From an uncultured Oscillospiraceae bacterium (GTDB lineage Bacteria > Bacillota > Clostridia > Oscillospirales > Oscillospiraceae), in NCBI GenBank assembly GCA_944385035.1, contig CALWVV010000002.1, forward strand, positions 1-64,000: 64,000 nucleotides of DNA, read 5' to 3'. This document shows, in pieces, positions 1 to 64,000 of this stretch. The translations under genes and the position numbers were made by a program. Every line of letters starts with the position of its first letter. Within the stretch, counting starts at the first letter, position 1. The notes beneath the pieces are model-generated. The model ran no database searches. It worked only from the letters and a program-made list of their open reading frames with translations, and was not told the origin of the DNA.

Positions 1-8
1 AAACGGAG

Positions 9-36
9 AAACGGCATAGCCGAAGCTACGCCGTTT
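9..36. terminator. Hairpin at window start
   Basis: A 12-bp stem with one mismatch (9-20 with 25-36) closes on a CGAA loop. No U-tract follows on either side, so it may be a weak terminator of a gene outside the window or a simple structural element. Positions 37-249 hold nothing I recognise. Confidence 0.3.
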
Positions 37-249
37 CCTGAAAACATTCTTATGCTGTTTTATGCGTGCCGCCCCGACGCACGGCCCTTTTTTCGCCTCT
101 GTTTGCACACGGCTTTGTCAGTATGTCATATGGGGGTTCGGAAATGGCTTGAAAAAAGCGCAGAAAAACAAAAACAAAAGTTGCGCAAAACCCTGAATCC
201 ATTGAGCCGCAAGGCTTTCCAGGCTGTATCTTTTTCGGCAACAAAAGAC

Positions 250-290
250 ACGTCGGAGCAAGCGATACAAAGCTTGCTCCGACGTCTTTT
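250..290. terminator. Intrinsic terminator before first gene
   Basis: A perfect 14-bp stem (250-263 with 272-285), an 8-nt loop and a following CTTTTT. It would stop plus-strand transcription entering from the left, just ahead of the promoter at 298. Confidence 0.6.
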
Positions 291-297
291 TATCTTC

Positions 298-326
298 TTG
301 ACACATCGGAATAAGAGGCATATAAT
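298..326 (+). promoter_or_regulatory. Consensus sigma-A promoter
   Basis: TTGACA (298-303) and TATAAT (321-326) are separated by exactly 17 bp, a perfect consensus. It should drive the membrane protein gene at 427 with a leader of about 95 nt. Confidence 0.8.
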
Positions 327-426
327 ACCTCTTGAAAAGAGGCGTTGCTGTAAGGCAGGGTTAGGAGAGCTGCAGGGGGACTGTGCACCCGGCCATGGAA
401 CAGAGCTTGAAAGGAGTGGGAAGGGG

Positions 427-1161
427 ATGACATGGCAGGACGAATTTATCAAGGCTTGCCTGAAAAAGGTGCCGGATGGAGAGTACCGGCGACGGAGTGA
501 AATGGAGCTGCGGGAACACCTTGAATCCCTGGTCCAAGAAGGAAACGCAGCGGGGATTGGCGAGGAACAGGTCCAGCAGGAGGTCCTCTCCCGGATGGGA
601 GACCCGGTCCGGCTGCAAAAGGCTTATGAGGCAGAGGGACTGCGGCGTAAGGCGCTGGAGCCCCGGTATACGGTGGAATGCTGGCTGCTGGGTGTGGTGT
701 GGATGGATCTCTGCTGGTTCATTCTATGGTTGTTGCTGGCAGCGGCGGGGTTTCACAATGATTCGGGGACATTTCCTCTTTACGGCCACCCGGAGCGTAT
801 CGCCTTTGTGGGAGTGGTGCTGGCGGTTTTTCCTACTCTGGCCGGTGGTTGGTCTCTGACGAGTACCCTGCGGTTCCACCCGCATCCTAGGCGAATGGTC
901 TGCATCTGCCTGGGACTGATCTGGTTGGTGATTTGTTTCGAGCAGCTGGGGCTCAGTGCCTTGACCTATGATATCCCTGTGTGGAAGCTGGGTGCGTTGT
1001 TTGAGCGCATTTCCGGCGGTTCCGACCCCACCTTTCCCTGGTTTACCCCTCTGTATGCGGGGCTTTGGCTGGTGTGGAGCTTGATGCTGGGAATAGGACT
1101 GCCATGGGTACACCAAGCCTTAGAGACATACCGGACAGGGAAGAGACCCGGCTGGAATTAA
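427..1161 (+). CDS. Membrane protein with HAAS-like N-terminus
   Basis: 244 residues. The open frame extends upstream, but ATG 427 follows a GGAGTGGGAAGGGG ribosome site and lies downstream of the consensus promoter, so I start here. The first ~75 residues are a charged helical region (MTWQDEFIKACLKKVPDGEY onward) resembling the HAAS/DUF1700 domain that often partners PadR-type regulators. Four hydrophobic segments follow, around residues 80-105, 120-142, 155-180 and 210-235. No PadR gene is adjacent in the window, although one could lie to the left. Function is unknown. A signalling or membrane-stress role would be inference from the domain alone. Confidence 0.6.
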   Translation: MTWQDEFIKACLKKVPDGEYRRRSEMELREHLESLVQEGNAAGIGEEQVQQEVLSRMGDPVRLQKAYEAEGLRRKALEPRYTVECWLLGVVWMDLCWFILWLLLAAAGFHNDSGTFPLYGHPERIAFVGVVLAVFPTLAGGWSLTSTLRFHPHPRRMVCICLGLIWLVICFEQLGLSALTYDIPVWKLGALFERISGGSDPTFPWFTPLYAGLWLVWSLMLGIGLPWVHQALETYRTGKRPGWN

Positions 1162-1260
1162 GAGTTATTCAGAATTTCTTCATGATGTACAAGTGCTCTC
1201 TATGCTATACTCTCCTGGATGATCAGATGGATTTTCCTACGTGACGGAAAGGAGCCCATC

Positions 1261-1896
1261 ATGGAGTTTTTGTTTCAACTTTCTCCCTATTGTGATCCGT
1301 CTTTGAAGGAGCAGGTCAGCAGTGCTCTTGAGAAACAGACAGAATTGCGCGCAAGAGCACAGTACCCGAAGCTGTGGCGCATAACCGACTGTTGTAGTGC
1401 CAGAAAAGGGAACAAGACTCTTTCCCCAAAACAGCGGATACGGTATCGGATATACGGTGTTTTACTGGTTGTGATGGGGATCGTTCTGGTTGTCCCAGGA
1501 CTGATGGAACCAAAGGAGCTGTTGCTTCCCTTGATCGCTGGGATTGCGGGGATTTTGACCGGGCTTTTTACCCTGTGGGTCGTTGGTGGGAAACAGAGGC
1601 AGGACAAGCAGTTTGACCAAGCCGCTGAAAAACTGCTGAAGGGCTTTGCGGCCCCTCCTCCGGCACAGGTATGCTTTACTGAGGAGGGGATGGAGCTTGC
1701 GGGAAAGCTGGCAGTCTCCTATCCTGAGATTGATTTTGCAGCTGAGACAAAGGACCTGTATCTGCTGACTTGGCACGAGAAGGTGACCATTTTACAAAAG
1801 AAAGACCTTAGGGCAGAGAACAAAGCGTGTTTTACGTCCTTTCTGCGAGAACAAATAAGCGGTCACGGAACCTTTTACAGCGTTTCACCTGAATGA
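1261..1896 (+). CDS. Hypothetical two-pass membrane protein
   Basis: 211 residues from ATG 1261, which has GGAG seven bases upstream. The frame opens 42 bases earlier without a ribosome site. The N-terminal ~60 residues are hydrophilic. Two adjacent hydrophobic segments (about residues 64-84 and 88-112) form a hairpin, followed by a ~100-residue soluble tail. I recognise no family. It is followed by a clear terminator and appears monocistronic. Confidence 0.6.
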   Translation: MEFLFQLSPYCDPSLKEQVSSALEKQTELRARAQYPKLWRITDCCSARKGNKTLSPKQRIRYRIYGVLLVVMGIVLVVPGLMEPKELLLPLIAGIAGILTGLFTLWVVGGKQRQDKQFDQAAEKLLKGFAAPPPAQVCFTEEGMELAGKLAVSYPEIDFAAETKDLYLLTWHEKVTILQKKDLRAENKACFTSFLREQISGHGTFYSVSPE

Positions 1897-1954
1897 GTTT
1901 ACTGAACTCCCAAAGCGTGGGGAAGGGAAGCGTGGAAGCGAATGTGGCAAGTGT

Positions 1955-1997
1955 GCGGACAATTCCGGGAATTGTACTGGAATTGTCCGCTTCTTTT
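1955..1997 (+). terminator. Intrinsic terminator
   Basis: A perfect 12-bp stem (1955-1966 with 1979-1990) followed by TTCTTTT. It ends the gene at 1261-1896. Confidence 0.65.
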
Positions 1998-2037
1998 GTG
2001 AAAATGTGATGAAAATCTGACAAGCCTGAGGGAGAGC

Positions 2038-2065
2038 TTGTGTTTTTCATGAAAGTTGATATAAT
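2038..2065 (+). promoter_or_regulatory. Probable promoter of LysR gene
   Basis: TTGTGT (2038-2043), 16-bp spacer, TATAAT (2060-2065), about 50 bp ahead of the regulator start. Confidence 0.45.
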
Positions 2066-2117
2066 AAAATATGTAATAATACTTCCATTGCTATATATAA
2101 AAGGTATGGTGAAAGCG

Positions 2118-3011
2118 ATGAATTTCAGACAACTGGAATACTTTGCCGCGGTCGCTGAGGCCAAGAGTATCTCCCAAGCGTCACGGGAACTCCATGTAGC
2201 CCAACCCCCGATCAGCCGCCAGCTGGCCCTGCTGGAGGATGAGCTGGGGGTGCAGCTGTTTCTGCGCAATAACAAGGGAATTGAGCTTACTGAGGCAGGG
2301 CGGTGTCTCTACCAACAGAGCGAGCAAATGTTCCAGAATCTGCGGTTAATGGCGGACAGCGTTCGGGATGTGGATGCGGGACTGCGGGGCCAGGTGAAGC
2401 TGGGGGTCATTTATTCCGACCTTCCCATGGTGATGGAGCATTTGAAGGTCTATCACCAGGAGTATCCCCAGGTGGAACTCTACATCCGCATGGGCTCTCC
2501 CAACGACCTCATCGACGATCTGAACCGAGGAAAACTCCATGTGCTCTATCTGCGCAGCCAATCGGAGGAGGCAACGGGCCTGGGGGAGAAGATTTTAGGG
2601 GAGGATTCTCTGGAGCTGGTGATGAACGGGCAGACCGATCCCGCTCCTGGGCAGAGTACCGTTCCCATTGAAGCATTGCGCGGGGTGCCCATGTGTCTTC
2701 TGCGGGGCGATGACCTGTGGGGTTACAGCAACAACCTGAAAAATGAGTGCCAGCGGGCAGGATTTACCCTGGAGGTGGTCTGCCAGTGTTATGACACGCC
2801 TATGGCTATGCAGATGGTTCAGGCAGGATTTGGAGTGAGCTATCTGCCCAGATCGATTGTCAAGACCATGCCCGATTCTGGGGTGTACACAAAGCCGGTT
2901 CAGGGGTTGGCAGCCAGGTCTTATCCCGTGCTGGTTTGGACGGAAAATATCTACTATGCCAGCTGTGTCAAGCGCTATATCGCAATGGCCGGCGGAGGCA
3001 AGGAAAAGTAA
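2118..3011 (+). CDS. LysR-family transcriptional regulator
   Basis: 297 residues, the usual LysR length. The N-terminal winged helix-turn-helix is clear (MNFRQLEYFAAVAEAKSISQ, then PPISRQLALLEDELG, about residues 1-60), followed by a periplasmic-binding-like effector domain. ATG 2118 gives the classic LysR start. An in-frame ATG at 2106 sits too close to its AAAGG. The next gene is the glutamate symporter gltS with its own promoter, so this protein plausibly controls gltS and the one-carbon genes beyond it. That link is inferred from position only. Possible binding sites in the AT-rich gap 3030-3120 are not resolved. Confidence 0.85.
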   Translation: MNFRQLEYFAAVAEAKSISQASRELHVAQPPISRQLALLEDELGVQLFLRNNKGIELTEAGRCLYQQSEQMFQNLRLMADSVRDVDAGLRGQVKLGVIYSDLPMVMEHLKVYHQEYPQVELYIRMGSPNDLIDDLNRGKLHVLYLRSQSEEATGLGEKILGEDSLELVMNGQTDPAPGQSTVPIEALRGVPMCLLRGDDLWGYSNNLKNECQRAGFTLEVVCQCYDTPMAMQMVQAGFGVSYLPRSIVKTMPDSGVYTKPVQGLAARSYPVLVWTENIYYASCVKRYIAMAGGGKEK

Positions 3012-3088
3012 CCCCGTCCGGGAGAGGAAAAATTATTATTCTGATTAAAATTATTAAACAGATAGAGAAAAACACCTTTCCTGCGGGG

Positions 3089-3117
3089 TTGAAAAATTGG
3101 TGATAATTTAATATAAT
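3089..3117 (+). promoter_or_regulatory. Promoter of gltS
   Basis: TTGAAA (3089-3094), 17-bp spacer, TATAAT (3112-3117), about 97 bp before the gltS start. The AT-rich DNA just upstream is a likely place for LysR operators. Confidence 0.7.
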
Positions 3118-3213
3118 AAAAAAGGACCTTTGGGAAAGGTATGGGAGGGACACCGCCAAAGGATTGGAAGTCTGAAAGAGGAAGAGAACATCGAGAGAAA
3201 AGGAGAAGATATC

Positions 3214-4464
3214 ATGTCGTTTGAAATAGTAGATAACGTCTTGAACATTACGGTCGACTCCACCATGACGTTGGCCATGGCTGCTGTGCTGCTTTTGATC
3301 GGCTATTTTGTTCGGCGCAAAGCCAGCTTTCTGACCAAGTACTGTATCCCCGCCCCTGTGGTTGGCGGGTTCCTGTTTATGTTTGTAACCTTTGCTGGGC
3401 ATATGTCCGGAACCTTTTCCTTTACATTCACCAACTCCTTCCAGGACGTGTTTATGCTCGCGTTCTTCGTCACTGTGGGTCTGGGCGCCAGCTATAAGCT
3501 GCTGGTCAAGGGCGGCATTCTGCTGCTGATCTACTGGGTGACGGCCGGTATTATTTCTGTGTTCCAGAACGTCATCGGCGTTGCTGTAGGTACCGCTGTG
3601 GGACTTGAGGCTCCGTATGCTCTGCTGTCCTCCGCCATCTCCATGATCGGCGGTCACGGTGCGGCTCTGGCTTACGGTACCACCTTTGAGGAGGTAGGCT
3701 TCACTGCTGCCACAAGCGTAGGCGCTGCCGCCGCTACCTTCGGACTCATTTCCGGCGTACTGCTGGGAGGACCGCTGGGCCGCCGGCTCATTGTGAAGTA
3801 CGATCTGAAGCCCGAAGAGGAGCAGCAGAATTTTGACGATATCAGCAAGGTCAACGCAGCCAGTGGGGAGGCCCTGTCCTCTCTGGACATCATCAAGAAC
3901 GTCACCGTCATCATCGTGTGTATGGCCCTGGGCACCATGGTTTCCGGCTGGATCGGGTCCCTGATCAATATGAGCTTCCCCACCTATGTGGGTGCTATGT
4001 TTGTGGCCGTGATCGCCCGGAACCTCAACGAGGTGTTCCACTTCTATAACTTCAGCTTCTCCCTGGTGGACGGCATCGGCGATGTTATGCTGAACCTGTA
4101 CCTGTCCCTGGCCATGATGACCTTGAAACTGTGGGAACTGACCGACCTGATGGGCGGTATGCTGGTTATCCTGCTGTGCCAGGTGATTTTCATGGCTCTG
4201 GTGGCCTACTTTGTGGTCTTCCGTGTGCTGGGCAAGAGCTATGACGCCGCGGTTATGTGTGCCGGCCTGTGCGGCCACGGCCTGGGCGCCACTCCCTCCG
4301 CCATTGTGAATATGACCGCCGTGACCGAGCGTTACGGTATGTCCAGCCGAGCCTTCATGGTGGTGCCCATTGTGGGCGCCTTCCTGGTGGACGTGATCTA
4401 TCAGCCTCAGACCATTGCTTTCATCAAGGCCTTTGTCCCTGCGGCGTCCAGCCTGGTCGGCTGA
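3214..4464 (+). CDS. gltS: Sodium/glutamate symporter
   Basis: 416 residues, close to the ~400 of E. coli GltS. It should import glutamate with Na+ across the inner membrane. The sequence is hydrophobic throughout, with the two internal family signatures SMIGGHGAALAYG (about residue 145) and CGHGLGATPSA (about 352) belonging to the inverted-repeat halves. ATG 3214 has AGGAGA nine bases upstream, whereas the longer open frame has no site. It lies between a LysR gene and ftcD. Glutamate is the end product of histidine breakdown by the formimino-THF route, so the neighbourhood is consistent, although direction of transport here is not shown. Confidence 0.85.
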   Translation: MSFEIVDNVLNITVDSTMTLAMAAVLLLIGYFVRRKASFLTKYCIPAPVVGGFLFMFVTFAGHMSGTFSFTFTNSFQDVFMLAFFVTVGLGASYKLLVKGGILLLIYWVTAGIISVFQNVIGVAVGTAVGLEAPYALLSSAISMIGGHGAALAYGTTFEEVGFTAATSVGAAAATFGLISGVLLGGPLGRRLIVKYDLKPEEEQQNFDDISKVNAASGEALSSLDIIKNVTVIIVCMALGTMVSGWIGSLINMSFPTYVGAMFVAVIARNLNEVFHFYNFSFSLVDGIGDVMLNLYLSLAMMTLKLWELTDLMGGMLVILLCQVIFMALVAYFVVFRVLGKSYDAAVMCAGLCGHGLGATPSAIVNMTAVTERYGMSSRAFMVVPIVGAFLVDVIYQPQTIAFIKAFVPAASSLVG

Positions 4465-4487
4465 TTGATCGAGGAACCCTTATGTTA

Positions 4488-4528
4488 GACGCGGGGACCT
4501 GCCCCCCTCCCGGGTGGGACCCCGTCTT
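4488..4528 (+). terminator. Imperfect hairpin between gltS and ftcD
   Basis: A G/C-rich imperfect inverted repeat ending CCCCGTCTT. The U-tract is poor, so it may only reduce read-through from gltS into ftcD. Confidence 0.3.
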
Positions 4529-4574
4529 AATAAAACATCCAAAGAAATCATATCATTTTTAGGAGGAAAACGAA

Positions 4575-5489
4575 ATGGCAAAGTTAGTTGAGTGCATCCC
4601 CAATTTCAGCTGCAGCAAGGAAAAGGACGAGGCTACCTATAACGCTCTGGTAGAGGCCGCCAACAGCGTGCCCGGCTGCACCCTGTTTGATGCCCAGACC
4701 GACGGCAACCACAACCGCTGCGTGTTCACCCTGATCGGTGAGCTGAGCGCCATCGAGGAGGTGGCCTTCCGCCTGACCAAGGTTGCCACCGAGCGCATCG
4801 ACATGAACAAGCACAAGGGCGAGCACAAGCGCATGGGCGCCACTGACGTCATTCCCTTCGTGCCCCAGTCCAAAGATGTGACCGTGGAGGAGTGCGTGGA
4901 GCTGTCCAAGCGCGTGGCCCAGCGGATCTGGGACGAGCTGAAGGTTCCCTCCTTCCTGTATGAGGACTCCGCCACCCGTCCCGAGCGCCGCAACCTGGCT
5001 ACCTGCCGCAAGGGCGAGTTCGAGGGCATGCCCGAGAAGCTGCTCCAGGAGGATTGGGCTCCCGACTACGGCGAGCGGAAGATCCACCCCACCGCCGGCA
5101 TCACTGCCATCGGCGCCCGTATGCCCCTGGTCGCCTTCAACATCAACCTGGCTACTTCCGACGTTGAGGTCGCCAAGAAGATCGCCAAGGTCATCCGTGG
5201 TTCCTCCGGCGGCTTCCGCAGCTGCAAGGCCATGGGCTTCATGATGGAGGACCGGGGCATCGCTCAGGTTTCCATGAACATGGTCAACTATGAGGATACC
5301 CCCCTGTACGTGGTGTATGAGATGGTCAAGTCTTTGGCTGAGCGTTACGGCACCTATATCATCGACAGCGAGATTGTGGGTCTGACTCCCGCCAAGGCCA
5401 TGATCGACTGCGCCGAGTTCTACCTGAAGGCTAAGGACTTTGACTGCCACAACCAGATCATGGAGTATCACCTCCTGGACATGAAGTAA
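4575..5489 (+). CDS. ftcD: Glutamate formimidoyltransferase
   Basis: 304 residues. It moves the formimino group from N-formimino-glutamate (a histidine degradation product) to THF, giving glutamate and 5-formimino-THF. The protein matches the transferase half of the animal bifunctional FTCD enzyme, including the stretch HKGEHKRMGATDVIPFVP with the expected catalytic histidine. A strong AGGAGG lies nine bases before the ATG. The next gene supplies the cyclodeaminase half as a separate protein 16 bp on, so the two form a functional pair. Confidence 0.92.
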   Translation: MAKLVECIPNFSCSKEKDEATYNALVEAANSVPGCTLFDAQTDGNHNRCVFTLIGELSAIEEVAFRLTKVATERIDMNKHKGEHKRMGATDVIPFVPQSKDVTVEECVELSKRVAQRIWDELKVPSFLYEDSATRPERRNLATCRKGEFEGMPEKLLQEDWAPDYGERKIHPTAGITAIGARMPLVAFNINLATSDVEVAKKIAKVIRGSSGGFRSCKAMGFMMEDRGIAQVSMNMVNYEDTPLYVVYEMVKSLAERYGTYIIDSEIVGLTPAKAMIDCAEFYLKAKDFDCHNQIMEYHLLDMK

Positions 5490-5505
5490 GAAGGAGAAGC
5501 ACACG

Positions 5506-6141
5506 ATGAAATTAGCTGAAATGCAGGTTTCCCAGTTTTGTGACGTACTCGCCTCTGATGCTCCCGCTCCTGGCGGCGGCTCCACTGCCGCTCTGGAGGG
5601 CGCTCTGGGCGCCGCTCTGACTGCCATGGTCTGCGGTCTGACCACCGTGGGCAAGAGCAAGGAAAAGTATGCCGAGTATCAGGAGTTTGTCATCGAGGGC
5701 CAGAAGAAGGCCCTGGACCTGAAGGCCCGCTTTGTGGACGTGATGGACCGTGACACCGAGGCCTTCAACGTGGTTTCTGCCGCTTTCGGTATGCCTAAGG
5801 CCACCGATGAGGAGAAGGCTGCTCGTTCCGCCGCCATCCAGAAGGGCCTGGAGGGCTGCACCGCCACTCCCTTTGAGATGATGGAGCTGTCTCTGGAGAC
5901 TCTGGAGCTCACTGCCGACCTGCTGGGCAAGACCAACGACAGCGCCGCCAGCGACCTGGGTGTGTCCGCCCTGTCTCTGCGCGCCGCCATCCAGGGCGCC
6001 TGGCTCAACGTGCTCATCAACATCGGCTCCCTGAAGAACAAGGAGCTGGCTGAGGACTATCGCAAGAAGGGTGAGGCCATGCTGGCTAAGGCCCTGCCTC
6101 TGGCGGACAAGATCTACGCCGCTGTGGAGTCCAGCCTCTAA
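5506..6141 (+). CDS. fchA: Formimino-THF cyclodeaminase
   Basis: 211 residues. It converts 5-formimino-THF to 5,10-methenyl-THF with release of ammonia. The start of the FTCD_C domain is clear (APAPGGGSTAALEGALGAA, about residues 21-39). The length matches stand-alone FchA proteins of clostridia. The ribosome site AAGGAG precedes ATG 5506. It follows ftcD closely and is co-transcribed with it. The product feeds the folate pool handled by the folD and folC genes downstream. Confidence 0.92.
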   Translation: MKLAEMQVSQFCDVLASDAPAPGGGSTAALEGALGAALTAMVCGLTTVGKSKEKYAEYQEFVIEGQKKALDLKARFVDVMDRDTEAFNVVSAAFGMPKATDEEKAARSAAIQKGLEGCTATPFEMMELSLETLELTADLLGKTNDSAASDLGVSALSLRAAIQGAWLNVLINIGSLKNKELAEDYRKKGEAMLAKALPLADKIYAAVESSL

Positions 6142-6153
6142 GAAACACCATAC

Positions 6154-6180
6154 TCTCCCGGGGACAAGCTCCCCGGGAGA
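6154..6180. terminator. Strong hairpin after fchA
   Basis: A perfect 11-bp stem (6154-6164 with 6170-6180) and CAAGC loop. No U-tract follows, so it may stabilise the 3' end of the ftcD-fchA message rather than terminate. Confidence 0.4.
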
Positions 6181-6199
6181 GACACAATAAAATAAGCCC

Positions 6200-6292
6200 G
6201 ACAGAGTAGGTTCAGCGCGTCAAGTGCCGCCGGATGGGAAGTTGCCGACGGACGAAGGAGCGATTCCGCGTTGCTGCAGCCCCCTCCGCTGC
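6200..6292 (+). promoter_or_regulatory. THF riboswitch ahead of hutD-folD-folC
   Basis: The folT-motif signatures appear in order: GAGTAGG, CGCGTCAAGTG, GGATGGGAAGTTG, ACGAAGGAGCG and CCCCCTCCGCTG, with CAGCGCG (6213-6219) able to pair with the CGCGTTGCTG side. This RNA class binds tetrahydrofolate and represses folate genes. A U-tract hairpin just downstream (6305-6346) is a candidate expression platform. A second, independently diverged copy stands before folT. Confidence 0.85.
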
Positions 6293-6304
6293 CATGGGAG
6301 ATAA

Positions 6305-6346
6305 GCCCTCTTTGCGTGGCAGCGCCGCGTGGGAGGGACATTTTTT
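6305..6346 (+). terminator. Candidate riboswitch-controlled terminator
   Basis: CCCTC (6306-6310) and GAGGG (6333-6337) close an imperfect G/C-rich stem followed by ACA and six T residues (6341-6346). Its place between the THF riboswitch and hutD suggests control by premature termination. Confidence 0.5.
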
Positions 6347-6395
6347 GCCCTTTCGCGCTGCGCAGGCCACCGGAAATAGAAAGGATGTGTCCCGA

Positions 6396-6989
6396 ATGGA
6401 ATGGACTTTGCTGACCCAGGAACAATATGTGACGACCCTCTGGTCTGGTGGTACCACCACTCAGCTGGCCATCGCCCCCGAGGGGGCGGTGTATGCCGAC
6501 CGGGATTTTCTCTGGCGTTTGAGCTCCGCCAAGGTGGAGCTTCCCCACTCTGACTTTACCCCCTTGCCCGACTACAACCGCCTCATCTCCATTGTCAAAG
6601 GGGAGATGGAGCTGAAAATTGGGGACGGGGAGCGCTTCCCTCTGGAGCCCCTCCAGGTGTGCGCCTTTGATGGCGGCGTTCCGGTCGAGTCCTGGGGCCA
6701 GTGCTCTGACTACAACCTGATGATGCGCAAGGGAGCCTGTGAAGGCTGCGCCCAGGGGCTGAAGCTGAAGAAGGAGAGTTCTCTTACCTGGTCCGCCCCT
6801 GTCTTTGCCCCTCAGGCCCATAAGAACCTCACTCTGGCCGTTTACTGCGCCAAGGGTGATGTGACCGTAGGCGGAGTGACCGCCCAGGAGGGCCAGATGC
6901 TCTTGTGCCGTGAGGCCAGCCCGGAGTGGGTGGAGATGACCACCCAGAACGGCGCCGATCTTATGTGCGCGGCGATCTACTATGGCTGA
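6396..6989 (+). CDS. hutD: HutD-family protein
   Basis: 197 residues from ATG 6396 (AAAGGA about 11 bases upstream). The HutD/Ves cupin-like family is recognisable in the N-terminal WSGGTTTQLAIAP, the central FLWRLSSAKVE and the LISIVKGEMELKI strand. HutD proteins accompany histidine utilisation genes in many bacteria and are thought to modulate the pathway, but have no settled enzymatic role. Here it follows ftcD-fchA and overlaps folD by 8 bp, behind a THF riboswitch. That ties a histidine-pathway protein directly to folate control. Confidence 0.8.
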   Translation: MEWTLLTQEQYVTTLWSGGTTTQLAIAPEGAVYADRDFLWRLSSAKVELPHSDFTPLPDYNRLISIVKGEMELKIGDGERFPLEPLQVCAFDGGVPVESWGQCSDYNLMMRKGACEGCAQGLKLKKESSLTWSAPVFAPQAHKNLTLAVYCAKGDVTVGGVTAQEGQMLLCREASPEWVEMTTQNGADLMCAAIYYG

Positions 6990-7848
6990 GCTTCTCTCCG
7001 GCGCTCCGGTAGCCGCTGAGCTATGTGCGCGCGTAAGCGCCGGGGTGGCCCAGCTGCGAGAGCATGGGGTGACCCCAACCGTGGCCATTGTCCGGGTGGG
7101 GGAGCGGCCAGCGGATGTAAGCTACGAGCGTGGCTTCGCCAAACGGGCCCAGTCTCTGGGCATCGGAGTGGAGCGTCTGCTTCTGCCGGATACGGTGGGG
7201 GAGAGAGAGCTCATCGCGGTGCTGGAAGAGATCAACCAGAATCCACGCCTTCACGGCTGTCTCCTCTTTCGGCCGCTGCCAGGGCACTTGAACACCCCGG
7301 CTGTGCTGGGAGCCCTTCGGCCGGAGAAAGACATTGACGCCATGACCAGTGCCTCTATGGGCGGGCTCATGGTTCAGGGGACCCCTGGTTTTCCACCCTG
7401 TACAGCCACCGCCTGTATGGAGCTGCTGGAGTACTACCAGATTGCGCTCCAAGGCCGGAATGTGGTCATGGTAGGGGCGGGGGTGACAGTGGGAATGCCC
7501 ACTGCCATCCTGCTGATGAACCGGGGAGCTACCGTGTCCGTATGTAATATCTATACTGACCCCCAGCGCATGGCAGAGCTGTGCCGGGGGGCGGACATCA
7601 TTATCTCCGCCGCCGGAAAGGCGGGGCTCATCGGTCAGGACCACCTCTCCCCTGGACAGGTGGTCATCGATGTGGGCCTGAGCCTGGGGGCGGACGGTAA
7701 GCTCCACGGAGACGTAGATTTTGAAGCGGCCGAGTCTGTTGTGGCCGCCATTACCCCGGTGCCGGGAGGGGTGGGGGCAGTGACCTCTACCGTCCTGGCT
7801 GCCCACACGGTCCAGGCAGCCCTTCGGGGGCAGGGCTTGGGCATTTAA
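6982..7848 (+). CDS. folD: FolD-family protein, catalytic residues altered
   Basis: 288 residues, full length for methylene-THF dehydrogenase/methenyl-THF cyclohydrolase. The fold is secure: a Rossmann half with VVMVGAGVTVGMP, VIDVGLSLGADGKLHGDV and AAITPVPGGVGAVT. Aligned by eye to E. coli and human FolD, the YxxxK cyclohydrolase lysine (human Lys56) is Phe52 (SYERGFAKR), and the catalytic Gln (human Gln100 in VQLPLP) is Phe96 (LLFRPLP). The Asp (human Asp125) is kept as Asp119 in KDIDA. Cyclohydrolase activity is therefore doubtful, though a lysine two residues later might substitute. It could be dehydrogenase-only or specialised for product from FchA. The start overlaps hutD. Confidence 0.8.
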   Translation: MAELLSGAPVAAELCARVSAGVAQLREHGVTPTVAIVRVGERPADVSYERGFAKRAQSLGIGVERLLLPDTVGERELIAVLEEINQNPRLHGCLLFRPLPGHLNTPAVLGALRPEKDIDAMTSASMGGLMVQGTPGFPPCTATACMELLEYYQIALQGRNVVMVGAGVTVGMPTAILLMNRGATVSVCNIYTDPQRMAELCRGADIIISAAGKAGLIGQDHLSPGQVVIDVGLSLGADGKLHGDVDFEAAESVVAAITPVPGGVGAVTSTVLAAHTVQAALRGQGLGI

Positions 7849-7867
7849 GAGATAGGAGGCGCAGCCA

Positions 7868-9133
7868 ATGACTGCCCAGGAAGCGGAACAGAGGATACAC
7901 GAACAGGCCTGGATCGGCCGAACACCGGGTCTGGAGCGGACCAGGGAGCTGTTGGGACGGCTGGGTGATCCCCATATGGGGCTGAAATTTGTCCACATCA
8001 CCGGTACCAACGGGAAAGGTTCTACTGCCGCCATGGTCTCCAGTGTTCTACAGAAGGCCGGGTTCAAAACAGGCCTTTACACCTCTCCTCACTTATGGTA
8101 TTTCGGGGAGCGGTTCCAGATCAACGGTGTCCCCATTGCTGATACGGACCTGGGACGTATTACCGAGCTGGTGCTTAAGGCCGCCCAGAATATGACTGAC
8201 CCGGCGACGGAGTTTGAGCTGATGACCGCTGTGGCTATGGTCTACTTTAAGGAGCAGAATTGTGACATTGTGGTGCTGGAAGTAGGCCTGGGAGGCCGGC
8301 TGGACTCCACCAACATCATTCCCGCCCCGGAGGTGGCTGTCATCACCAATCTGGGGCTGGAGCACACGGACCAGCTGGGACATACCATTCCTCTGATTGC
8401 CAAAGAAAAAGCCGGGATCATTAAGCCTGGCTGCCGCTGTGTCCTCTACCACCAGAGCCGGGAAGCGGAAGCGGTGGTGGAGGAGGTCTGCCGAGAAAAG
8501 GGCGTGGAGCTCACCGTCACCGACCTTGCATCCATCCAGGTGCTGGAGGCGGGGGCCCAAGGCCAGCGCTTCCTCTACCGGGGAGTGGAGTACCGTATCC
8601 CCATGGTGGGGGCTTACCAGGTACGAAACGCTTCCACTGCCATTGAAGTGGTGGAGGCCCTGCGCCGAGGAGGCTGGATGATTGCGCAAGAAGCCCTTTC
8701 CCAGGGACTGGCCAAAGCCGCATGGCCCGGCCGGATGGAGCTGGCACATCAAAAACCGGATCTCATTATCGATGGCGGCCATAACCCACAGTGTATGGAG
8801 GCCATCGCCCAGAGCCTTCCCCAACTCTATCCTGGAAAGAAGATCCGCTTTTTGGTGGGCGTTATGGGAGACAAGGACTATGGGGATATGATGGACAAGC
8901 TTCTGCCCCTTGCCCATAGCTTTGTTACCCTCACGCCCGATAGCCCCCGTGCGCTGAGCGCCGGGGATTTGGCTGCCTTTCTGAAAGGGAAGGGGGCCCA
9001 GGCCACTCCATGTGAGAGCGTGGAGGAGGGTCTTCACACCATTTTGGCACAGAGTTCCCCCGAGGATGTAATTTGCGCCTGTGGTTCCCTCTATATGGTG
9101 GGGGAGCTGCGTCACTTGCTGGGTCTTTGTTAA
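7868..9133 (+). CDS. folC: Folylpolyglutamate/dihydrofolate synthase
   Basis: 421 residues, typical for FolC, a Mur-ligase-type ATPase that adds glutamates to folates so they are retained in the cell. Visible motifs are the P-loop FVHITGTNGKGST (about residues 41-53), YTSPHLWYFGERFQ, GLGGRLDSTN, the metal site GLEHTDQLG, and the C-terminal DGGHNPQ with VGVMGDKDY. An AGGAGG lies nine bases before the ATG. It follows folD by 19 bp and belongs to the hutD-folD-folC unit under the first THF riboswitch. Confidence 0.93.
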   Translation: MTAQEAEQRIHEQAWIGRTPGLERTRELLGRLGDPHMGLKFVHITGTNGKGSTAAMVSSVLQKAGFKTGLYTSPHLWYFGERFQINGVPIADTDLGRITELVLKAAQNMTDPATEFELMTAVAMVYFKEQNCDIVVLEVGLGGRLDSTNIIPAPEVAVITNLGLEHTDQLGHTIPLIAKEKAGIIKPGCRCVLYHQSREAEAVVEEVCREKGVELTVTDLASIQVLEAGAQGQRFLYRGVEYRIPMVGAYQVRNASTAIEVVEALRRGGWMIAQEALSQGLAKAAWPGRMELAHQKPDLIIDGGHNPQCMEAIAQSLPQLYPGKKIRFLVGVMGDKDYGDMMDKLLPLAHSFVTLTPDSPRALSAGDLAAFLKGKGAQATPCESVEEGLHTILAQSSPEDVICACGSLYMVGELRHLLGLC

Positions 9134-9146
9134 GATCCTGTACGTA

Positions 9147-9243
9147 ACAGAATAGGAGGGCCGCGTGAAGTGTCAGCCGGATGGGAAGTTGCCGCTGAAC
9201 GAAAACCGATAAACGGTTGCGATGGTCCCTCCGCTTCCGCTGT
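9147..9243 (+). promoter_or_regulatory. THF riboswitch ahead of folT
   Basis: Signatures in order: GAATAGGAGGG, CCGCGTGAAGTG, GGATGGGAAGTTGCCG, GAACGAAAACCG and GGTCCCTCCGCT. ACAG and CTGT can close the outer stem. It starts only 13 bases after the folC stop. I see no U-tract terminator between it and folT, so control is more likely at translation initiation than by termination. Confidence 0.85.
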
Positions 9244-9322
9244 CGTCAGAGGAATTCTCCTTTGCGGCAACAGAAGAGAACAGAGAAAATCCGTATGAAA
9301 TGCCGAAAAGGAGAATATGATT

Positions 9323-9880
9323 ATGAAGCACGCCAAACTCAAAAAGCAGGTGCAGATCATGGTGACCTGCGCCATGCTCATTGCAATCCAGATCGTCCTG
9401 GTACGTTTTATTTCCATTCAGACTCCCTTCCAGCGCATCAGCTTTGGCTTTTTGCCCCTGGCTATGGCCGGCATCCTCTTTGGTCCTGGTTATAGCTGCT
9501 TGGTGGCTGCCGTCGCTGACTTTTTGGGAGCTGTTCTGTTCCCCGTCGGCCCGTTCTGGCCCGGCTTTACCATCGTCACCGCCTGCTCCGGCCTCATCTA
9601 CGGTCTGGTACTCCATGAGAAGCCCGGCGCCAACTGGAGCCAGCGCAAGCGTATCTTCCGGATCATCCTGGCTGTGGCTATTATCAATATTTTTGTCCAC
9701 ATTGGCCTGGGTACCCTGAATCTGGCCATTATGTACAACAAGGGATTCCTGGTTCTGCTTCCCGGCCGTATCGCCAAGAACCTTATTATGATCCCCATTG
9801 AGTCCGCTTGCATTTCTGCCATGCACATGATGCTGGTGCAGCCCATGACCCGTCGGGGCATGGTGCCTGGTCTGCGCTAA
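9323..9880 (+). CDS. folT: Folate ECF transporter substrate-binding subunit
   Basis: 185 residues, six hydrophobic segments. It is the S component of an energy-coupling-factor importer for folate. The start of the family is recognisable (MVTCAMLIAIQIVLVRF, then FGFLPLAMAGILFGPGYS and AAVADFLGAVLFP). ATG 9323 is chosen because it sits nine bases after AAGGAG. The in-frame ATG at 9317 is only three bases away. The shared ECF ATPases and T subunit are not in the window. The THF riboswitch directly upstream supports folate rather than another vitamin as substrate. Confidence 0.87.
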   Translation: MKHAKLKKQVQIMVTCAMLIAIQIVLVRFISIQTPFQRISFGFLPLAMAGILFGPGYSCLVAAVADFLGAVLFPVGPFWPGFTIVTACSGLIYGLVLHEKPGANWSQRKRIFRIILAVAIINIFVHIGLGTLNLAIMYNKGFLVLLPGRIAKNLIMIPIESACISAMHMMLVQPMTRRGMVPGLR

Positions 9881-9893
9881 ACAGAAACAATCA

Positions 9894-9928
9894 GCCCCCG
9901 GTTCTCGCTTGAGAGCCGGGGGCTTTTT
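9894..9928 (+). terminator. Intrinsic terminator after folT
   Basis: A 13-bp G/C-rich stem (9894-9906 with 9911-9923, one G-U pair) followed by five T residues. It ends the folate block and faces the convergent yoaK-type gene. Confidence 0.85.
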
Positions 9929-9940
9929 ACGATTGGGATA

Positions 9941-10609
9941 TTACTCTTTTACAGGGCGGAACAGCAGGAAAAAGACCGCCAGCAGAGGGAGACAGGCACA
10001 AAGGGCCGTCCGCGCCCCAAAGGCCAGAGACAGCCGCCCACAAAGGATTGCCCCCAGGGCAAAGGCCAGGATGAGCCGGTAAAAGACGGTAGCCTTTTCT
10101 CTGGACTGGGGGTCGGGGAGGGCCAGGAACTTATAGAGCAGCTCTGTGCCGCTTCTCAGGTTGCCCGTACACATAGTGGTGGCCCCGGCGCAGCCCCGGA
10201 ATTTGCGGAAGGTCTCCAACTGAACGGCGCTGGTGAAGGAGATCAGCACATTTGCTGCCCAGTCGGGCTCTCCCTGGGGGAGAAAGGATACCAGCACCAG
10301 GACCCCACATTCTGCTGCCACCAGAAACTGCCGCCAGTGGAGCCAATTGGGCCGGCCGGACACATGGCGGCGGATGGCCTCGGCGGTGAGGATGCCAAAG
10401 AAAAAGGCCAGGATAGGCAGCAGATAATGGAAAGCCATGGACCACCGGCCCATGGACAGGTGGACGCACAGCTGAACGATGTTTCCTGTCTCGGCTGTGG
10501 CAAACACCGCACCCCGGTTGACAAAACTGTATGCGTCCAGCATGCCGCCGGCAAAGGCCAGCAGCAGTCCTACCATCAGAGAGTCTGACATCTGTTTTTC
10601 GTGGGCCAT
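9941..10609 (-). CDS. YoaK/DUF1275-family membrane protein
   Basis: 222 residues. The DUF1275 signature is visible at the start (GLLLAFAGGMLDAYSFVNRG, then FATAETGNIVQL), with about six membrane helices and the family's internal NVLISFTSAVQLETFRKFRG and TTMCTGNLRSGTELL. The open frame runs further upstream, but ATG 10609 has a perfect GGAGGTG seven bases before it. Function in the family is unknown. The gene lies 70 bp downstream of pckA on the same strand, separated by a hairpin. Confidence 0.8.
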   Translation of the reverse strand: MAHEKQMSDSLMVGLLLAFAGGMLDAYSFVNRGAVFATAETGNIVQLCVHLSMGRWSMAFHYLLPILAFFFGILTAEAIRRHVSGRPNWLHWRQFLVAAECGVLVLVSFLPQGEPDWAANVLISFTSAVQLETFRKFRGCAGATTMCTGNLRSGTELLYKFLALPDPQSREKATVFYRLILAFALGAILCGRLSLAFGARTALCACLPLLAVFFLLFRPVKE

Positions 10610-10632
10610 GCCCTCACCTCCAGAGCACAAGC

Positions 10633-10656
10633 AGGGCGCCGCTTCCGCGGCGCCCT
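10633..10656. terminator. Hairpin after pckA
   Basis: A perfect 10-bp G/C stem with TTCC loop (10633-10642 with 10647-10656). There is no U-tract, so it may be a processing or stability hairpin, or a weak terminator for pckA. Confidence 0.45.
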
Positions 10657-10679
10657 GAATGATGTTTTGATTGTTTGGA

Positions 10680-12287
10680 TTACTCAGCCTTGGGGCCAGC
10701 AGCAACCAGGGCCTTGCCAGCGTCGTTGGTGGTGTACTTGGCAAAGTTCTTTACGAAGCGGGCAGCCAGATCCTTGGCCTTGGTGTCCCACTCAGAGGGA
10801 TCGGCATAGGTGTTGCGGGGATCCAGAATGTTGGTGTCCACGCCGGGCAGGGCGGTGGGGACCTCCAGGTTGAAGTAGGGGATGGTCTTGGTCTCAGCCT
10901 TGAGGATGGAGCCGTCCAGGATGGCGTCAATGATGCCGCGGGTGTCCTTGATGGAGATACGCTTGCCGGTACCGTTCCAGCCGGTGTTCACCAGGTAAGC
11001 CTTGGCGCCGGACTTCTGCATCTTCTTCACCAGCTCCTCACCGTACTTGGTGGGGTGCAGCTCCAGGAAGGCCTGGCCGAAGCAGGCGGAGAAGGTGGGG
11101 GTGGGCTCGGTGATGCCCCGCTCGGTGCCGGCCAGCTTGGAGGTGAAGCCGGACAGGAAGTAGTACTGGGTCTGCTCCGGGGTCAGGATGGACACGGGGG
11201 GCAGCACGCCGAAGGCGTCGGCGGACAGGAAGATCACGTTCTTGGCGTCGGGGCCGGCAGACACGGGCCGGACGATCTTCTCAATGTGGTCGATGGGGTA
11301 GGAGACACGGGTGTTCTCAGTGACGGAGCTGTCGTTGAAGTCGCAGTGGCCGTTCTCGTCCACGGTGACATTCTCCAGCAGAGCGTTGCGCTTGATGGCG
11401 TTGTAGATGTCGGGCTCGGCATCCTTGTCCAGGTTGATGACCTTAGCGTAGCAGCCGCCCTCGAAGTTGAACACGCCGTTGTCATCCCAGCCGTGCTCGT
11501 CATCGCCGATGAGCAGACGCTTGGGGTCAGTGGACAGGGTGGTCTTGCCGGTGCCGGACAGGCCGAAGAACAGGGCGGTGTTCTCGCCGTTCATATCGGT
11601 ATTGGCGGAGCAGTGCATGGAGGCAATGCCCTTCAGAGGCAGGTAGTAGTTCATCATAGAGAACATACCCTTCTTCATCTCACCGCCGTACCAGGTGTTC
11701 AGGATGACCTGCTCACGGGAGGTGATGTTGAAGATGGCCGCAGTCTCGGAGTTGAGGCCCAGCTCCTTATAGTTCTCCACTTTGGCCTTGGAGGCATTGT
11801 AGGAGATGAAGTCGGGCTCGAAATTCTGAAGCTCCTCAGCGGTGGGCTGAATGAACATGTTCTTGACGAAGTGGGCCTGCCAGGCTACCTCCATGATGAA
11901 GCGGATGGCCATACGGGTGTCCTTGTTGGTGCCGCAGAATACGTCCATCACATAGAGCTTCTTGCCCGACAGCTCCTGAATGGCCAACTGCTTACAAGCT
12001 TCCCAGGCCTTCTGGGAGGCGGGCTTATTGTCGTTCTTAAACTCGTCGGAGGTCCACCACACGGTGTCCTTGGAGTTCTCGTCCATAACAATAAACTTAT
12101 CCTTGGGGGAGCGGCCGGTGTAGATGCCGGTCATTACGTTGACGGCGCCCAGATCGGTGACCTGGCCCTTGTCATAGCCCTCCAGACCGGGCTTTGTCTC
12201 CTCCTCAAACAGGAGCTCGTAGGAGGGGTTGTAGACAATTTCAGTCACGCCGGTAATCCCGTACTTGCTCAGATCAATGGTAGCCAT
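10680..12287 (-). CDS. pckA: Phosphoenolpyruvate carboxykinase (ATP)
   Basis: 535 residues, normal for the ATP-dependent enzyme, which interconverts oxaloacetate + ATP with PEP + CO2 + ADP. Motifs: [12 protein letters not shown], the P-loop [11 protein letters not shown], the kinase-2/metal motif LIGDDEHGW and the PEPCK signature [20 protein letters not shown] 12287 follows a GAGGT site. The open frame upstream has none. In fermenting anaerobes the enzyme often runs in the carboxylating direction, but the sequence does not decide this. It has its own strong promoter. Confidence 0.95.
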
Positions 12288-12374
12288 TTTGCACGACCTC
12301 TTTTCTGTAATGATCTTCCAGCTGCCCCAACCGGGGTCAGGGCGGCGGGAGGAAGTCCTAACCATAACGTACTA

Positions 12375-12403
12375 ATCATACACGGTAAAAAGAATAAAGT
12401 CAA
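12375..12403 (-). promoter_or_regulatory. Promoter of pckA
   Basis: On the minus strand TTGACT (12398-12403), 17-bp spacer, TATGAT (12375-12380), about 90 bp before the pckA start and within the gap after rsmA. Confidence 0.75.
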
Positions 12404-12435
12404 TTATCTGGGGCGCTGTAATTTTGTTATAGGAA

Positions 12436-13305
12436 TTATTGCTCTTTGCCTATCTGCCCCTCCAGAGCACGGGCAAGGGCAGCAAACTGAGGGATACCCA
12501 GCCGTTCGCCCCGCACGTCTCCAGGAAGGCCACAGTTCTGGATGATTTCCAGAAGCTCCTCCTTGGAGAAACGGGAGCCATATGCTGCGCTCAGGGTATT
12601 GAGGAGGGTTTTTCTCCGCTGGGCAAAGGCGGCCTTTACCACCCGGAAGAAGGCAGCCGGGTCGTCAATTTCCTCGGGCAGGGGCCTGGGGGTAAGACGC
12701 AGGACGGAGGAGGTCACCTTAGGGGCGGGGATGAAGCACTCCGGGGGAACATCGAAAAGAAGTTCCGTCTGGGCGTGAACCTGGCAGTAGAGAGAAAAAG
12801 CACCGTAGTCCCCTGTGCCGGGGGCGGCACAGATCCGCCGGGCCACCTCCCGCTGGATCATCACCGTGATGGACTGAAAACACCCCGCCTCCAAAAAGGC
12901 GGTGAGCACGGGAGTGGTGATGTTGTAGGGCAGGTTTGCGCAGGCGATGGGGCAGAGACCGGAAAACTTTTCTGCCACCAGGGCAGAAATGTCGGTTTTT
13001 AAAATATCCCCTGGGACGATTTCCACGTTGTCCCGGTCGGAAAGGGTCTCCTTCAAAATAGGCAGCAGGGAACGGTCCAGCTCCACAGACACCACCTGAT
13101 CCGCCAGAAGGGACAGCTCACGGGTGAGCGGGCCGATGCCAGGGCCTACCTCCAGAACTCCAAAGCCCGGACCTGCCCCGGAAGCGGCGGCAATATCTCG
13201 GGGGACCCAGTTCTCAATCAGAAAGTTCTGTCCCATAGACTTGGAAAAGCGAAAGCCATGGCGGGCGAGCAGGGCTTTGATTTGGCTGATATCGCACAGG
13301 TTCAT
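12436..13305 (-). CDS. rsmA: 16S rRNA A1518/A1519 dimethyltransferase
   Basis: 289 residues. KsgA/RsmA dimethylates two adenines in the 3' terminal hairpin of 16S rRNA late in 30S assembly, using S-adenosylmethionine. Motifs: FSKSMGQNFLIEN near the N-terminus, the SAM-binding VLEVGPGIGPLTREL (about residues 50-64) and the catalytic NLPYNITTPVL (about 125). AAGGAG precedes the ATG. The gene has its own promoter at 13389-13417 and precedes pckA on the same strand. Confidence 0.95.
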   Translation of the reverse strand: MNLCDISQIKALLARHGFRFSKSMGQNFLIENWVPRDIAAASGAGPGFGVLEVGPGIGPLTRELSLLADQVVSVELDRSLLPILKETLSDRDNVEIVPGDILKTDISALVAEKFSGLCPIACANLPYNITTPVLTAFLEAGCFQSITVMIQREVARRICAAPGTGDYGAFSLYCQVHAQTELLFDVPPECFIPAPKVTSSVLRLTPRPLPEEIDDPAAFFRVVKAAFAQRRKTLLNTLSAAYGSRFSKEELLEIIQNCGLPGDVRGERLGIPQFAALARALEGQIGKEQ

Positions 13306-13388
13306 AGTGTACTCCTTACAGCTACAAGAATCGTGACACCCGCCTTTTCTGGGAGAAGGGGGTGAAGTAATCCAGATGGGTTTATTTT

Positions 13389-13417
13389 ATTATACCTTTT
13401 TTTGGCCATTTGGGCAA
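13389..13417 (-). promoter_or_regulatory. Promoter of rsmA
   Basis: On the minus strand TTGCCC (13412-13417), 17-bp spacer, TATAAT (13389-13394). It is back-to-back with the tRNA promoter at 13442. Confidence 0.65.
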
Positions 13418-13441
13418 ATTGAAAAAAATTTCATTTTATGA

Positions 13442-13470
13442 TTGACAAACGGAACGCTTTCTGGTAAGAT
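13442..13470 (+). promoter_or_regulatory. Promoter of tRNA-Ala
   Basis: TTGACA (13442-13447), 17-bp spacer, TAAGAT (13465-13470), ending 43 bp before the mature tRNA. Confidence 0.75.
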
Positions 13471-13513
13471 ACTACTTGCGCTGAGCGAGACAAGCTCACC
13501 GTGTAAAACATCT

Positions 13514-13589
<76 letters not shown>

Positions 13590-13590
13590 G

Positions 13591-13627
13591 AAAAAGCCTG
13601 AAATCGAAAGATTTCAGGCTTTTTTTT
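13591..13627 (+). terminator. Terminator of tRNA-Ala
   Basis: A perfect stem AGCCTGAAATC / GATTTCAGGCT with GAAA tetraloop, then eight T residues. Confidence 0.9.
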
Positions 13628-13739
13628 AATCATCTCTGTGGCACCCGAGACCGAGGCGCCGGGACAGTAGCCATTGGTGCTGGTTTTGTTCCCTTTTCCC
13701 TCTGCCCTGATAAATTTTTGGGGTGTTCCAGATTGATGC

Positions 13740-13769
13740 TGGACAAAAGTGGCTACACTGGAGTAGAAT
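13740..13769 (+). promoter_or_regulatory. Possible promoter of deoC
   Basis: TGGACA (13740-13745), 18-bp spacer, TAGAAT (13764-13769), about 58 bp before deoC. It is plausible but not strong. Confidence 0.4.
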
Positions 13770-13827
13770 AAAGGGCATAGAAACACAGCCGGAGCCTGTC
13801 TCCGGCAAGGGAGGAAGGGTTGCGCCT

Positions 13828-14472
13828 ATGAATAAGCAGGAAATTCTCAGCCGGGTGGATCATACCATCCTAACCCCCACTGCCACTTGGGAGCAGGTGA
13901 AGGCCATCTGTGACGAGGGACTGGAGTATGGCACCGCCTCGGTGTGCATTCCCCCCCGTTATGTGAAAAAAGCGGCGGAGTACGTGGGAAACCGCTTGAA
14001 GGTATGTACCGTCATCGGCTTCCCGAATGGTTATTCCACCCCTGAGGTCAAAGTGTTTGAGACGGAGGACGCCATCCGCAACGGAGCGGACGAGATTGAT
14101 ATGGTCATCAACCTGGGGCTGGCCAAGGCCGGTGACTGGGAGGGTGTGCTCCAGGAAATAAAAGCGGTTAAGCTTTCTTGCAAGGGGCGGATTTTAAAGG
14201 TCATTGTAGAGGCTTGCCAGCTGACCCAGGAGGAGAAGGTGGCTGTATGCCGGGTGGTCTCCATGTCCGGAGCTGACTTTATTAAGACCTCTACCGGTTT
14301 CTCCACCGGGGGGGCCACGGTGGAAGATGTGAAGCTCTTTCGGCAGCACATCAGCCCCGATGTGCGGATCAAGGCCGCCGGCGGCATTCGTACGTTTGAG
14401 CAGGCTCAGGCTATGATGGATGCAGGAGCCGACCGCATTGGCGCCAGTGCGTTGGTAGCTCTGGCAAAATAA
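13828..14472 (+). CDS. deoC: Deoxyribose-phosphate aldolase
   Basis: 214 residues, typical length. It splits 2-deoxyribose-5-phosphate into glyceraldehyde-3-phosphate and acetaldehyde, a class I (Schiff-base) aldolase in nucleoside salvage. Visible: DHTILTPTATWEQ near the N-terminus, KVIVEACQLTQEEK, the Schiff-base lysine in DFIKTSTGFSTGGAT and the second lysine in RIKAAGGIR. ATG 13828 has GGGAGGAAGGG eight or nine bases upstream. The longer open frame has no site. It is monocistronic, closed by a terminator. Confidence 0.95.
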   Translation: MNKQEILSRVDHTILTPTATWEQVKAICDEGLEYGTASVCIPPRYVKKAAEYVGNRLKVCTVIGFPNGYSTPEVKVFETEDAIRNGADEIDMVINLGLAKAGDWEGVLQEIKAVKLSCKGRILKVIVEACQLTQEEKVAVCRVVSMSGADFIKTSTGFSTGGATVEDVKLFRQHISPDVRIKAAGGIRTFEQAQAMMDAGADRIGASALVALAK

Positions 14473-14476
14473 CAGG

Positions 14477-14513
14477 AAAAGATCCCTCAGCCATTGGCTG
14501 GGGGATCTTTTTT
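14477..14513. terminator. Bidirectional terminator deoC / MATE
   Basis: A 12-bp stem with one G-U pair (14481-14492 with 14496-14507), flanked by AAAA on the left and TTTTTT on the right. It serves both convergent genes. Confidence 0.85.
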
Positions 14514-14517
14514 GCTG

Positions 14518-15903
14518 TTAAAGAGAGCAACGGCTCTGTTCCATCAGAATTTCACGGCGCAAGGGCCGGTATACAGTAAAGTACATGGTCAGGCTGCTAG
14601 CCAGGCCGCCCACCAGCTGGGAGACTGCCTCTGCAGCAAATACGCCCATGGTACCCATCCAGATGGGCAGGATAACCGTAAGCGGGGCATTGATGATCGC
14701 TTTGCGGAGCAGGGAGAAAAAGACTGCCTGCTTGGCATGACTAAGCCCCACAAACACCGCCTGGGCGGCCACCTGGAGGGACATGAAGATGAACAGGCCA
14801 AAGTAGACGCGCAGGGCGGGAACGCCCTTTGCAATGACCTCTGGATCATTGTTGAAAATGAAGATAAGAGCCTGGGGGAAGAGCATGGCCACAGTCCAAA
14901 AGGCGGCGGCATAGGCCACCGTGACTCCGACGGTAAAGTGGATGGATGTCCGTACCCGTGAGGGCTTGCCTGCCCCATAGTTAAAGCCCATTACCGGCTG
15001 GGAGCCGTTGGTCAGGCCGTGGACGGGCATGAGGAAAACCTCACGCAGGGAATTGATGATGGTCATAATGCCTACGTATAGATCTCCGCCCCAGGCCTGA
15101 AGGGTGGCGTTGCATACCACCTGAACCAGGCTGTTGGTCATGTTCATAAAGAAGCCGGACAGCCCCAGGGAGATGATCTTTCGTACCCGTTGCCCTTCCA
15201 GCCGGAGGGCAGAGGGCTGCAGGCGGATGAGGGCCCGCCGTCCTGTGAGGAATAACAGTACCCAGGCGGCGGAAATTCCCTGAGCAATGACAGTGGCCAG
15301 GGCAGCGCCCTCCACTCCCATGTGGAATACAAAAATAAAAAGAGGGTCTAACAGCAGATTCAGTACCGCTCCGATGACCACGGTCATCATTCCCGTAGAG
15401 CCAAAGCCCTGGGCGTTGATAAACGGGTTCATTCCCAGACTGATCATCACAAAAAGAGTGCCCAGCAGATAGATGGTCATGTATCCATCTGCATAAGGAA
15501 AGGTGTTGGCGCTGGCACCGAAGAGGTAGAGAATGGGCTTTTTGAAGGCCATAAAAAAGGCAGTGACCACAGCACCGAATAAAATAAGCAGCGTGAAGGA
15601 GTTGCCCATGACCAGCTCGGCTTCTTTTCTGTCACCACGGCCCCGGCAGATGGAAAAGAGGGGGCCGCCTCCGGTACCGCAGAGGTTGGCAAAGCCCATA
15701 ATGATGGAAACGATGGGGATGGTGATACCCAGACCGGTAAGAGCCAGGTGACTGCTCCCAGGCAGCCGCCCCAGATAGATCCGGTCCACCACACTGTAAA
15801 GCACATTGACCAGTTGGGCCGCCGTCATAGGGACGGCCAGAGACATAATGTTGCGGGGAATGCTGCCCTGGGAAAAGTCGTGCTTGTTTTGTGCCACGGC
15901 CAT
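14518..15903 (-). CDS. MATE-family efflux transporter
   Basis: 461 residues, about 12 membrane helices. MATE proteins export drugs or metabolites in exchange for Na+ or H+. The N-terminal repeat starts at PRNIMSLAVPMTAAQLVNVL and includes YSVVDRIYLGRLPG, and the second half has the related TNSLVQVVCNATLQAWGG. The start is uncertain: AAAGGAGGA abuts ATG 15903, so GTG 15897 would have better spacing. The frame also opens upstream without support. Substrate unknown. It lies 66 bp downstream of the aldolase gene, beyond a strong hairpin. Confidence 0.85.
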   Translation of the reverse strand: MAVAQNKHDFSQGSIPRNIMSLAVPMTAAQLVNVLYSVVDRIYLGRLPGSSHLALTGLGITIPIVSIIMGFANLCGTGGGPLFSICRGRGDRKEAELVMGNSFTLLILFGAVVTAFFMAFKKPILYLFGASANTFPYADGYMTIYLLGTLFVMISLGMNPFINAQGFGSTGMMTVVIGAVLNLLLDPLFIFVFHMGVEGAALATVIAQGISAAWVLLFLTGRRALIRLQPSALRLEGQRVRKIISLGLSGFFMNMTNSLVQVVCNATLQAWGGDLYVGIMTIINSLREVFLMPVHGLTNGSQPVMGFNYGAGKPSRVRTSIHFTVGVTVAYAAAFWTVAMLFPQALIFIFNNDPEVIAKGVPALRVYFGLFIFMSLQVAAQAVFVGLSHAKQAVFFSLLRKAIINAPLTVILPIWMGTMGVFAAEAVSQLVGGLASSLTMYFTVYRPLRREILMEQSRCSL

Positions 15904-15921
15904 TCCTCCTTTCATAACGTG

Positions 15922-15953
15922 CAGACCGCCGGCGTTTGTTCGCCGGCGGTCTG
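15922..15953. terminator. Strong hairpin between aldolase gene and MATE
   Basis: A perfect 13-bp G/C stem (15922-15934 with 15941-15953) with a 6-nt loop. On the minus strand no U-tract follows, so it may attenuate or stabilise rather than terminate. Confidence 0.5.
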
Positions 15954-15968
15954 TAAAAATCATTCAAA

Positions 15969-16997
15969 TCAGAGCGCCTGAATGTCGGCAATCAGGGCGT
16001 CAATGTCCTCATCCGTGGTGGACCAGGCCACGCAGAAGCGGACAGCAGTGTGGTCTTCGTCCGTTTTGCACCACCAGCAGCTGGAATAGTTCTTGCTGAG
16101 CTGTTCCAGATCCTTATCCGGTAAGATGGGAAACTGCTGATTGGTGGGAGAGGCGATGAGCAGGGGATAGCCCTTGTCCAAAAAGGCCTTTTGCAGACGC
16201 ATGGCCTGTGCCACAGCCTTTTTGCCGATCTCCTGGTAGAGGCCGTCCTCCATCAGGGCCTCAAACTGTACGCCCAGGAGTCTGCCCTTGGCCAGCATGC
16301 CGCCCCGCTGCTTGATCAGGTAGCGGAAGTCAGATTTCAGAGCCTCGTTGGTAATGACGACCGCCTCCCCAAAGAGAGCGCCGGCCTTGGTGCCGCCCAG
16401 GTAGAACACGTCGCACAGTCTGGCCAGGTCCGGCAGGGTAATGTCCGAGGCGGCCAGGCCGTAGGCGATCCGGGCTCCGTCCAAAAAGAGGGGAATATGA
16501 TATTTATGGGCGGCCTCGGAGATGGCCTCCAGCTCGCTGAGGGTATAGACAGTGCCCATCTCAGTGGGGTTGGAGAGATAGACCATGCCGGGCTGCACCT
16601 TGTGCTCCATGGTGGGGTCGGTATAGTGGGAGTGGCACACCTGCTCAACCTGAGCGGCGGTGAGCTTGCCGTCCTCCGAGGGGACAGCCAGAACCTTGTG
16701 ACCGGTAGCCTCCACAGCTCCGGTCTCGTGGTCGTTGATGTGGCCCATCGCCGTACTGATCACCCCCTGGTGGGGGCGCAGGGCGGCAGCAATGATCGTC
16801 AGGTTGGTCTGGGTGCCGCCCACCAGGAAGTGAACGTCTGCCTGGGGAGCCTGGCAGGCCTGGCGGATCAGCTGGGCGGCATGCGCACAGTGTTCATCCT
16901 CCCCGTAGCCGGGGCAGGCCTCCAGATTGGTTTTGATCAGGGCCTCCATTACCTTGGGATGGGCTCCAGTAGCATAGTCACACTCAAAACGCCGCAT
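15969..16997 (-). CDS. ltaE: Low-specificity threonine aldolase family
   Basis: 342 residues, a PLP enzyme of the beta-eliminating lyase/threonine aldolase family (threonine to glycine + acetaldehyde in characterised members). The PLP lysine is in FYLGGTKAGALFGEA, the aspartate in IPLFLDGARIAYGLA, and the N-terminal YGEDEHCAHAAQLI and GGTQTN segments fit. AAAAGGAGG precedes ATG 16997. It follows pheT by 16 bp on the same strand and is probably co-transcribed with pheST. Substrate is predicted from family only. Confidence 0.82.
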   Translation of the reverse strand: MRRFECDYATGAHPKVMEALIKTNLEACPGYGEDEHCAHAAQLIRQACQAPQADVHFLVGGTQTNLTIIAAALRPHQGVISTAMGHINDHETGAVEATGHKVLAVPSEDGKLTAAQVEQVCHSHYTDPTMEHKVQPGMVYLSNPTEMGTVYTLSELEAISEAAHKYHIPLFLDGARIAYGLAASDITLPDLARLCDVFYLGGTKAGALFGEAVVITNEALKSDFRYLIKQRGGMLAKGRLLGVQFEALMEDGLYQEIGKKAVAQAMRLQKAFLDKGYPLLIASPTNQQFPILPDKDLEQLSKNYSSCWWCKTDEDHTAVRFCVAWSTTDEDIDALIADIQAL

Positions 16998-17013
16998 AGG
17001 GTTAAACCTCCTT

Positions 17014-19734
17014 TTACCGCAGAACAGCGCCGCAGTCCTGCTCCAATACTTCCAGAATGGCTTTCACATCAGCGTCGGCCTCCTCGGCAGTGAGGGAACG
17101 GTCGTCCGCGCGAAGAATCAGGTTAAAGGCCACGGACTTCTTGCCTTCGGCCACGCCCTTGCCCCGGTAGATATCAAAGAGGGCGGCTTCCTTCAGAAGT
17201 CCACGGGCTCCCTTGCGGATGGCGGCCTCCAGAGCACCCACGGTGACCGCCTCGTCGCACACCACGGCGATGTCACGGGTGACGGCGGGGAACTTGGGCA
17301 GGGGGGTGTACTCGGGATCGGCGCCACGGGCATTCATCAGCGCGTCAAAGTTCAGCTCGGCACAGTAGAGTTCCCCATCCACTCCGTAATTCCGGGCCAC
17401 CAGGGGGTGGATCTGACCGAAGATACCAATACAGTTGCTGCCGGACCACACAGTGGCGCAGCGGCCGGGGTGATAAGAGGCATCGGAGGGAGCGCCGGTG
17501 GGAGCCTCAAAGTGCACATTCTCAGCCCGGATTTCCTTCAGGATGGCCTCGATGGCCCCCTTCATGGTGTAGAAGTCCATATCCTCGCCATAGGCGCCCA
17601 TGGACAGGACCTTCCGCTCGTCGGCCAGGCCGTCCTCGCCGCCAGGGAGATAGATGCGGCCCACTTCATAGAGCTTGGCGGACTTGTTGCGGTAGTTATA
17701 GTTCCGGGTCAAGATCTCCAGCATGGAGGGCAGAACCGTGGTACGCATGATAGAGGTGTCCTCACCCAAGGGGTTCAGGATCTTAAAGCTCTTCCGGGCG
17801 GCGTAATCCGCAGGCCAAAGGATCTTGTCATAATAGGTGGGGGAGATGAAGGAGTAGGTGATGATTTCGTCATAGCCGCAGGACCGGCACACGCTGCCCA
17901 GGGTCTGCTCCAGCTTTTGTGCCGGGGAGTAGCCGCCCAGGGTGGTCTGGCCCAGCATCAAGGTGGTGGGAATGTTGTTGTAGCCGTAGAAGCGGGCTAC
18001 CTCCTCCGCCAGGTCGGCAATGCCCACCACGTCGGCACGCCAGGAGGGGATGACCACGGGAGCGGGGCCGTTGGGGAAGTTCTTCTCGGGGGTGCAGATG
18101 TCTACCCGCTCCAGATAGCGGTACATATCCACCGGATGGATCTCGGTGCCCAGCAGGGCGTTCACCCGGTCAGGGTCCATGGTGATGGTGCGGGGCTGGG
18201 GCACATAGTTGAGGATGTCAATGACACCATCCAGCACTTCGCCGGCCCCCAGCAGCTCCACCAGCTCACAGGCCCGGTTGACGGCGGGGAGGGTGTTCAT
18301 GGGGTCCAGGCCCTTCTCAAACTTGGCGCTGGCCTCGGTGCGCATGCCCAGGGCCAGAGCACCCTTGCGGATGCAGGTGCCGTCAAAGCAGGCGGACTCG
18401 AAGACCACGTCGGTGGTGTCATCCACGATCTCGCTGTTCTCGCCGCCCATAATGCCTGCCAGGCCCACGGCGCGGGTCTCGTCGGCGATGACCAGATGGT
18501 TAGCGGTGAGCTTACGCACCTGGCCGTCCAAAGTGGTGAGCTCCTCACCCTCCTTGGCCCGGCGCACGATGATCTTGCCGCCCTTCACATAGCGGTAGTC
18601 AAAGGCGTGCATGGGCTGGCCGTACTCCAACATGACATAGTTGGTGATGTCCACGATGTTGTTGATGGGGCGCACGCCCATGGCGCGCAGACGCTCACGC
18701 ATCCACTTGGGGGAGGGGGCGATCTTCACATTGCGCACCATCCGGGTGGTGTAGCGGGGGCACAGGTCAGCGGCAGGAGTCTCCACGTCCAGAAGCTCCA
18801 CCAGATTGCCCTCAGCGCCGCCCTTGACCACCGGCTCGTGGAGGCGCAGGGGCACCTCATAGGTGGCAGACACCTCACGGGCCAGACCGATGACGGACAG
18901 GCAGTCGGGGCGGTTGGGGGTGATTTCAAACTCCACCACATGATCGTCGGCGCCGATCACGGGCTTCAGGTCATCGCCGGGCTTCACGCCCTCCTCGTGG
19001 AGGATGAAGATGCCGTCGGGGATACAGTGGGGGAACTCGGCCTGCTGGGCGCGAAGGTCCTCCAGGGTGCAGATGTGCTCCTTCTTGGTATCCAGGGCCA
19101 CCAGGTCCCCGGCGTGGAGGTTGGCGCAGTTGGTGGATACGGAGACGGAGCCGCTGCCCACCTCACAGGCTGCGGTGTAGGCGTTGACCCCGTCGCAGCG
19201 CACGGCGGTGATCCGGGCACAGACTACGCTGCCGAAGATCTTGTGGCCGGGCTGGATGTCCGCGGGGATGGAGGGCTTGTCCTTGTCCAGGGGGTGGTAG
19301 TCGTTCAAAAGGGCGGCGGGGGTGATGACGGCGTAGGGGAAGTCACGGGTGTCCAGCCCCAGCTCGGAAAGGCCGCACATCATGCCGTTAGATACCACGC
19401 CGCGCAGCTTGCCCTTTTCGATCTTCTTGCCGCCGGGAAGGGTGGACTTGTGCAGGGCCACGGGGACCATGTCGTCGGGGTGGATGTTCCAAGCACCGGT
19501 GACGATCTGAACCGGCTCTTCCTGGCCCACGTCGATCTGACACACCCACATGTGGTCAGAGTCAGGGTGGCGCTCCATGGACAAAATCTTGCCCACCACC
19601 ACGTTGGAAATCTCCTCCCCCAGGTCATGGGTCAGCTCCACCTTAGAGCCGGAGAGGGTCATAGCCTCGGCAAAGTCTTTATCATTGGCATCGACGGTGA
19701 CAAACTCGCCCAGCCATTTTCTGCTTAAATTCAT
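17014..19734 (-). CDS. pheT: Phenylalanyl-tRNA synthetase beta chain
   Basis: 906 residues, about 100 longer than usual (~800). It forms the alpha2-beta2 enzyme charging tRNA-Phe. Order: N-terminal MNLSRKWLGEFV, an EMAP-like tRNA-binding domain (about 40-150), a second stretch of similar pattern (about 160-250: FGSVVCARITAVRCDGVNAY onward), the B3/B4 editing domain, the B5 domain (PRTITMDPDRVNALLG), the synthetase-like core (FYGYNNIP, LNPLGEDTSIMRTT) and the C-terminal anticodon-binding domain (PKFPAVTRDIAVVCDE). The extra length seems due to the second tRNA-binding-like segment. GGAGATTAG precedes the ATG. It lies 18 bp after pheS. Confidence 0.95.
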   Translation of the reverse strand: MNLSRKWLGEFVTVDANDKDFAEAMTLSGSKVELTHDLGEEISNVVVGKILSMERHPDSDHMWVCQIDVGQEEPVQIVTGAWNIHPDDMVPVALHKSTLPGGKKIEKGKLRGVVSNGMMCGLSELGLDTRDFPYAVITPAALLNDYHPLDKDKPSIPADIQPGHKIFGSVVCARITAVRCDGVNAYTAACEVGSGSVSVSTNCANLHAGDLVALDTKKEHICTLEDLRAQQAEFPHCIPDGIFILHEEGVKPGDDLKPVIGADDHVVEFEITPNRPDCLSVIGLAREVSATYEVPLRLHEPVVKGGAEGNLVELLDVETPAADLCPRYTTRMVRNVKIAPSPKWMRERLRAMGVRPINNIVDITNYVMLEYGQPMHAFDYRYVKGGKIIVRRAKEGEELTTLDGQVRKLTANHLVIADETRAVGLAGIMGGENSEIVDDTTDVVFESACFDGTCIRKGALALGMRTEASAKFEKGLDPMNTLPAVNRACELVELLGAGEVLDGVIDILNYVPQPRTITMDPDRVNALLGTEIHPVDMYRYLERVDICTPEKNFPNGPAPVVIPSWRADVVGIADLAEEVARFYGYNNIPTTLMLGQTTLGGYSPAQKLEQTLGSVCRSCGYDEIITYSFISPTYYDKILWPADYAARKSFKILNPLGEDTSIMRTTVLPSMLEILTRNYNYRNKSAKLYEVGRIYLPGGEDGLADERKVLSMGAYGEDMDFYTMKGAIEAILKEIRAENVHFEAPTGAPSDASYHPGRCATVWSGSNCIGIFGQIHPLVARNYGVDGELYCAELNFDALMNARGADPEYTPLPKFPAVTRDIAVVCDEAVTVGALEAAIRKGARGLLKEAALFDIYRGKGVAEGKKSVAFNLILRADDRSLTAEEADADVKAILEVLEQDCGAVLR

Positions 19735-19752
19735 TGCTTCTAATCTCCTCTC

Positions 19753-20778
19753 TTAGAACTGCTCCAGGAAGCGCACGTCGTTTTCAAAAATCAGGCGCAG
19801 ATCGGCGATTTTAAAGCGGCGCATGGCGGTACGCTCCAGGCCGATGCCAAAGGCCCAGCCGGAGTACTCGTTGGGGTCGATGCCGCTCATCTCCAGCACA
19901 CGGGGGTGAATCATCCCCGCGCCCAGCAGCTCGATCCAGCCCTCGCCCTTACAGGTGGGGCAGCCCACGCCGCCGCACTTGTGGCACTGTACGTCCATCT
20001 CGCAGGAGGGCTCGGTAAAGGGGAAGTGGTGGGGACGGAAGCGGGTCTTGGTGCCCTTGCCGTAGAGCTGCTCCACCACGGTGTTGAGGGTGCCCTTCAA
20101 ATCGGCCATGGTGACGTTCTTGTCGATGACCATGCCCTCCACCTGGTGGAACATGGGGGAGTGGGTGGCGTCCACCTCGTCCTTACGGTATACCCGGCCA
20201 GGGGCGATGATGCGGATGGGCAATTCCATGGTGTCCATGGCCCGGACCTGCATGGGGCTGGTCTGGCTGCGGAGCATCACCCGGCTGTCCTCGTCAAAAT
20301 AGAAGGTGTCCGACCAGTCACGGGAGGGGTGGCCCTCCTCGGCGTTGAGGCGGTCAAAGTTAAGCTCAGCCAGCTCCACCTCGGGGCCGTCCAGAACCGT
20401 GAAGCCCATACCCACGAAGATGTCCTTGAGCTCGTCCAGAGCGATATACATGGGGTGCTTGTGGCCCAGCTTTACCGGCTTGCCGGGGACAGTCACGTCC
20501 AGGGCCTCGTCCCGGAGGCGCTGCTCCAAGGCCTTGGCCTCCAGCTTTTTGGAGGTCTCCTCAATGGCCCCCTCCAGGGCGGCGCGGACCTCGTTGGCCA
20601 GCTGACCCATGGCGGGGCGCTCCTCGGCGGAGAGCTTGCCCATCTGCTTCAAAACAGCGGTGAGCTCGCCCTTCTTGCCCAGGTACTTGACCCGCAGCTC
20701 GTCCAGAGCGGCCAGGTCCTGGGCCTCTTCAAAGGCGGCGAGGGCCTGGGCGCGGATGTTTGCTAACTGTTCTTTCAT
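19753..20778 (-). CDS. pheS: Phenylalanyl-tRNA synthetase alpha chain
   Basis: 341 residues, standard length. N-terminal coiled coil (MKEQLANIRAQALAAFEEAQ onward), then class II motif 2 around SDTFYFDEDSRVMLRSQTSP and motif 3 at GWAFGIGLERTAMRRF. A Zn-like cysteine set CHKCGGVGCPTCKGEGW (about residues 261-277) is seen in many Firmicute PheS-type proteins. ATG 20778 follows AGGAAG. The upstream open frame is part of the T-box leader. Transcription of pheST should respond to uncharged tRNA-Phe through that leader. Confidence 0.95.
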   Translation of the reverse strand: MKEQLANIRAQALAAFEEAQDLAALDELRVKYLGKKGELTAVLKQMGKLSAEERPAMGQLANEVRAALEGAIEETSKKLEAKALEQRLRDEALDVTVPGKPVKLGHKHPMYIALDELKDIFVGMGFTVLDGPEVELAELNFDRLNAEEGHPSRDWSDTFYFDEDSRVMLRSQTSPMQVRAMDTMELPIRIIAPGRVYRKDEVDATHSPMFHQVEGMVIDKNVTMADLKGTLNTVVEQLYGKGTKTRFRPHHFPFTEPSCEMDVQCHKCGGVGCPTCKGEGWIELLGAGMIHPRVLEMSGIDPNEYSGWAFGIGLERTAMRRFKIADLRLIFENDVRFLEQF

Positions 20779-20820
20779 CTGCGTTCTTCCTTTCAGATGT
20801 ATATTTGTCATTTTGGCAGC

Positions 20821-21055
20821 AAAAAAGCCTTTCCTCCCAACATTCTGGGACGAAAGGCAAAGCTTCCGCGGTACCACCCGCATTCGCGCACAGGGCGCGC
20901 ACTTAAAACCCCGGTAACGGCGGGTCAGGCCGTCCCCCTCTCAGGGGCCGCTCCCGGGCGAACCAAGCGAACTTCCTCTGAGGCGGCTTTCAGCCGACGA
21001 CCGCCCCTCTCTGATGAGTTTGCTGCGCTATTTTCCCGTTCCACGCATTTCAGTA
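20821..21055 (-). promoter_or_regulatory. T-box leader of pheST
   Basis: The universal T-box GGGTGGTACCGCG lies at 20867-20879 on the minus strand. After it comes a terminator stem GCCTTTC / GAAAGGC (20852-20858 with 20827-20833) and a six-U run (20821-20826). The T-box pairs with the acceptor end of uncharged tRNA and blocks the terminator. A Phe codon (TTC) occurs in the Stem I region near 20969-20971 and again nearby; I cannot say which is the specifier. The transcript starts about 21055. Confidence 0.9.
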
Positions 21056-21061
21056 TCCTTA

Positions 21062-21090
21062 TATATATCACAAATCTTCTTGAGTTGCAA
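21062..21090 (-). promoter_or_regulatory. Promoter of T-box/pheST
   Basis: On the minus strand TTGCAA (21085-21090), 17-bp spacer, TATATA (21062-21067). The -35 shares a base with the -35 of the divergent promoter. Confidence 0.65.
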
Positions 21091-21108
21091 GGGGAAAAGG
21101 GATATAAT
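21080..21108 (+). promoter_or_regulatory. Divergent promoter of secreted-protein gene
   Basis: TTGAGT (21080-21085), 17-bp spacer, TATAAT (21103-21108), 48 bp before the ATG at 21156. Confidence 0.65.
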
Positions 21109-21155
21109 GAAAAAAGAAAGCCGAAAAACTGCATTTCCGGGAAAGGAGACGCGCT

Positions 21156-22526
21156 ATGAAGAAGGTTCTCAGCTTTGCCCTTGCCCTGGTCCTCACCGCC
21201 GGCCTTACTGTGAACGCCTACGCGGCAGAGGAGGTCATCGGCCACGCCCTCTATACCGACATTGTGACAGAAATTGACGGTCGTCCCATCGCCTCCTATA
21301 ACGTAGGGGGCCGTACTGCCGTGATGGTGCAGGACCTGAACTGGTATGGGCTTTATGTCTACTGGAATGAAGCGGCACGGGCGGTCTACGTCTGGCCTGA
21401 AAGCGGGCGCCCCGGCGGCGTGAGTGTGGAGACGCCGGAGTATGTTCCCCAGCCTCCCGAGGGCAAGGTGGGCGAAGCCGCCTACCCCATCTATGCCTCC
21501 GACATAAAGGTCTATGTGGCGGGGGAGGAGAAGGAGTCCTTCAACATCGGGGGCCATGTGATGGTTTACCTCTCCGATCTTCTGCCCTACGGGGAGCTGA
21601 ACTGGAACGAGGAGGAAAAGCTTGCCCAGTTCCAGGTGGCCGAGGACCCGGTCAAGCTGGCCATGGACCGGCTGGAGGAGAACGTATACTCCCCGGAGCA
21701 TGTCGCTTTGCATAACGGAACGATCACCTATTATGAAGGGGGCCATGGGACCCTGGCCGTGATACTCGAGGGGGGAACCATGCACGGGAGTTCTTGTACG
21801 ATGTTCTATGTGGACCGCAGTGGCAAGCAGACCTGGATCGACCAGTTGCTGCCCTACTATCCCTTCGGACAGGAGTTCTACCTGGAGCCCAGAAACATCT
21901 CCTTTGATGCCACCGGAGAGAAAATCACCTTTATCACCCCCATTAAAGAGCTGTATGAAGACATGTCGGAGAACATTTGGGGGGACAGTCTGTGTGTGTT
22001 TGATACCGGGAGCGGACGGATGACCACTATGCAGCCGCTGGGCGAGCCGCTGGAGTCGTGGTCGGTCACCTGCGATTCCTATGATGAGGAACGCGTTACC
22101 CCCGGAAAGCCGCTGGAAGTCGTAGTGTCCAGGGAGATCGGATCGACGGAGGCGAAAATTCAATCAGCGCAGCTTCCCTGGAAGAACTTGCAAGTGACGG
22201 TGAGCAGCGGGGAAGTTAAAATCGTGCTCATTGGAGATAGCTTTGTGGACGATAACTCGCCCTATTCCCAGGCTTTTAGGGCCCTTCAGGCGATGGGACT
22301 GCCTGATGTGTCCAAGGAAGACTTTGTCCTAGAGAACAGCGAGGAACAGCAGAAGCAGACCAGCCCCTACTGTATGATTGACACCAACCGGGGCCTGATC
22401 ACAGGCGTGTGGTGGTGGAACCACGGCAATGGCCATATGGATTTGGTGTGTACCTTTGATGACAACGTGGGGCTGAGAGAGGGGGATGAGATCCGGCTTC
22501 TGGTTGGAACTCGTGAAGAAAATTAA
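21156..22526 (+). CDS. Secreted protein with stalk-like N-terminal domains
   Basis: 456 residues. A clear signal peptide (MKKVLSFALALVLTAGLTVN, cleavage near AYA-AEE). Two similar segments follow (YTDIVTEIDGRPIASYNVGG, residues about 30-75, and YASDIKVYVAGEEKESFNIGG, about 112-155). They resemble the copper-amine-oxidase-like N-terminal 'stalk' domains common in clostridial surface proteins. The remaining ~280 residues match nothing I recognise. AAAGGAG precedes the ATG. No cell-wall sorting motif is evident, so it is probably released or loosely surface-bound. Confidence 0.7.
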   Translation: MKKVLSFALALVLTAGLTVNAYAAEEVIGHALYTDIVTEIDGRPIASYNVGGRTAVMVQDLNWYGLYVYWNEAARAVYVWPESGRPGGVSVETPEYVPQPPEGKVGEAAYPIYASDIKVYVAGEEKESFNIGGHVMVYLSDLLPYGELNWNEEEKLAQFQVAEDPVKLAMDRLEENVYSPEHVALHNGTITYYEGGHGTLAVILEGGTMHGSSCTMFYVDRSGKQTWIDQLLPYYPFGQEFYLEPRNISFDATGEKITFITPIKELYEDMSENIWGDSLCVFDTGSGRMTTMQPLGEPLESWSVTCDSYDEERVTPGKPLEVVVSREIGSTEAKIQSAQLPWKNLQVTVSSGEVKIVLIGDSFVDDNSPYSQAFRALQAMGLPDVSKEDFVLENSEEQQKQTSPYCMIDTNRGLITGVWWWNHGNGHMDLVCTFDDNVGLREGDEIRLLVGTREEN

Positions 22527-22553
22527 AACCTACAAAAATAGTAGGAAAAAGGA

Positions 22554-22582
22554 TTTACAAATCCTTCCCCATATGGTAGAAT
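22554..22582 (+). promoter_or_regulatory. Promoter of sufCB
   Basis: TTTACA (22554-22559), 17-bp spacer, TAGAAT (22577-22582), about 110 bp before sufC. Confidence 0.6.
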
Positions 22583-22583
22583 A

Positions 22584-22628
22584 GGGGCGCCTTGAAGGAC
22601 AAGGCGCCCCTGCCCGGTTTGTCCGGGC
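22584..22628 (+). other. Tandem hairpins in sufCB leader
   Basis: Two perfect stems follow the promoter at once: 22584-22594 with 22600-22610 (11 bp, loop AAGGA) and 22612-22617 with 22623-22628 (6 bp, loop TTTGT). No U-tract follows. They would form the 5' end of the sufCB message. Role unknown. Confidence 0.5.
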
Positions 22629-22693
22629 AAAATTTGGGGCACAATGACAGAGAAAACCGGCCCCGCCGGAAGGATCATACGGAGGAGATTTAC

Positions 22694-23422
22694 ATGCTGG
22701 AATTGCAGCACATCAGCTATGATGTGGAGCAGGATGGGGATAACAAGGGAATCCTGCATGACATCAGCCTGACCATTAACGAGCGTTTTGTGGCCATCAC
22801 CGGCCCCAATGGGGGCGGCAAGTCCACCCTGGCTAAGATCATCGCCGGAATTCTGACTCCTACTCAGGGAAAGATTCTCCTGGATGGAGAGGACATTACC
22901 GGCCTGAACATTACCGACCGGGCCCGCCGGGGCATCAGCTTTGCCTTCCAGCAGCCGGTGCGCTTTAAGGGCCTGACGGTGAAGGACCTGATCACCCTGG
23001 CCAGCGGGAAGAACATCGGCGTGCCCGAGGCCTGCAACTACCTGTCTGAGGTGGGCCTGTGCGCCAAGGATTACATCGACCGGGAGGTGGATGCCTCTTT
23101 GTCCGGCGGTGAGCTTAAGCGCATCGAGATCGCCATGATCATGGCACGGGGAACCAAGCTCTCCGTCTTTGACGAGCCGGAGGCGGGCATCGACCTGTGG
23201 TCCTTTACCAACCTGATCCAGGTCTTTGAGCATCTGCATGAGAAGATCAATGGCTCCATCCTCATCATTTCCCATCAGGAGCGGATCTTGAACATCGCCG
23301 ACCGGATCATCGTCCTGGCCGACGGAAGGGTGCAGAAGGACGGCCCCCGGAAAGATATCCTGCCCACGCTGCTGGGCCAGACCCCGGATGTGTGCAGCGC
23401 CCTTACCGGTAAGGTGCGCTGA
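22694..23422 (+). CDS. sufC: Fe-S cluster assembly ATPase SufC
   Basis: 242 residues, a soluble ABC ATPase powering the Suf scaffold. Motifs: Walker A GPNGGGKST, Q-loop AFQQPVRFKG, signature LSGGELKRIEIA, Walker B LSVFDEPEAGID and the switch histidine in ILIISHQE. ATG 22694 follows GGAGGAG; the longer open frame runs into the leader hairpins. Only sufB follows; there is no sufD, sufS or sufU. This matches the minimal two-gene SUF-like arrangement (SmsCB) known in some anaerobes. Confidence 0.92.
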   Translation: MLELQHISYDVEQDGDNKGILHDISLTINERFVAITGPNGGGKSTLAKIIAGILTPTQGKILLDGEDITGLNITDRARRGISFAFQQPVRFKGLTVKDLITLASGKNIGVPEACNYLSEVGLCAKDYIDREVDASLSGGELKRIEIAMIMARGTKLSVFDEPEAGIDLWSFTNLIQVFEHLHEKINGSILIISHQERILNIADRIIVLADGRVQKDGPRKDILPTLLGQTPDVCSALTGKVR

Positions 23423-23457
23423 ACGAACGATACGTTCCCAAGGAGGAATTGGAAGCT

Positions 23458-24375
23458 ATGGACGCAATTCAAAAGAGCCTGCTGGAGCAGGTAGCCGATC
23501 TGCATGAGGTCCCCGAGGGGGCCTATAACATCCGGGCCAACGGCCAGAAGGCCGCCCGGAACACCACTGCCAACATCGACATTGTCTCCAAAGAGGATAA
23601 GGACGGCATCGACATTATCATTAAGCCCGGCACCAAGAACGAGTCTGTCCATATCCCTGTGGTCCTCAGCCAGAGCGGCCTTCAGGAGACAGTATATAAC
23701 GACTTTTTTATCGGGGACGACTGCGACATCACCATCGTGGCCGGCTGCGGCATTCACAACTGTGGTGTGCAGAACTCCGAACACTCCGGTATCCACACCT
23801 TCTACGTGGGCAAGAACGCCCGTGTGCGCTATGTGGAGCGCCACTACGGTGAGGGGGACGGCATGGGGGAAAACATCATGAACCCCACCACTGTGGTAGA
23901 GATGCAGGAGGGCAGCTACATGGAGATGGAGACCACCCAGATCAAGGGCGTGGACTCCACCGTCCGCACCACACGGGCCACCCTGGGCCCCGCTGCCACC
24001 CTGATCATCAAGGAGAAGGTCATGACCCACGGCAAGCAGCTGGCTAAGTCCGACTTCACCGTGGACCTCAACGGCGAGGGCTGCCACACCAACGTGATCT
24101 CCCGGTCTGTGGCCAAGGGGGAGTCCAAGCAGGTATTCCTGGCCCGCATCAACGGCAACGCCGCCTGCTACGGCCACTCTGAGTGCGATGCCATCATCAT
24201 GGACAAGGGCGTGGTGTCCGCCATTCCTGAGGTCACCGCCAATTGCCTGGACGCCCAGCTCATCCACGAGGCGGCCATCGGTAAGATTGCCGGCGAGCAG
24301 CTGACCAAGCTGATGACCCTGGGCCTCACGGAAAAAGAGGCCGAGGAGCAGATTGTCAACGGATTCCTGAAATAA
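23458..24375 (+). CDS. sufB: Short SufB/SmsB-type Fe-S scaffold
   Basis: 305 residues, much shorter than classical SufB (~465) but usual for the minimal SufBC systems. The beta-helix core is visible (IVAGCGIHNCGVQN, YVGKNARVRYVERHYGEGDG, the late ECDAIIMDKGVVSAIPEVTAN with HEAAIGKIAGEQL). With SufC it assembles and transfers Fe-S clusters. ATG 23458 follows AAGGAGG. A TTG nine bases earlier overlaps the ribosome site. A cysteine desulfurase must be elsewhere. Confidence 0.9.
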   Translation: MDAIQKSLLEQVADLHEVPEGAYNIRANGQKAARNTTANIDIVSKEDKDGIDIIIKPGTKNESVHIPVVLSQSGLQETVYNDFFIGDDCDITIVAGCGIHNCGVQNSEHSGIHTFYVGKNARVRYVERHYGEGDGMGENIMNPTTVVEMQEGSYMEMETTQIKGVDSTVRTTRATLGPAATLIIKEKVMTHGKQLAKSDFTVDLNGEGCHTNVISRSVAKGESKQVFLARINGNAACYGHSECDAIIMDKGVVSAIPEVTANCLDAQLIHEAAIGKIAGEQLTKLMTLGLTEKEAEEQIVNGFLK

Positions 24376-24387
24376 TTTAACATACCG

Positions 24388-24422
24388 GAGGAGGGCTTTT
24401 TGAGAGCCCTCCTCTTTTTTTT
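24388..24422 (+). terminator. Terminator of sufCB
   Basis: A perfect 10-bp stem (24388-24397 with 24405-24414) followed by eight T residues. Confidence 0.9.
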
Positions 24423-24466
24423 ACCTGGGAAATGTGCTAGAATGGCGAAAAAAGGAGGGGAGCAAT

Positions 24467-26137
24467 ATGCTTGCTACAACTGCCCAGATGAAAGAGCTGG
24501 ACCGCATTGCCATTGAGGAGCGGGGCATCCCCTCCCTGGAACTGATGGAGCAGGCCGCCCATGCCGTGGCCCAGGAGGTAGTAAATCTGGTAGGGCCGGT
24601 TCAAAACCGCACCGGCCCGGTGGGGACGACCTCCTTTCTGTTTATGACCCGGACGGGGGAGGAACCTACCCAGGAGGAGCAGGGGGAGATCGAGGAACTG
24701 CAGAGCATTGTGGAGTCCAAAAACACCGACCCCACTGCGCGCATCGCTGCCTTCTGCGGCCCCGGCAACAACGGCGGGGATGGCATTGCCGCCGCCCGGC
24801 TGCTCTTGGAGGCGGGGTACCGGGTGCGCGCCTTCCTCATTGGGGACCGGGCTAAAATGACCCCCGATGCACGGGCCATGGAGGAGAAGCTGAAGGCTGC
24901 GGGAGGGGAGCTGGAGCCCCTGGACCTGGAGGACCTTCGTACCAGCACCTGGCTTTCTACCTGCGATTGCTTTGTGGATGCCCTGTTTGGGGTGGGCCTG
25001 AAGCGGCCTTTGGCAGGAGAGTTTCTGGCTGTGGTGAAGTGGCTCAATGCCCGGCGTACGCCAGTGGTGGCCTGCGACCTGCCCTCGGGTGTGGAGGGAG
25101 ACACGGGCGAAATTCTGGGGGACGCGGTTCAGGCCAGCGTAACGGTGACCTTTACCTGCGCCAAGCCCGGCCTCTATCTGGACGCGGGGGCCGGCCGGGC
25201 TGGGAAGGTGAAGGAGGCCAACATCGGGATTCCCCCGGAGCTGGTCCACCAGAAGATTTGGCGCAGACCTGACGGTACCGATCTTATGCCCGACTATATG
25301 CACAGCTATCTCCCCAAGCGTCCGGCGGACGGCCATAAGGGGGACTTTGGAAAGATTTTTGTTCTGGCCGGCAGCGAGGGCTACACCGGTGCTCCGGTCC
25401 TGGCCGCAAGAGGGGCTTTACGCATGGGGGCGGGACTTGTCTTTTTGGGCGTGCCACGGGAAATTTACTCCATCGTGGCCGTCAAGTGCGACGAGGCCAT
25501 GCCCCTCCCTTTGCCGGAGCGGTATGAGGAAATCTTGGAGAAAGCCAGAGGGTGTGACGTGGCTCTGATCGGCCCCGGCCTGGGCCGCCGCCCCAAGACC
25601 GAGAAGCTGGTGCGCGCCCTGCTGGAGGATCTGGACATCCCCGTGGTGCTGGATGCCGATGGCATAAATGCCCTGTGCGGGCATATAGATATTCTGGACA
25701 AACGCTCCTCTCCCACCGTCCTTACCCCCCACACCGGGGAGTTTGCCCGGCTCACCGGCTGCCCGCTTCCGGTGCGGGACCGGCTGGCCGCTGCCCGCGC
25801 CTTTGCCAAAGAGCACCACTGTACCTTGGTGCTCAAAGGCCGCGGGACGGTGACCGCCGAATGGTCCGGCAAGTGCTGGGTCTGTGGTACTGGGAATCCA
25901 GGAATGGCCAAAGGCGGTTCGGGGGATGTGCTGTCCGGCATGATCGCTGCCCTGTGGGGCCAGAAGCACCTTCAGGGTCCCCATAGCAGCTTTTCAGAGC
26001 TGGCCGCCTGGGCGGTGTGGTTTCATGGAAAAGCGGGGGACAAATGTGCCAAAAAGCTGGGGGAGTATGCCATGCTGCCCAGTGACCTGGTGGAAACCAT
26101 CCCGGAGGTTTTGCGGGAAAATACCGAACAGTCCTGA
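24467..26137 (+). CDS. nnr: Bifunctional NAD(P)H-hydrate repair enzyme
   Basis: 556 residues, a fusion of NAD(P)HX epimerase (N) and ADP-dependent dehydratase (C), which restore damaged NADH/NADPH. The N domain has AAFCGPGNNGGDGIAAARLL and DALFGVGLKRPL with ACDLPSGVEGDTG. The C domain starts near residue 270 (KRPADGHKGDFGKIFVLAGS) and has VLDADGINAL, LTPHTGEFARL and NPGMAKGGSGDVLSG. About 45 residues (roughly 43-90, rich in Glu/Thr) are inserted ahead of the GPGNNGGDG loop compared with E. coli. ATG 24467 follows AAAGGAGGGG. It opens an nnr-lipoprotein-alr-mazF unit. Confidence 0.9.
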   Translation: MLATTAQMKELDRIAIEERGIPSLELMEQAAHAVAQEVVNLVGPVQNRTGPVGTTSFLFMTRTGEEPTQEEQGEIEELQSIVESKNTDPTARIAAFCGPGNNGGDGIAAARLLLEAGYRVRAFLIGDRAKMTPDARAMEEKLKAAGGELEPLDLEDLRTSTWLSTCDCFVDALFGVGLKRPLAGEFLAVVKWLNARRTPVVACDLPSGVEGDTGEILGDAVQASVTVTFTCAKPGLYLDAGAGRAGKVKEANIGIPPELVHQKIWRRPDGTDLMPDYMHSYLPKRPADGHKGDFGKIFVLAGSEGYTGAPVLAARGALRMGAGLVFLGVPREIYSIVAVKCDEAMPLPLPERYEEILEKARGCDVALIGPGLGRRPKTEKLVRALLEDLDIPVVLDADGINALCGHIDILDKRSSPTVLTPHTGEFARLTGCPLPVRDRLAAARAFAKEHHCTLVLKGRGTVTAEWSGKCWVCGTGNPGMAKGGSGDVLSGMIAALWGQKHLQGPHSSFSELAAWAVWFHGKAGDKCAKKLGEYAMLPSDLVETIPEVLRENTEQS

Positions 26138-26161
26138 TTCCAGAAATTTGGAGGGAACACC

Positions 26162-26740
26162 GTGCGCAAACTGCTGTTTTGCGTACCAATGATGCTGCTT
26201 CTCGCCGGGTGCACCCCGGCGAAGGTGAGCCAGGCGGAGGAACTGACCCTGGGGCTCCGGGGAGAGTATCTGGAGATGACCGCCTGCTCGGCCCATCTGT
26301 CCGTTTCTGCCGACTATGGCCAGCGGGTCTATGCATATGAGATGGACGCTGCCCTGGAGGGAGAGGAGCTGACGCTTACCCTTACTGCCCCGGAGACTGT
26401 GGCAGGTATGACCGCCCGTCTGGATGGGGAAACAGGGACGTTGGAATATGATGGGGTGTGGGTGGAGACCGGAACGCTGGATGACAATGGACTTACCCCC
26501 CTGGGTGCTTTTTCTGCCATGCTGGAGGCTGCACGAGGGGGCTATATCACCGCCTGTGCCTTAGACGAAGAAGAAAATCTTCTCCGGGTAGACTGCGGCG
26601 ACCCCACGGCCAGCCCAGGAAAGGGGCGGGAGGTCACCTTGTGGTTTGAACCGTCTACCCGGAACCTGGTACGGGGCGAAGTGAGCGTGGATGGGTTCCG
26701 TGTGATTTTGTGTGAGTGCACCGACTTTGTAAAAAGCTGA
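26162..26740 (+). CDS. Small lipoprotein between nnr and alr
   Basis: 192 residues from a GTG start with GGAGGG upstream. Signal peptide and lipobox are clear (LLLAGC, Cys17), so it should be anchored on the outer face of the membrane. The mature part is beta-rich (LTLTLTAPETVAGMTARLDG, VTLWFEPSTRNLVRGEVSVD) in a manner reminiscent of LolA-like folds. In Bacillus a LolA-like lipoprotein gene (ydcC) sits in the same place before alr, so it may be a distant equivalent. That is inference from position and pattern. Confidence 0.65.
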   Translation: MRKLLFCVPMMLLLAGCTPAKVSQAEELTLGLRGEYLEMTACSAHLSVSADYGQRVYAYEMDAALEGEELTLTLTAPETVAGMTARLDGETGTLEYDGVWVETGTLDDNGLTPLGAFSAMLEAARGGYITACALDEEENLLRVDCGDPTASPGKGREVTLWFEPSTRNLVRGEVSVDGFRVILCECTDFVKS

Positions 26741-26782
26741 CCCTGTAAACCATGGGCCGGTATCATAAAAAGAGGGATTGCT

Positions 26783-27931
26783 ATGTTGGACAGAAGAGAA
26801 CTGCGGACCTGGGCGGAAATCGACTTGGATGCCCTGGCGCACAATTACCGTGCCCTGCGCGCTATGCTGCCCCAAGGATGCCGCTTTGCCGGATTGGTGA
26901 AGGCGGATGCCTATGGCCATGGGGCAGTGCCTGTGGCCAAAAAGCTGGAGCAGCTGGGAGCGGATATGCTGGCGGTGGCCTGTGTGGACGAGGGAGAGCA
27001 GCTGCGCCGGGCAGGGATCTCCCTGCCTATCCTGTGCCTGGGTCAGACACCTGAGGCGCTGGGAGAGGAGCTGCTCCAATGGGACGTCACCCAGGAAGTG
27101 GAGGACCTGGAGACGGCCCAGGCCTTTTCTGAGATTGCCCAGAGACAGGGAAAGAAGCTGAAGGTCCACATCAAGGTGGACACCGGCATGGGGAGACTGG
27201 GCTTTCGCTGGGAGGACGGGGACAACACCGCCGTGGCCCAAGAGATGGCCCAGGTGTGTGCCCTGCCCGGCCTGGAGGTGGAGGGGATGTTCACCCATTT
27301 TGCCGCCGCCGACGGGGATGAAAGCTATACCATGGCCCAGTTTACCCGTTTCCTGGATGCGAAGAAGGCCATGGAGGAGCGGGGCATCCACCTGAAAATT
27401 TACCATTGCGGGGCCAGCTCCGCTGTGTTACACTATCCCTGTACCTATCTGGACATGGTCCGGCCGGGCATCGTCCTGTACGGATACTATACCGACGAAG
27501 AGAGCCAGGGGCTGGATGGTCCGGGCCTCATCCCGGTGATGCGGCTGAAAAGCCGGGTGGCCGCGGTGCGCACCATGCCTGCTGGAGCTAAAGTGAGCTA
27601 TGGCTGCACCGCTGAGCTTAACCGCCCATCCCGTCTGGCGGTACTGCCCATCGGTTATGGAGACGGCCTGCCGCGGGTATTGTCCAATCAGTTTACAGTC
27701 ATGGTAGCGGGCAAGCCCTGCCCCATTGTGGGCCGGATCTGCATGGATATGTGCATGGCCGATGTTACCGATCTGCCTCAGGTAAAGGCTGGGGATGTGG
27801 CAGAGATCTATGGGCCCGGCCTCACGGACGAGGCTGCCCGGTTGGCCGGTACCATTTCTTATGAATTGCTGTGCCACGTGGCTCCCCGTGTTCCGCGGAT
27901 CTATTGGGAGAATGGGCAGCGGTTACAATGA
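26783..27931 (+). CDS. alr: Alanine racemase
   Basis: 382 residues, a fold-type III PLP enzyme making D-alanine for peptidoglycan. The PLP lysine is in FAGLVKADAYGHGA (about residue 40) and the catalytic tyrosine in KVSYGCTAELNRPS (about 273); RICMDMCMADVT is the substrate-binding loop. GAGGG lies before the ATG. The nnr-lipoprotein-alr-mazF order parallels the Bacillus alr locus. Downstream is a long structured gap before mazF. Confidence 0.95.
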   Translation: MLDRRELRTWAEIDLDALAHNYRALRAMLPQGCRFAGLVKADAYGHGAVPVAKKLEQLGADMLAVACVDEGEQLRRAGISLPILCLGQTPEALGEELLQWDVTQEVEDLETAQAFSEIAQRQGKKLKVHIKVDTGMGRLGFRWEDGDNTAVAQEMAQVCALPGLEVEGMFTHFAAADGDESYTMAQFTRFLDAKKAMEERGIHLKIYHCGASSAVLHYPCTYLDMVRPGIVLYGYYTDEESQGLDGPGLIPVMRLKSRVAAVRTMPAGAKVSYGCTAELNRPSRLAVLPIGYGDGLPRVLSNQFTVMVAGKPCPIVGRICMDMCMADVTDLPQVKAGDVAEIYGPGLTDEAARLAGTISYELLCHVAPRVPRIYWENGQRLQ

Positions 27932-27952
27932 ATTTTTTGAAAAACACACCCG

Positions 27953-28191
27953 GACAGGCCGGTTGAATGCCTGTCTTGCTCCGTGACCGAAGGTGTGCGC
28001 CTCACATAGGATGACATGGAGCACAGGGAAATCGTTTCTCTGGGACAAAGGCGCGGCGGGCTCATGGAGTGGGCCAAAGGCCGGTTGCGGCCACATGATG
28101 GCCCAAATTCTCGCCCCGGACAGGTATAAATCCCGCCGCCCCGTGGGAGAATCATAGTACAGCGTTACATAGACCCTTCGGCCGGTAACGC
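27953..28191 (+). other. Structured non-coding gap between alr and mazF
   Basis: Nothing here codes convincingly, yet inverted repeats are dense: 27953-27959/27969-27975 (7 bp), 27977-27985/28015-28023 (9 bp, one G-U), 28024-28031/28035-28042 (imperfect), a long-range pair 28050-28060/28132-28142, and 28162-28168/28185-28191 (7 bp). Several nest, as in a folded RNA. It could be a riboswitch, a stable small RNA or a leader controlling mazF. I could not match it to a known class. Confidence 0.45.
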
Positions 28192-28222
28192 GGTGCTATC
28201 TTCCAGCGGAGTGTGAATATAC

Positions 28223-28588
28223 TTGGATAACAATGTGAAACGAGGCGACATTTTTTACGCCGATCTCAGCCCGGTGGTGGGCAGCGAGCAGGGGGGCGTG
28301 CGCCCCGTGCTCATCGTACAGAACGACACTGGCAACCGTCACAGTCCAACGGTCATTGCCGCGGCCATTACCTCCCAAACGGGAAAGGCCCGGCTGCCGA
28401 CCCACATTTCAGTTTCTCCCCTCAGCTGCGGACTGCCCAAGGAGTCTGTCATCCTGCTGGAGCAGGTACGGACGCTGGATAAGCGCCGCCTGCGGGAAAA
28501 AATGGGACGGCTGGACGAGACGGTCATGCACCAGGTGGATGCAGCCATTGCTGTGAGCTTTGGCCTCCACCCGGAGACGCTGGTGTAA
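28223..28588 (+). CDS. mazF: MazF/EndoA-type mRNA interferase toxin
   Basis: 121 residues, close to Bacillus NdoA (MazF), a ribonuclease that cuts mRNA at short motifs. Motifs: VKRGDIFYADLSPVVGSEQG with the catalytic arginine in GGVRPVLIVQND, SPTVIAAAITSQ and ESVILLEQVRTLDKRRL. The start is TTG 28223, with GGAG 11 bases upstream; GTG 28235 would give a protein beginning at the conserved VKRGD but has no site. In Bacillus the antitoxin gene lies between alr and ndoA. Here no antitoxin-like frame exists in the 291-base gap. Confidence 0.9.
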   Translation: MDNNVKRGDIFYADLSPVVGSEQGGVRPVLIVQNDTGNRHSPTVIAAAITSQTGKARLPTHISVSPLSCGLPKESVILLEQVRTLDKRRLREKMGRLDETVMHQVDAAIAVSFGLHPETLV

Positions 28589-28648
28589 ACACAACAACGG
28601 CCCCTGCCTTTGGCCGGGGCCTACATAGGGCAAAAGGAGAACATACCA

Positions 28649-29188
28649 ATGAACAAAATCAGAAAGCAGTGGACCATTCGTCTGGGTGCCTTGACCCTGA
28701 CGGCCCTGTGTCTGGGCACCGGCGCGGCTCTGGCTGCGGGCGGAGATCAGAACGATCCTCTGGTTACCCTGAGCTACCTTAATGAGACCGCCATTCCCCA
28801 GGTGGTAAAGCAGGTGGAGAACAGCACGGCTACCCGGCAGAAGGAGCTGGAGGAGAGCTTTTCCCATCAGATCAGTCAATATCTCCTCCAGGCTGGCCAG
28901 GGGGGACAGGGAGGCGGCTCCAGCGCGGGCTACACGCTGGTCACCATGACCAGCGGCCAGGTGATGCACCTGGATGTGGGGTGTGAGGTACTGCTGCGGG
29001 TGGGAAGCGCTACCGTTCAGTCCTCCGACAGTCCTGCCCTGATCGATCTGACCGCAGGCGGAACCGTGAACAGCGGTACCGCTTTGTCCAAAAATCATCT
29101 CTACATGTCTACCATTGAGGGCCGCACCCTCTCCGCCACCGCTGGAACGGTAAAGGTTCTGGTCCGGGGCGGATATACCGTCGTGTAA
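28649..29188 (+). CDS. Secreted hypothetical protein
   Basis: 179 residues with a signal peptide (positive start, GALTLTALCLGTGAALA, cleavage near residue 30). A helical stretch (about 40-75) leads to a Gly/Gln-rich linker (QAGQGGQGGG) and a beta-rich C-terminal half with repeated glycines. AAAGGAG precedes the ATG. A G/C hairpin (28597-28620) separates it from mazF. No known family. Small secreted proteins of this plan with a coiled N-part and compact beta domain recur in clostridia, but I cannot assign a role. Confidence 0.65.
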   Translation: MNKIRKQWTIRLGALTLTALCLGTGAALAAGGDQNDPLVTLSYLNETAIPQVVKQVENSTATRQKELEESFSHQISQYLLQAGQGGQGGGSSAGYTLVTMTSGQVMHLDVGCEVLLRVGSATVQSSDSPALIDLTAGGTVNSGTALSKNHLYMSTIEGRTLSATAGTVKVLVRGGYTVV

Positions 29189-29203
29189 CAAGTGACAGTA
29201 TGC

Positions 29204-29238
29204 AAAAAATCCTCAGCCCATCGGGCTGAGGATTTTTT
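29204..29238. terminator. Bidirectional terminator
   Basis: A perfect 16-bp stem with A6 on the left and T6 on the right and an ATC loop. It closes both the plus-strand secreted gene and the minus-strand serCA unit. Confidence 0.92.
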
Positions 29239-29259
29239 CATGGAAAACGGACATGGGGC

Positions 29260-30432
29260 TTAGTGGTTCAGTACCCGGACCCGAATCATATTGGGGATGG
29301 CACGCAGCTCGTTGGCCACCTCGTCGGTGATGCGGGTGTTCACATCCACCAGAGTATAGGCATAGTCCTTTTTGGACTTGTTGGTCATGTTCTCCACGTT
29401 GATGTTGTCATCAGAGAGCACGCCCATGATCTGGGTCAGCATGGCAGGGACGTTTTTGTGGATCATGCACAGCCGGGCAATGCCGCTCCAGTCCTGAGAA
29501 ACATTGGGCAGATTCACCGAGTTTTTGATGTTGCCGTTGAGCAGGTAGTCTTGGAGCTGGCGTACAGCCATTACAGCGCAGTTGGCCTCACTCTCAGGGG
29601 TAGAGGCACCCAAGTGGGGCAGAGCGATGACATTCTTTACCCCAGCGATGCGTGCGTTGGGGAAGTCTGTGACGTAGCGGGCTACCCGGCCAGACTCCAG
29701 GGCAGCGATCATATCCTCGTCATTGACCAGCTCACCACGGGCCAGATTCAGCACCCGCACCTGGCCTTTCATCTTAGCAATGGCCTCGGCATTGATGGTG
29801 TCCTTGGTGGAGCTGTTGTAGGGGACGTGGATGGTGACATAGTCGGCTACCTTATAAAGCTCATCCACATTCTGGACCACATGGACGTGGCGGTCCAGGC
29901 GCAGAGCGGTGTCCACAGACAGGAAGGGGTCATAGCCATATACGTCCATGCCCAGATCCAGAGCCACATTGGCCACCAGTACGCCGATGGCGCCCAGGCC
30001 GATGACACCCAGGGTCTTGTGGTAGAGCTCAGGGCCCACAAAGGCGCTCTTGCCCTTTTCCACCGCAGCGGCCACGTCCACATTGGGAGTGTGGACCTGC
30101 TCCTGAACCCACTCGGCTCCGCCCAGCACGTCCCGAGAGGCGATGAGCATAGCGGCAATGACCAGCTCCTTGACGGCATTGGCGTTGGCGCCGGGGGTGT
30201 TGAACACCACGATGCCGTTTTCCGAGCAGCGGTCAATGGGGATGTTGTTGGTGCCGGCTCCCGCCCGTGCAATGGCGCGCAGGGCATCGGGGAAGACATA
30301 GTCATGCATGGCGGCGGACCGGACCAGGATACCGTCCTCGTTTTCCAGGTCATCTCCCACCTGGAAACGGCTCTGATCCAGGTGGGAAAGCCCCACGGAG
30401 GAAATCTTATTTAACGTTTTAATGCGGTACAT
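29260..30432 (-). CDS. serA: D-3-phosphoglycerate dehydrogenase
   Basis: 390 residues, the form with one C-terminal ACT domain. It oxidises 3-phosphoglycerate to 3-phosphohydroxypyruvate, the first step of serine synthesis. NAD-binding GVIGLGAIGVLVANVALDLG, the catalytic arginine in LNLARGELV and histidine in ALPHLGAST are present. The ACT part starts about residue 317 (ARLCMIHKNVPAMLTQIMGV), suggesting feedback control by serine. It lies 38 bp downstream of serC in one operon. Confidence 0.93.
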   Translation of the reverse strand: MYRIKTLNKISSVGLSHLDQSRFQVGDDLENEDGILVRSAAMHDYVFPDALRAIARAGAGTNNIPIDRCSENGIVVFNTPGANANAVKELVIAAMLIASRDVLGGAEWVQEQVHTPNVDVAAAVEKGKSAFVGPELYHKTLGVIGLGAIGVLVANVALDLGMDVYGYDPFLSVDTALRLDRHVHVVQNVDELYKVADYVTIHVPYNSSTKDTINAEAIAKMKGQVRVLNLARGELVNDEDMIAALESGRVARYVTDFPNARIAGVKNVIALPHLGASTPESEANCAVMAVRQLQDYLLNGNIKNSVNLPNVSQDWSGIARLCMIHKNVPAMLTQIMGVLSDDNINVENMTNKSKKDYAYTLVDVNTRITDEVANELRAIPNMIRVRVLNH

Positions 30433-30470
30433 ATTCTATCACCTAGCTATCTTTCTATGGCAGAAACGTG

Positions 30471-31556
30471 TCAGTTGTTTTGATCAAAGGCGCGGATGAA
30501 GTCACACAGCTTTTCTACGCCTTCCACGGGCATGGCGTTGTAAATGCTGGCCCGCATGCCCCCTACCTTCCGGTGACCCTTCAGGTTGACAAAACCGGCG
30601 GCGGTGGCCTCCTGGACAAACTTGGCGTCCAGCTCCTCGCTGCCTGTGCGGAAGGTTACGTTCATGCCGGAGCGGGAGCCCTTCTCTGCGTGGCACCGGA
30701 AGAGACGGGAGTTGTCCAGCGTATCATAGAGCATATTGGCCCGCTGCCACTTCAGCTTTTCCATGCCTTCCAGGCCGCCTTGCTCTGCCACCCAGTCCAG
30801 GGTGAGGCCCAGCATGTAGATACACCAGCAGGGGGGCGTATTGTACATGGAATCCTTGTCGATCATGGTCTGATAGTTCATCATCAGCGGGGTGTAGGGC
30901 AGCTCATGGCCGGCCAGATCCTTTTTGATGATGACTACCGTGAGGCCTGCGGGAGCCATGTTCTTCTGGGCGCCGGCATAGATAAGGCCAAATTTGGACA
31001 CATCCACAGGCATGGACAGAATGTCAGAGGACATGTCGCACACCAGGGGAACTTTACCGGTTTCGGGAACATAGTCCCACTCGGTGCCGTAGATGGTGTT
31101 GTTGGCACAGTAGTAGAAGTAGCTGGCCTCCGGGTCCAGCTTGATCTGCTCCTGACGGGGAATGTAGCAGTGATCCCGGTCGGCAGAGGAGACAGCCAGG
31201 TTGATCTGGCCGTACTTCTGAGCCTCTTTATAAGCAAGGTTGGAGAAGTTGCCGGTGACGGCGTAATCCGCCTTTCCGGTTTTGCTGATGAGATTGAGGG
31301 GGATCATGGAGAACTGGCCGGAAGCCCCGGTCTGGAGAAACAGGATCTGATACCCCTCCGGCACATTCATCAGCCGGCGCAGCTTATCCTGGGTCTCCTC
31401 AAAAATCTTCACAAAGACCTTAGAGCGGTGACTCATCTCCATCACTGACATACCAGAGCCTTGGTAGTTGGTGATTTCTGACCCGGCACGCTCCAGTGCG
31501 GACAGAGGGAGCATGGAAGGGCCGGCGGAGAAGTTGTAAACACGCTGGTCGCTCAT
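30471..31556 (-). CDS. serC: Phosphoserine aminotransferase
   Basis: 361 residues. PLP enzyme making phosphoserine from 3-phosphohydroxypyruvate and glutamate. Motifs: VYNFSAGPSMLP at the start, SHRSKVF, the PLP lysine in YAGAQKNMAPAGL and NTPPCWCIYMLGL. A phosphoserine phosphatase is not in the window. The serC-serA operon starts at a perfect promoter (31624-31652). Confidence 0.94.
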   Translation of the reverse strand: MSDQRVYNFSAGPSMLPLSALERAGSEITNYQGSGMSVMEMSHRSKVFVKIFEETQDKLRRLMNVPEGYQILFLQTGASGQFSMIPLNLISKTGKADYAVTGNFSNLAYKEAQKYGQINLAVSSADRDHCYIPRQEQIKLDPEASYFYYCANNTIYGTEWDYVPETGKVPLVCDMSSDILSMPVDVSKFGLIYAGAQKNMAPAGLTVVIIKKDLAGHELPYTPLMMNYQTMIDKDSMYNTPPCWCIYMLGLTLDWVAEQGGLEGMEKLKWQRANMLYDTLDNSRLFRCHAEKGSRSGMNVTFRTGSEELDAKFVQEATAAGFVNLKGHRKVGGMRASIYNAMPVEGVEKLCDFIRAFDQNN

Positions 31557-31584
31557 TTGGGAGAACCCCTTTCATAAAAAATAT

Positions 31585-31614
31585 AAAAATGCCCCACTCC
31601 ACGAAAGAGTGGGG
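31585..31614 (-). terminator. Terminator-like hairpin in serC leader
   Basis: An 8-bp stem (31607-31614 with 31592-31599 read on the minus strand) followed by CATTTTTATATTTTTT, beginning within a few bases of the predicted start of transcription. It may attenuate serCA. In plus orientation it is also followed by T-rich DNA. Confidence 0.5.
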
Positions 31615-31623
31615 TATTTTCAT

Positions 31624-31652
31624 ATTATAGAGAGGAAAAGGATGGGTGTCAA
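31624..31652 (-). promoter_or_regulatory. Perfect-consensus promoter of serCA
   Basis: On the minus strand TTGACA (31647-31652), 17-bp spacer, TATAAT (31624-31629). The start of transcription should be near 31617, giving a ~60-nt leader holding the hairpin above. Confidence 0.82.
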
Positions 31653-31768
31653 TGGCCTGTGGTTGTCAAAACCACCGAAGAATTTGGCTAATCTTGCTGT
31701 GCTTTTGCAAAAAAGACGTCAGAGTGCAAAGCTGTTTTCAGCCTGTGAACAGGACACTTCCGCCGGTG

Positions 31769-32035
31769 TTATTTCAAAACCCACTGCATCATCATAAGAA
31801 GTCCCAGTCCGGGGGCACCCAACAACCCCAGCACCAGGGCATTGACCAGGTTTACGCCTAGGCTTACACCAATCAGATGCCCCACCTGGGAGAGAAGTGC
31901 AAGCACAGCCAGCCCCACTCCGGACCGCAGCAGCAGACGCAGGAGAAGAGCCACAGGGCGGCGCAGGAGAAGCAGGGCGGCACACAGGACCAGTCCAGCC
32001 AAGCACCAGGCCGCATATCCTGGCAGGGGGTTCAT
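31769..32035 (-). CDS. bofA: BofA-family sporulation protein
   Basis: 88 residues. In Bacillus BofA holds the SpoIVFB protease inactive and so delays pro-sigma-K processing in the mother cell. The signature end is clear (LIGVSLGVNLVNALVLGLLG, then GAPGLGLLM), preceded by two hydrophobic segments. It overlaps yaaL by 4 bp (ATGA), the same yaaL-bofA order as in Bacillus. It marks the organism as a spore former or a descendant of one. Confidence 0.88.
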   Translation of the reverse strand: MNPLPGYAAWCLAGLVLCAALLLLRRPVALLLRLLLRSGVGLAVLALLSQVGHLIGVSLGVNLVNALVLGLLGAPGLGLLMMMQWVLK

Positions 32036-32268
32036 CTGGCTCCCTCCAGTTCCTTGAAGCGGCGGATGAGGTAGTTGTACCTGGCGTGGAGGGAGTTGAT
32101 TTCAAATACGTAGGATTCGATGAGATCTCCATCGCAGGTGGTGTTAAAGCCGCCGTAGGCTTGGTGGATCAGTGCCTGTGTGCTGGAAAGGGCGTTCATA
32201 AGGTCCTGCCGCTCTTGCTCCAGGGCGCGGCTGCGGCGGGGGATAGATTTGTGCCGGGACAGTTGCAT
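32032..32268 (-). CDS. yaaL: YaaL/DUF2508-family protein
   Basis: 78 residues, soluble and helical. The family pattern is recognisable (LMNALSSTQALIHQAYGGFN, then LHARYNYLIRRFKELE). A strong GGAGGG ribosome site precedes the ATG. It is conserved next to bofA in spore formers, and its function is not established. The recR gene found upstream in Bacillus is absent here. Confidence 0.85.
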   Translation of the reverse strand: MQLSRHKSIPRRSRALEQERQDLMNALSSTQALIHQAYGGFNTTCDGDLIESYVFEINSLHARYNYLIRRFKELEGAR

Positions 32269-32350
32269 GGGTGGCCCTCCTTCCCTAGGTTTAGTATTAT
32301 TTTATGGATAGTTTGGACAAATATTCCAGCCTTTAATCCTCTTAGAACAG

Positions 32351-32382
32351 AAAAAAGCCTGCCGCTTGGATGAGCGGCAGGC
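32351..32382 (-). terminator. Terminator of SLH gene
   Basis: A perfect 10-bp stem (32373-32382 with 32357-32366) followed on the minus strand by six U residues (32356-32351). Confidence 0.9.
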
Positions 32383-32403
32383 GAAACGAAAGCACGGGGG
32401 AGT

Positions 32404-33594
32404 TCAGCGCCGGGAGAAGACACCGTCATAGGTATAGAGCACCATAGCCATTTGGCTGCGGGTGACGCTGGCGCTGGGGTTGAGGGTGTTGCCGGGGACA
32501 GTGGGAAGAATACCGTTGCCCACAGCCCACTCCATGCCCTGCTTGGCCCACAAGGAGACGTTGTCTCCATCTGAGTAAGCGGACAAATCACCCTGCTGGG
32601 ATACATCGATGCCAGAGTATTTGGCAAACTGATAGAGAATCAGTGCCATTTGCTGCTGGGAGAGGGGGGCATCGGGAGCGAAGGAATTGGTGGACAGACC
32701 GGTCATGATCCCGTTTTGACAACACCAGGAGACTGCATCGTAGTACCAGGCCGAGGGGTCCACATCAGGGAAGGAACAGCCGCGGGCCGTCAGACTTCCG
32801 CCCATGCGCCAGAGGGTCTGGGCCAGCTGGGCACGGGTAAAGAGACCATCGGGCTGAAATACGCCGTTGCCCGTGCCGGAAAAATATCCCTGGGAGAGAA
32901 CATACTCCACTGCCTTATAGTAGGGAGAGTCGGGGGAGATGTCACTGGGGGGCAGAGCCTTCCCATAGATTCGTACATAGTAGGACAGAGTCTGCTCCTG
33001 GCCTCCGGCGGGGGAGTAGCGGAGGCTTACAAGACACAAGGGGAAATCTTGAACGTGGCCGGAGAGGCCCAGATAAGAGGAACTGCCACTGAGAGTGCGC
33101 AGGTTAGCCGCCTGTTGACTGCCCTGAAGAAGCGTCTGGGCGGAGAGAATATAGGTTTGTCCGGCCAACAGCTTTTGGGATATCGTGGAGCGCTGGAGAA
33201 CCACGGAGGACTGAGGCGCCAGATAGTCCCAGACAGGGGCGGCATCATTCCGAGGCAGCTCATAGATCCCGTCTGCGTTCAGGTCCGTGAGGTAGTCCAC
33301 CGTAATCCAAACAGAACCCACCTTTGGCTGGATGTAGAAGCTGGCATCCTCTGTGACCTGGTTCAGGGAGCAGTCTACCTGGACCACCTCGCCGGGCTGA
33401 AAGCGCCCGCTGGAGTCCTGACTGTATAGCTGCACGGAAAGATCAGTTTGAGGAAAAGCCATGTCGGCAGCATCAATATAAAAAGTAGAAAAGACGCCGG
33501 AGCCGGCTGTATCTGCGGCAAAGCAGGGAACCACAGACGAGGCCATCAGCAAAGCGCTGAGAACCAGACAGTGCCATCGTCTTTGCCATTTCAT
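32404..33594 (-). CDS. Secreted protein with three SLH domains
   Basis: 396 residues. Signal peptide (LVLSALLMASSVVPCFAA), an N-terminal ~215-residue beta-rich part of unknown function, and three S-layer homology domains from about residue 225 (SPYYKAVEYVLSQGYFSGTG; DVDPSAWYYDAVSWCCQNGI; SDGDNVSLWAKQGMEWAVGNG). SLH domains attach proteins to pyruvylated cell-wall polymer, so it should coat the cell. It has its own promoter and terminator. Confidence 0.85.
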   Translation of the reverse strand: MKWQRRWHCLVLSALLMASSVVPCFAADTAGSGVFSTFYIDAADMAFPQTDLSVQLYSQDSSGRFQPGEVVQVDCSLNQVTEDASFYIQPKVGSVWITVDYLTDLNADGIYELPRNDAAPVWDYLAPQSSVVLQRSTISQKLLAGQTYILSAQTLLQGSQQAANLRTLSGSSSYLGLSGHVQDFPLCLVSLRYSPAGGQEQTLSYYVRIYGKALPPSDISPDSPYYKAVEYVLSQGYFSGTGNGVFQPDGLFTRAQLAQTLWRMGGSLTARGCSFPDVDPSAWYYDAVSWCCQNGIMTGLSTNSFAPDAPLSQQQMALILYQFAKYSGIDVSQQGDLSAYSDGDNVSLWAKQGMEWAVGNGILPTVPGNTLNPSASVTRSQMAMVLYTYDGVFSRR

Positions 33595-33648
33595 AAGGAA
33601 AACCCCTTTTCTGGAAAATTACATGTGAGAAAAACACTTTGTGGAGCT

Positions 33649-33677
33649 ATTATATCCGCTCAAGGCGGTTTTGGCAA
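33649..33677 (-). promoter_or_regulatory. Promoter of SLH gene
   Basis: On the minus strand TTGCCA (33672-33677), 17-bp spacer, TATAAT (33649-33654), 55 bp before the SLH start. Confidence 0.7.
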
Positions 33678-33693
33678 GGGAAAGGAGGGGAAT

Positions 33694-34806
33694 CTAGGCG
33701 CCTGCTCCCTGAGCGCTCTCCTCCTGAGGTCCGCTGACCGGTACCAGGTTGGTGTCCCAATGATAGCCCAGCTCCGCCATCTGTTGGTCGGTTCGGGGGG
33801 CATAGGGGCCGGATTGGGAATCGGTCAGGTCCAAATGGCGCCAACCGGAGCTGATCTGCACCATGTTCCAGAAGTGGGGCTGGCCGTTGAGGGTTCCCTC
33901 TACCACCCGGAATGGCAGGCCCAGATGCTGACACAAAGCAGCCATAGTCAGTGCGATCCCTTCGCTGTTGGCACTTCCCTGGTCCATGAGGGCACATACG
34001 CTGGAACCTCCGGCCGGGTCATAAGTACCTGCGGAGACGATGGAACGGGCGGCCTGTTCGATGCGACTGTCACCGGAGAGCGCGGCAAAGGGGGCGGACA
34101 GGGACTGCAGCCAGTTGGTGAGGGCAGCCTTTTGCTGCTCCAGTTTAGAAAGGTCATCGGGATAGGTCAGCAAAATCTCCACGATCCGCTGCTGGCCGCT
34201 GGCAGGGTAGAGAAATACCTGGAGCTGAGGCATCCCCAGAGCGGAGGAAGGAGCGTTATAGTAAGCCTGGCGGGCCAGATCCTGGATAAATTCCTCGTCC
34301 TCATTAAAGTAACTGATGCGCAGGACACATTCCGACTGGAAGGCGGACATAGTGCTGGCCAGCTCACTGCGGATGGCAGTGGTGCCGGTAGCCTGGACAA
34401 TGGAGGCCACCTGCTCCTTCGTGCGGCGGTAGGTGATGTTCACCGTGGCTTCCGAGTAGGCTACCACGGAGCTGAGGCTGAACGTGATGTATTCCACCGC
34501 ATAGGCGCCCAAGGGGTCCTCATGAGCCACCTCCAGACAGGCGGCGTTCAGGCTGGCGTCCAGATCCTCCTCATCCATATAGAGGCGAACGGTTCCCTTT
34601 TCCGTGCCGGTGGTGACGAAGTAGATCAAGGCATTGACCAGCTCCTGATAGCTGTCTGCCCGCAGAATAGAGGGGTCACCATCCGCGGTGGGAGCTGCGT
34701 TGTGGGGGGTGATATAGGTGTACTCCTGTTCCAAAAGGGAGGAGCACCCGGTCAATGTCAGAGCAGCAGCGGTGAGCAGAGCGAGGGCACGGCTGGAATG
34801 GCTCAT
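33694..34806 (-). CDS. Lipoprotein with inactive transglutaminase-like domain
   Basis: 370 residues. Lipobox LTLTGC (Cys21) predicts membrane anchoring on the outside. Residues 270-330 resemble a transglutaminase-like core (SEGIALTMAALCQHLGLPF, HFWNMVQISSGWRHLDLT), with His311 and Asp326 in the right places. The nucleophilic Cys position reads Ser281 (SANSEGIA), so a cysteine protease or transglutaminase activity is unlikely. The N-terminal half (residues 45-240) is unrecognised. GGAGG precedes the ATG. It is last in the parE-to-lipoprotein series, 29 bp after the LUD gene. Confidence 0.7.
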   Translation of the reverse strand: MSHSSRALALLTAAALTLTGCSSLLEQEYTYITPHNAAPTADGDPSILRADSYQELVNALIYFVTTGTEKGTVRLYMDEEDLDASLNAACLEVAHEDPLGAYAVEYITFSLSSVVAYSEATVNITYRRTKEQVASIVQATGTTAIRSELASTMSAFQSECVLRISYFNEDEEFIQDLARQAYYNAPSSALGMPQLQVFLYPASGQQRIVEILLTYPDDLSKLEQQKAALTNWLQSLSAPFAALSGDSRIEQAARSIVSAGTYDPAGGSSVCALMDQGSANSEGIALTMAALCQHLGLPFRVVEGTLNGQPHFWNMVQISSGWRHLDLTDSQSGPYAPRTDQQMAELGYHWDTNLVPVSGPQEESAQGAGA

Positions 34807-34835
34807 AGGTGCGCCTCCTTCCTGTGAAATAGAGA

Positions 34836-35426
34836 TTAGTAGCCCAAGGGCTCATCCACCAGAACGATTTCCATCTGCTCGGTGCCTCTTGGCTTTTCCC
34901 ACAGCACTACCAACGCCCGGCAGATGCGATCGGGGCTCTGGCAGTTGTAGCAGCGGTCCCCTTTGGCGGCGCAGGGAGTTTTCATGCCCAAACGCTGAGC
35001 GTTTTTGGGAGAGGCGATGTTCCGGGCACGCCAGAGGGCGGCATCATAGTCGGGAGCAATCTTGTTGGAACCCACCACAAAGTAGACCCGCTTGTGGCCG
35101 TACAGGGTGGAGGCAACCCGGTTGCCGGTACCGTCGATGTTAATAAGTTCCCCAGTCTCCGCCAGGCCGTTCACTGAGGTGATGTATACCTGGGTATTGA
35201 TGGCATCCATCTGGGAGCCGCCCTCCCAGTGCCAAATCACCTGATTGTGCTTGGAGAGCAGGGGATAGAGGTCCATGTCTTTCAAGGTTACCGAACCGCC
35301 GAAGGCCACGCTGGTCTGGTCAATCTGGCTGTCCAGATAGTTGGCGGCCTGCTGAGCGGTGGCAAAGTGGGAGACCTGGTAGCCCAGTGCCTCCAGCGTG
35401 CGGGACAGCTTTTCATAGTTGATCAT
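34836..35426 (-). CDS. LUD-domain protein (LutC/DUF162 type)
   Basis: 196 residues from ATG 35426 (GGAGA nine bases upstream). LUD proteins include LutC of lactate utilisation, but single-domain clostridial members lack an assigned reaction. Visible: QTSVAFGGSVTLKDMDLYPL, the conserved NIDGTGNRVASTLYGHKRVY and a C-terminal cysteine cluster CAAKGDRCYNCQSPDRIC (about 150-170) that might bind a metal or Fe-S cluster. No lutA or lutB is nearby, so lactate oxidation is not implied. Confidence 0.8.
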   Translation of the reverse strand: MINYEKLSRTLEALGYQVSHFATAQQAANYLDSQIDQTSVAFGGSVTLKDMDLYPLLSKHNQVIWHWEGGSQMDAINTQVYITSVNGLAETGELINIDGTGNRVASTLYGHKRVYFVVGSNKIAPDYDAALWRARNIASPKNAQRLGMKTPCAAKGDRCYNCQSPDRICRALVVLWEKPRGTEQMEIVLVDEPLGY

Positions 35427-35448
35427 AACAATGTCTCCTTCCGCATGT

Positions 35449-36309
35449 TTACAGATCATTTTGATGGTAACGGCCAAAGCCCAGACCCAGAACCTCGTGG
35501 GCGTTGCAGACGATCATAAAAGCATCCGGGTCGCACGTTTGGACGATCTGCTTGAGGGTGACGATCTGGCGCTGCTTAAAGGCGCACATGAGCACGTTCC
35601 GGGGTTCTCCCGACCAGGCACCCTCTCCGTGAAGGATAGTGACACCCCGGTCCAGCTGCTCAAAAATGGAGTTGGAGACCTCCTTTGGACAGACTGTGAC
35701 GATATAGGCTACCTTTGAGGTGTCCATGCCGTAGAGTACCCAGTCCATAACCACGCAGGAAATATAAAGGGCGATCAGACCGTAGAGGGCGCTGTACAGA
35801 CTTTGAAAGACCAGAGATACCGCGGCCAGCAGCACCAGGTCCACAATCATCAGCAGCTTGCCCATGGGCAGCCAACCGAAGGGGAGCTTCAGCAGCCGGG
35901 CGATGAGGTCAGTGCCGCCAGTGGTGGCTCCCTGGGCAAAAATAGCGCCGATGGCAAGTCCAGTGATAGCTCCGCCGAACACTGCGGCCAGAATAGGGTC
36001 AATGGAGGAAAACGTAAACAGAGAGGCGAAGACATCCACCAGAATAGAGGTGGCGGCCATGGCATACAGGGAAGAGAGCAGCACGCTGCCGCCCAGAAAT
36101 TTCCATCCCAGCAAAAACAGGGGGATGTTGGCTACCAGTACCACCGTACCGATGGGCACGGAGGGAATGAGAAAGTTCACGATCTGGCCCAAGGCCGTTA
36201 TGCCGCCAAGACCGATGTTGTTGGGAACATATAACCAGTCGAAACCTAGAGCGAAAACGACAGAAAACAAGGTGATCAGGCCATAGCGGCGCAGTAGAGA
36301 GCGAACCAT
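35449..36309 (-). CDS. YitT-family membrane protein
   Basis: 286 residues. Five or six membrane helices (residues about 10-200) of the YitT/DUF161 family (PNNIGLGGITALGQIVNFL, then FAQGATTGGTDLIARLL), followed by a cytosolic DUF2179 domain (AYIVTVCPKEVSNSIFEQLD, then GVTILHGEGAWSG). ATG 36309 follows GGAGGAG; an upstream GTG overlaps that site. Transport substrate unknown. It lies 30 bp after parC and 22 bp before the LUD gene. Confidence 0.85.
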   Translation of the reverse strand: MVRSLLRRYGLITLFSVVFALGFDWLYVPNNIGLGGITALGQIVNFLIPSVPIGTVVLVANIPLFLLGWKFLGGSVLLSSLYAMAATSILVDVFASLFTFSSIDPILAAVFGGAITGLAIGAIFAQGATTGGTDLIARLLKLPFGWLPMGKLLMIVDLVLLAAVSLVFQSLYSALYGLIALYISCVVMDWVLYGMDTSKVAYIVTVCPKEVSNSIFEQLDRGVTILHGEGAWSGEPRNVLMCAFKQRQIVTLKQIVQTCDPDAFMIVCNAHEVLGLGFGRYHQNDL

Positions 36310-36339
36310 GCCCACTCCTCCTCTCTATATTGTAAGTGG

Positions 36340-38583
36340 TTACAGCAGAGTCATCTGCTCTTCTCCCCGGTCCTCTTCTTTGAGCAGGGCGCCGGCGATG
36401 GGCAGAGAACGGGCCCGATAGCGGGCAGTGTTGACAATGGAGGTCTCATGCAAAGGCAGGACCTTTTCCACTTTATATTTGGGCTTCAGGGTCATTACGT
36501 TGACGCCTTGGGTGTTCCGGGTGGTTTTGGGGTTGAGACTGGCGGTATGGAAGACCATGCACCGGCCTTCCGTGGAGATGACGGCAGCTTCAAAGTCCTC
36601 CTTGAGCAGGAAGGCGGCTACCAGGGGGGCCTTGTCCGAATAGGCGCCGGTGAGCTTCTTGCGCCGGGTCTGGGTCTGATAGGCAGAAAGCTCCACCCGA
36701 GCGGCCTTGCCGTTGTCAAAAAAGAACAGCACCTGCCCGGAGTAGTCTCCCGGCAGACAGGCCCAGATGGCTTTTTCCTCCGGCTCCATGCCCAGCTTGG
36801 TGGGCAGGTAGTCTCCCAGAGCGCTGGCCTTGGTGTCCTCAAAGTCACTTAGGCGGGTTTTGTAGCACTGCTGCTTATCCGTAAAGACCAGAAGCTCTTC
36901 CCGGTTGGAAGTTTCCCACTGGAGGAAGGGGCCGTCCCCTTCCTTATATTTCTGTTCACTGGCCATGCGCAGGGACTGGGGAGTGATTTTCTTCAAATAT
37001 CCCTCTTTGGAGAAGAACAAGTGGACGGGGTAGTCGGGGATGTCCTCCTCCGGGTCGGCAGCCTCCTGAAGCTGGTGGTCGTAGACGATGTCTGTGCGCC
37101 GGGGAAGGGCGTACTTCTTCTTGACCTCTTCCAGCTCGCCAATGATGATCTTCTGAATGCGCTTAGGGGAGTTGACAGTGTCCTCCAGATCGGCGATCTC
37201 ATCCTGAAGGGTGTCCACTTCCTGGGTACGCTTGAGGATGTACTCCTTATTGATATTGCGCAGGCGGATGTCGGCCACATACTCCGCCTGGACCTGGTCG
37301 ATGCCAAAGCCGATCATCAGGTTGGGGATGACCTCCGCGTCCTCCTCGGTGTCCCGGATGATTTGGATGGCCCGGTCAATGTCCAGCAAAATGCGCCGCA
37401 GACCCTTCAACAGGTGGAGCTTCTCCTTTTTCTTGCTCATGGAGTAGTAGACCCGCCGGCGTACCGAATCCATCCGCCAGGCTACCCACTCCTCCAAAAT
37501 CTGCCCCACACCCAGGACACGGGGCATGCCGGCGATGAGAATGTTAAAGTTGCAGGACTGGCTGTCCAGCAGGGGGGTAGAGCGGAAAAGCTTCTGCATG
37601 AGCTTATCCGGATCGGTGCCCCGCTTTAAGTCGATGGTGAGTTTCAGGCCGCTGAGGTCGGTCTCGTCCCGCATGTCGGCGATTTCCTTCACCTTACCTG
37701 CCTTGATGAGCTCGGCCACCTTGTCCATAATGGCCTCGCTGGTGGTGGAGTAGGGGATCTCATAGACCTCAATGAGGTTTTCCGCCTTGTTGTAGCGCCA
37801 TTTGGAGCGCACTTTAAAGGAGCCCCGTCCAGTGCGGTAGATCTCACCCAGGGCGTCGGCATCGTAGAGAAGCTCGCCGCCGGTGGGCAGATCGGGTCCC
37901 TTTAAGGTAGACATAATGTCATGGCTGGGGTTTTTCAGGAAGGCAATGGTGGTGTCGCAGACCTCGCCCAGGTTAAAGCCGCACAGGTTGCTGGCCATAC
38001 CCACGGCGATGCCCTGGTTGGCGCTCACCAAAACGTTTGGGAAGGTGGTGGGCAGGAGGGTGGGCTCCTTCATCTTGCCGTCGTAGTTGTCTACAAAGTC
38101 CACGGTGTCCTGGTCAATGTCCCGGAACAGCTCGGCGCAGATGGGGTCCAGGCGTACCTCGGTATAACGGCTGGCGGCCCAGGCCATGTCCCGGGAGTAG
38201 ACCTTACCGAAGTTGCCCTTGCTGTCCACCAGAGGATGGAGCAGGGCACCGTAGCCACGGGACAGGCGGACCAGGGTATCGTAGATAGCCGCGTCGCCAT
38301 GGGGATTCAGCTTCATGGTCTGGCCTACCACATTGGCGCTTTTGGTCCGGGCGCCCCCCAGCAGCTTCATCTGGTACATGGTGTACAGAAGCTTGCGGTG
38401 GGAGGGTTTGAAGCCATCGATCTCCGGAATGGCACGGGAGACGATGACGCTCATAGCGTAGGGCATATAGTTGAGTTCCAGAGTCTGGGTGATGGGCTGT
38501 TCCAGCACCTCAGCCCGCAGCCCCATGACATTGGGGTTGTCCGACCTGGAATGATTGGATTCAGAGGCTTTTTTCTTTGCCAT
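36340..38583 (-). CDS. parC: Type IIA topoisomerase subunit A (ParC-like)
   Basis: 747 residues. Breaks and rejoins DNA with a catalytic tyrosine in AASRYTEVRL, after the quinolone-region PHGDAAIYDTLVRLS. The coiled-coil tower is seen around KRTQEVDTLQDEIADLEDTV, and a beta-pinwheel C-terminal domain follows. I see no canonical GyrA-box (QRRGGKG), which argues for a ParC-type decatenase rather than gyrase. Its partner parE lies upstream in the same operon but is separated by sdaAB-sdaAA. Confidence 0.9.
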   Translation of the reverse strand: MAKKKASESNHSRSDNPNVMGLRAEVLEQPITQTLELNYMPYAMSVIVSRAIPEIDGFKPSHRKLLYTMYQMKLLGGARTKSANVVGQTMKLNPHGDAAIYDTLVRLSRGYGALLHPLVDSKGNFGKVYSRDMAWAASRYTEVRLDPICAELFRDIDQDTVDFVDNYDGKMKEPTLLPTTFPNVLVSANQGIAVGMASNLCGFNLGEVCDTTIAFLKNPSHDIMSTLKGPDLPTGGELLYDADALGEIYRTGRGSFKVRSKWRYNKAENLIEVYEIPYSTTSEAIMDKVAELIKAGKVKEIADMRDETDLSGLKLTIDLKRGTDPDKLMQKLFRSTPLLDSQSCNFNILIAGMPRVLGVGQILEEWVAWRMDSVRRRVYYSMSKKKEKLHLLKGLRRILLDIDRAIQIIRDTEEDAEVIPNLMIGFGIDQVQAEYVADIRLRNINKEYILKRTQEVDTLQDEIADLEDTVNSPKRIQKIIIGELEEVKKKYALPRRTDIVYDHQLQEAADPEEDIPDYPVHLFFSKEGYLKKITPQSLRMASEQKYKEGDGPFLQWETSNREELLVFTDKQQCYKTRLSDFEDTKASALGDYLPTKLGMEPEEKAIWACLPGDYSGQVLFFFDNGKAARVELSAYQTQTRRKKLTGAYSDKAPLVAAFLLKEDFEAAVISTEGRCMVFHTASLNPKTTRNTQGVNVMTLKPKYKVEKVLPLHETSIVNTARYRARSLPIAGALLKEEDRGEEQMTLL

Positions 38584-38627
38584 TGGTGATCAGTCCTTAT
38601 TTCTTAGTCCGTGGTACAATCAGATTC

Positions 38628-39497
38628 TCAGAGATCCTTTGGAGCATACTGCTGCCCAAAGGGGGTGGCGGCCAGACCGCCCTTGCCCGTCTCCCGAAGG
38701 GTGTGTGGGAGGGAGCGTCCGACTTCGGCCATGGCGTCCAGCACCTGGTCCGGGGGGACCCGGCTCTCAATGCCCGCCAGAGCCATCTGGGCGGCGGACA
38801 GGGCGTCCATGGCCCCGATGACGTTGCGCTTGACACATGGGACCTCGACCAGTCCGCCCACCGGGTCGCACACCAGTCCCAGCAGGTTTTTTACTGCCAT
38901 GGCACAGGCGTTGGCCATCTGTTCCGGGCTGCCCCCCTGGAGGTGGACCAGGGCGGGAGCGGCCATAGCGGCGGCAGAGCCGATTTCCGCCTGACAGCCC
39001 CCCTCGGCCCCGGAGATGGAGGCCCGAGTAGCAATGATCATGCCAAAGCCGGAGGCTACATAGAGAGCCTCCACCAGCTGGTCGTGGGTAGCGCCGAACT
39101 GGGTTTCGTAGGGCAGCAGCACCGCGGGCAGTACCCCGCAGGCCCCGGCGGTGGGAGCGGCCACGATCCGTTTCATACAGGCGTTGCACTCTCCCATTCG
39201 GAGAGCCCCCGCCATGACCTGAGACAAGAAGGGACCGCACAGGGTGTGTCCTTCCTGGGCGTATCGGGCCATTTTCCCTCCGTCGCCCCCCACCAGACCA
39301 CTGTGGGAGCGGTCCTCCTCCCGGTAGTCCCGGTCGGAAGCTTTCATGGTGTCCAGCAGAAAGGACATCTTTTCCCAGGACTGTTCGGGGGTGATGCCCT
39401 GGGCGTGGCAGTCGCAGCGGCGGATGTTGTCCCACAAAGGCAGACCGGAGCGGGCGGTGTCATCCAGCATCTGCTGAATGGAAGTAAAATCGATCAT
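38628..39497 (-). CDS. sdaAA: L-serine ammonia-lyase alpha subunit
   Basis: 289 residues. With SdaAB it converts L-serine to pyruvate and ammonia using a [4Fe-4S] cluster. Family motifs: SHSGLVGGDGGKMARYAQEG, the cysteines in GECNACMKRIVAAPTAGACG, SISGAEGGCQAEIGSAAAMA and DPVGGLVEVPCVKRN, together supplying the cluster ligands. It overlaps sdaAB by 4 bp. A two-gene serine dehydratase is usual in Gram-positive anaerobes. Its place between parE and parC is not. Confidence 0.94.
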   Translation of the reverse strand: MIDFTSIQQMLDDTARSGLPLWDNIRRCDCHAQGITPEQSWEKMSFLLDTMKASDRDYREEDRSHSGLVGGDGGKMARYAQEGHTLCGPFLSQVMAGALRMGECNACMKRIVAAPTAGACGVLPAVLLPYETQFGATHDQLVEALYVASGFGMIIATRASISGAEGGCQAEIGSAAAMAAPALVHLQGGSPEQMANACAMAVKNLLGLVCDPVGGLVEVPCVKRNVIGAMDALSAAQMALAGIESRVPPDQVLDAMAEVGRSLPHTLRETGKGGLAATPFGQQYAPKDL

Positions 39498-40168
39498 ATC
39501 GTCTCTCCTGTTTGGGGGGTGTAGCAGTTGACCCGGAGAATACCGGGCAGGGCACGAATGGTCTCTGCTGTGGCCTGAGGGATGGGCTGGTCACATTCGA
39601 TGACCATCACCGCGCTCTCTCCCCGGCCGCCCCGGTTGAGTTGGAGGGTAGCTACGTTGATGCCCTCCTGAGCCAGTACCCCGGTGACCTGGCTGACACA
39701 GCCGGGTTGGTCGGAGTTGTGGACCACCAGAGTGGGCAATTCTCCGGAAAAGGAGGTGGACAGTCCGTCCACCTGGAATACCTTTACCCGTCCACCTCCC
39801 AGGGAGGAGGCGCCCATCTCCAGCCGTCCGCCCCAGATGCCCTCCAGCTGTATGAGCACGCTGTTGGGGTGAACGTCCCGAAGGGTGCGCTGGCCGAAGG
39901 CGAACTGCAGCCCGTGCTCTTTGGCCAGCTCAAAGCTTCCCGGCACGCGGCTGTCGTCGGGGGAGAGGCCAAGCAATCCCGCGATGAGGGCCTGGTGGGT
40001 GCCGTGGCCCTCACCGGTGGAGGCAAAGGAGCCGTGGAGGAAGAGGTTGGCCCGCACCGGTTCCTGGCCCAGCAGGGCACGAGCCAAAAGGCCGATGCGC
40101 ACGGCCCCCGCCGTGTGAGAGCTGGAGGGGCCCACCATGACCGGGCCCAGAATGTCGAAGAGGTTCAT
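39494..40168 (-). CDS. sdaAB: L-serine ammonia-lyase beta subunit
   Basis: 224 residues. N-terminal domain with GPVMVGPSSSHTAGAVRIGL, the family hallmark, and a C-terminal ACT domain from about residue 145 (TLVVHNSDQPGCVSQVTGVL). It forms the heteromeric serine dehydratase with SdaAA. It starts 11 bp after parE ends, so it should be translated from the same message. Confidence 0.94.
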   Translation of the reverse strand: MNLFDILGPVMVGPSSSHTAGAVRIGLLARALLGQEPVRANLFLHGSFASTGEGHGTHQALIAGLLGLSPDDSRVPGSFELAKEHGLQFAFGQRTLRDVHPNSVLIQLEGIWGGRLEMGASSLGGGRVKVFQVDGLSTSFSGELPTLVVHNSDQPGCVSQVTGVLAQEGINVATLQLNRGGRGESAVMVIECDQPIPQATAETIRALPGILRVNCYTPQTGETI

Positions 40169-40179
40169 AGAGCGCTCCT

Positions 40180-42165
40180 TTATGAGATGTCGGCCAGCTC
40201 CAGATATTCATGGCCGTGGTCGGCAATGTGGTTTTTCCGGCCCTGGAGGTCGTCCCCCAGCAGAAGGTCAAAGACCTGGGCAGTGCGCTCCACATCCTCG
40301 GGCATGACCTTGATGAGCCGCCGGGTTTCGGGATTCATGGTGGTCAGCCACATCATATCCGGGTCGTTCTCGCCTAGACCCTTGGAGCGCTGGACATCGC
40401 ACTTCTTTCCTTCCAAGGAGGCGACAATGTCATTCTTCTCCTTGTCAGAGTAGGCAAACCAGGTTTTTTCCTTGCAGGTAATTTCGTACAGGGGGGACTC
40501 GGCGATATACACATACCCCTCCTGAATGAGGGTGGGGGTCAGGCGGTAGAGCATGGTGAGAATCAGGGTGCGGATCTGGAAGCCGTCCACGTCTGCATCG
40601 GTACAGATAACCACCTTGTTCCACCGCAGGGCGCTTAAATCAAAGGCCGCCAGATCTTTGGCCTTCTTGTCGTGAACCTCCACGCCGCAGCCCAGGACCT
40701 TCAGCAGGTCGGTGATAATCTCGCTTTTAAAGATCTTTCCGTAATCCGCCTTCAGGCAGTTCAAAATCTTGCCACGAACGGGCATAATACCCTGATATTC
40801 CGCGTCCCGGCTTAATTTGACGCTGCCCATGGCCGAGTCGCCCTCCACAATGTAGAGCTCCCGGCGGGAGACGTCCTTCGTGCGGCAGTCCACAAACTTC
40901 TGCACCCGGTTGGAAATATCCATGGAGCCGGTGAGCTTCTTTTTGATGTTCAGCCGGGTCTTCTCCGCGTTCTCACGGGCCCGTTTGTTGATGAGCACCT
41001 GCTCGGCGATCTTTTGGGCATCGATGGGATTTTCGATGAAGTAGACCTCCATCTGGCTGCGGAGGAATTCCGTCATGGCCTCCTGGACAAATTTGTTGTT
41101 GATGGCCTTCTTGGTCTGGTTTTCATAGCTGGTCTGGGTGGAGAAGTTGTTGGATACCAGTACCAGGGCGTCCTGAATGTCCGGGAAGGTTATTTTGCTC
41201 TCGTTCTTGGTGTATTTATTCTGCCCTTTCAGGTAGCTGTCAATGGCGGAGACGAAAGCGGAGCGTACCGCTTTGTCCGGGGAACCTCCGTGCTCTAGCC
41301 AGGAGGAGTTGTGATAGTGCTCGATGACTTGAACCTTGTTGGAAAAACAGAAGGAGACGGACAGCTTTACCTTATATTCCGGCTTGTCCGCCCGGTCCCG
41401 GCCCTTCCGCTCAGTCTGCCAGAATACGGGCAGGGTGAGGGCATCCTCGCCGGCGAGCTCAGCCACATAGTCCTGAATTCCGTTTTCATAGCGGAAGTCG
41501 GTGGTTTCAAACTTACCGCCGACTTGTTTGCGGAAGCGGAAGGTGACCCCGGCATTGACTACCGCCTGGCGCTTCATCACGTCCTGATAGTACTCAGGGG
41601 GGATGTTGATGTCGGTAAAGACCTCCAGATCAGGCTTCCAGCGGATGACTGTGCCGGTCTTTTTTCCCTTGTCGGTGGGCTCCTTTTTCAGCCCGCCGAT
41701 GTTTTCCCCTTTTTCAAAGTGGAGGGAGTATTTAAAGCCATCCCGCCACACCGTGACGTCCATGTATTCGCTGGCGTATTGGGTAGCACAGGAGCCTAAT
41801 CCGTTTAAGCCCAAGGAATATTCATAGTTGTCTCCGGAGAGGTTATTGTACTTGCCTCCGGCGTACAGCTCGCAGAAAACCAGCTCCCAGTTATACTTCT
41901 GCTCCTTTTCATTCCAGTCCAGGGGACAGCCCCGGCCCTGGTCCTCCACCTGGATGGACAAGTCCTCAAAGCGGGTGACAGTGATGAGACTGCCGTGGCC
42001 TTCTCGCGCCTCGTCAATGGAGTTGGACATGATCTCAAAGACTGCGTGCTCGCAGCCCTCCAATCCGTCGGAGCCGAAAATAACGCCGGGCCGCTTGCGC
42101 ACCCGGTCGGCACCCTTCAGGGCGGAGATGGCATCGTTGCCGTAGTTGTTGGTTTTCTGGGCCAT
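40180..42165 (-). CDS. parE: Type IIA topoisomerase subunit B (ParE-like)
   Basis: 661 residues. GHKL ATPase half (VFEIMSNSIDEAREG, VEDQGRGCPLDW, GLNGLGSCATQYAS), transducer, then the TOPRIM half with LYIVEGDSAMGSVKLSRD, CTDADVDGFQIRTLIL and SKGLGENDPDMMW. The ATPase signature differs from the usual NSxDE/GRGIP gyrase text, fitting the divergent second topoisomerase of clostridia. It heads a probable operon parE-sdaAB-sdaAA-parC-yitT-LUD-lipoprotein with gaps of 44 bp or less. Confidence 0.9.
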   Translation of the reverse strand: MAQKTNNYGNDAISALKGADRVRKRPGVIFGSDGLEGCEHAVFEIMSNSIDEAREGHGSLITVTRFEDLSIQVEDQGRGCPLDWNEKEQKYNWELVFCELYAGGKYNNLSGDNYEYSLGLNGLGSCATQYASEYMDVTVWRDGFKYSLHFEKGENIGGLKKEPTDKGKKTGTVIRWKPDLEVFTDINIPPEYYQDVMKRQAVVNAGVTFRFRKQVGGKFETTDFRYENGIQDYVAELAGEDALTLPVFWQTERKGRDRADKPEYKVKLSVSFCFSNKVQVIEHYHNSSWLEHGGSPDKAVRSAFVSAIDSYLKGQNKYTKNESKITFPDIQDALVLVSNNFSTQTSYENQTKKAINNKFVQEAMTEFLRSQMEVYFIENPIDAQKIAEQVLINKRARENAEKTRLNIKKKLTGSMDISNRVQKFVDCRTKDVSRRELYIVEGDSAMGSVKLSRDAEYQGIMPVRGKILNCLKADYGKIFKSEIITDLLKVLGCGVEVHDKKAKDLAAFDLSALRWNKVVICTDADVDGFQIRTLILTMLYRLTPTLIQEGYVYIAESPLYEITCKEKTWFAYSDKEKNDIVASLEGKKCDVQRSKGLGENDPDMMWLTTMNPETRRLIKVMPEDVERTAQVFDLLLGDDLQGRKNHIADHGHEYLELADIS

Positions 42166-42232
42166 AATGTCGATTCCTCACAATTCAAAGCCGTTCCAAG
42201 GGGAGCGGAAAATCACATAAACATACACGATA

Positions 42233-42262
42233 ATATTACCAGATATGGAACGAAAAAGTCAA
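42233..42262 (-). promoter_or_regulatory. Promoter of parE operon
   Basis: On the minus strand TTGACT (42257-42262), 18-bp spacer, TAATAT (42233-42238), about 68 bp before parE. Confidence 0.65.
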
Positions 42263-42337
42263 GGATAGGCCAGTGGTTGTGGAGATGGCGCATAAAGAGG
42301 GAATTTTTGCAAAAGATGGAGGCAAGGAGGCAGAGAA

Positions 42338-42838
42338 ATGGAATGTTTTCAAGTAATTGAGTCCGGAGAAGGGATTGAGACAGCCATTTTGCGCGGACTG
42401 TCCGTCCAAGGAGGGCTGTCCGGGCAGCGCTGCAGTGACCGGCATCCAGCCCTGTTGGTGGTATCCCCCAGAGCGGTGCTGGAGGGCAAGAGACTGCCCC
42501 GAGCCTGTCGGACGGTGCTGCTGCCCGGCAATGGCGGGGATGTGCTCCGGGGAGTGCGGGCGGCCAGCGCAGTAAGTTATGGCCCCTCCCCCAAAGACAG
42601 TTTGACCATCTCCAGCCGGGAGGAAGACCAGATGTGGGCCACTCTTCAGCGGGAAGTAGTGACCTTGGATGGGCATGTAGTGGAGCGGCAGGAATTTCCC
42701 ATCCCCCTGGTGCGCCGGGGAGAGGAGATGTCCGCCCTGGCGGCGGCGGGAGCGTTGCTCCTTCTGGGCGTACCGCCCCGAGAGGTGGGACGGGGACTGC
42801 TCCCGGAATCGGGAAACTGGAAAACAAAGCCATGCTAA
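42338..42838 (+). CDS. Conserved-looking hypothetical protein
   Basis: 166 residues, no signal peptide or membrane segment. A strong GGAGG lies upstream of the ATG. The middle contains SYGPSPKDSLTISS and LQREVVTLDGHVVERQEFPI, and the end is rich in Ala/Leu/Gly. I have a vague memory of similar text in other clostridial hypothetical proteins but know no function. It sits divergently from parE and directly before the truncated AbrB gene, so it marks the left edge of the conserved chromosome next to the island. Confidence 0.6.
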   Translation: MECFQVIESGEGIETAILRGLSVQGGLSGQRCSDRHPALLVVSPRAVLEGKRLPRACRTVLLPGNGGDVLRGVRAASAVSYGPSPKDSLTISSREEDQMWATLQREVVTLDGHVVERQEFPIPLVRRGEEMSALAAAGALLLLGVPPREVGRGLLPESGNWKTKPC

Positions 42839-42913
42839 AGTTCGCATATGCTGGCAAATCTTGCGGATAATAATCCCGTCTAAGGAATTTCAACCACAGG
42901 AGGCAAAATATAG

Positions 42914-43087
42914 ATGAAAGCAACTGGCATTGTCAGACGAATAGACGACCTGGGCCGTGTGGTCATTCCCAAAGAAATTCGGCGTACCATGCGGATTCGG
43001 GAGGGCGACCCGTCACAGACAACATGGTCATGGTGGGAAGGGTTTTGTTTTGGTATGCTCGACCTGCACGAACGAAGGGGCTGGTAG
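42914..43087 (+). pseudogene. Truncated AbrB/SpoVT-type regulator
   Basis: AGGAGG precedes ATG 42914. The first 32 codons are a clean SpoVT-AbrB swapped-hairpin DNA-binding start (MKATGIVRRIDDLGRVVIPK, then EIRRTMRIREGD). From 43010 the frame runs into the repeat and adds 25 unrelated, Trp/Gly-rich residues before TAG at 43085. The rest of the domain and any C-terminal sensory part are absent, both here and after the second repeat copy. It looks broken by the event that brought the island. Remaining DNA-binding ability is doubtful. Confidence 0.8.
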
Positions 43088-43091
43088 TGGT
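43005..43091 (+). repeat. Left copy of island-flanking direct repeat
   Basis: Bases 43005-43059 are identical over 55 nt to 58617-58671, in the same orientation. The next ~32 bases are similar but diverged. This copy lies inside the truncated AbrB gene. Read on the minus strand both copies give the same short peptide string (AYQNKTLPTMTMLSVTG), but no complete gene is present. Confidence 0.9.
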
Positions 43092-43166
43092 GCAGGGTGC
43101 GAGGTACATACTTCTCTCCAAATCCAGCCGTTCAGGCTGGTCAAAAAATGTGAGAATAGAGCATTT

Positions 43167-43204
43167 CCGCCGTTTCAATGTCAGGCATTGAGACGGCGGT
43201 TTTT
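43167..43204 (+). terminator. Terminator at island left edge
   Basis: A 14-bp stem with one G-U pair (43167-43180 with 43186-43199) followed by five T residues. It insulates the island operon from upstream transcription. The rest of the gap 43088-43439 holds the promoter at 43308 and AT-rich DNA with no gene. Confidence 0.8.
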
Positions 43205-43307
43205 GTACACAGGGAGAGTGAACGGTTATCGTTTTATGGGAGATGGAAGCTAATTACATCTAAAAATTCCCTTGGATTTTATTGGTTGGTTTCAACAAAC
43301 TGCCCAC

Positions 43308-43336
43308 TTGATAACTCCTCTGCGTGGCAGTATAAT
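43308..43336 (+). promoter_or_regulatory. Promoter of island operon
   Basis: TTGATA (43308-43313), 17-bp spacer, TATAAT (43331-43336), about 100 bp before the first island gene. No other good promoter was noticed up to the giant gene, so the six genes may form one ~15-kb transcript. Confidence 0.7.
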
Positions 43337-43439
43337 TCACTATGTATGCTTTGCCGTTTTCATAGCCTGTATCTAGGACGATATAGGACAGATTCCGGCG
43401 TAGGCGAGTTTTCCAATTTGTATGGAAAGCAGGTGAAGT

Positions 43440-44591
43440 ATGAACATCAGACGTTTGCTCATGATCATTCTGGTGATGGCAGAACTCTTTTTGCTTGCGG
43501 GCTGCAGCAAGGTCCAGGAGAACCGCGTCGTCATTGCGGTCATCGGTAATGAGGATGATTTATACCCCGGCTATCGAGAGGGAGCGGATATGGCTGCGGA
43601 AGAACTGCGCCGGATGGATGACGAATGTGGTTATACAATCGAATATCAGTTTTACAATTATGACGGCAGCTATGAGAAGGGCTCCGCCATCGTTGATATG
43701 CTGGCGGATGACGAAACGGTAACGGCGGTTGTGGGTGGAACAGACATGTCTTTGAACAAGACCGCGGCGTATGTGCTTGACAAGGCGGGAAAGGTGTTCG
43801 TTGTCCCATTTTTTCTGTATGACAGCGTATTTGACAACAATCACTATACCACGGTATTTTCCATGTGTAATTCCGGCCGTGAAGTTGGAGTTACGCTGTG
43901 CTATGCCGCGGAACAAACAACGGCGAAGCGCTGGGCGGTGTGCACGGCGGACCGAGAGTTTGAACGCACAGAGCTGCAGGGTTTTTTGGAGGCGCAGCAC
44001 AACGCGGGCATCGATGTGGTGGATTGTGTCAATAGTTCGGAGCTTCAAAATAACATGGATGAAGTATTTGGGCGCTGGGAGGTGCTCGGGGTAGAGGGCG
44101 TGGCGCTCTTCCCGGAAGACAAAGAGGGATTTGCGCTGTTGAAGGAAATCAAACGCCGCTGGCCCGCCATGATCTGTGCCGGAGACACTGCCTTTGATAA
44201 CAGCGAAATGCTGACAAACGATTCAGAGCTTATGGCGGCGATGAATGGTTTTATTATGGCAGACGAAGCGATTTTAGACTTTTCCACCCAGGAAGGGGTG
44301 GAGGCCTATAACACCCTCATTGAGGATTATACCCAACGCACCGGGAAAGAGATGGATACGTGGTATGTGCAGGGCTACAACGCGGTCCGGATGATTGGGG
44401 ATACGGCGGTGCGAAACGGGACAACCGATCCTGGGGCCATTGCGGCAGCGCTGCATGAAGACGGATATGCCGGTACCGCACAGAGCTTTCAATTCCAGGC
44501 CAATGGCAAGCTGGCCAATGCAGACAGAACCTACAATGTACTTGCGGCTGATGGTTATGCGGAACCATACATTTTTGCGGATGAGGGATGA
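43440..44591 (+). CDS. Substrate-binding-like lipoprotein of the island
   Basis: 383 residues. Lipobox FLLAGC (Cys22) predicts surface anchoring. The mature protein looks like a periplasmic-binding protein of the branched-chain amino acid/receptor type: VVIAVIGNEDDLYPGYREGA at the start, VTAVVGGTDMSLNKTAAYVL, and a late TWYVQGYNAVRMIGDTAV. No permease or importer ATPase accompanies it. Its neighbours are export proteins, so it may bind a peptide or signal at the surface, act in immunity, or sense. These roles are inference. It is the first gene of the island operon, four bases before the adaptor. Confidence 0.75.
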   Translation: MNIRRLLMIILVMAELFLLAGCSKVQENRVVIAVIGNEDDLYPGYREGADMAAEELRRMDDECGYTIEYQFYNYDGSYEKGSAIVDMLADDETVTAVVGGTDMSLNKTAAYVLDKAGKVFVVPFFLYDSVFDNNHYTTVFSMCNSGREVGVTLCYAAEQTTAKRWAVCTADREFERTELQGFLEAQHNAGIDVVDCVNSSELQNNMDEVFGRWEVLGVEGVALFPEDKEGFALLKEIKRRWPAMICAGDTAFDNSEMLTNDSELMAAMNGFIMADEAILDFSTQEGVEAYNTLIEDYTQRTGKEMDTWYVQGYNAVRMIGDTAVRNGTTDPGAIAAALHEDGYAGTAQSFQFQANGKLANADRTYNVLAADGYAEPYIFADEG

Positions 44592-44595
44592 GAGT

Positions 44596-45474
44596 ATGGA
44601 ATTATTTCGAAAAGAGGCGGTAGAAAGCTTTTCATCCAACGCAAAACTGAACGCCGGGGTACGGGCAATTTATATTAAAACGGCCGTGTTCCTGGTCCTG
44701 CTGCTGCTGTGTGCCGCGGCATTTGGTTACTGGCTTGTGTGCGGGACGATCTATGAAACGGTGACGGTGAGCGGTGCGGTATGGCCCATGAGCAATGGGG
44801 GGACCGTATACGCAACCTGCGGCGGGGTCGTATCCAAGACGGTTGTATCGGAGGGCGACATGGTAAAGGCAGGGGATATTTTGTTGATTATTCCCCAAGA
44901 CGATGTGCTCGCGGAACTTGAAGCAGCCAAACAGGCCGGTGTTTCCCAGGATGAATTGGAAGCGTTATATAAAAAATATGACGACCAATCCATGATCCGG
45001 GCTGCAATCGACGGGGCCGTTACATACATCACAGACGAGAACCGCTACATATCGGAAGGAGACGTGGTGGCGGCGGTGGTGCCCTATGACAAGGACGGAA
45101 ACAACCGCACACTGACCGCGTTTGTCCCCTCCTGCAGCAGCGGGTTTGTTACCCTGGGCATGGAGGTTCAGATCATGCCGGATTTTGCGCCCAGGGATAA
45201 GTACGGTTACATCGAGGGGTATGTTTCTGGCATCTCTGCCTATCCGGTCACCGGCCAGAGCGTGAAGGAGACGGGCGATGCTCTGTTTGCCGGCCTTGTG
45301 GAGGAGGCAGAAAGCTATCTGCCGGTGGAGATTACTTTGATTCCGGATATGGCGGCGAAAAGCGGCTTGAAATGGTCTAACCCGGCCAGCGGGACCATCG
45401 ACATCGCCATGGGAACGATTTGTACGGCGGATATCGTGGTGGAAAAATGCCGGCCATATGAATGGCTGTTCTAG
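44596..45474 (+). CDS. HlyD-type secretion adaptor (NHLM-like)
   Basis: 292 residues from ATG 44596, just after the preceding stop; the longer open frame overlaps that gene. One membrane anchor (about 28-50: AVFLVLLLLCAAAFGYWLVC), then a split biotinyl-lipoyl-like domain (GGVVSKTVVSEGDMVKAGDI and AAIDGAVTYITDENRYISEG) and a beta-barrel C-terminal part. The short middle lacks a long coiled coil, as in Gram-positive export adaptors of NHLM bacteriocin systems. It should link the ABC exporters to the cell envelope. Confidence 0.78.
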   Translation: MELFRKEAVESFSSNAKLNAGVRAIYIKTAVFLVLLLLCAAAFGYWLVCGTIYETVTVSGAVWPMSNGGTVYATCGGVVSKTVVSEGDMVKAGDILLIIPQDDVLAELEAAKQAGVSQDELEALYKKYDDQSMIRAAIDGAVTYITDENRYISEGDVVAAVVPYDKDGNNRTLTAFVPSCSSGFVTLGMEVQIMPDFAPRDKYGYIEGYVSGISAYPVTGQSVKETGDALFAGLVEEAESYLPVEITLIPDMAAKSGLKWSNPASGTIDIAMGTICTADIVVEKCRPYEWLF

Positions 45475-45483
45475 GAGGGGACC

Positions 45484-47625
45484 ATGAGCAGAATTCATAA
45501 GGTGCGTCCCATTCTGCAAATGGAGGCGACGGAATGCGGCGCGGCGTCTCTGGCCATGATTTTAGGCTATTACGGAAAAGCCGTGCCCCTGGAGCGTCTG
45601 CGCCGGGAATGCGGCGTCTCCCGAAACGGCGTCAACGCAAAGAGCATTGTGAAAGCAGCCAGGTACCATAGCCTGGAGACACGAGCAGTACGCACCAGCG
45701 TGGAAGGGGCAAAATCCCTGCGTACCCCGGCAATCATCCATTGGAATATGGACCATTTTTTGGTCCTGTGTGGCTTCGGCAGGGATGGGGTTGTCCTGGC
45801 TGACCCGGCGTACGGGATGAGAAAGGTGGGAATGGAGGAGTTCTCCCGATCCTTTACCGGAATTGCCATCGAGTTGAAGCCGTCGGAGACCTTTGAACGG
45901 GACCGGGGAGACCGGCGGGGTGCGGACTATATCAGCTCCTGCGTTCGGGAATTTTTGCCCTATGGAATCTATTTTGTCCTGCTTGAGCTGTGTATGGTAC
46001 TGGGCAGCGCCGCCATCCTGTTTTTGAATTCCGTATTTATCAACAAGATCCTGATTCAGGGCAACCTGCAAAACCTCACGGTTGTCCTGCTTACCCTGGT
46101 GTGCTCGGGATTGATGACAGCCGCGGCGATGCTGCTAAGCGAGGCCGTGGTGCACCGGCTTGGCAAGCAGCTGAATATGCGCATCAATGCGGGCTTTATC
46201 CGGCGCATGCTGCGGCTGCCCATTGAGTTTTTTGCCCAGCGCAGTGAAGGTGACCTGGTCAACCGGCAAAGCGGAAATATGCGTATGGGCGCCAGGATCT
46301 GCCGGACTCTTTCACCCATCCCTGGGTATGTGCTCCGGATTGCCGTGTATCTGGCCATTACGGTTATGTTTGATGTGCCCATTGCAATCATTGGCGTGGC
46401 CGTTGCCCTGGCAAATCTGGCGGCGGTGTGGATCAGCGCCAAAAAGCGGGAGGACGACATCCGCGCGTATAGCCGCGACGTAGGCGTGCTGCAAGGGGAC
46501 ATCTCCAGAACCATTGACGGCATCGAGACCATCAAATCCTGTGGGGCGGAGGATGTCACCTTTGTGCAGCTCACTTCCGCCGGGACGCAGGTGATCAACA
46601 ATAAGACACGCATGGACCAGACAGGCGTGTACACCACGGCGCTGTTCTCCTTTCTCAACGCCTTGTGTTCAGGGATGATCCTGATTGTGGGCGTTTGGGA
46701 GATTTTGTCCGGGGCCATCAGTACTGGCATTCTCATATCCCTGCAGGGAATTGTGGCGGCCATGCTGGAGCCGGTGGGCAATGTCGCCATGGCGGGCGTT
46801 GATTTGCAGACGCTGAAGGGACAGATCCTGCGTACCGATGATGTGATGCATTATGAAGAGGACAAGACGTTCCGGGAGGAAGACATGGAGCAGAGCCGGG
46901 ATGTAGACGGCGACATCGTTCTGGAGAATGTATCCTTTCGCTATTCGCCGTTGGAGCCGCCCTTCCTGTCTGACTTTCACCTGAAGATCCCCAAGGGAGG
47001 CAGTGTCGCCATCACCGGGGGCAGCGGCAGCGGAAAATCCACCGTGGCCAAGCTGATTGCCGGACTTTACCGGGAGGACGGCGGCAGCATCACCTTCCAT
47101 GGTATGCCCCGGGAGGAGATCAACCGGTATTACTTCTACGCAAAGGTGGCGGTGGTCAGCCAGAACATTCGCCTTTTCGAGGGAAGCGTCCTGGACAATA
47201 TCACCATGTGGGATCCGACCATACCCTATGAGGATGTGGTGGCGGCCACAAAGGCCGCATGCATCCATGAGGACATTATCCGCAGAAAAGATGGCTACCG
47301 GGAGATGGTGACGGAGAACGGCACCAACTTTTCCGGCGGACAGCGGCAGCGCATCGAGATTGCCCGGGCGCTGGTCAAAAAGCCGGCGATCCTGATTTTG
47401 GACGAGGCCACCAGCGCGCTGGACGCAGACACCGAGGAAACGATCATGGACAATATCCGAGCGCTGGGAATTACCCGGATCATCGTGGCCCACAGACTTT
47501 CTACCATCCTGGACAGCGACGAAATTCTGGTGATGGAAGAGGGCCGGATTGTGGAGCGGGGGACCCATGCTGCGCTCATGGAGAAAAACGGCGTGTACTG
47601 CGCTTTGGTAAGGAGCGTGAGGTGA
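45484..47625 (+). CDS. C39-peptidase ABC exporter (NHLM-like)
   Basis: 713 residues. Order: C39 double-glycine leader peptidase (1-~140) with catalytic Cys18 (MEATECGAASLAMILGYYG), His91 (NMDHFLVL) and Asp107 (LADPAYG); a six-helix exporter domain (~155-440); and an ABC ATPase with Walker A GGSGSGKST, signature FSGGQRQRIEIARAL and Walker B ILILDEATSALD. It should cut a leader after Gly-Gly and export the rest. All catalytic residues are present. The matching double-glycine peptide lies at the end of the operon (58199). Nine bases separate it from the adaptor gene. Confidence 0.92.
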   Translation: MSRIHKVRPILQMEATECGAASLAMILGYYGKAVPLERLRRECGVSRNGVNAKSIVKAARYHSLETRAVRTSVEGAKSLRTPAIIHWNMDHFLVLCGFGRDGVVLADPAYGMRKVGMEEFSRSFTGIAIELKPSETFERDRGDRRGADYISSCVREFLPYGIYFVLLELCMVLGSAAILFLNSVFINKILIQGNLQNLTVVLLTLVCSGLMTAAAMLLSEAVVHRLGKQLNMRINAGFIRRMLRLPIEFFAQRSEGDLVNRQSGNMRMGARICRTLSPIPGYVLRIAVYLAITVMFDVPIAIIGVAVALANLAAVWISAKKREDDIRAYSRDVGVLQGDISRTIDGIETIKSCGAEDVTFVQLTSAGTQVINNKTRMDQTGVYTTALFSFLNALCSGMILIVGVWEILSGAISTGILISLQGIVAAMLEPVGNVAMAGVDLQTLKGQILRTDDVMHYEEDKTFREEDMEQSRDVDGDIVLENVSFRYSPLEPPFLSDFHLKIPKGGSVAITGGSGSGKSTVAKLIAGLYREDGGSITFHGMPREEINRYYFYAKVAVVSQNIRLFEGSVLDNITMWDPTIPYEDVVAATKAACIHEDIIRRKDGYREMVTENGTNFSGGQRQRIEIARALVKKPAILILDEATSALDADTEETIMDNIRALGITRIIVAHRLSTILDSDEILVMEEGRIVERGTHAALMEKNGVYCALVRSVR

Positions 47626-47626
47626 C

Positions 47627-49750
47627 ATGGACGTACGGGAACAGAACGAACGAATCCGAGCCAAAAACCGCGAAGCCGTCTCCAAAGCCTATGAAAACAT
47701 AAATGCGGCCTTCCACGACCGGGAGGAGACCATAGGGATCAATGCGGTGCTCCGTTTTCTCCATGAGAAAGGGCGGCTGGACACCACAAAGCCTCTGTCC
47801 GGGCAGCTGAGGGAGCTTGCCCGGAGCTATCAGATCCGGACCAGGTATATCAACCTGGACCCGGACTGGTACACCCGGTGTGCCATTCCTATGCTGGTGA
47901 AAACAACGGACAAGCAGTGGCTGGCGGTGATCCCCGTGCCCGGCGGGCGCTGTGTCTATGTGGACGACACCGGGAAGCGGAAGGTCACAGCGGAAACTGC
48001 CCGGCAGTTTACCGACAACGCCATCGGCTTTTATAAGGTGTTTCCCAATGAAGCGTTGACCATGGGCGGGCTGGTTTCCTTCCTGATGAAATGTGTATCC
48101 AAGGGGGATGCCATGGCCATTCTGGCGGCCTCTGTCCTGACCACGCTGTCCGGGCTGCTTTTGCCGTGGATCAACAGCTTTCTCTTTGCCCATATCATAC
48201 CGGACGGAGAGGGGGATGGCATTCTGGCCGTGGCGGCGCTGATGCTGTCCGCGGTGACCACCGCGGCGGTGCTGCAGCTGGTACAGTCCCTGGTGCTGGC
48301 CAACTCCATGCTCCGGTGCAGCGTATATACCCAGAGCGCGGTTTTTTCCCGGCTGCTGGCACTGAGACCGGAATTTTTCAAAACGGTGCGCTCGGGCGAG
48401 TTGTCGGATATGATCACCCAGTTTTCCGACATCACCAACCTGATTTCCGGGAAAAGCATCCGTTCCTGCATTGGAATCCTGTTGTCTCTGGTGTATCTCA
48501 TCCAGATTAGCCACTATGCTCCGCAGCTGCTGGTGTGGGTTTTGCTCTTCACGCTCTTGCAGGCGGCGCTGATGGTGAGCGAAGGAATCCTGAATTTCCG
48601 CTGGAGTAAAGGTTATGCCGGGGCCCTGTCCCGGATGTCTGGCTTTTGTTATGAGCTGTTTTCCGGCATGGAACAGGTGAAGCTGAACGGTGCAGAGGTG
48701 CGGATGCTCCACCGCTGGAGCGAGTATTATCTGGATGTTTCCCGGAAGGAGAACAAGCCCGTCATGCTCCAGTATGCCTGCGTGTGGTACAAGCTTCTTC
48801 AGGTTTTGGCCACCGGGGTTATTTTCCTGTTCGGCGTGCGGCTGGCCGCCTCCGACTACATCGCATTTTCTTCTGCCTACGGAGCCTATCTGGCGGCCAG
48901 TGCCGGCGCATCGGTGCTGGTGCAGACCATCGCCTCGTTTCGGGCCTCGTACAGCATTCTCCGTCCCTTCTTTCAGGGGGAATGTGAGGAGTTTGAAGCG
49001 GGCAAAAAAAAGCCGGCGGCTTTTTCCGGGGAAATCACGGTGTCGGATGTCCGCTTTCGGTATAGCCCCGACGGCCCTTATGTGATTGACCGTCTATCCC
49101 TGCAGGTCCGCCCAGGGGAGAGTATTGGGATCATCGGCCCATCGGGCTGCGGAAAGTCCACCCTTGTCCGGCTGCTGCTGGGCTTGGAGAAGGCGGAGAG
49201 CGGAAGTATTTATCTGGACGGGCTTGATATACGGGAGCTGGATCTCCAATATTACAGAAGCAAAGTCGGCACGGTGCTGCAAAATACCAGACTGATCCCG
49301 GGGGATATTTACTCCAATATCACGATCATGAAGCCAAACGCCAGCATGGAGGAGGTTCAGCAGGCGGTAGACCTGGCCGGGCTGCGGGAGACCATAGCAT
49401 CGCTGCCCATGGGGCTGCACACGCCGGTCAGTGAGGAAAACAGTACCCTTTCCGGCGGTGAGCGCCAGAGGATTCTGATTGCCCGAGCGGTGCTGACCAA
49501 GCCGTCCATCCTGATTTTTGACGAGGCTACGTCTGCGCTGGATAACATCACCCAGGCGAATATCACCCGAGAGCTGAACAAGCTGAACTGCACCAAGCTG
49601 ATCGTAGCCCATAGGTTATCTACCATTGAGCCGTGTGACCGGATTTTAGTGATGGATCAAGGAGGAACTGTACAGTCTGGAAGTTATGAAGAGCTGAAAC
49701 GCACCAATGCGCTATTCCAGCGGCTGATCAAACGGCAGCTGTGTTCTTGA
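47627..49750 (+). CDS. Second ABC exporter (NHLM ATP-binding type)
   Basis: 707 residues. It lacks a C39 domain. Instead it has an N-terminal ~150-residue domain (NREAVSKAYENINAAFHDRE, later WLAVIPVPGGRCVYVDDTG) as in the second ABC protein of NHLM bacteriocin exporters. A six-helix domain follows, then an ATPase with Walker A GPSGCGKST, signature LSGGERQRILIARAV and Walker B ILIFDEATSALD. Both exporters have intact ATPase motifs and probably pair as a heterodimer. The start follows the previous stop after one base, so translation is coupled. Confidence 0.9.
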   Translation: MDVREQNERIRAKNREAVSKAYENINAAFHDREETIGINAVLRFLHEKGRLDTTKPLSGQLRELARSYQIRTRYINLDPDWYTRCAIPMLVKTTDKQWLAVIPVPGGRCVYVDDTGKRKVTAETARQFTDNAIGFYKVFPNEALTMGGLVSFLMKCVSKGDAMAILAASVLTTLSGLLLPWINSFLFAHIIPDGEGDGILAVAALMLSAVTTAAVLQLVQSLVLANSMLRCSVYTQSAVFSRLLALRPEFFKTVRSGELSDMITQFSDITNLISGKSIRSCIGILLSLVYLIQISHYAPQLLVWVLLFTLLQAALMVSEGILNFRWSKGYAGALSRMSGFCYELFSGMEQVKLNGAEVRMLHRWSEYYLDVSRKENKPVMLQYACVWYKLLQVLATGVIFLFGVRLAASDYIAFSSAYGAYLAASAGASVLVQTIASFRASYSILRPFFQGECEEFEAGKKKPAAFSGEITVSDVRFRYSPDGPYVIDRLSLQVRPGESIGIIGPSGCGKSTLVRLLLGLEKAESGSIYLDGLDIRELDLQYYRSKVGTVLQNTRLIPGDIYSNITIMKPNASMEEVQQAVDLAGLRETIASLPMGLHTPVSEENSTLSGGERQRILIARAVLTKPSILIFDEATSALDNITQANITRELNKLNCTKLIVAHRLSTIEPCDRILVMDQGGTVQSGSYEELKRTNALFQRLIKRQLCS

Positions 49751-49787
49751 TAAAGGGAGAAATAAAGGGAGAAAGAAGTGAAGTCAA

Positions 49788-52700
49788 ATGACAAGAAAAC
49801 GAAGAGGTTGGCTGAAACGAAGCGTCAGCTCCGTTTTGACAGCGGCTATGCTCCTGACCATGATTCAGGTCCCCACCGTTGCAGCCAACAAAATGGATGT
49901 GTATCTGCCGGAAAACGAGATGGAAGAGGACATCCTCGCCAGCGACGTGTTCTACCTGGCAACGGCCAGCGCCCAGCTGCAGGAGGGGGACGGAGCGCGC
50001 TACCTTCTGCGCCTGGCCAGAGGCGGGGATGCAGCTACCCCTGCGGGCGTTACCGTCAAGATTTCTGATCTTACCGCCAAATATGGCAAGGATTATACCA
50101 TTTCCATTTTGGGCAGCGACGAGAAGGTGAACAATCCCTCGGACAACGAGTCTCTTCTGGAGATGATGGAAGGGGAGGAGTACACCGAGAGCGAGCTGGT
50201 GACAGAGGAGGATTATCTGTCCCAGATGGAAGAGGACGACGAACTGTACCAGGCGACGGTAGATGCCTACAACGACACCATCGAGTACATTGAGGCTACA
50301 AGCGGTGTCGGCGAGGTGGAACATCCGGCGTCTGAGGATACCTCTGCCGCGCAGCCGGAAGAGGACGGGGAGGAACCCACCGACCAGCCTGAGCAGGGGG
50401 GAGAAGAGGAGCCCGCCGACCAGCCCGAGCAGGGCGGAGACGAGGAGCCCGCTGACCAGCCTGAGCAGGGTGGGGAAGAGGAGCCCGCCGACCAGCCTGA
50501 GCAGGGCGGGGAAGAGGAGCCTGCCGACCAGCCCGAGAAGGGTGAGGAAGAAGCTTCCGATGAGGATAAAACAGGCTACGTCGATCCCTTGCAGCAAGCC
50601 AGAAGCCTGTTTACCGGCATTCAGGGCCAGCCTCAGCAGGTGACGTCTACCACCGATACCTTCCAGCAGATCCAGGATATCGCCAACGTGATCACCAACG
50701 CGGTGGTGGGTGCGACCCTGACCGTGGATTTTGACGCTGGAGAGACAGAAAAGTATCTTGTCATCGATGTGAAGGATAACCGGAAGGGGGACGGCACCCG
50801 GTATTTTTACCTGATGCTGGGGGAACCCTACGGCACCACCACCAACAGCGCCGCTTCCAGCTGCGCGTTTACCATTCTGGATGACGAGGAACAGTCTGCC
50901 TCTGTGGTAGAGCTTGGGGAGAGCGACTACTACGCCGAGGGGGATACCCTCACCGTTGAAGTGGTGCGAGATGGGGCGCTCAACACCATTGCCGAGGCCA
51001 AGCTGACGACGGAAAGCGGCTCTGCCCAGGCGGGGCGGGATTTTTCACCGGTGGATATGTCGGTGGTGTTCCCCATGGGCATCGACAAGCGCACCATTGA
51101 GATCCCCATCCGCACCGACTACTTCGTGGGGGAAGCAGATTTCAGTCTGCACCTGGAGGCGGTCAGCGGCTGTACAATCGGCAACGATTCCGCACAGGTC
51201 ACCATGACCGGCACTGCCGGTACCACGGCGGAAAACGGCTCTGCGTCCTTGCTCTCCGTGGAGCAAAGTGCCCGTGTGTCCGATATTGAGCTGGGAACGC
51301 CCATAAGTCTGGCCAATCCGGTCAAAGTAGGAAGCACCAGCTACTTTGGCGGCAGTAACTATTATGATTCCGGTGTCCCACAGTGGGTTGAAAGATGGGA
51401 GGACAATTTTAGCGGCTGGGATCATTTCTGGGGAGCTGAGGCAGAAGGAACCACAGGAGCGGGCTGGACCCTGGCCACGAACCACGGTGCCGACATTGCC
51501 GGTGTGCAAGTGGACTGGGCAAAATCCGGAAGCTGTGCCACCATATGGGCGTCCTTTGTGGGCTCGGGAAGCCGAGACATCCCCTGGAACTACTATAACG
51601 GTGAATATGTCTATAACAGCAATGCCAAATTCAACGACGGAACCAAGACAAACATGTTCTGTACGTTTTGGGACCCGGTTCGGATTGGCATCCGGAACCA
51701 TGGAAATTGCAATGACTGTGATACCCTGTGGATTCACAGCATTACCCCCATTTACCGGCCCTTTGTGGTAAATCTGCAAAATGCGGATCCCCTGAAATTC
51801 CTCAACGCCGACGGCACCTATTCCACCTGGAGCGATGCCACCTTCCTGGCCATCGCCGGCGCTAACAACGACACCAATAATCAGGTGGTGCGCTACTCCA
51901 AGGAGGGGAAAAATGCCGTCACGCTGCAGCAGACGGTGGGAAAGAACGTCTCTACCCCCTATACCTATCTGAAAAGTGTAAAGATGGTCAAGGATGGCTA
52001 CACCAGAAGCATCGCCTACTACGGCAATGACGGCACGAGCTCCCACACCTTTACCATGGACTCCAACTGGATCGACAGCAATCGCAGCTACATTTACTTT
52101 GAGGAGAACAACGTCTCCGAGGCGTGGAAGAACCAGACCGGAACCTTTGGAATGCGGGGAAGAATCGAACTCAAACCAGAGTTTGGATATAAGAATGTAA
52201 AGGTAAAGATCAACGTGCCGGAGAACAACTTCGGATATTTCAACGTCAGCGGCACCAATCGGGATCTTGCCTACTCCCAGACCTTTACCTATCACATGGG
52301 CGATATCATCAAGCTGTCCACAGTGATGCGGGAGGAATACAAGGATCTCTATACCCCTGCCGGCTACATGGTCAGCTACAAGTACAATGAGTCGGATACC
52401 AACTGGGTCAAGCGGGACGTGATCGTGCCTTACAGCCTGGAGGACGGGACCAGCCAGTACCTGGACGACAACCAGCGGCTGCGCTATGGATATTATGAGA
52501 TTACCCCCTTGTTTGCCCGGAACGACAATGCCATTGTGGTGCGCGTCCGGGAGGACAATCTGTGGATGTGCGACCAGTCCTACGGAATCTTTACCACGCC
52601 CTATGTGGAGCATACCGAAATCGACGGAGTCCGGTATAATGACTACATCGTGTATGGTGACCCGGTGTATGGAAAGATCTACTCCCTCTCCGCCAGACCT

Positions 52701-55700
52701 TCCAGCCAGGCGGGAAGCGCAAGTTACAACTTCTGGACGGAACCGGGCAGCGACAAGACCTATACCGGGGAAGTGTTTTTCCACGAGGCCTCCAACGATC
52801 CCCAGCGGAATGTGATCGAGCTGACCATCCAGTACGACTACTATGGTGACTTCTATCAGGAAATCACAGGCAGCGTTTACCGGCCCAGCTATAACATGAC
52901 CACAAAGCAGGTGGGCTACACCAATATGCTGCCGGCCGCCGGCGCCATCGTAAACTTCGGCACTTCCTTTGCGGTGGTGGATCAGGAAGGCAATTTCAAA
53001 ATTCCGCTGTTCCGGTCCATCAACGATCACGACCAGTCCGATCAGCCCCACTATATCCGTTACACCATTGCTTATAATGGGGAGGAAACGCTGCAGGAGA
53101 TGCGCCTGTCCCACGTCAATCATTACAGCCGGGAGGAGCATACCTTCACGGTAACGGACAAAAACGGCGCGATATCCACCCAGACAAAGTCCATCCAGGT
53201 CAATAAGCTGGGCATCGGGCAGCAGCTGATCAACACGGAAAACGGAAGCATTATCAATAACATCGAGGTATATACCGACGCGGTGAACCAGGGGTATAAC
53301 CTGGTTTTAGATGGAGACAGTCTGACCATCCGGGCGCGGTGTACCTCCCCGGTGAAATATACCCAGCAGACCGTCTCGTCCGACGGCACACTGGTCGAAA
53401 TCCCCAATGCCCTTGAAAACGTGACGGGGATCGAATTTGTGATCTACGACGCGGCTACAAATGTGGAAATCGCATCGTATCCCGCCCAGAAGCAAGGGGA
53501 GGAGTTTGTGGCCAATGTGTCCCTCTCCCAGGCGCTGCCGGGAAACCGGCTGTATCTGAGGGTCACCACGGACCGGTCCCATGCGGTGTACGGATCCTAT
53601 GACGAAAATGGCAATCTGATCCAGATTGAAAGCGGCGACGACATGAATAGCACCACCTATGCCGACGTGTTCACGGGGTATGCCTTCACCCAGAAGAACA
53701 CCGAGAAGGTTCCTGTGCTGCAGCATGTGGATCTGCCCATCACCATGGACTTTTTGGAGCTGCCCCTGTTGGGCGACACCGGGATGGCCTTCGACTTCCC
53801 CTTCGTGTCCGTAGGCAGCATCAAAACGGATACCGGATACCGGATGTACATCGGCGTCAGTGCGGGCCAGATCGCGGATAAGGTGCAGCATACCCACATG
53901 ACCTCCTATGCCGGAGACACCGGGGCCTACTATAAGGACATGTTCTCCATCGGTCACCCGATTCAGTCCTTCAAGGAAGGTCTGGCGGCCTCCTACAACA
54001 ACATCTTCAAGGATGTGCCCAAGCTGTATGACGGAGCTACCTCCGCCCTGGGCGCTCCCACCTGGAAGTTTGACGTACAGATCGGCGTTTACTTCGACTT
54101 TACCTACATGCAGGTCACCAATCCCAACAACGGCGCTGTGGATACAAGCTGTATCTTCACCGGCGTGGGCGGGTATATCGGCGTAGCGGCCGGAGTAAAA
54201 ATGGCCTGGTACACCATCCTTCCCGTGGTGTTCATCCCGGCGTACTTCGGTCTGGAGATCAGCGGCAACGTGCTGGGCTTCTTCGGCGCGGGCACGGATA
54301 CCTCCAAGCCCGACATCACCTATGATGCCGCCAACAACGCCACGGTGGACTTTGACGACAAGCTGGGAGAGTTCAACGCCTCCGTGCAGCTGGGCGCCAC
54401 GGTTCAGGTCTACGTGGGCGTTGGCCTTGCGGGGACCCTGGGCCTGAGAGGCGGCGGCAGTCTCAGCGCCATGGGCCTTTGGGAGCCCTCTGAGCTGGTG
54501 TCCGACTGGGGCTGTGTCTTGACCTTCAAGGCGGGAATCTGGGTTGATCTTTTCCTGTTCTCGGTTCCTCTCCAATACACGCTGGCGGAGATGAAGTTCG
54601 GCTCCTTCGAGGAGTATGACAGCCTCTCCGCGCTGGCGGCGCAGGCTAGTATGAACGGCGTGGACGATTCCCTGTCCTTCTCTCTGCGGGAGCCCTACGA
54701 TGACAAGGCGTCTGTCTGGCTGCCCAACGAGCCGTCGCCCATGTCCGGATTCAACGAGACATCGGCGCAGACCATTGTGGCAAACGGATATGAGCACCCG
54801 GAAGTGCAGCTGCTTAAGCTGGCGGACGGCAGCGTGTTTATGGCGTTTTTGGACAGCGACCAGACCCGCAGCTCCCTGGACAGAGCTGTGCTGAAGTTTG
54901 CCACCTACCGCAACGGAGAATGGAGCGAGCCCGTTGTGGTGCAAGAGGACGGCACCGCGGACTTCCAGCCCAGTATCTGTGAGATGGACAACAGCAAAGT
55001 CATGATCTCCTGGCTGTCCTATGACCCGGATACGGAGGTCACGGAGGATGCGGCGGACTATCTGTCCAAGCTGGAGGTATATACCGCCGTCATCGACCCG
55101 GCAAGTGGCACCGTGAGCGAGAAGACCAGACTCACCTATGACCAGTACTACGACTACACGCCCGTGTCCGTCTATGACGACGAGACCGGGGACCGAGCCG
55201 TGTATTACGTCAAGACCGCCTCTTCCGGCAGCGCGGAGGATATGGTCAACTCCTACACCAATGACTGTGTGATCGTGTATATGCTCTACTCCAAGGATCA
55301 GGGAAGATGGCTGTTTGACTACTACTATGACAATGAGGTGGCCAGCGAGGAGGACGAGGAAATCCTCATCGAAAAGTGGCATGGACAGCGCTTCCTGTCC
55401 TCGCCCATTCCGGAACTGGGGTTGGATGTGCCCAATATCTCCGACTTTACCGCCATCGCCTATAACGGAATTGCGGTCTATGCCTATACCATTGACCAGG
55501 ACTCCTCCAACGATACTGCCTTCGACAAGGAGCTCTTTGTCCAGTTCTACGATTTTAAGAGCCATAAAACCTACGTCCCCGTGCGGCTGACGGATGACAA
55601 CTTGTCTGACGCCCTGCCGCAGCTGGTCCGCTCCGGCACCGGAACGGATGCCAGTACCAAGCTGTTCTGGTACCGGGACGAAAAAGAGATTGCCTACATG

Positions 55701-58175
55701 GACCTGACCACCCTGATTAAGGAAGGCATCGATGACAACGGACAGATCAAGGACGACTATCTCACCGGAAACGACGGAGTGAAGCGGGGCCTCGACTCCC
55801 TGTACTCCTATGTGGCGCCTGGGGTGGACAACTATCAGGGCTCCCGGTCCATGGCCGATTTCAAGGCGGTAACGGACGGGTACGACATCTATGTGGTCTG
55901 GACGCAGCCCTGCACCACGGATGCGGTGGATGAGGACGGCAACCCGGTGCAGTGCCGGGAGGTCTATGCCACCGCCTTGATTCAGGAGGAGAAGGAGGCA
56001 GGCAGCGGTGGAGCAGAGGAAGACTCGACCGACGGCGGAATGACCTGGGCCGATCCTTACCGGCTGACCTATACGGGTGCCTTTACCGATGAGCCCGCAG
56101 CCGTGATTGACGATGAGGGCAATATGGTGGTACTCTATAACCAGTATAGGCAGACCATCACGGAAAATCCGGAATATCCCGTTGTCATTTCAGACTTTAA
56201 GCTCCGGGCCTCCTACATGGAGCCCTGCGGCGCGGTGGATGTGACGGGTATTACCTATTCCGATGAAACGCCCAACGAGGGAGACACCATCGAACTGAAC
56301 GTGGAAGTGAAGAACAACGGTCTGACCTATGCCGACGGCTACACTGTGCAGCTTTACGAGGTGAAGGATGGCACCCAGGGAGCCTTGATTGAGAGCCTCA
56401 CTTCGGATCGCAAGCTCCTCCCCGGAAATACGGACGGCTACACCGTTTCCTGGACGGTTCCCCAGGACTATGAGGGTGTGAGCATCTATGCGGTGGCGCA
56501 AGAGGGAGGCATGAAGAATGTCTCGGAGTATGAGAGTGAGCCCCTTGTAAAAGATGCGGTATATGAGATCAGTGATCTGACTACCTACCAGGATGACGAG
56601 GGCTACCGGATCTTCTACACGGTGACCAACACAGGCAATACGGTGTCCACCGCCGAAGATGTGTTCTGTGTGATGTTCAGCGGCCCCTACGGCCTGGCGT
56701 GGGATTATTCCGAGGCGGAGCGGGAGCTGGCCAGTATCTCCATGGAGGGCATTGCCCCCGGTGAGAGCAAGACCTTTGATGAAGCCCTGAGCGTGAAACC
56801 GGAGTTTTTTGACCGGTATGGGTTTGTGGATGCCATTGCGGTGGGAATGGATGAGGAGGGTGTGTACCTGACGGACGGCGATGAGATCCGTCTGATGGCA
56901 GGAAAGCCCCTTGCCCTCATGCTGAATGGGGAGGAGTTCCCTGAGACCATCACCGTGAGAGCCGGAGAGACCATGGAATTTGACGTGACCTGTGCCCCTG
57001 CCAGCCTGAACGATCAGATGAAGGCTGTGTTTGGCACACAGGACACCTCCGTGGCGGTGTTTGAGGGTACCACGCTGAAGGCGCTGAATGTGGGTACCAC
57101 CACCATTTACGGCTCGGTGTCTCCCTATGGAAACCAGATCCAGGCCATTACCCTCAACGTAGTGGACGAGTCGGAGCCGCTTCCTCCCTCGGGAGAGGAC
57201 GACGACTCCTCTGGTGACAAGACCAACACCGTGACCACCTCCGATGGTACTACCATCACCACCGTGACCCATTCGGACGGGGCCACTACGGTGACCACCG
57301 AGGCGAAAAACGGCGTTTCTTCCGTTGTGGAAACCAGTAAAAACGGCAAGGTTACCGCCCAGGTCAAGGTACCTGACGCGGTAGCAAATGAGGCCGCGGC
57401 TGCCGGTGAGACTGTGACAATCCCCATGCCCGCCGTCCCTGTGGCTCCGGACAGAGGGGACGCCGCCTCCATCACCGTGGATCTGCCCGCGGATACCGCC
57501 GTCAAGCTGGAGATTCCCGTGGCCGGAGTGACCGCCGGCACCGTAGCCGTGCTGGTTGGAGCTGACAGTGTAGAGAAGGTCATTCGGACCTGTATCGTGA
57601 CCGAAAAGGGCGTGGTTGCCACCCTGTCTGATGGGAATACCATCAAAATTGTGGACAACAGCAAGCACTTTGTCGATGTGCCCGCCTCCTACTGGGGCTT
57701 CGATGCGGTGGCCTTTGCAACCAGCCGTGAGCTGTTCAGTGGTACCAGCGCCGCCACCTTCAGTCCCGATGACGCTATGACCCGCGCCATGATCGTTACC
57801 GTGCTGGCCAGCTGCTATGATGTGGATACCACAACCGGCCAGGAGTGGTATGAGGCCGGTGCCCAGTGGGCGGTGGAGAACGGAGTGTCGGATGGTACCA
57901 ACCTGAATCACACCGTGACCCGTGAGCAGATTGCCACAATGCTGTGGCGTCTTGCGGGAAGTCCCATGGCGGATGAAAGCGCCCTGTCTGGATATCCGGA
58001 CCGTGCGTCCATCAGCGAATGGGCTGTCCAGGCTGTGGCCTGGGCCGTGTCTGCCGGTATCATCGCTGGAAACGACACCGGTGAACTTCTGCCCCAGAGC
58101 AACGCAACACGGGCGCAGGTGGCGGTGATGCTTCAGCGCTACCTGGAAAATGAAGCGGGAAAAGAATCCGCTTAA
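49788..58175 (+). CDS. Giant SLH-anchored surface protein (2795 aa)
   Basis: A signal peptide (SVSSVLTAAMLLTMIQVPTV, cleavage near residue 33) predicts Sec export. Order: a Calx-beta-like segment (~40-100), an acidic Glu/Pro repeat (five 12-residue units, 195-254), Calx-beta-like domains (~318-475), a long beta-rich middle, a carboxypeptidase-regulatory-like piece (~1060), sialidase/beta-propeller-like repeats (~1660-2120: LADGSVFMAFLDSD; GGMTWADPYRLT; DDEGNMVVLYNQYRQ), a CARDB-like domain (~2148-2238), a Big-2-like domain (~2378-2458) and three C-terminal SLH domains (~2625-2790). It should be wall-attached, an adhesin- or scaffold-like protein. No catalytic motif was recognised. It lies between the exporters and the peptide. 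Confidence 0.88.
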   Translation: MTRKRRGWLKRSVSSVLTAAMLLTMIQVPTVAANKMDVYLPENEMEEDILASDVFYLATASAQLQEGDGARYLLRLARGGDAATPAGVTVKISDLTAKYGKDYTISILGSDEKVNNPSDNESLLEMMEGEEYTESELVTEEDYLSQMEEDDELYQATVDAYNDTIEYIEATSGVGEVEHPASEDTSAAQPEEDGEEPTDQPEQGGEEEPADQPEQGGDEEPADQPEQGGEEEPADQPEQGGEEEPADQPEKGEEEASDEDKTGYVDPLQQARSLFTGIQGQPQQVTSTTDTFQQIQDIANVITNAVVGATLTVDFDAGETEKYLVIDVKDNRKGDGTRYFYLMLGEPYGTTTNSAASSCAFTILDDEEQSASVVELGESDYYAEGDTLTVEVVRDGALNTIAEAKLTTESGSAQAGRDFSPVDMSVVFPMGIDKRTIEIPIRTDYFVGEADFSLHLEAVSGCTIGNDSAQVTMTGTAGTTAENGSASLLSVEQSARVSDIELGTPISLANPVKVGSTSYFGGSNYYDSGVPQWVERWEDNFSGWDHFWGAEAEGTTGAGWTLATNHGADIAGVQVDWAKSGSCATIWASFVGSGSRDIPWNYYNGEYVYNSNAKFNDGTKTNMFCTFWDPVRIGIRNHGNCNDCDTLWIHSITPIYRPFVVNLQNADPLKFLNADGTYSTWSDATFLAIAGANNDTNNQVVRYSKEGKNAVTLQQTVGKNVSTPYTYLKSVKMVKDGYTRSIAYYGNDGTSSHTFTMDSNWIDSNRSYIYFEENNVSEAWKNQTGTFGMRGRIELKPEFGYKNVKVKINVPENNFGYFNVSGTNRDLAYSQTFTYHMGDIIKLSTVMREEYKDLYTPAGYMVSYKYNESDTNWVKRDVIVPYSLEDGTSQYLDDNQRLRYGYYEITPLFARNDNAIVVRVREDNLWMCDQSYGIFTTPYVEHTEIDGVRYNDYIVYGDPVYGKIYSLSARPSSQAGSASYNFWTEPGSDKTYTGEVFFHEASNDPQRNVIELTIQYDYYGDFYQEITGSVYRPSYNMTTKQVGYTNMLPAAGAIVNFGTSFAVVDQEGNFKIPLFRSINDHDQSDQPHYIRYTIAYNGEETLQEMRLSHVNHYSREEHTFTVTDKNGAISTQTKSIQVNKLGIGQQLINTENGSIINNIEVYTDAVNQGYNLVLDGDSLTIRARCTSPVKYTQQTVSSDGTLVEIPNALENVTGIEFVIYDAATNVEIASYPAQKQGEEFVANVSLSQALPGNRLYLRVTTDRSHAVYGSYDENGNLIQIESGDDMNSTTYADVFTGYAFTQKNTEKVPVLQHVDLPITMDFLELPLLGDTGMAFDFPFVSVGSIKTDTGYRMYIGVSAGQIADKVQHTHMTSYAGDTGAYYKDMFSIGHPIQSFKEGLAASYNNIFKDVPKLYDGATSALGAPTWKFDVQIGVYFDFTYMQVTNPNNGAVDTSCIFTGVGGYIGVAAGVKMAWYTILPVVFIPAYFGLEISGNVLGFFGAGTDTSKPDITYDAANNATVDFDDKLGEFNASVQLGATVQVYVGVGLAGTLGLRGGGSLSAMGLWEPSELVSDWGCVLTFKAGIWVDLFLFSVPLQYTLAEMKFGSFEEYDSLSALAAQASMNGVDDSLSFSLREPYDDKASVWLPNEPSPMSGFNETSAQTIVANGYEHPEVQLLKLADGSVFMAFLDSDQTRSSLDRAVLKFATYRNGEWSEPVVVQEDGTADFQPSICEMDNSKVMISWLSYDPDTEVTEDAADYLSKLEVYTAVIDPASGTVSEKTRLTYDQYYDYTPVSVYDDETGDRAVYYVKTASSGSAEDMVNSYTNDCVIVYMLYSKDQGRWLFDYYYDNEVASEEDEEILIEKWHGQRFLSSPIPELGLDVPNISDFTAIAYNGIAVYAYTIDQDSSNDTAFDKELFVQFYDFKSHKTYVPVRLTDDNLSDALPQLVRSGTGTDASTKLFWYRDEKEIAYMDLTTLIKEGIDDNGQIKDDYLTGNDGVKRGLDSLYSYVAPGVDNYQGSRSMADFKAVTDGYDIYVVWTQPCTTDAVDEDGNPVQCREVYATALIQEEKEAGSGGAEEDSTDGGMTWADPYRLTYTGAFTDEPAAVIDDEGNMVVLYNQYRQTITENPEYPVVISDFKLRASYMEPCGAVDVTGITYSDETPNEGDTIELNVEVKNNGLTYADGYTVQLYEVKDGTQGALIESLTSDRKLLPGNTDGYTVSWTVPQDYEGVSIYAVAQEGGMKNVSEYESEPLVKDAVYEISDLTTYQDDEGYRIFYTVTNTGNTVSTAEDVFCVMFSGPYGLAWDYSEAERELASISMEGIAPGESKTFDEALSVKPEFFDRYGFVDAIAVGMDEEGVYLTDGDEIRLMAGKPLALMLNGEEFPETITVRAGETMEFDVTCAPASLNDQMKAVFGTQDTSVAVFEGTTLKALNVGTTTIYGSVSPYGNQIQAITLNVVDESEPLPPSGEDDDSSGDKTNTVTTSDGTTITTVTHSDGATTVTTEAKNGVSSVVETSKNGKVTAQVKVPDAVANEAAAAGETVTIPMPAVPVAPDRGDAASITVDLPADTAVKLEIPVAGVTAGTVAVLVGADSVEKVIRTCIVTEKGVVATLSDGNTIKIVDNSKHFVDVPASYWGFDAVAFATSRELFSGTSAATFSPDDAMTRAMIVTVLASCYDVDTTTGQEWYEAGAQWAVENGVSDGTNLNHTVTREQIATMLWRLAGSPMADESALSGYPDRASISEWAVQAVAWAVSAGIIAGNDTGELLPQSNATRAQVAVMLQRYLENEAGKESA
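50370..50549 (+). repeat. Five 36-bp coding tandem repeats
   Basis: Five in-frame 36-bp units encoding EEPADQPEQGGE-like dodecapeptides (first unit has Thr for Ala, last ends EKGEE). Third-position changes between units show selection on the protein. It forms an acidic, proline-rich spacer, a typical site of copy-number variation between strains. Confidence 0.93.
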
Positions 58176-58198
58176 TTGCAGAAAGGAATGAATTTATC

Positions 58199-58351
58199 AT
58201 GAAAGAAAAGAATCTCCCTCTGGATGAGAAAGAGACCCAGGAGCTTGACCTGGACGAGCTGGAGCAGGTGACAGGCGGAAACAACGCCTTTGCCGATGTG
58301 CCCAGAGTACCTCAGCACGATATTGACGACTCCCTGAGAGAGAAGATTTAA
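58199..58351 (+). CDS. 50-residue double-glycine leader peptide
   Basis: AAAGGA precedes ATG 58199, 23 bases after the giant gene. The first 27 residues are an acidic leader ending LDLDELEQVTGG, the classic form cut by C39 peptidases: hydrophobic residues at spaced positions and Gly-Gly at the site. The predicted mature peptide is 23 residues, NNAFADVPRVPQHDIDDSLR plus EKI. It has no Cys or Trp, is net acidic, and has Ser but no Thr, so it is a poor lantibiotic core. It is probably the substrate of the exporter at 45484. Function (bacteriocin, signal, or partner of the giant protein) is unknown. Confidence 0.8.
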   Translation: MKEKNLPLDEKETQELDLDELEQVTGGNNAFADVPRVPQHDIDDSLREKI

Positions 58352-58421
58352 AGCTTGCGGACAAAAGGGAAGGATCTCCATAAGCGAGATCCTATTGAAA
58401 CGTAAAACGAGGTCGAGTAAG

Positions 58422-58470
58422 CAACGGGTTTGCCGCCTGCCAAAAGCAGGCGGCAAACCCGTTGGCTTTT
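58422..58470 (+). terminator. Strong terminator of island operon
   Basis: A perfect 19-bp stem (58422-58440 with 58446-58464) with CAAAA loop and CTTTTT after it. The remainder of the gap 58352-58800 holds the right repeat copy and otherwise AT-richer DNA with no gene I can see. Confidence 0.93.
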
Positions 58471-58616
58471 TGGTGTCGCAAATTCAAGCTTGAACGATCA
58501 ATCGCACAAACTTATCACAAAACCTGAGGTGCAAGCATTTCCAATACGTAAAAATATCGTATGAACTTTTAGAATAATGATGTGAAATGGAAAATACACC
58601 AAGAATATCCAAACAT

Positions 58617-58704
58617 GCGACCCGTCACAGACAACATGGTCATGGTGGGAAGGGTTTTGTTTTGGTATGCTGGATTTGAACAATCGACGAGGATGGTAGT
58701 AGTG
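58617..58704 (+). repeat. Right copy of island-flanking direct repeat
   Basis: 58617-58671 are identical to 43005-43059. The similarity continues, diverged, to about 58704. Together the copies enclose 15.6 kb. No AbrB remainder, integrase or transposase adjoins this copy. Confidence 0.9.
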
Positions 58705-58800
58705 TGAAGGACCTGGGAATGTTCAAGCTGAAGTATCTTGGGATATGTGGTTGCCGTATATATAAAAACGTTCTGATCGTTGCTTTGATGTTGTTTGCGC

Positions 58801-60363
58801 TTAAAACTCCAGCGCTCCAATTTCCTTTTCCAGAATATCCACCAAGGTGCCCTTTTGCACCAGGCCGAAGATATACTCGATATCGGGGTAGAGGAAGCGG
58901 TCGTTGTCCACAAAAGGAACCTTCTCCCGAATGAAATCACGCACCTTGGCCAGGGCGGGGGAGGGCTCCAGAGGTTTCAGGAAATCCATGGCCTGGAGGG
59001 CTACATAGATCTCAATGGCCGTCATATACTGAAGCTTTCTCACCACCTGGCCCGCCTTTTTTGAGGCGTAGTATCCCATGGAGACGGGGTCCTCCTGGCC
59101 GGCGCAGGTGGGGATGCTGTCGATGGAAACCGGTGCCGCCAGGTGCTTGATTTCGTCCATCAGACCGGCGGAAGTATATTGGGTGATCATCAGGCCGCTG
59201 TTGAGGCCGGGGTTAGACACCAGGAAGGCGGGCAGGCCGTCGTTCAGGTTCCGGTTGACCATGCGGTCGGTGGCGCGCTCCACCTGATTGCCCACAATGG
59301 CACAGGCCATGGACAGGAAGTCGGCGTAAGCGGCCACAAAGCTGCCGTCAAAGTTGCCGGACATCAGGGCCACACCGTCATCCTCACCCTCAGCAAAAAT
59401 TTCCGGGTTGTCGCTGATGGAGTGCATCTCATCTACGATCACGGCGTAGGCATCTTTCATCATCTTCTTGGCTGCGCCGTGGACATGGGCCATACAGCGC
59501 ATGACATAGGCGTCCTGTACCTTGCTGTCCCGGTATTTTTCACAGATCTGGCTTCCCTCCAGCATTCTGAGGAGGTTGCGCGCCGCGCCGCCCTGTTCTT
59601 CGTGGTGCTTGGCGCCGTGGACACGGGGATCGAGGGCCTTGGTAGTGCCCCGCAGCGCCTCGTAGCAGAGGGCACCTGCCAGCTCCACATTCTGCATGGT
59701 ATTCAGTGCCTCATAGACAGCCAGCAGCCCCAGGGCGGTGACGGTGATGGTGCCGTTGGTCATGGAGAGGCCCTCCTTGCAGGCGAGCTTGATGGGGGTC
59801 AGGCCGTTCTGGGCCAGGACCTCGGCCGCCGGAGCAGGAACACCGTCCCGGAAAATCTGGCCTTCGCCAATGTAGGCCATGGCCAGGTGGGCTTCTACGC
59901 CAAGATAGCCCACGGAGCCCTCACTGGGGGCGTAGGGGATCAGATCCAGGTTGAGCATATTGCGGATCAGCTCCAGGGTCTCCAGGCGGATGCCGGAGTG
60001 GCCTTTTCCTGCGTTTAAAATAGTTTGGAGCATGATGGCGCGGGCCTGAACACGGGTGAGCGGCTCACCCACTGCCACCGAGTGGGTGCGGACGATGTTT
60101 TCCTGCAGGGTGGAGGCATCCTCCGGGGAGATCGTATAGCGGACATTCTCACCAAATCCGGTGGTCACACCGTAGATAATGCGCCCTTCCTCCATGAACT
60201 TGTCAAGCAGACGGCGGTTGGCCAAAACGGCCTGCTGCATCTCGGGAGAAAATTCCACCTGTGCGCCAAATTTGGCAACAGCAATAAATTCATCCAGAGT
60301 CAGCATACAGTCAGTGATGATCACCTGCTGAATATTTTTGGCATTTTTAAAAGACATTTCCAT
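58801..60363 (-). CDS. hutH: HutH-family protein lacking the MIO triad
   Basis: 520 residues, full length for histidine/phenylalanine ammonia-lyases. Conserved active-site text is present: Tyr64 in IYGVTTGFGENV, Asn203 in SMTNGT, Tyr286/Arg289 in QDAYVMRCMAHVHG and SGNFDGSF. The stretch that normally reads GSVGASGDLAPLAH reads GSVGYLGVEAHLAM: the Ala-Ser-Gly that cyclises to the MIO cofactor is Tyr153-Leu154-Gly155. No MIO can form, so the usual ammonia-lyase reaction is not expected. The codons are clean (TAT CTT GGC) and the frame is intact. ATG 60363 follows AGGAAG. A sigma-54 promoter lies upstream. Confidence 0.85.
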   Translation of the reverse strand: MEMSFKNAKNIQQVIITDCMLTLDEFIAVAKFGAQVEFSPEMQQAVLANRRLLDKFMEEGRIIYGVTTGFGENVRYTISPEDASTLQENIVRTHSVAVGEPLTRVQARAIMLQTILNAGKGHSGIRLETLELIRNMLNLDLIPYAPSEGSVGYLGVEAHLAMAYIGEGQIFRDGVPAPAAEVLAQNGLTPIKLACKEGLSMTNGTITVTALGLLAVYEALNTMQNVELAGALCYEALRGTTKALDPRVHGAKHHEEQGGAARNLLRMLEGSQICEKYRDSKVQDAYVMRCMAHVHGAAKKMMKDAYAVIVDEMHSISDNPEIFAEGEDDGVALMSGNFDGSFVAAYADFLSMACAIVGNQVERATDRMVNRNLNDGLPAFLVSNPGLNSGLMITQYTSAGLMDEIKHLAAPVSIDSIPTCAGQEDPVSMGYYASKKAGQVVRKLQYMTAIEIYVALQAMDFLKPLEPSPALAKVRDFIREKVPFVDNDRFLYPDIEYIFGLVQKGTLVDILEKEIGALEF

Positions 60364-60435
60364 AACAGTAACTTCCTTTCTATGTTGCGTGTTGTGGTCA
60401 AAAGGTCTTCCCGACAACTTTCATGGCTTTTATTA

Positions 60436-60453
60436 AAGCAATATCTGTGCCAA
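60436..60453 (-). promoter_or_regulatory. Sigma-54 promoter of the HutH-family gene
   Basis: Minus strand reads TTGGCACAGATATTGCTT, an essentially perfect -24/-12 element (GG at 60450-60451, GC at 60438-60439, ten bases between), about 73 bp before the start codon. The sigma-54 activator gene is divergent next door. Confidence 0.88.
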
Positions 60454-60553
60454 GTGTGAAACATACTTGTTTTTTTGCTATAGAACCGATCTTTTCTGGT
60501 TTTGGACTGTTTTTCTCTGGTTTTATCAAAAAAAGAAGGGCAAAAAATATTTG

Positions 60554-60577
60554 TCCGCAAAATATTTTCCTGCAAAA
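60554..60577. promoter_or_regulatory. Possible activator-binding repeats
   Basis: Two near-identical direct repeats, TCCGCAAAAT (60554-60563) and TCCTGCAAAA (60568-60577), lie 100-140 bp upstream of the sigma-54 promoter and just before the activator's own promoter. This is the right place for an upstream activating sequence. Only two copies, so tentative. Confidence 0.3.
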
Positions 60578-60590
60578 TTTATTTTACAAA

Positions 60591-60620
60591 TTGACAATCC
60601 ATTGTTGGGATCCGTATAAT
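60591..60620 (+). promoter_or_regulatory. Sigma-A promoter of activator gene
   Basis: TTGACA (60591-60596), 18-bp spacer, TATAAT (60615-60620), about 50 bp before the activator start. Confidence 0.72.
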
Positions 60621-60670
60621 CATGTCATAATTGCCGACTTGTACGGTTCTGTCCGCAGGAGGTATTTCCC

Positions 60671-62341
60671 ATGCCAGTGTTTTATGATCTTTTGCTCGTT
60701 TTGACCCCGGATGACTGTGTGCAGAGCATACAATTTGCATCTCCGGAAGTTTCTCTGCCCAATCAGGAGGAGACCGATCATTGGATCGGCCTTTCCCTGG
60801 AGAAGATCCCCAATACGCAGTGGGATTTTTCCAAAGGAAGCGTGCTGTGGGGAAACTGCCGGTTCTGGCTCCGTTTCGTTTCCCCTGTGCCGGAGACGCG
60901 CTGCCTTCTGCTCCAGCGGGAGAATCAAAAGCAGGCACTGATGGAGGCTGCCCTTAATCTATTTCCAGACGGCATTCAGATTTACGATGCCAAGGCGGAC
61001 GTGCAATTTTTTAATCAGAGCTTTCTGGACTTGCTGGAGCTGCCCCATACTGAGCGCGTGGAGGGAAGAAATATCTTAAATATCTTCTCGGTGGATCCGG
61101 AGTACAGCTCGACCCTGGCTGCATTGAACCTTCGAACCTGCGTCCAGGGAAGATTTGACCGCTATAAGTCCTCCACCGGAAAAGAACTGCTCACCGTAAA
61201 CGCCAGCTACCCTGTTTTTGAAGAGGGGAGGCTTCTGGGCTGCATCACCATTGAGCGGGACAGCAAAATTATTGAGCAGCGCCTGAACACTTATAAAAAT
61301 TTGCAGCAGATCATATTTCGGCATATCTCCTCCTCCCTGGAACAATCCAAAGGGACCCGTTACACCCTGCACGACCTTGTGGGGTCCGATCCGTTGCTCA
61401 CGGCCGCCAAAAAGCTGGCGGCCAAAATGGCTCCCAGGGATTTGAATATCCTCATTCAGGGGGAGACCGGTACGGGCAAGGAAATTTTTGCTCAGGGGAT
61501 TCATAATCTCAGTTCCCGCAAGAACGAGAAGTTTGTAGCGGTTAACTGCGCGGCCTTCCCCGAATCGCTGATTGAAGGACTGCTTTTTGGCACAACGAAG
61601 GGTGCCTTTACCGGCAGTACGGACAAAATGGGTCTGATTGAGGAGGCAAACCACGGCACTTTGTTTTTGGACGAGCTCAATTCCATGAGCCTGGGCATGC
61701 AGGCCAAGTTGCTTCGGGTGGTGCAGGAAAAGACCTTGCGCCGGGTGGGCAGCACGAAGAGCATCCCGGTGGATGTGCGGATCATCTCTTCCTGTAACCA
61801 AGATGCCTATGCGCTCAGTGAGAGCGGCGCGCTGCGCCCGGATCTCTTCTACCGGCTGGCCTCTGTGGTGGTAGAGATACCTCCGCTCAGGGAACGGATG
61901 GATGATATCCCACAACTGACCTGGCACTACATCCGTAAAAACCAGCCTCTGCCGGCCCACCCCATTACCGACGTCTCCCCGGCGTTTTGGGAGCGCCTTA
62001 GGCAGCACCGCTGGCCCGGCAATGTGCGCGAGCTGTTTCATGTTTTGGACTATGCCATGAGCGACTGTGAAGCGGGGGTGCTGCGGGAGGAAAACCTTCC
62101 CTCTCACTTCCGCAGCAGGGGGGAGTTGCCTTCCGCTTCTGACGCGCATCCCACCAATGACCTCCCGGAGGAGCCCTTTGGAGAAGGGCTGGCCGCGCGG
62201 ATGCAGGAGCATGAGCAGCAGCTTGTTACAGAAGCCTACCGCCTGGCTCAGGGCAATATCCGAAAAGCCGCGGCCCTTTTGAAGATCAGCCGGCAGAATT
62301 TTCAATACTATGCAAGAAAATACCATCTCCGGGACAGCTGA
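60671..62341 (+). CDS. Sigma-54-dependent activator with PAS domain
   Basis: 556 residues. AGGAGG precedes the ATG. Residues 1-80 match no sensory domain I know. A PAS domain follows (~85-200: ALNLFPDGIQIYDAKADVQF to LLGCITIERDSKI), then an AAA+ domain (~230-470) with Walker A GETGTGKE, the sigma-54 loop GAFTGS (last Ala of GAFTGA is Ser), Walker B GTLFLDELNSM, and the R-finger region. The C-terminus ends in a Fis-type helix-turn-helix (NIRKAAALLKISRQNFQYYA). It should activate the divergent HutH-family gene and perhaps the symporter. The signal is unknown but may be the substrate of these proteins. Confidence 0.9.
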   Translation: MPVFYDLLLVLTPDDCVQSIQFASPEVSLPNQEETDHWIGLSLEKIPNTQWDFSKGSVLWGNCRFWLRFVSPVPETRCLLLQRENQKQALMEAALNLFPDGIQIYDAKADVQFFNQSFLDLLELPHTERVEGRNILNIFSVDPEYSSTLAALNLRTCVQGRFDRYKSSTGKELLTVNASYPVFEEGRLLGCITIERDSKIIEQRLNTYKNLQQIIFRHISSSLEQSKGTRYTLHDLVGSDPLLTAAKKLAAKMAPRDLNILIQGETGTGKEIFAQGIHNLSSRKNEKFVAVNCAAFPESLIEGLLFGTTKGAFTGSTDKMGLIEEANHGTLFLDELNSMSLGMQAKLLRVVQEKTLRRVGSTKSIPVDVRIISSCNQDAYALSESGALRPDLFYRLASVVVEIPPLRERMDDIPQLTWHYIRKNQPLPAHPITDVSPAFWERLRQHRWPGNVRELFHVLDYAMSDCEAGVLREENLPSHFRSRGELPSASDAHPTNDLPEEPFGEGLAARMQEHEQQLVTEAYRLAQGNIRKAAALLKISRQNFQYYARKYHLRDS

Positions 62342-62359
62342 ATATCCTGCAAAGACAGA

Positions 62360-62395
62360 CAACGAGGGCATCTGCTTATGCAGATGCCCTCGTTG
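62360..62395. terminator. Bidirectional hairpin between activator and symporter
   Basis: A perfect 16-bp stem (62360-62375 with 62380-62395) and TTAT loop between convergent genes. U-tracts are weak on both sides, yet the stem is strong. Confidence 0.7.
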
Positions 62396-62467
62396 CTGTT
62401 TGAAGAAAGAATAAAATAAGGGGAGAATTTCTATTCACCCCAGAGGGGATGAGTGCTATAGTTTTCG

Positions 62468-63877
62468 TTACGCAGCGGCGTCCTGCTCGGGCTTATAGGT
62501 AATCAAGGACACCACGATGAGCACCACCAGGGCCAGCAGGGAGCTGGCAATGTCGCTGGGGATACCGAAGAAGGAGAAGCCGCTCCAGCCCAGGGCCACA
62601 AACAGCAGGCCGCTGAACAATCCGGCAAAGGCACCGGCCTTGGTCGCCTTCTTCCACATCAGTCCAGCCACCACAGGAGCAAACACGCCGGCGGTGAAGA
62701 GAGTGTAGGAGGAATTCAGGACCTGCAGGACAGAGGGGATCGCCAGGGCGACCACCACGGAGATGATGCCGACAAACAGGGTCATGACCTTAGACAGGTT
62801 CAGCAGCTTCTTCTGCACCTGGGGATCGCTGGGATCGTCCTTGCTGATGTAGCGCACATAGATATCGTTGACCACATGGGAAGTGGCAGCAGTCAGAATG
62901 GAGTCGGCGGTGGATACAACCGCGGCAATGATTGCGGCCAGAGCAAAACCGGAGAGCACGGGAGGAAGGGTGGCGCGGATGATGGTGGGGACGATCATGG
63001 AGGAGACCTCCATATCGGGGAACATGGCGCGGCCGGCCATACCCAGCAGCACGGGGAAGAAGCAGATGATCAGCAGAATGATGCAGGACAAAATGGCGGA
63101 TTTGTACGCGGTTTTGGTATCCTTAGCGGCGAAGAGACGCTGATACACATCCTGTCCGATCAGGGTATAGATGAACATGGGCATAATGAGCCAGAGCACA
63201 TAGGAGGGCTCGGTATCCTTCAGCAGGCTGAAATAATTGCTGGGCACATCGGTGGTCTGGATCTGGGTCACCAGGGCATCCCAGCCGCCCACCTGGGTCA
63301 GAACCACAACGGCAGCGGCAATCAGGCCAAGGGCAGCGACGATGATCTGAATGAAGTCTGTGACGGTCACGGCCCACAGTCCGCCGAAGGCCGTAAAGCC
63401 AATGAAGAAGGCGGCCACAATGATGGCGCAGGTGGTGGGAGTGCCCAGTCCCAGGGAGGAAAGGATGCTGCCTGCGGAGGTAACCTGGCCAGCCAGGATG
63501 CCGATCAGGGCCAGCAGGGACAGCAGCGTGGTGAGCATACGCAGCAGCGGGCTTTTATAACGGTTCTCCACGATCTCGGTAACGGTATAGACGTTCATAC
63601 CCTCCATACGCTTCAAAATCAGGCATACGGCCAGAATGCCCAGAGCACCGGCGATGGGGCTCCAGTAGGCGCTCATACCTTTTTCATAGGCCTCACTGCC
63701 TACGCCGATCACATAGCCGCCGCCGAAGTAGGTGGCTACCAGAGTACCGGTTGCCAATCCAACGCCCAGCCGGCGTCCGGCCAGCAGATAGTCGTCAATG
63801 TTATTATTAAATTTGTTGCAGTAAATGCCTACCCCGAAAATCGCGGCTAAGTAGAGAACGATAATTGCTAATTCCAT
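62468..63877 (-). CDS. Sodium:solute symporter (SSS family)
   Basis: 469 residues, about 13 membrane helices, of the Na+-coupled SSS family (proline, pantothenate and other solutes). Motifs: NIDDYLLAGRRLGVGLATGT, TYFGGGYVIGVGSEAYEKG, FGGLWAVTVTDFIQ and the sodium-site helix AAIIAAVVSTADSILTAATSH. GGAGG precedes the ATG. Substrate cannot be read from sequence. The neighbouring HutH-family gene and sigma-54 activator suggest an amino acid or imidazole compound. Confidence 0.88.
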   Translation of the reverse strand: MELAIIVLYLAAIFGVGIYCNKFNNNIDDYLLAGRRLGVGLATGTLVATYFGGGYVIGVGSEAYEKGMSAYWSPIAGALGILAVCLILKRMEGMNVYTVTEIVENRYKSPLLRMLTTLLSLLALIGILAGQVTSAGSILSSLGLGTPTTCAIIVAAFFIGFTAFGGLWAVTVTDFIQIIVAALGLIAAAVVVLTQVGGWDALVTQIQTTDVPSNYFSLLKDTEPSYVLWLIMPMFIYTLIGQDVYQRLFAAKDTKTAYKSAILSCIILLIICFFPVLLGMAGRAMFPDMEVSSMIVPTIIRATLPPVLSGFALAAIIAAVVSTADSILTAATSHVVNDIYVRYISKDDPSDPQVQKKLLNLSKVMTLFVGIISVVVALAIPSVLQVLNSSYTLFTAGVFAPVVAGLMWKKATKAGAFAGLFSGLLFVALGWSGFSFFGIPSDIASSLLALVVLIVVSLITYKPEQDAAA

Positions 63878-63941
63878 AATAGTTTCCTCCTTTTAATTCA
63901 CACTTGCCAAAGGTTAGTTTTTTCTGCGCTTACAGCCTCCC

Positions 63942-63958
63942 TTGCAACAGAAATCCCT
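63942..63958 (-). promoter_or_regulatory. Candidate sigma-54 promoter of symporter
   Basis: Minus strand reads AGGGATTTCTGTTGCAA: a GG and a GC ten bases apart with a good TTGCA -12 half but a poor -24 half (AGGGAT against TGGCAC). It lies ~65 bp before the symporter start, the same distance class as at the HutH-family gene. Confidence 0.4.
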
Positions 63959-64000
63959 TTGCTATGGGATCTGCATAATTTACGATAAGGCTTCCTGCAG

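What the first reader, a model, noticed from the sequence alone, without database searches (positions are those of the whole stretch)
43308..58470. Peptide-export operon joined to a giant wall protein
Seen: one promoter, then in order a binding lipoprotein, HlyD adaptor, C39-peptidase ABC exporter, second ABC exporter, a 2795-residue SLH protein and a 50-residue Gly-Gly peptide, closed by a strong terminator. Known: paired ABC proteins of this form belong to NHLM bacteriocin exporters, usually with a modifying enzyme (LanM, radical SAM, nitrile hydratase-like). Here no such enzyme exists, and the place is taken by a giant cell-wall protein. Inference: the peptide is exported unmodified and works with, or is displayed on, the giant protein, for example in contact-dependent competition, adhesion or signalling. 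I know of no described system with this gene set.
Basis: partly seen in the sequence, partly recalled or inferred. Interest (0 to 1): 0.85.

Follow-up and report, generated by a model that had tools for sequence, protein, structure and literature searches.

The report
Exported peptide paired with giant protein
A gut bacterium carries a conserved gene set that appears to export a tiny unmodified peptide alongside a giant cell-surface protein; the same pairing recurs in many related bacteria, which suggests that the two work together in a way not yet described.

Summary
The six-gene operon is real: binding lipoprotein, short HlyD, C39 ABC exporter, second ABC exporter, 2795-aa SLH protein, 50-aa Gly-Gly peptide. 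In an even draw of 295 genomes of the order, the peptide family is found at E below 1e-10 in 7; all 7 show exporter genes and the giant beside it, two of them cut by contig ends. A public scan gave 54 giant loci; 36 have the peptide, all on the giant's strand, 33 within 360 nt. The operon also occurs in a Paenibacillaceae genome. The exported core (no Cys or Trp in 37 aligned peptides) is under purifying selection where tested, and its divergence follows the giant's (r 0.77) more than its leader's does (0.42). Giants differ in anchor: SLH, dockerin, or a sortase-like tail by eye. Best reading: the peptide is a dedicated, separately exported partner of the giant. Rivals: pheromone, bacteriocin, mere linkage. 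Against: in 12 draft genomes with giants no peptide was found, and one peptide sits beside an unrelated giant (L208). Ten searches of an open-licence library found no description.

The parts
43308..43336 (+). promoter-like site TTGATA-17-TATAAT
   Evidence: 11 of 12 consensus matches; not evidence of function by itself
43440..44591 (+). substrate-binding-type lipoprotein (Peripla_BP_6), lipobox by eye
   Evidence: a homologue precedes the exporter in G318, L130 (in two frames) and L182-L187
44596..45474 (+). short HlyD-type adaptor
   Evidence: TIGR03794 128.9 bits, cut-off 156.2
45484..47625 (+). C39 peptidase-containing ABC exporter, active-site residues intact
   Evidence: (TIGR03796 754.5 bits, cut-off 853.3)
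47627..49750 (+). second ABC exporter subunit, no Peptidase_C39 hit
   Evidence: TIGR03797 585.7 bits, cut-off 709.4
49788..58175 (+). giant surface protein, 2795 aa: Sec-type signal (by eye), Calx-beta, large family-specific core, CARDB, SLH anchor
58199..58351 (+). 50-aa precursor peptide: 27-aa Gly-Gly leader and 23-aa core with the PRVP...IDDSLREKI motif
58422..58464 (+). intrinsic terminator, 19-pair stem
43005..43092 (+). 88-nt direct repeat, left copy (follows a short AbrB/SpoVT-like frame, by eye)
58617..58704 (+). 88-nt direct repeat, right copy, 89% identical

Best explanation
The operon makes a two-part cell-surface system. Shown by sequence: the giant has an SLH wall anchor (and a secretion signal by inspection); the small precursor has a leader of the kind that C39 exporters cut; and peptide, dual-ABC exporter and giant are inherited together. 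Inferred: the C39 exporter removes the leader and sends out a roughly 20-30 residue linear, cysteine-free peptide that acts as the giant's dedicated partner. It binds the giant outside the cell as a ligand, assembly factor or displayed piece, while the giant sits on the wall. The giant's anchor is exchangeable between lineages (SLH, dockerin, sortase-like tail), so the conserved function is in the giant's core and the peptide, not in how it is attached. In some lineages a subtilase encoded beside the pair may trim one of them. I put about 0.9 on the conserved module and about 0.5 on direct peptide-giant action.
For: Even draw of 295 genomes: 7 with the peptide family at E below 1e-10, all 7 with exporter genes and giant. 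G318 has SBP, HlyD, both ABCs and the giant's start on one contig end, and the rest of the giant with the peptide at another contig's start; G137's contig runs from inside the second ABC to inside the giant. Public scan: 36 of 54 giant loci have the peptide, all on the giant's strand, 33 within 360 nt; three of the 36 repeat training peptides; L147 was found only by the iterated profile. Best scores in 34 control loci: 3.9 and 2.4 bits with the starting and the iterated profile. An exporter of this type (over 120 bits) lies in 18 of the 36 peptide-bearing loci and in 0 of the 18 others, L159's generic pair not counted (Fisher p 1.3e-4). Core under purifying selection in 7 loci: dN below dS in all 13 of 21 pairs where dS could be computed. 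Core distance follows giant distance (r 0.77, n 33; partial 0.72 given the leader) and, in 12 loci with a full exporter, the giant (partial 0.45) rather than the exporter (-0.04). Operon in Paenibacillaceae L207. Homology with L128 ends at the peptide stop. Anchors differ.
Against: In 12 draft genomes with a giant no peptide was found, and no region of the giant is specific to peptide-bearing ones, so the peptide is not needed for the giant's architecture. L208 has the peptide and exporter beside a 2354-aa beta-helix protein that is not this giant. Genome G338 (L141) has peptide and giant but no full C39 exporter was found. The family is held together partly by its leader: unrelated Gly-Gly peptides in 16 exporter loci without a giant score up to 30.6 bits on the iterated profile, level with the weakest of the 36 (L164, 30.4; the next are 33.6 and 33.9), and only about half of 37 aligned peptides have the window's core type. 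The distance correlations do not remove shared ancestry, and in the 12-locus set the leader also follows the giant (partial 0.43) more than the exporter (0.07). No structure or binding test could be run.
Confidence: 0.5

Rival explanations
1. The peptide is a pheromone: exported, accumulates, and is sensed by a kinase that switches on surface genes such as the giant.
For: Leaders give weak matches to ComC and BlpC models. A GHKL kinase plus LytTR regulator lies beside the giant-peptide pairs L131 and L132, beside a C39 exporter in L188 and beside the peptide-free giant L171; other kinases lie by L076 and L193. Core is conserved.
Against: None lies in the window operon, and similarity to four kinase or regulator queries was found in only 5 of 72 loci searched, whose flanks are limited. 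Core divergence tracks the giant.
Confidence: 0.2
2. The peptide is a bacteriocin or contact-dependent toxin, displayed by or secreted beside the giant.
For: Exporter class and Gly-Gly leader are those of class II bacteriocins; weak Bacteriocin_IIc match over the leader region (E 0.0096).
Against: No Cys or Trp in 37 aligned cores, window core net charge -2, core conserved rather than variable in the 7 loci tested; no immunity-like gene noticed, though not searched for systematically; PADLOC gave only generic ABC-ATPase matches.
Confidence: 0.1
3. Mere linkage: peptide and giant are both surface-bound and share an operon, but do not act on each other.
For: Giants without an adjacent peptide are common (18 of 54 loci), a peptide lies beside a different giant in L208, and in G333 the exporter lies apart from the pair.
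Against: Linkage survives across two bacterial classes and reshuffled gene orders: the peptide precedes the giant in some clades and follows it in others, yet stays adjacent.
Confidence: 0.12
4. The peptide is a modified natural product whose enzyme is encoded elsewhere.
For: The exporter is nearest to the NHLM/NHLP type, whose precursors are read as modified peptides (PMC2887384, passages).
Against: No Cys in 37 aligned cores, no such enzyme in the window operon; the rest of the genome was not searched for one.
Confidence: 0.05

Closest known systems
NHLP/NHLM bacteriocin export system (TIGR03794/03796/03797; PMC2887384, passages read)
   Same: HlyD adaptor, C39 ABC and second ABC encoded in a row; Gly-Gly leader peptide nearby
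   Different: All three proteins score below the curated cut-offs; no match to nitrile-hydratase or Nif11 leader models; no modification enzyme in the operon; a giant surface protein is the recurring partner
MAM of Faecalibacterium and its PCAT (PMC12184118: abstract, passages, section 20; PMC8836110: passages)
   Same: Gut Clostridia; Gly-Gly leader substrate; PCAT and HlyD gene nearby in some strains; product reported at the cell envelope
   Different: MAM is itself the envelope protein, about 113 residues after the leader; here the exported piece is about 23 residues and the envelope protein is a separate 2795-residue giant
Class II bacteriocins and ComC/BlpC pheromones
   Same: Short Gly-Gly precursor with a C39 ABC exporter
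   Different: Cysteine-free, proline-containing core, mostly not cationic, paired with a giant gene
SLH-anchored surface proteins
   Same: C-terminal SLH domains, Calx-beta and CARDB domains
   Different: Most of the family-specific core has no Pfam or PDB sequence match; linked to a peptide exporter

Membership tests
NHLM/NHLP export system | Scores above curated cut-offs of TIGR03794, 03796, 03797 | tested here: not met
   128.9/156.2, 754.5/853.3 and 585.7/709.4 bits; 11 of 295 order genomes do pass for TIGR03797
NHLM/NHLP export system | Precursor with nitrile-hydratase-like or Nif11-like leader | tested here: not met
   no such NCBIfam match for the window peptide (E up to 0.1) or among the families listed for 37 peptides (E up to 0.01)
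NHLM/NHLP export system | Modification enzyme in the cluster | tested here: not met
   six genes only between promoter and terminator; elsewhere in the genome not tested
PCAT (C39 peptidase ABC exporter) | C39 domain with Gln/Cys/His/Asp and ABC exporter fold | tested here: met
   Peptidase_C39 118.6 bits, ABC domains; Q12, C18, H91, D107; bacteriocin transporter chain 4ry2 matched over residues 10-707
PCAT substrate | Gly-Gly leader with hydrophobic -12, Glu -8, Met/Leu -7, Val -4 | tested here: met
   by eye against the pattern in PMC12184118 section 20; that paper names Ile/Val and Met where this leader has Leu; cleavage not shown
Class II bacteriocin | Kills related bacteria; immunity gene | not testable with these tools
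   no immunity-like gene noticed; core net charge -2
Peptide pheromone system | Cognate histidine kinase and regulator beside the precursor | tested here: not met
   none in the window operon; GHKL kinase and LytTR pairs by L131, L132, L171 and L188 only
SLH wall protein | C-terminal SLH domains | tested here: met
   SLH 67.9 bits, two stretches
S-layer lattice protein | Forms a regular lattice | not testable with these tools
   no structure or microscopy

The most novel reading that the evidence does not exclude
A so far undescribed kind of Gram-positive surface machine: a short linear peptide, exported on its own C39 line, is a subunit or ligand that completes a giant Sec-exported surface protein outside the cell. 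The giant is fixed by exchangeable anchors (SLH, dockerin, sortase) and sometimes processed by a dedicated subtilase. The module spreads through Clostridia and Paenibacillaceae as a unit.
Probability: 0.38. Interest if true: 0.88.

Novelty: new variant of a known kind. Interest (0 to 1): 0.72.

Why it matters
Gly-Gly peptides exported by C39 transporters are usually read as bacteriocins or pheromones. Here is a widespread, cysteine-free peptide family whose recurring partner is a giant surface protein. If the two act together, some unexplained small Gly-Gly genes in gut Clostridia become candidates for surface assembly rather than warfare, and the giant family gains a first handle on function. 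The pairing gives a direct test: bind the synthetic core to pieces of the giant.

Tried and rejected
Own-genome paralogues: other proteins matched only the giant's end, from about residue 2464 on, and one peptide was found in the genome. Searching the whole giant among relatives is swamped by its SLH end; I repeated it without. Viral contigs: 20 pattern matches, no relative of the peptide. Plasmids: no match for giant DNA or peptide. PDB profile searches hit mainly SLH, Calx-beta, CARDB and Ig-like or C-terminal pieces. A region specific to peptide-bearing giants was sought: none stood out. A copy of the core inside giants: nothing above 2.5 bits. Insertion site: 4 congener loci matched the right flank but none matched the left, so no empty site was found (L206 was fetched and not compared). 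A regular-expression call of anchors was unreliable (it gave none for L128) and is not used. L159's ABC pair (181/190 bits) was counted as generic; counted the other way, 1 of 18 peptide-free loci would have an exporter. Partial ABC pieces under 120 bits (L149, L158, L181) were not counted.

Rows dropped: 7 of 11 loaded peptides were used for the selection counts, all of the window's core type. The distance test used 33 of 37 aligned peptides (second copy of L160, L173, L081 and L082 left out; L151, L155 and L163 were not in the alignment), 12 of them with a full exporter. The tree has 53 rows: L173 and L180 left out, L150 and L170 unlabelled, L148 and L175 labelled peptide-free although their genomes hold a peptide elsewhere. 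The control set was 34 loci around SLH proteins, 125 kb. Part of the output was cut; the missing loci were checked for giants.
Full report
WHAT IS THERE. The operon was read directly. In order on the + strand: a Peripla_BP_6 lipoprotein (43440-44591), a short HlyD (44596-45474), a C39 ABC exporter (45484-47625), a second ABC exporter (47627-49750), a 2795-residue giant (49788-58175) and a 50-residue peptide (58199-58351). A near-consensus promoter (43308-43336) and a 19-pair terminator (58422-58464) bound it. Pfam and NCBIfam name the parts. The C39 active-site residues Q12, C18, H91 and D107 are present, with the same His-Asp spacing as PCAT1 (residues quoted in PMC12184118). The leader fits the PCAT-substrate pattern given there, with Leu for Ile/Val at -12 and for Met at -7. 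The predicted core is NNAFADVPRVPQHDIDDSLREKI. Signal peptide, lipobox and sortase-like tails are my reading of the sequence, not tool results.

IS THE PEPTIDE A REAL GENE. Yes. In the ortholog L128 (same genus: one search finds it as G372, on a contig of the same length) blastn matches at 84% run from 44505, where that locus begins, to 58351, apart from 50295-50581; similarity ends at the last base of the peptide's stop codon. Among seven loci (the window and six relatives) core codons show 128 synonymous against 83 non-synonymous differences over 21 pairs, and dN is below dS in all 13 pairs where dS could be computed (pairs are not independent). Seventeen cores of the window's type share P, P, I and D at fixed places, 17 of 17.

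DOES IT RECUR. In an even draw of 295 genomes of the order, giant pieces match in 25 (E up to 0.001), the second ABC at E up to 1e-120 in 22, and the peptide family at E below 1e-10 in 7. Those 7 are G000, G318, G137, G303, G283, G184 and G131; each has the ABC hit and the giant. Two are cut by contig ends: in G318 one contig ends with SBP, HlyD, both ABCs and the giant's start, and another begins inside the giant and carries the peptide; in G137 a short contig runs from inside the second ABC through the peptide into the giant's start. Three weaker peptide hits (3e-6 to 5e-6) match mainly the leader and lie in exporter loci (L111, L117, L119) without a giant. So about a third of the strongly matching exporters (7 of 22 genomes) are paired with the giant.

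PUBLIC GENOMES. One scan with the conserved giant stretch (A2) gave 54 loci with organism names, nearly all metagenome genomes: Oscillospiraceae, Ruminococcus, Monoglobus, Lachnospiraceae, other Clostridia, and one Paenibacillaceae. A profile built from five peptides, then iterated, found a homologous peptide in 36 of 54; L147 was found only after iteration. All 36 are on the giant's strand; 33 lie within 360 nt of it. The exceptions are L134 (1.3 kb), L160 (a tandem pair at 1.6-1.8 kb) and L173 (giant in pieces). Three of the 36 (L142, L162, L163) repeat training peptides. In 34 control loci the best scores were 3.9 and 2.4 bits with the two profiles. In 16 exporter loci without a giant, however, other Gly-Gly peptides reach 24.0 and 30.6 bits through the leader; 35 of the 36 score above 30.6 and L164 (30.4) does not. 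The peptide lies after the giant in most, and before it in L158, L160-L163, L166, L168, L173 and L177. A matching exporter (over 120 bits) lies in 18 loci, all with the peptide (18 of 18 against 18 of 36, p 1.3e-4); many loci are cut by contig ends. The genomes of 24 loci were searched for the C39 exporter: found full length in 11 of 12 with the peptide (two of them, L128 and L130, had it in view already) and in 5 of 12 peptide-free ones plus one fragment (p 0.027). One of those five, G348, later proved to hold a peptide elsewhere. In G334-G337 an exporter operon with the same binding lipoprotein precedes or faces a second giant; its peptide was in view only in G334.

RESULTS AGAINST. Of the 18 peptide-free loci, 5 genomes have a peptide elsewhere and one a leader-only match; in 12 none was found (draft genomes). 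Giants therefore seem able to exist alone. Peptide-free giants keep the whole architecture. G338 has peptide and giant but no full C39 exporter was found. In L208 the peptide and exporter flank a 2354-residue beta-helix protein that is not this giant. The label 'peptide' needs 8 changes on the giant's tree (shuffled mean 13.2, 1 of 500 as low): clustered, but repeatedly gained or lost. In the own genus 2 of 64 genomes carry the giant core, plus one weak partial match, so the module is accessory.

OUTSIDE CLOSTRIDIA. In the Paenibacillaceae genome G348 the peptide sits directly before a 3145-residue giant with Calx-beta and SLH domains; after two other genes follow binding protein, HlyD, C39 exporter and the start of the second ABC, where my stretch ends (L207).

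THE GIANT. Sixteen giants scanned: Calx-beta in 16, SLH in 9, CARDB in 7, dockerin in 2, leucine-rich repeats in 2. G131 and G184 end in a sortase-like motif with a hydrophobic stretch and basic tail (by eye). The part most conserved in the family, about residues 1680-1980, has no Pfam match and no convincing PDB match; PDB hits fall mainly on SLH, Calx-beta, CARDB and Ig-like or C-terminal regions.

THE PEPTIDE CORE. Cores are 20-31 residues in the 33 measured, with no Cys and no Trp in the 37 aligned; one peptide found later, in L210, has a Trp. Without Cys, lanthionine, thiazole and sactipeptide chemistry in the core is excluded. Net charge runs from -6 to +5; -2 in the window. Only about half of the 37 have the window's PRVP...IDD core type; others share a looser tail or differ. 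Core distance correlates with giant distance (r 0.77), leader distance less (0.42); partial values 0.72 and 0.19. In the 12 loci with a full exporter the core follows the giant (partial 0.45), not the exporter (-0.04). This is what a peptide fitted to the giant would show, but shared ancestry can also produce it. In that small set the leader also follows the giant more than the exporter (0.43 against 0.07), which a leader fitted to the exporter would not predict.

EXTRA PARTS. A subtilase-like gene lies close to peptide and giant in seven loci: between them in L160 and L193, beside them in L154, L161, L177, L178 and L210 (Pfam confirms L154 and L178). GHKL kinase and LytTR pairs lie by L131, L132, L171 and L188. 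These feed the processing idea and the pheromone rival.

LITERATURE. Ten full-text searches of an open-licence library listed nothing that I recognised as describing this gene set; most subscription papers and all bioRxiv preprints are missing from it. I read passages of PMC2887384, the outline, abstract, passages and section 20 of PMC12184118 and passages of PMC8836110; others were seen only in listings. No NCBIfam or Pfam family covers the core.

VERDICT. The module is a conserved peptide-exporter-giant system. That the peptide acts on the giant is the best inference, at about one half.

Noticed in passing
window 43005-43092 and 58617-58704: An 88-nt direct repeat, 89% identical, brackets the operon; the left copy follows a short AbrB/SpoVT-like frame starting at 42914 (by eye; a Pfam check of the overlapping frame 42957-43250 found nothing). 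A weaker third copy lies at G000:C2:85989. It may mark how the module was acquired.
   Followed up: partly
window 50334-50563: A 36-nt tandem repeat inside the giant encodes an acidic EEPADQPEQGG-type linker.
   Followed up: no
L154 8058-9419, L160 2892-4367, L161 2454-3836, L177 2579-3952, L178 9833-12085, L193 12279-13709, L210 7759-9129: A subtilase-like gene recurs between or beside peptide and giant.
   Followed up: partly
L164 13662-15500: The binding protein is fused to a prolipoprotein diacylglyceryl transferase (LGT) domain.
   Followed up: no
L208 2937-10163: The same peptide type and exporter beside a 2354-aa beta-helix protein unrelated to the giant.
   Followed up: partly
L111, L116, L117, L119, L120: Related dual-ABC exporters without a giant carry several Gly-Gly peptides; L111, L119 and L120 have STAS or SpoIIE-like genes nearby, and L116, L117 and L119 a large protein that looks like a 5'-nucleotidase by eye.
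   Followed up: no
window 58801-60417 (-) and G000:C2:64098-65660: An aromatic amino acid lyase gene beside the operon with a second similar copy downstream, each near sigma-54 activator sequence.
   Followed up: no
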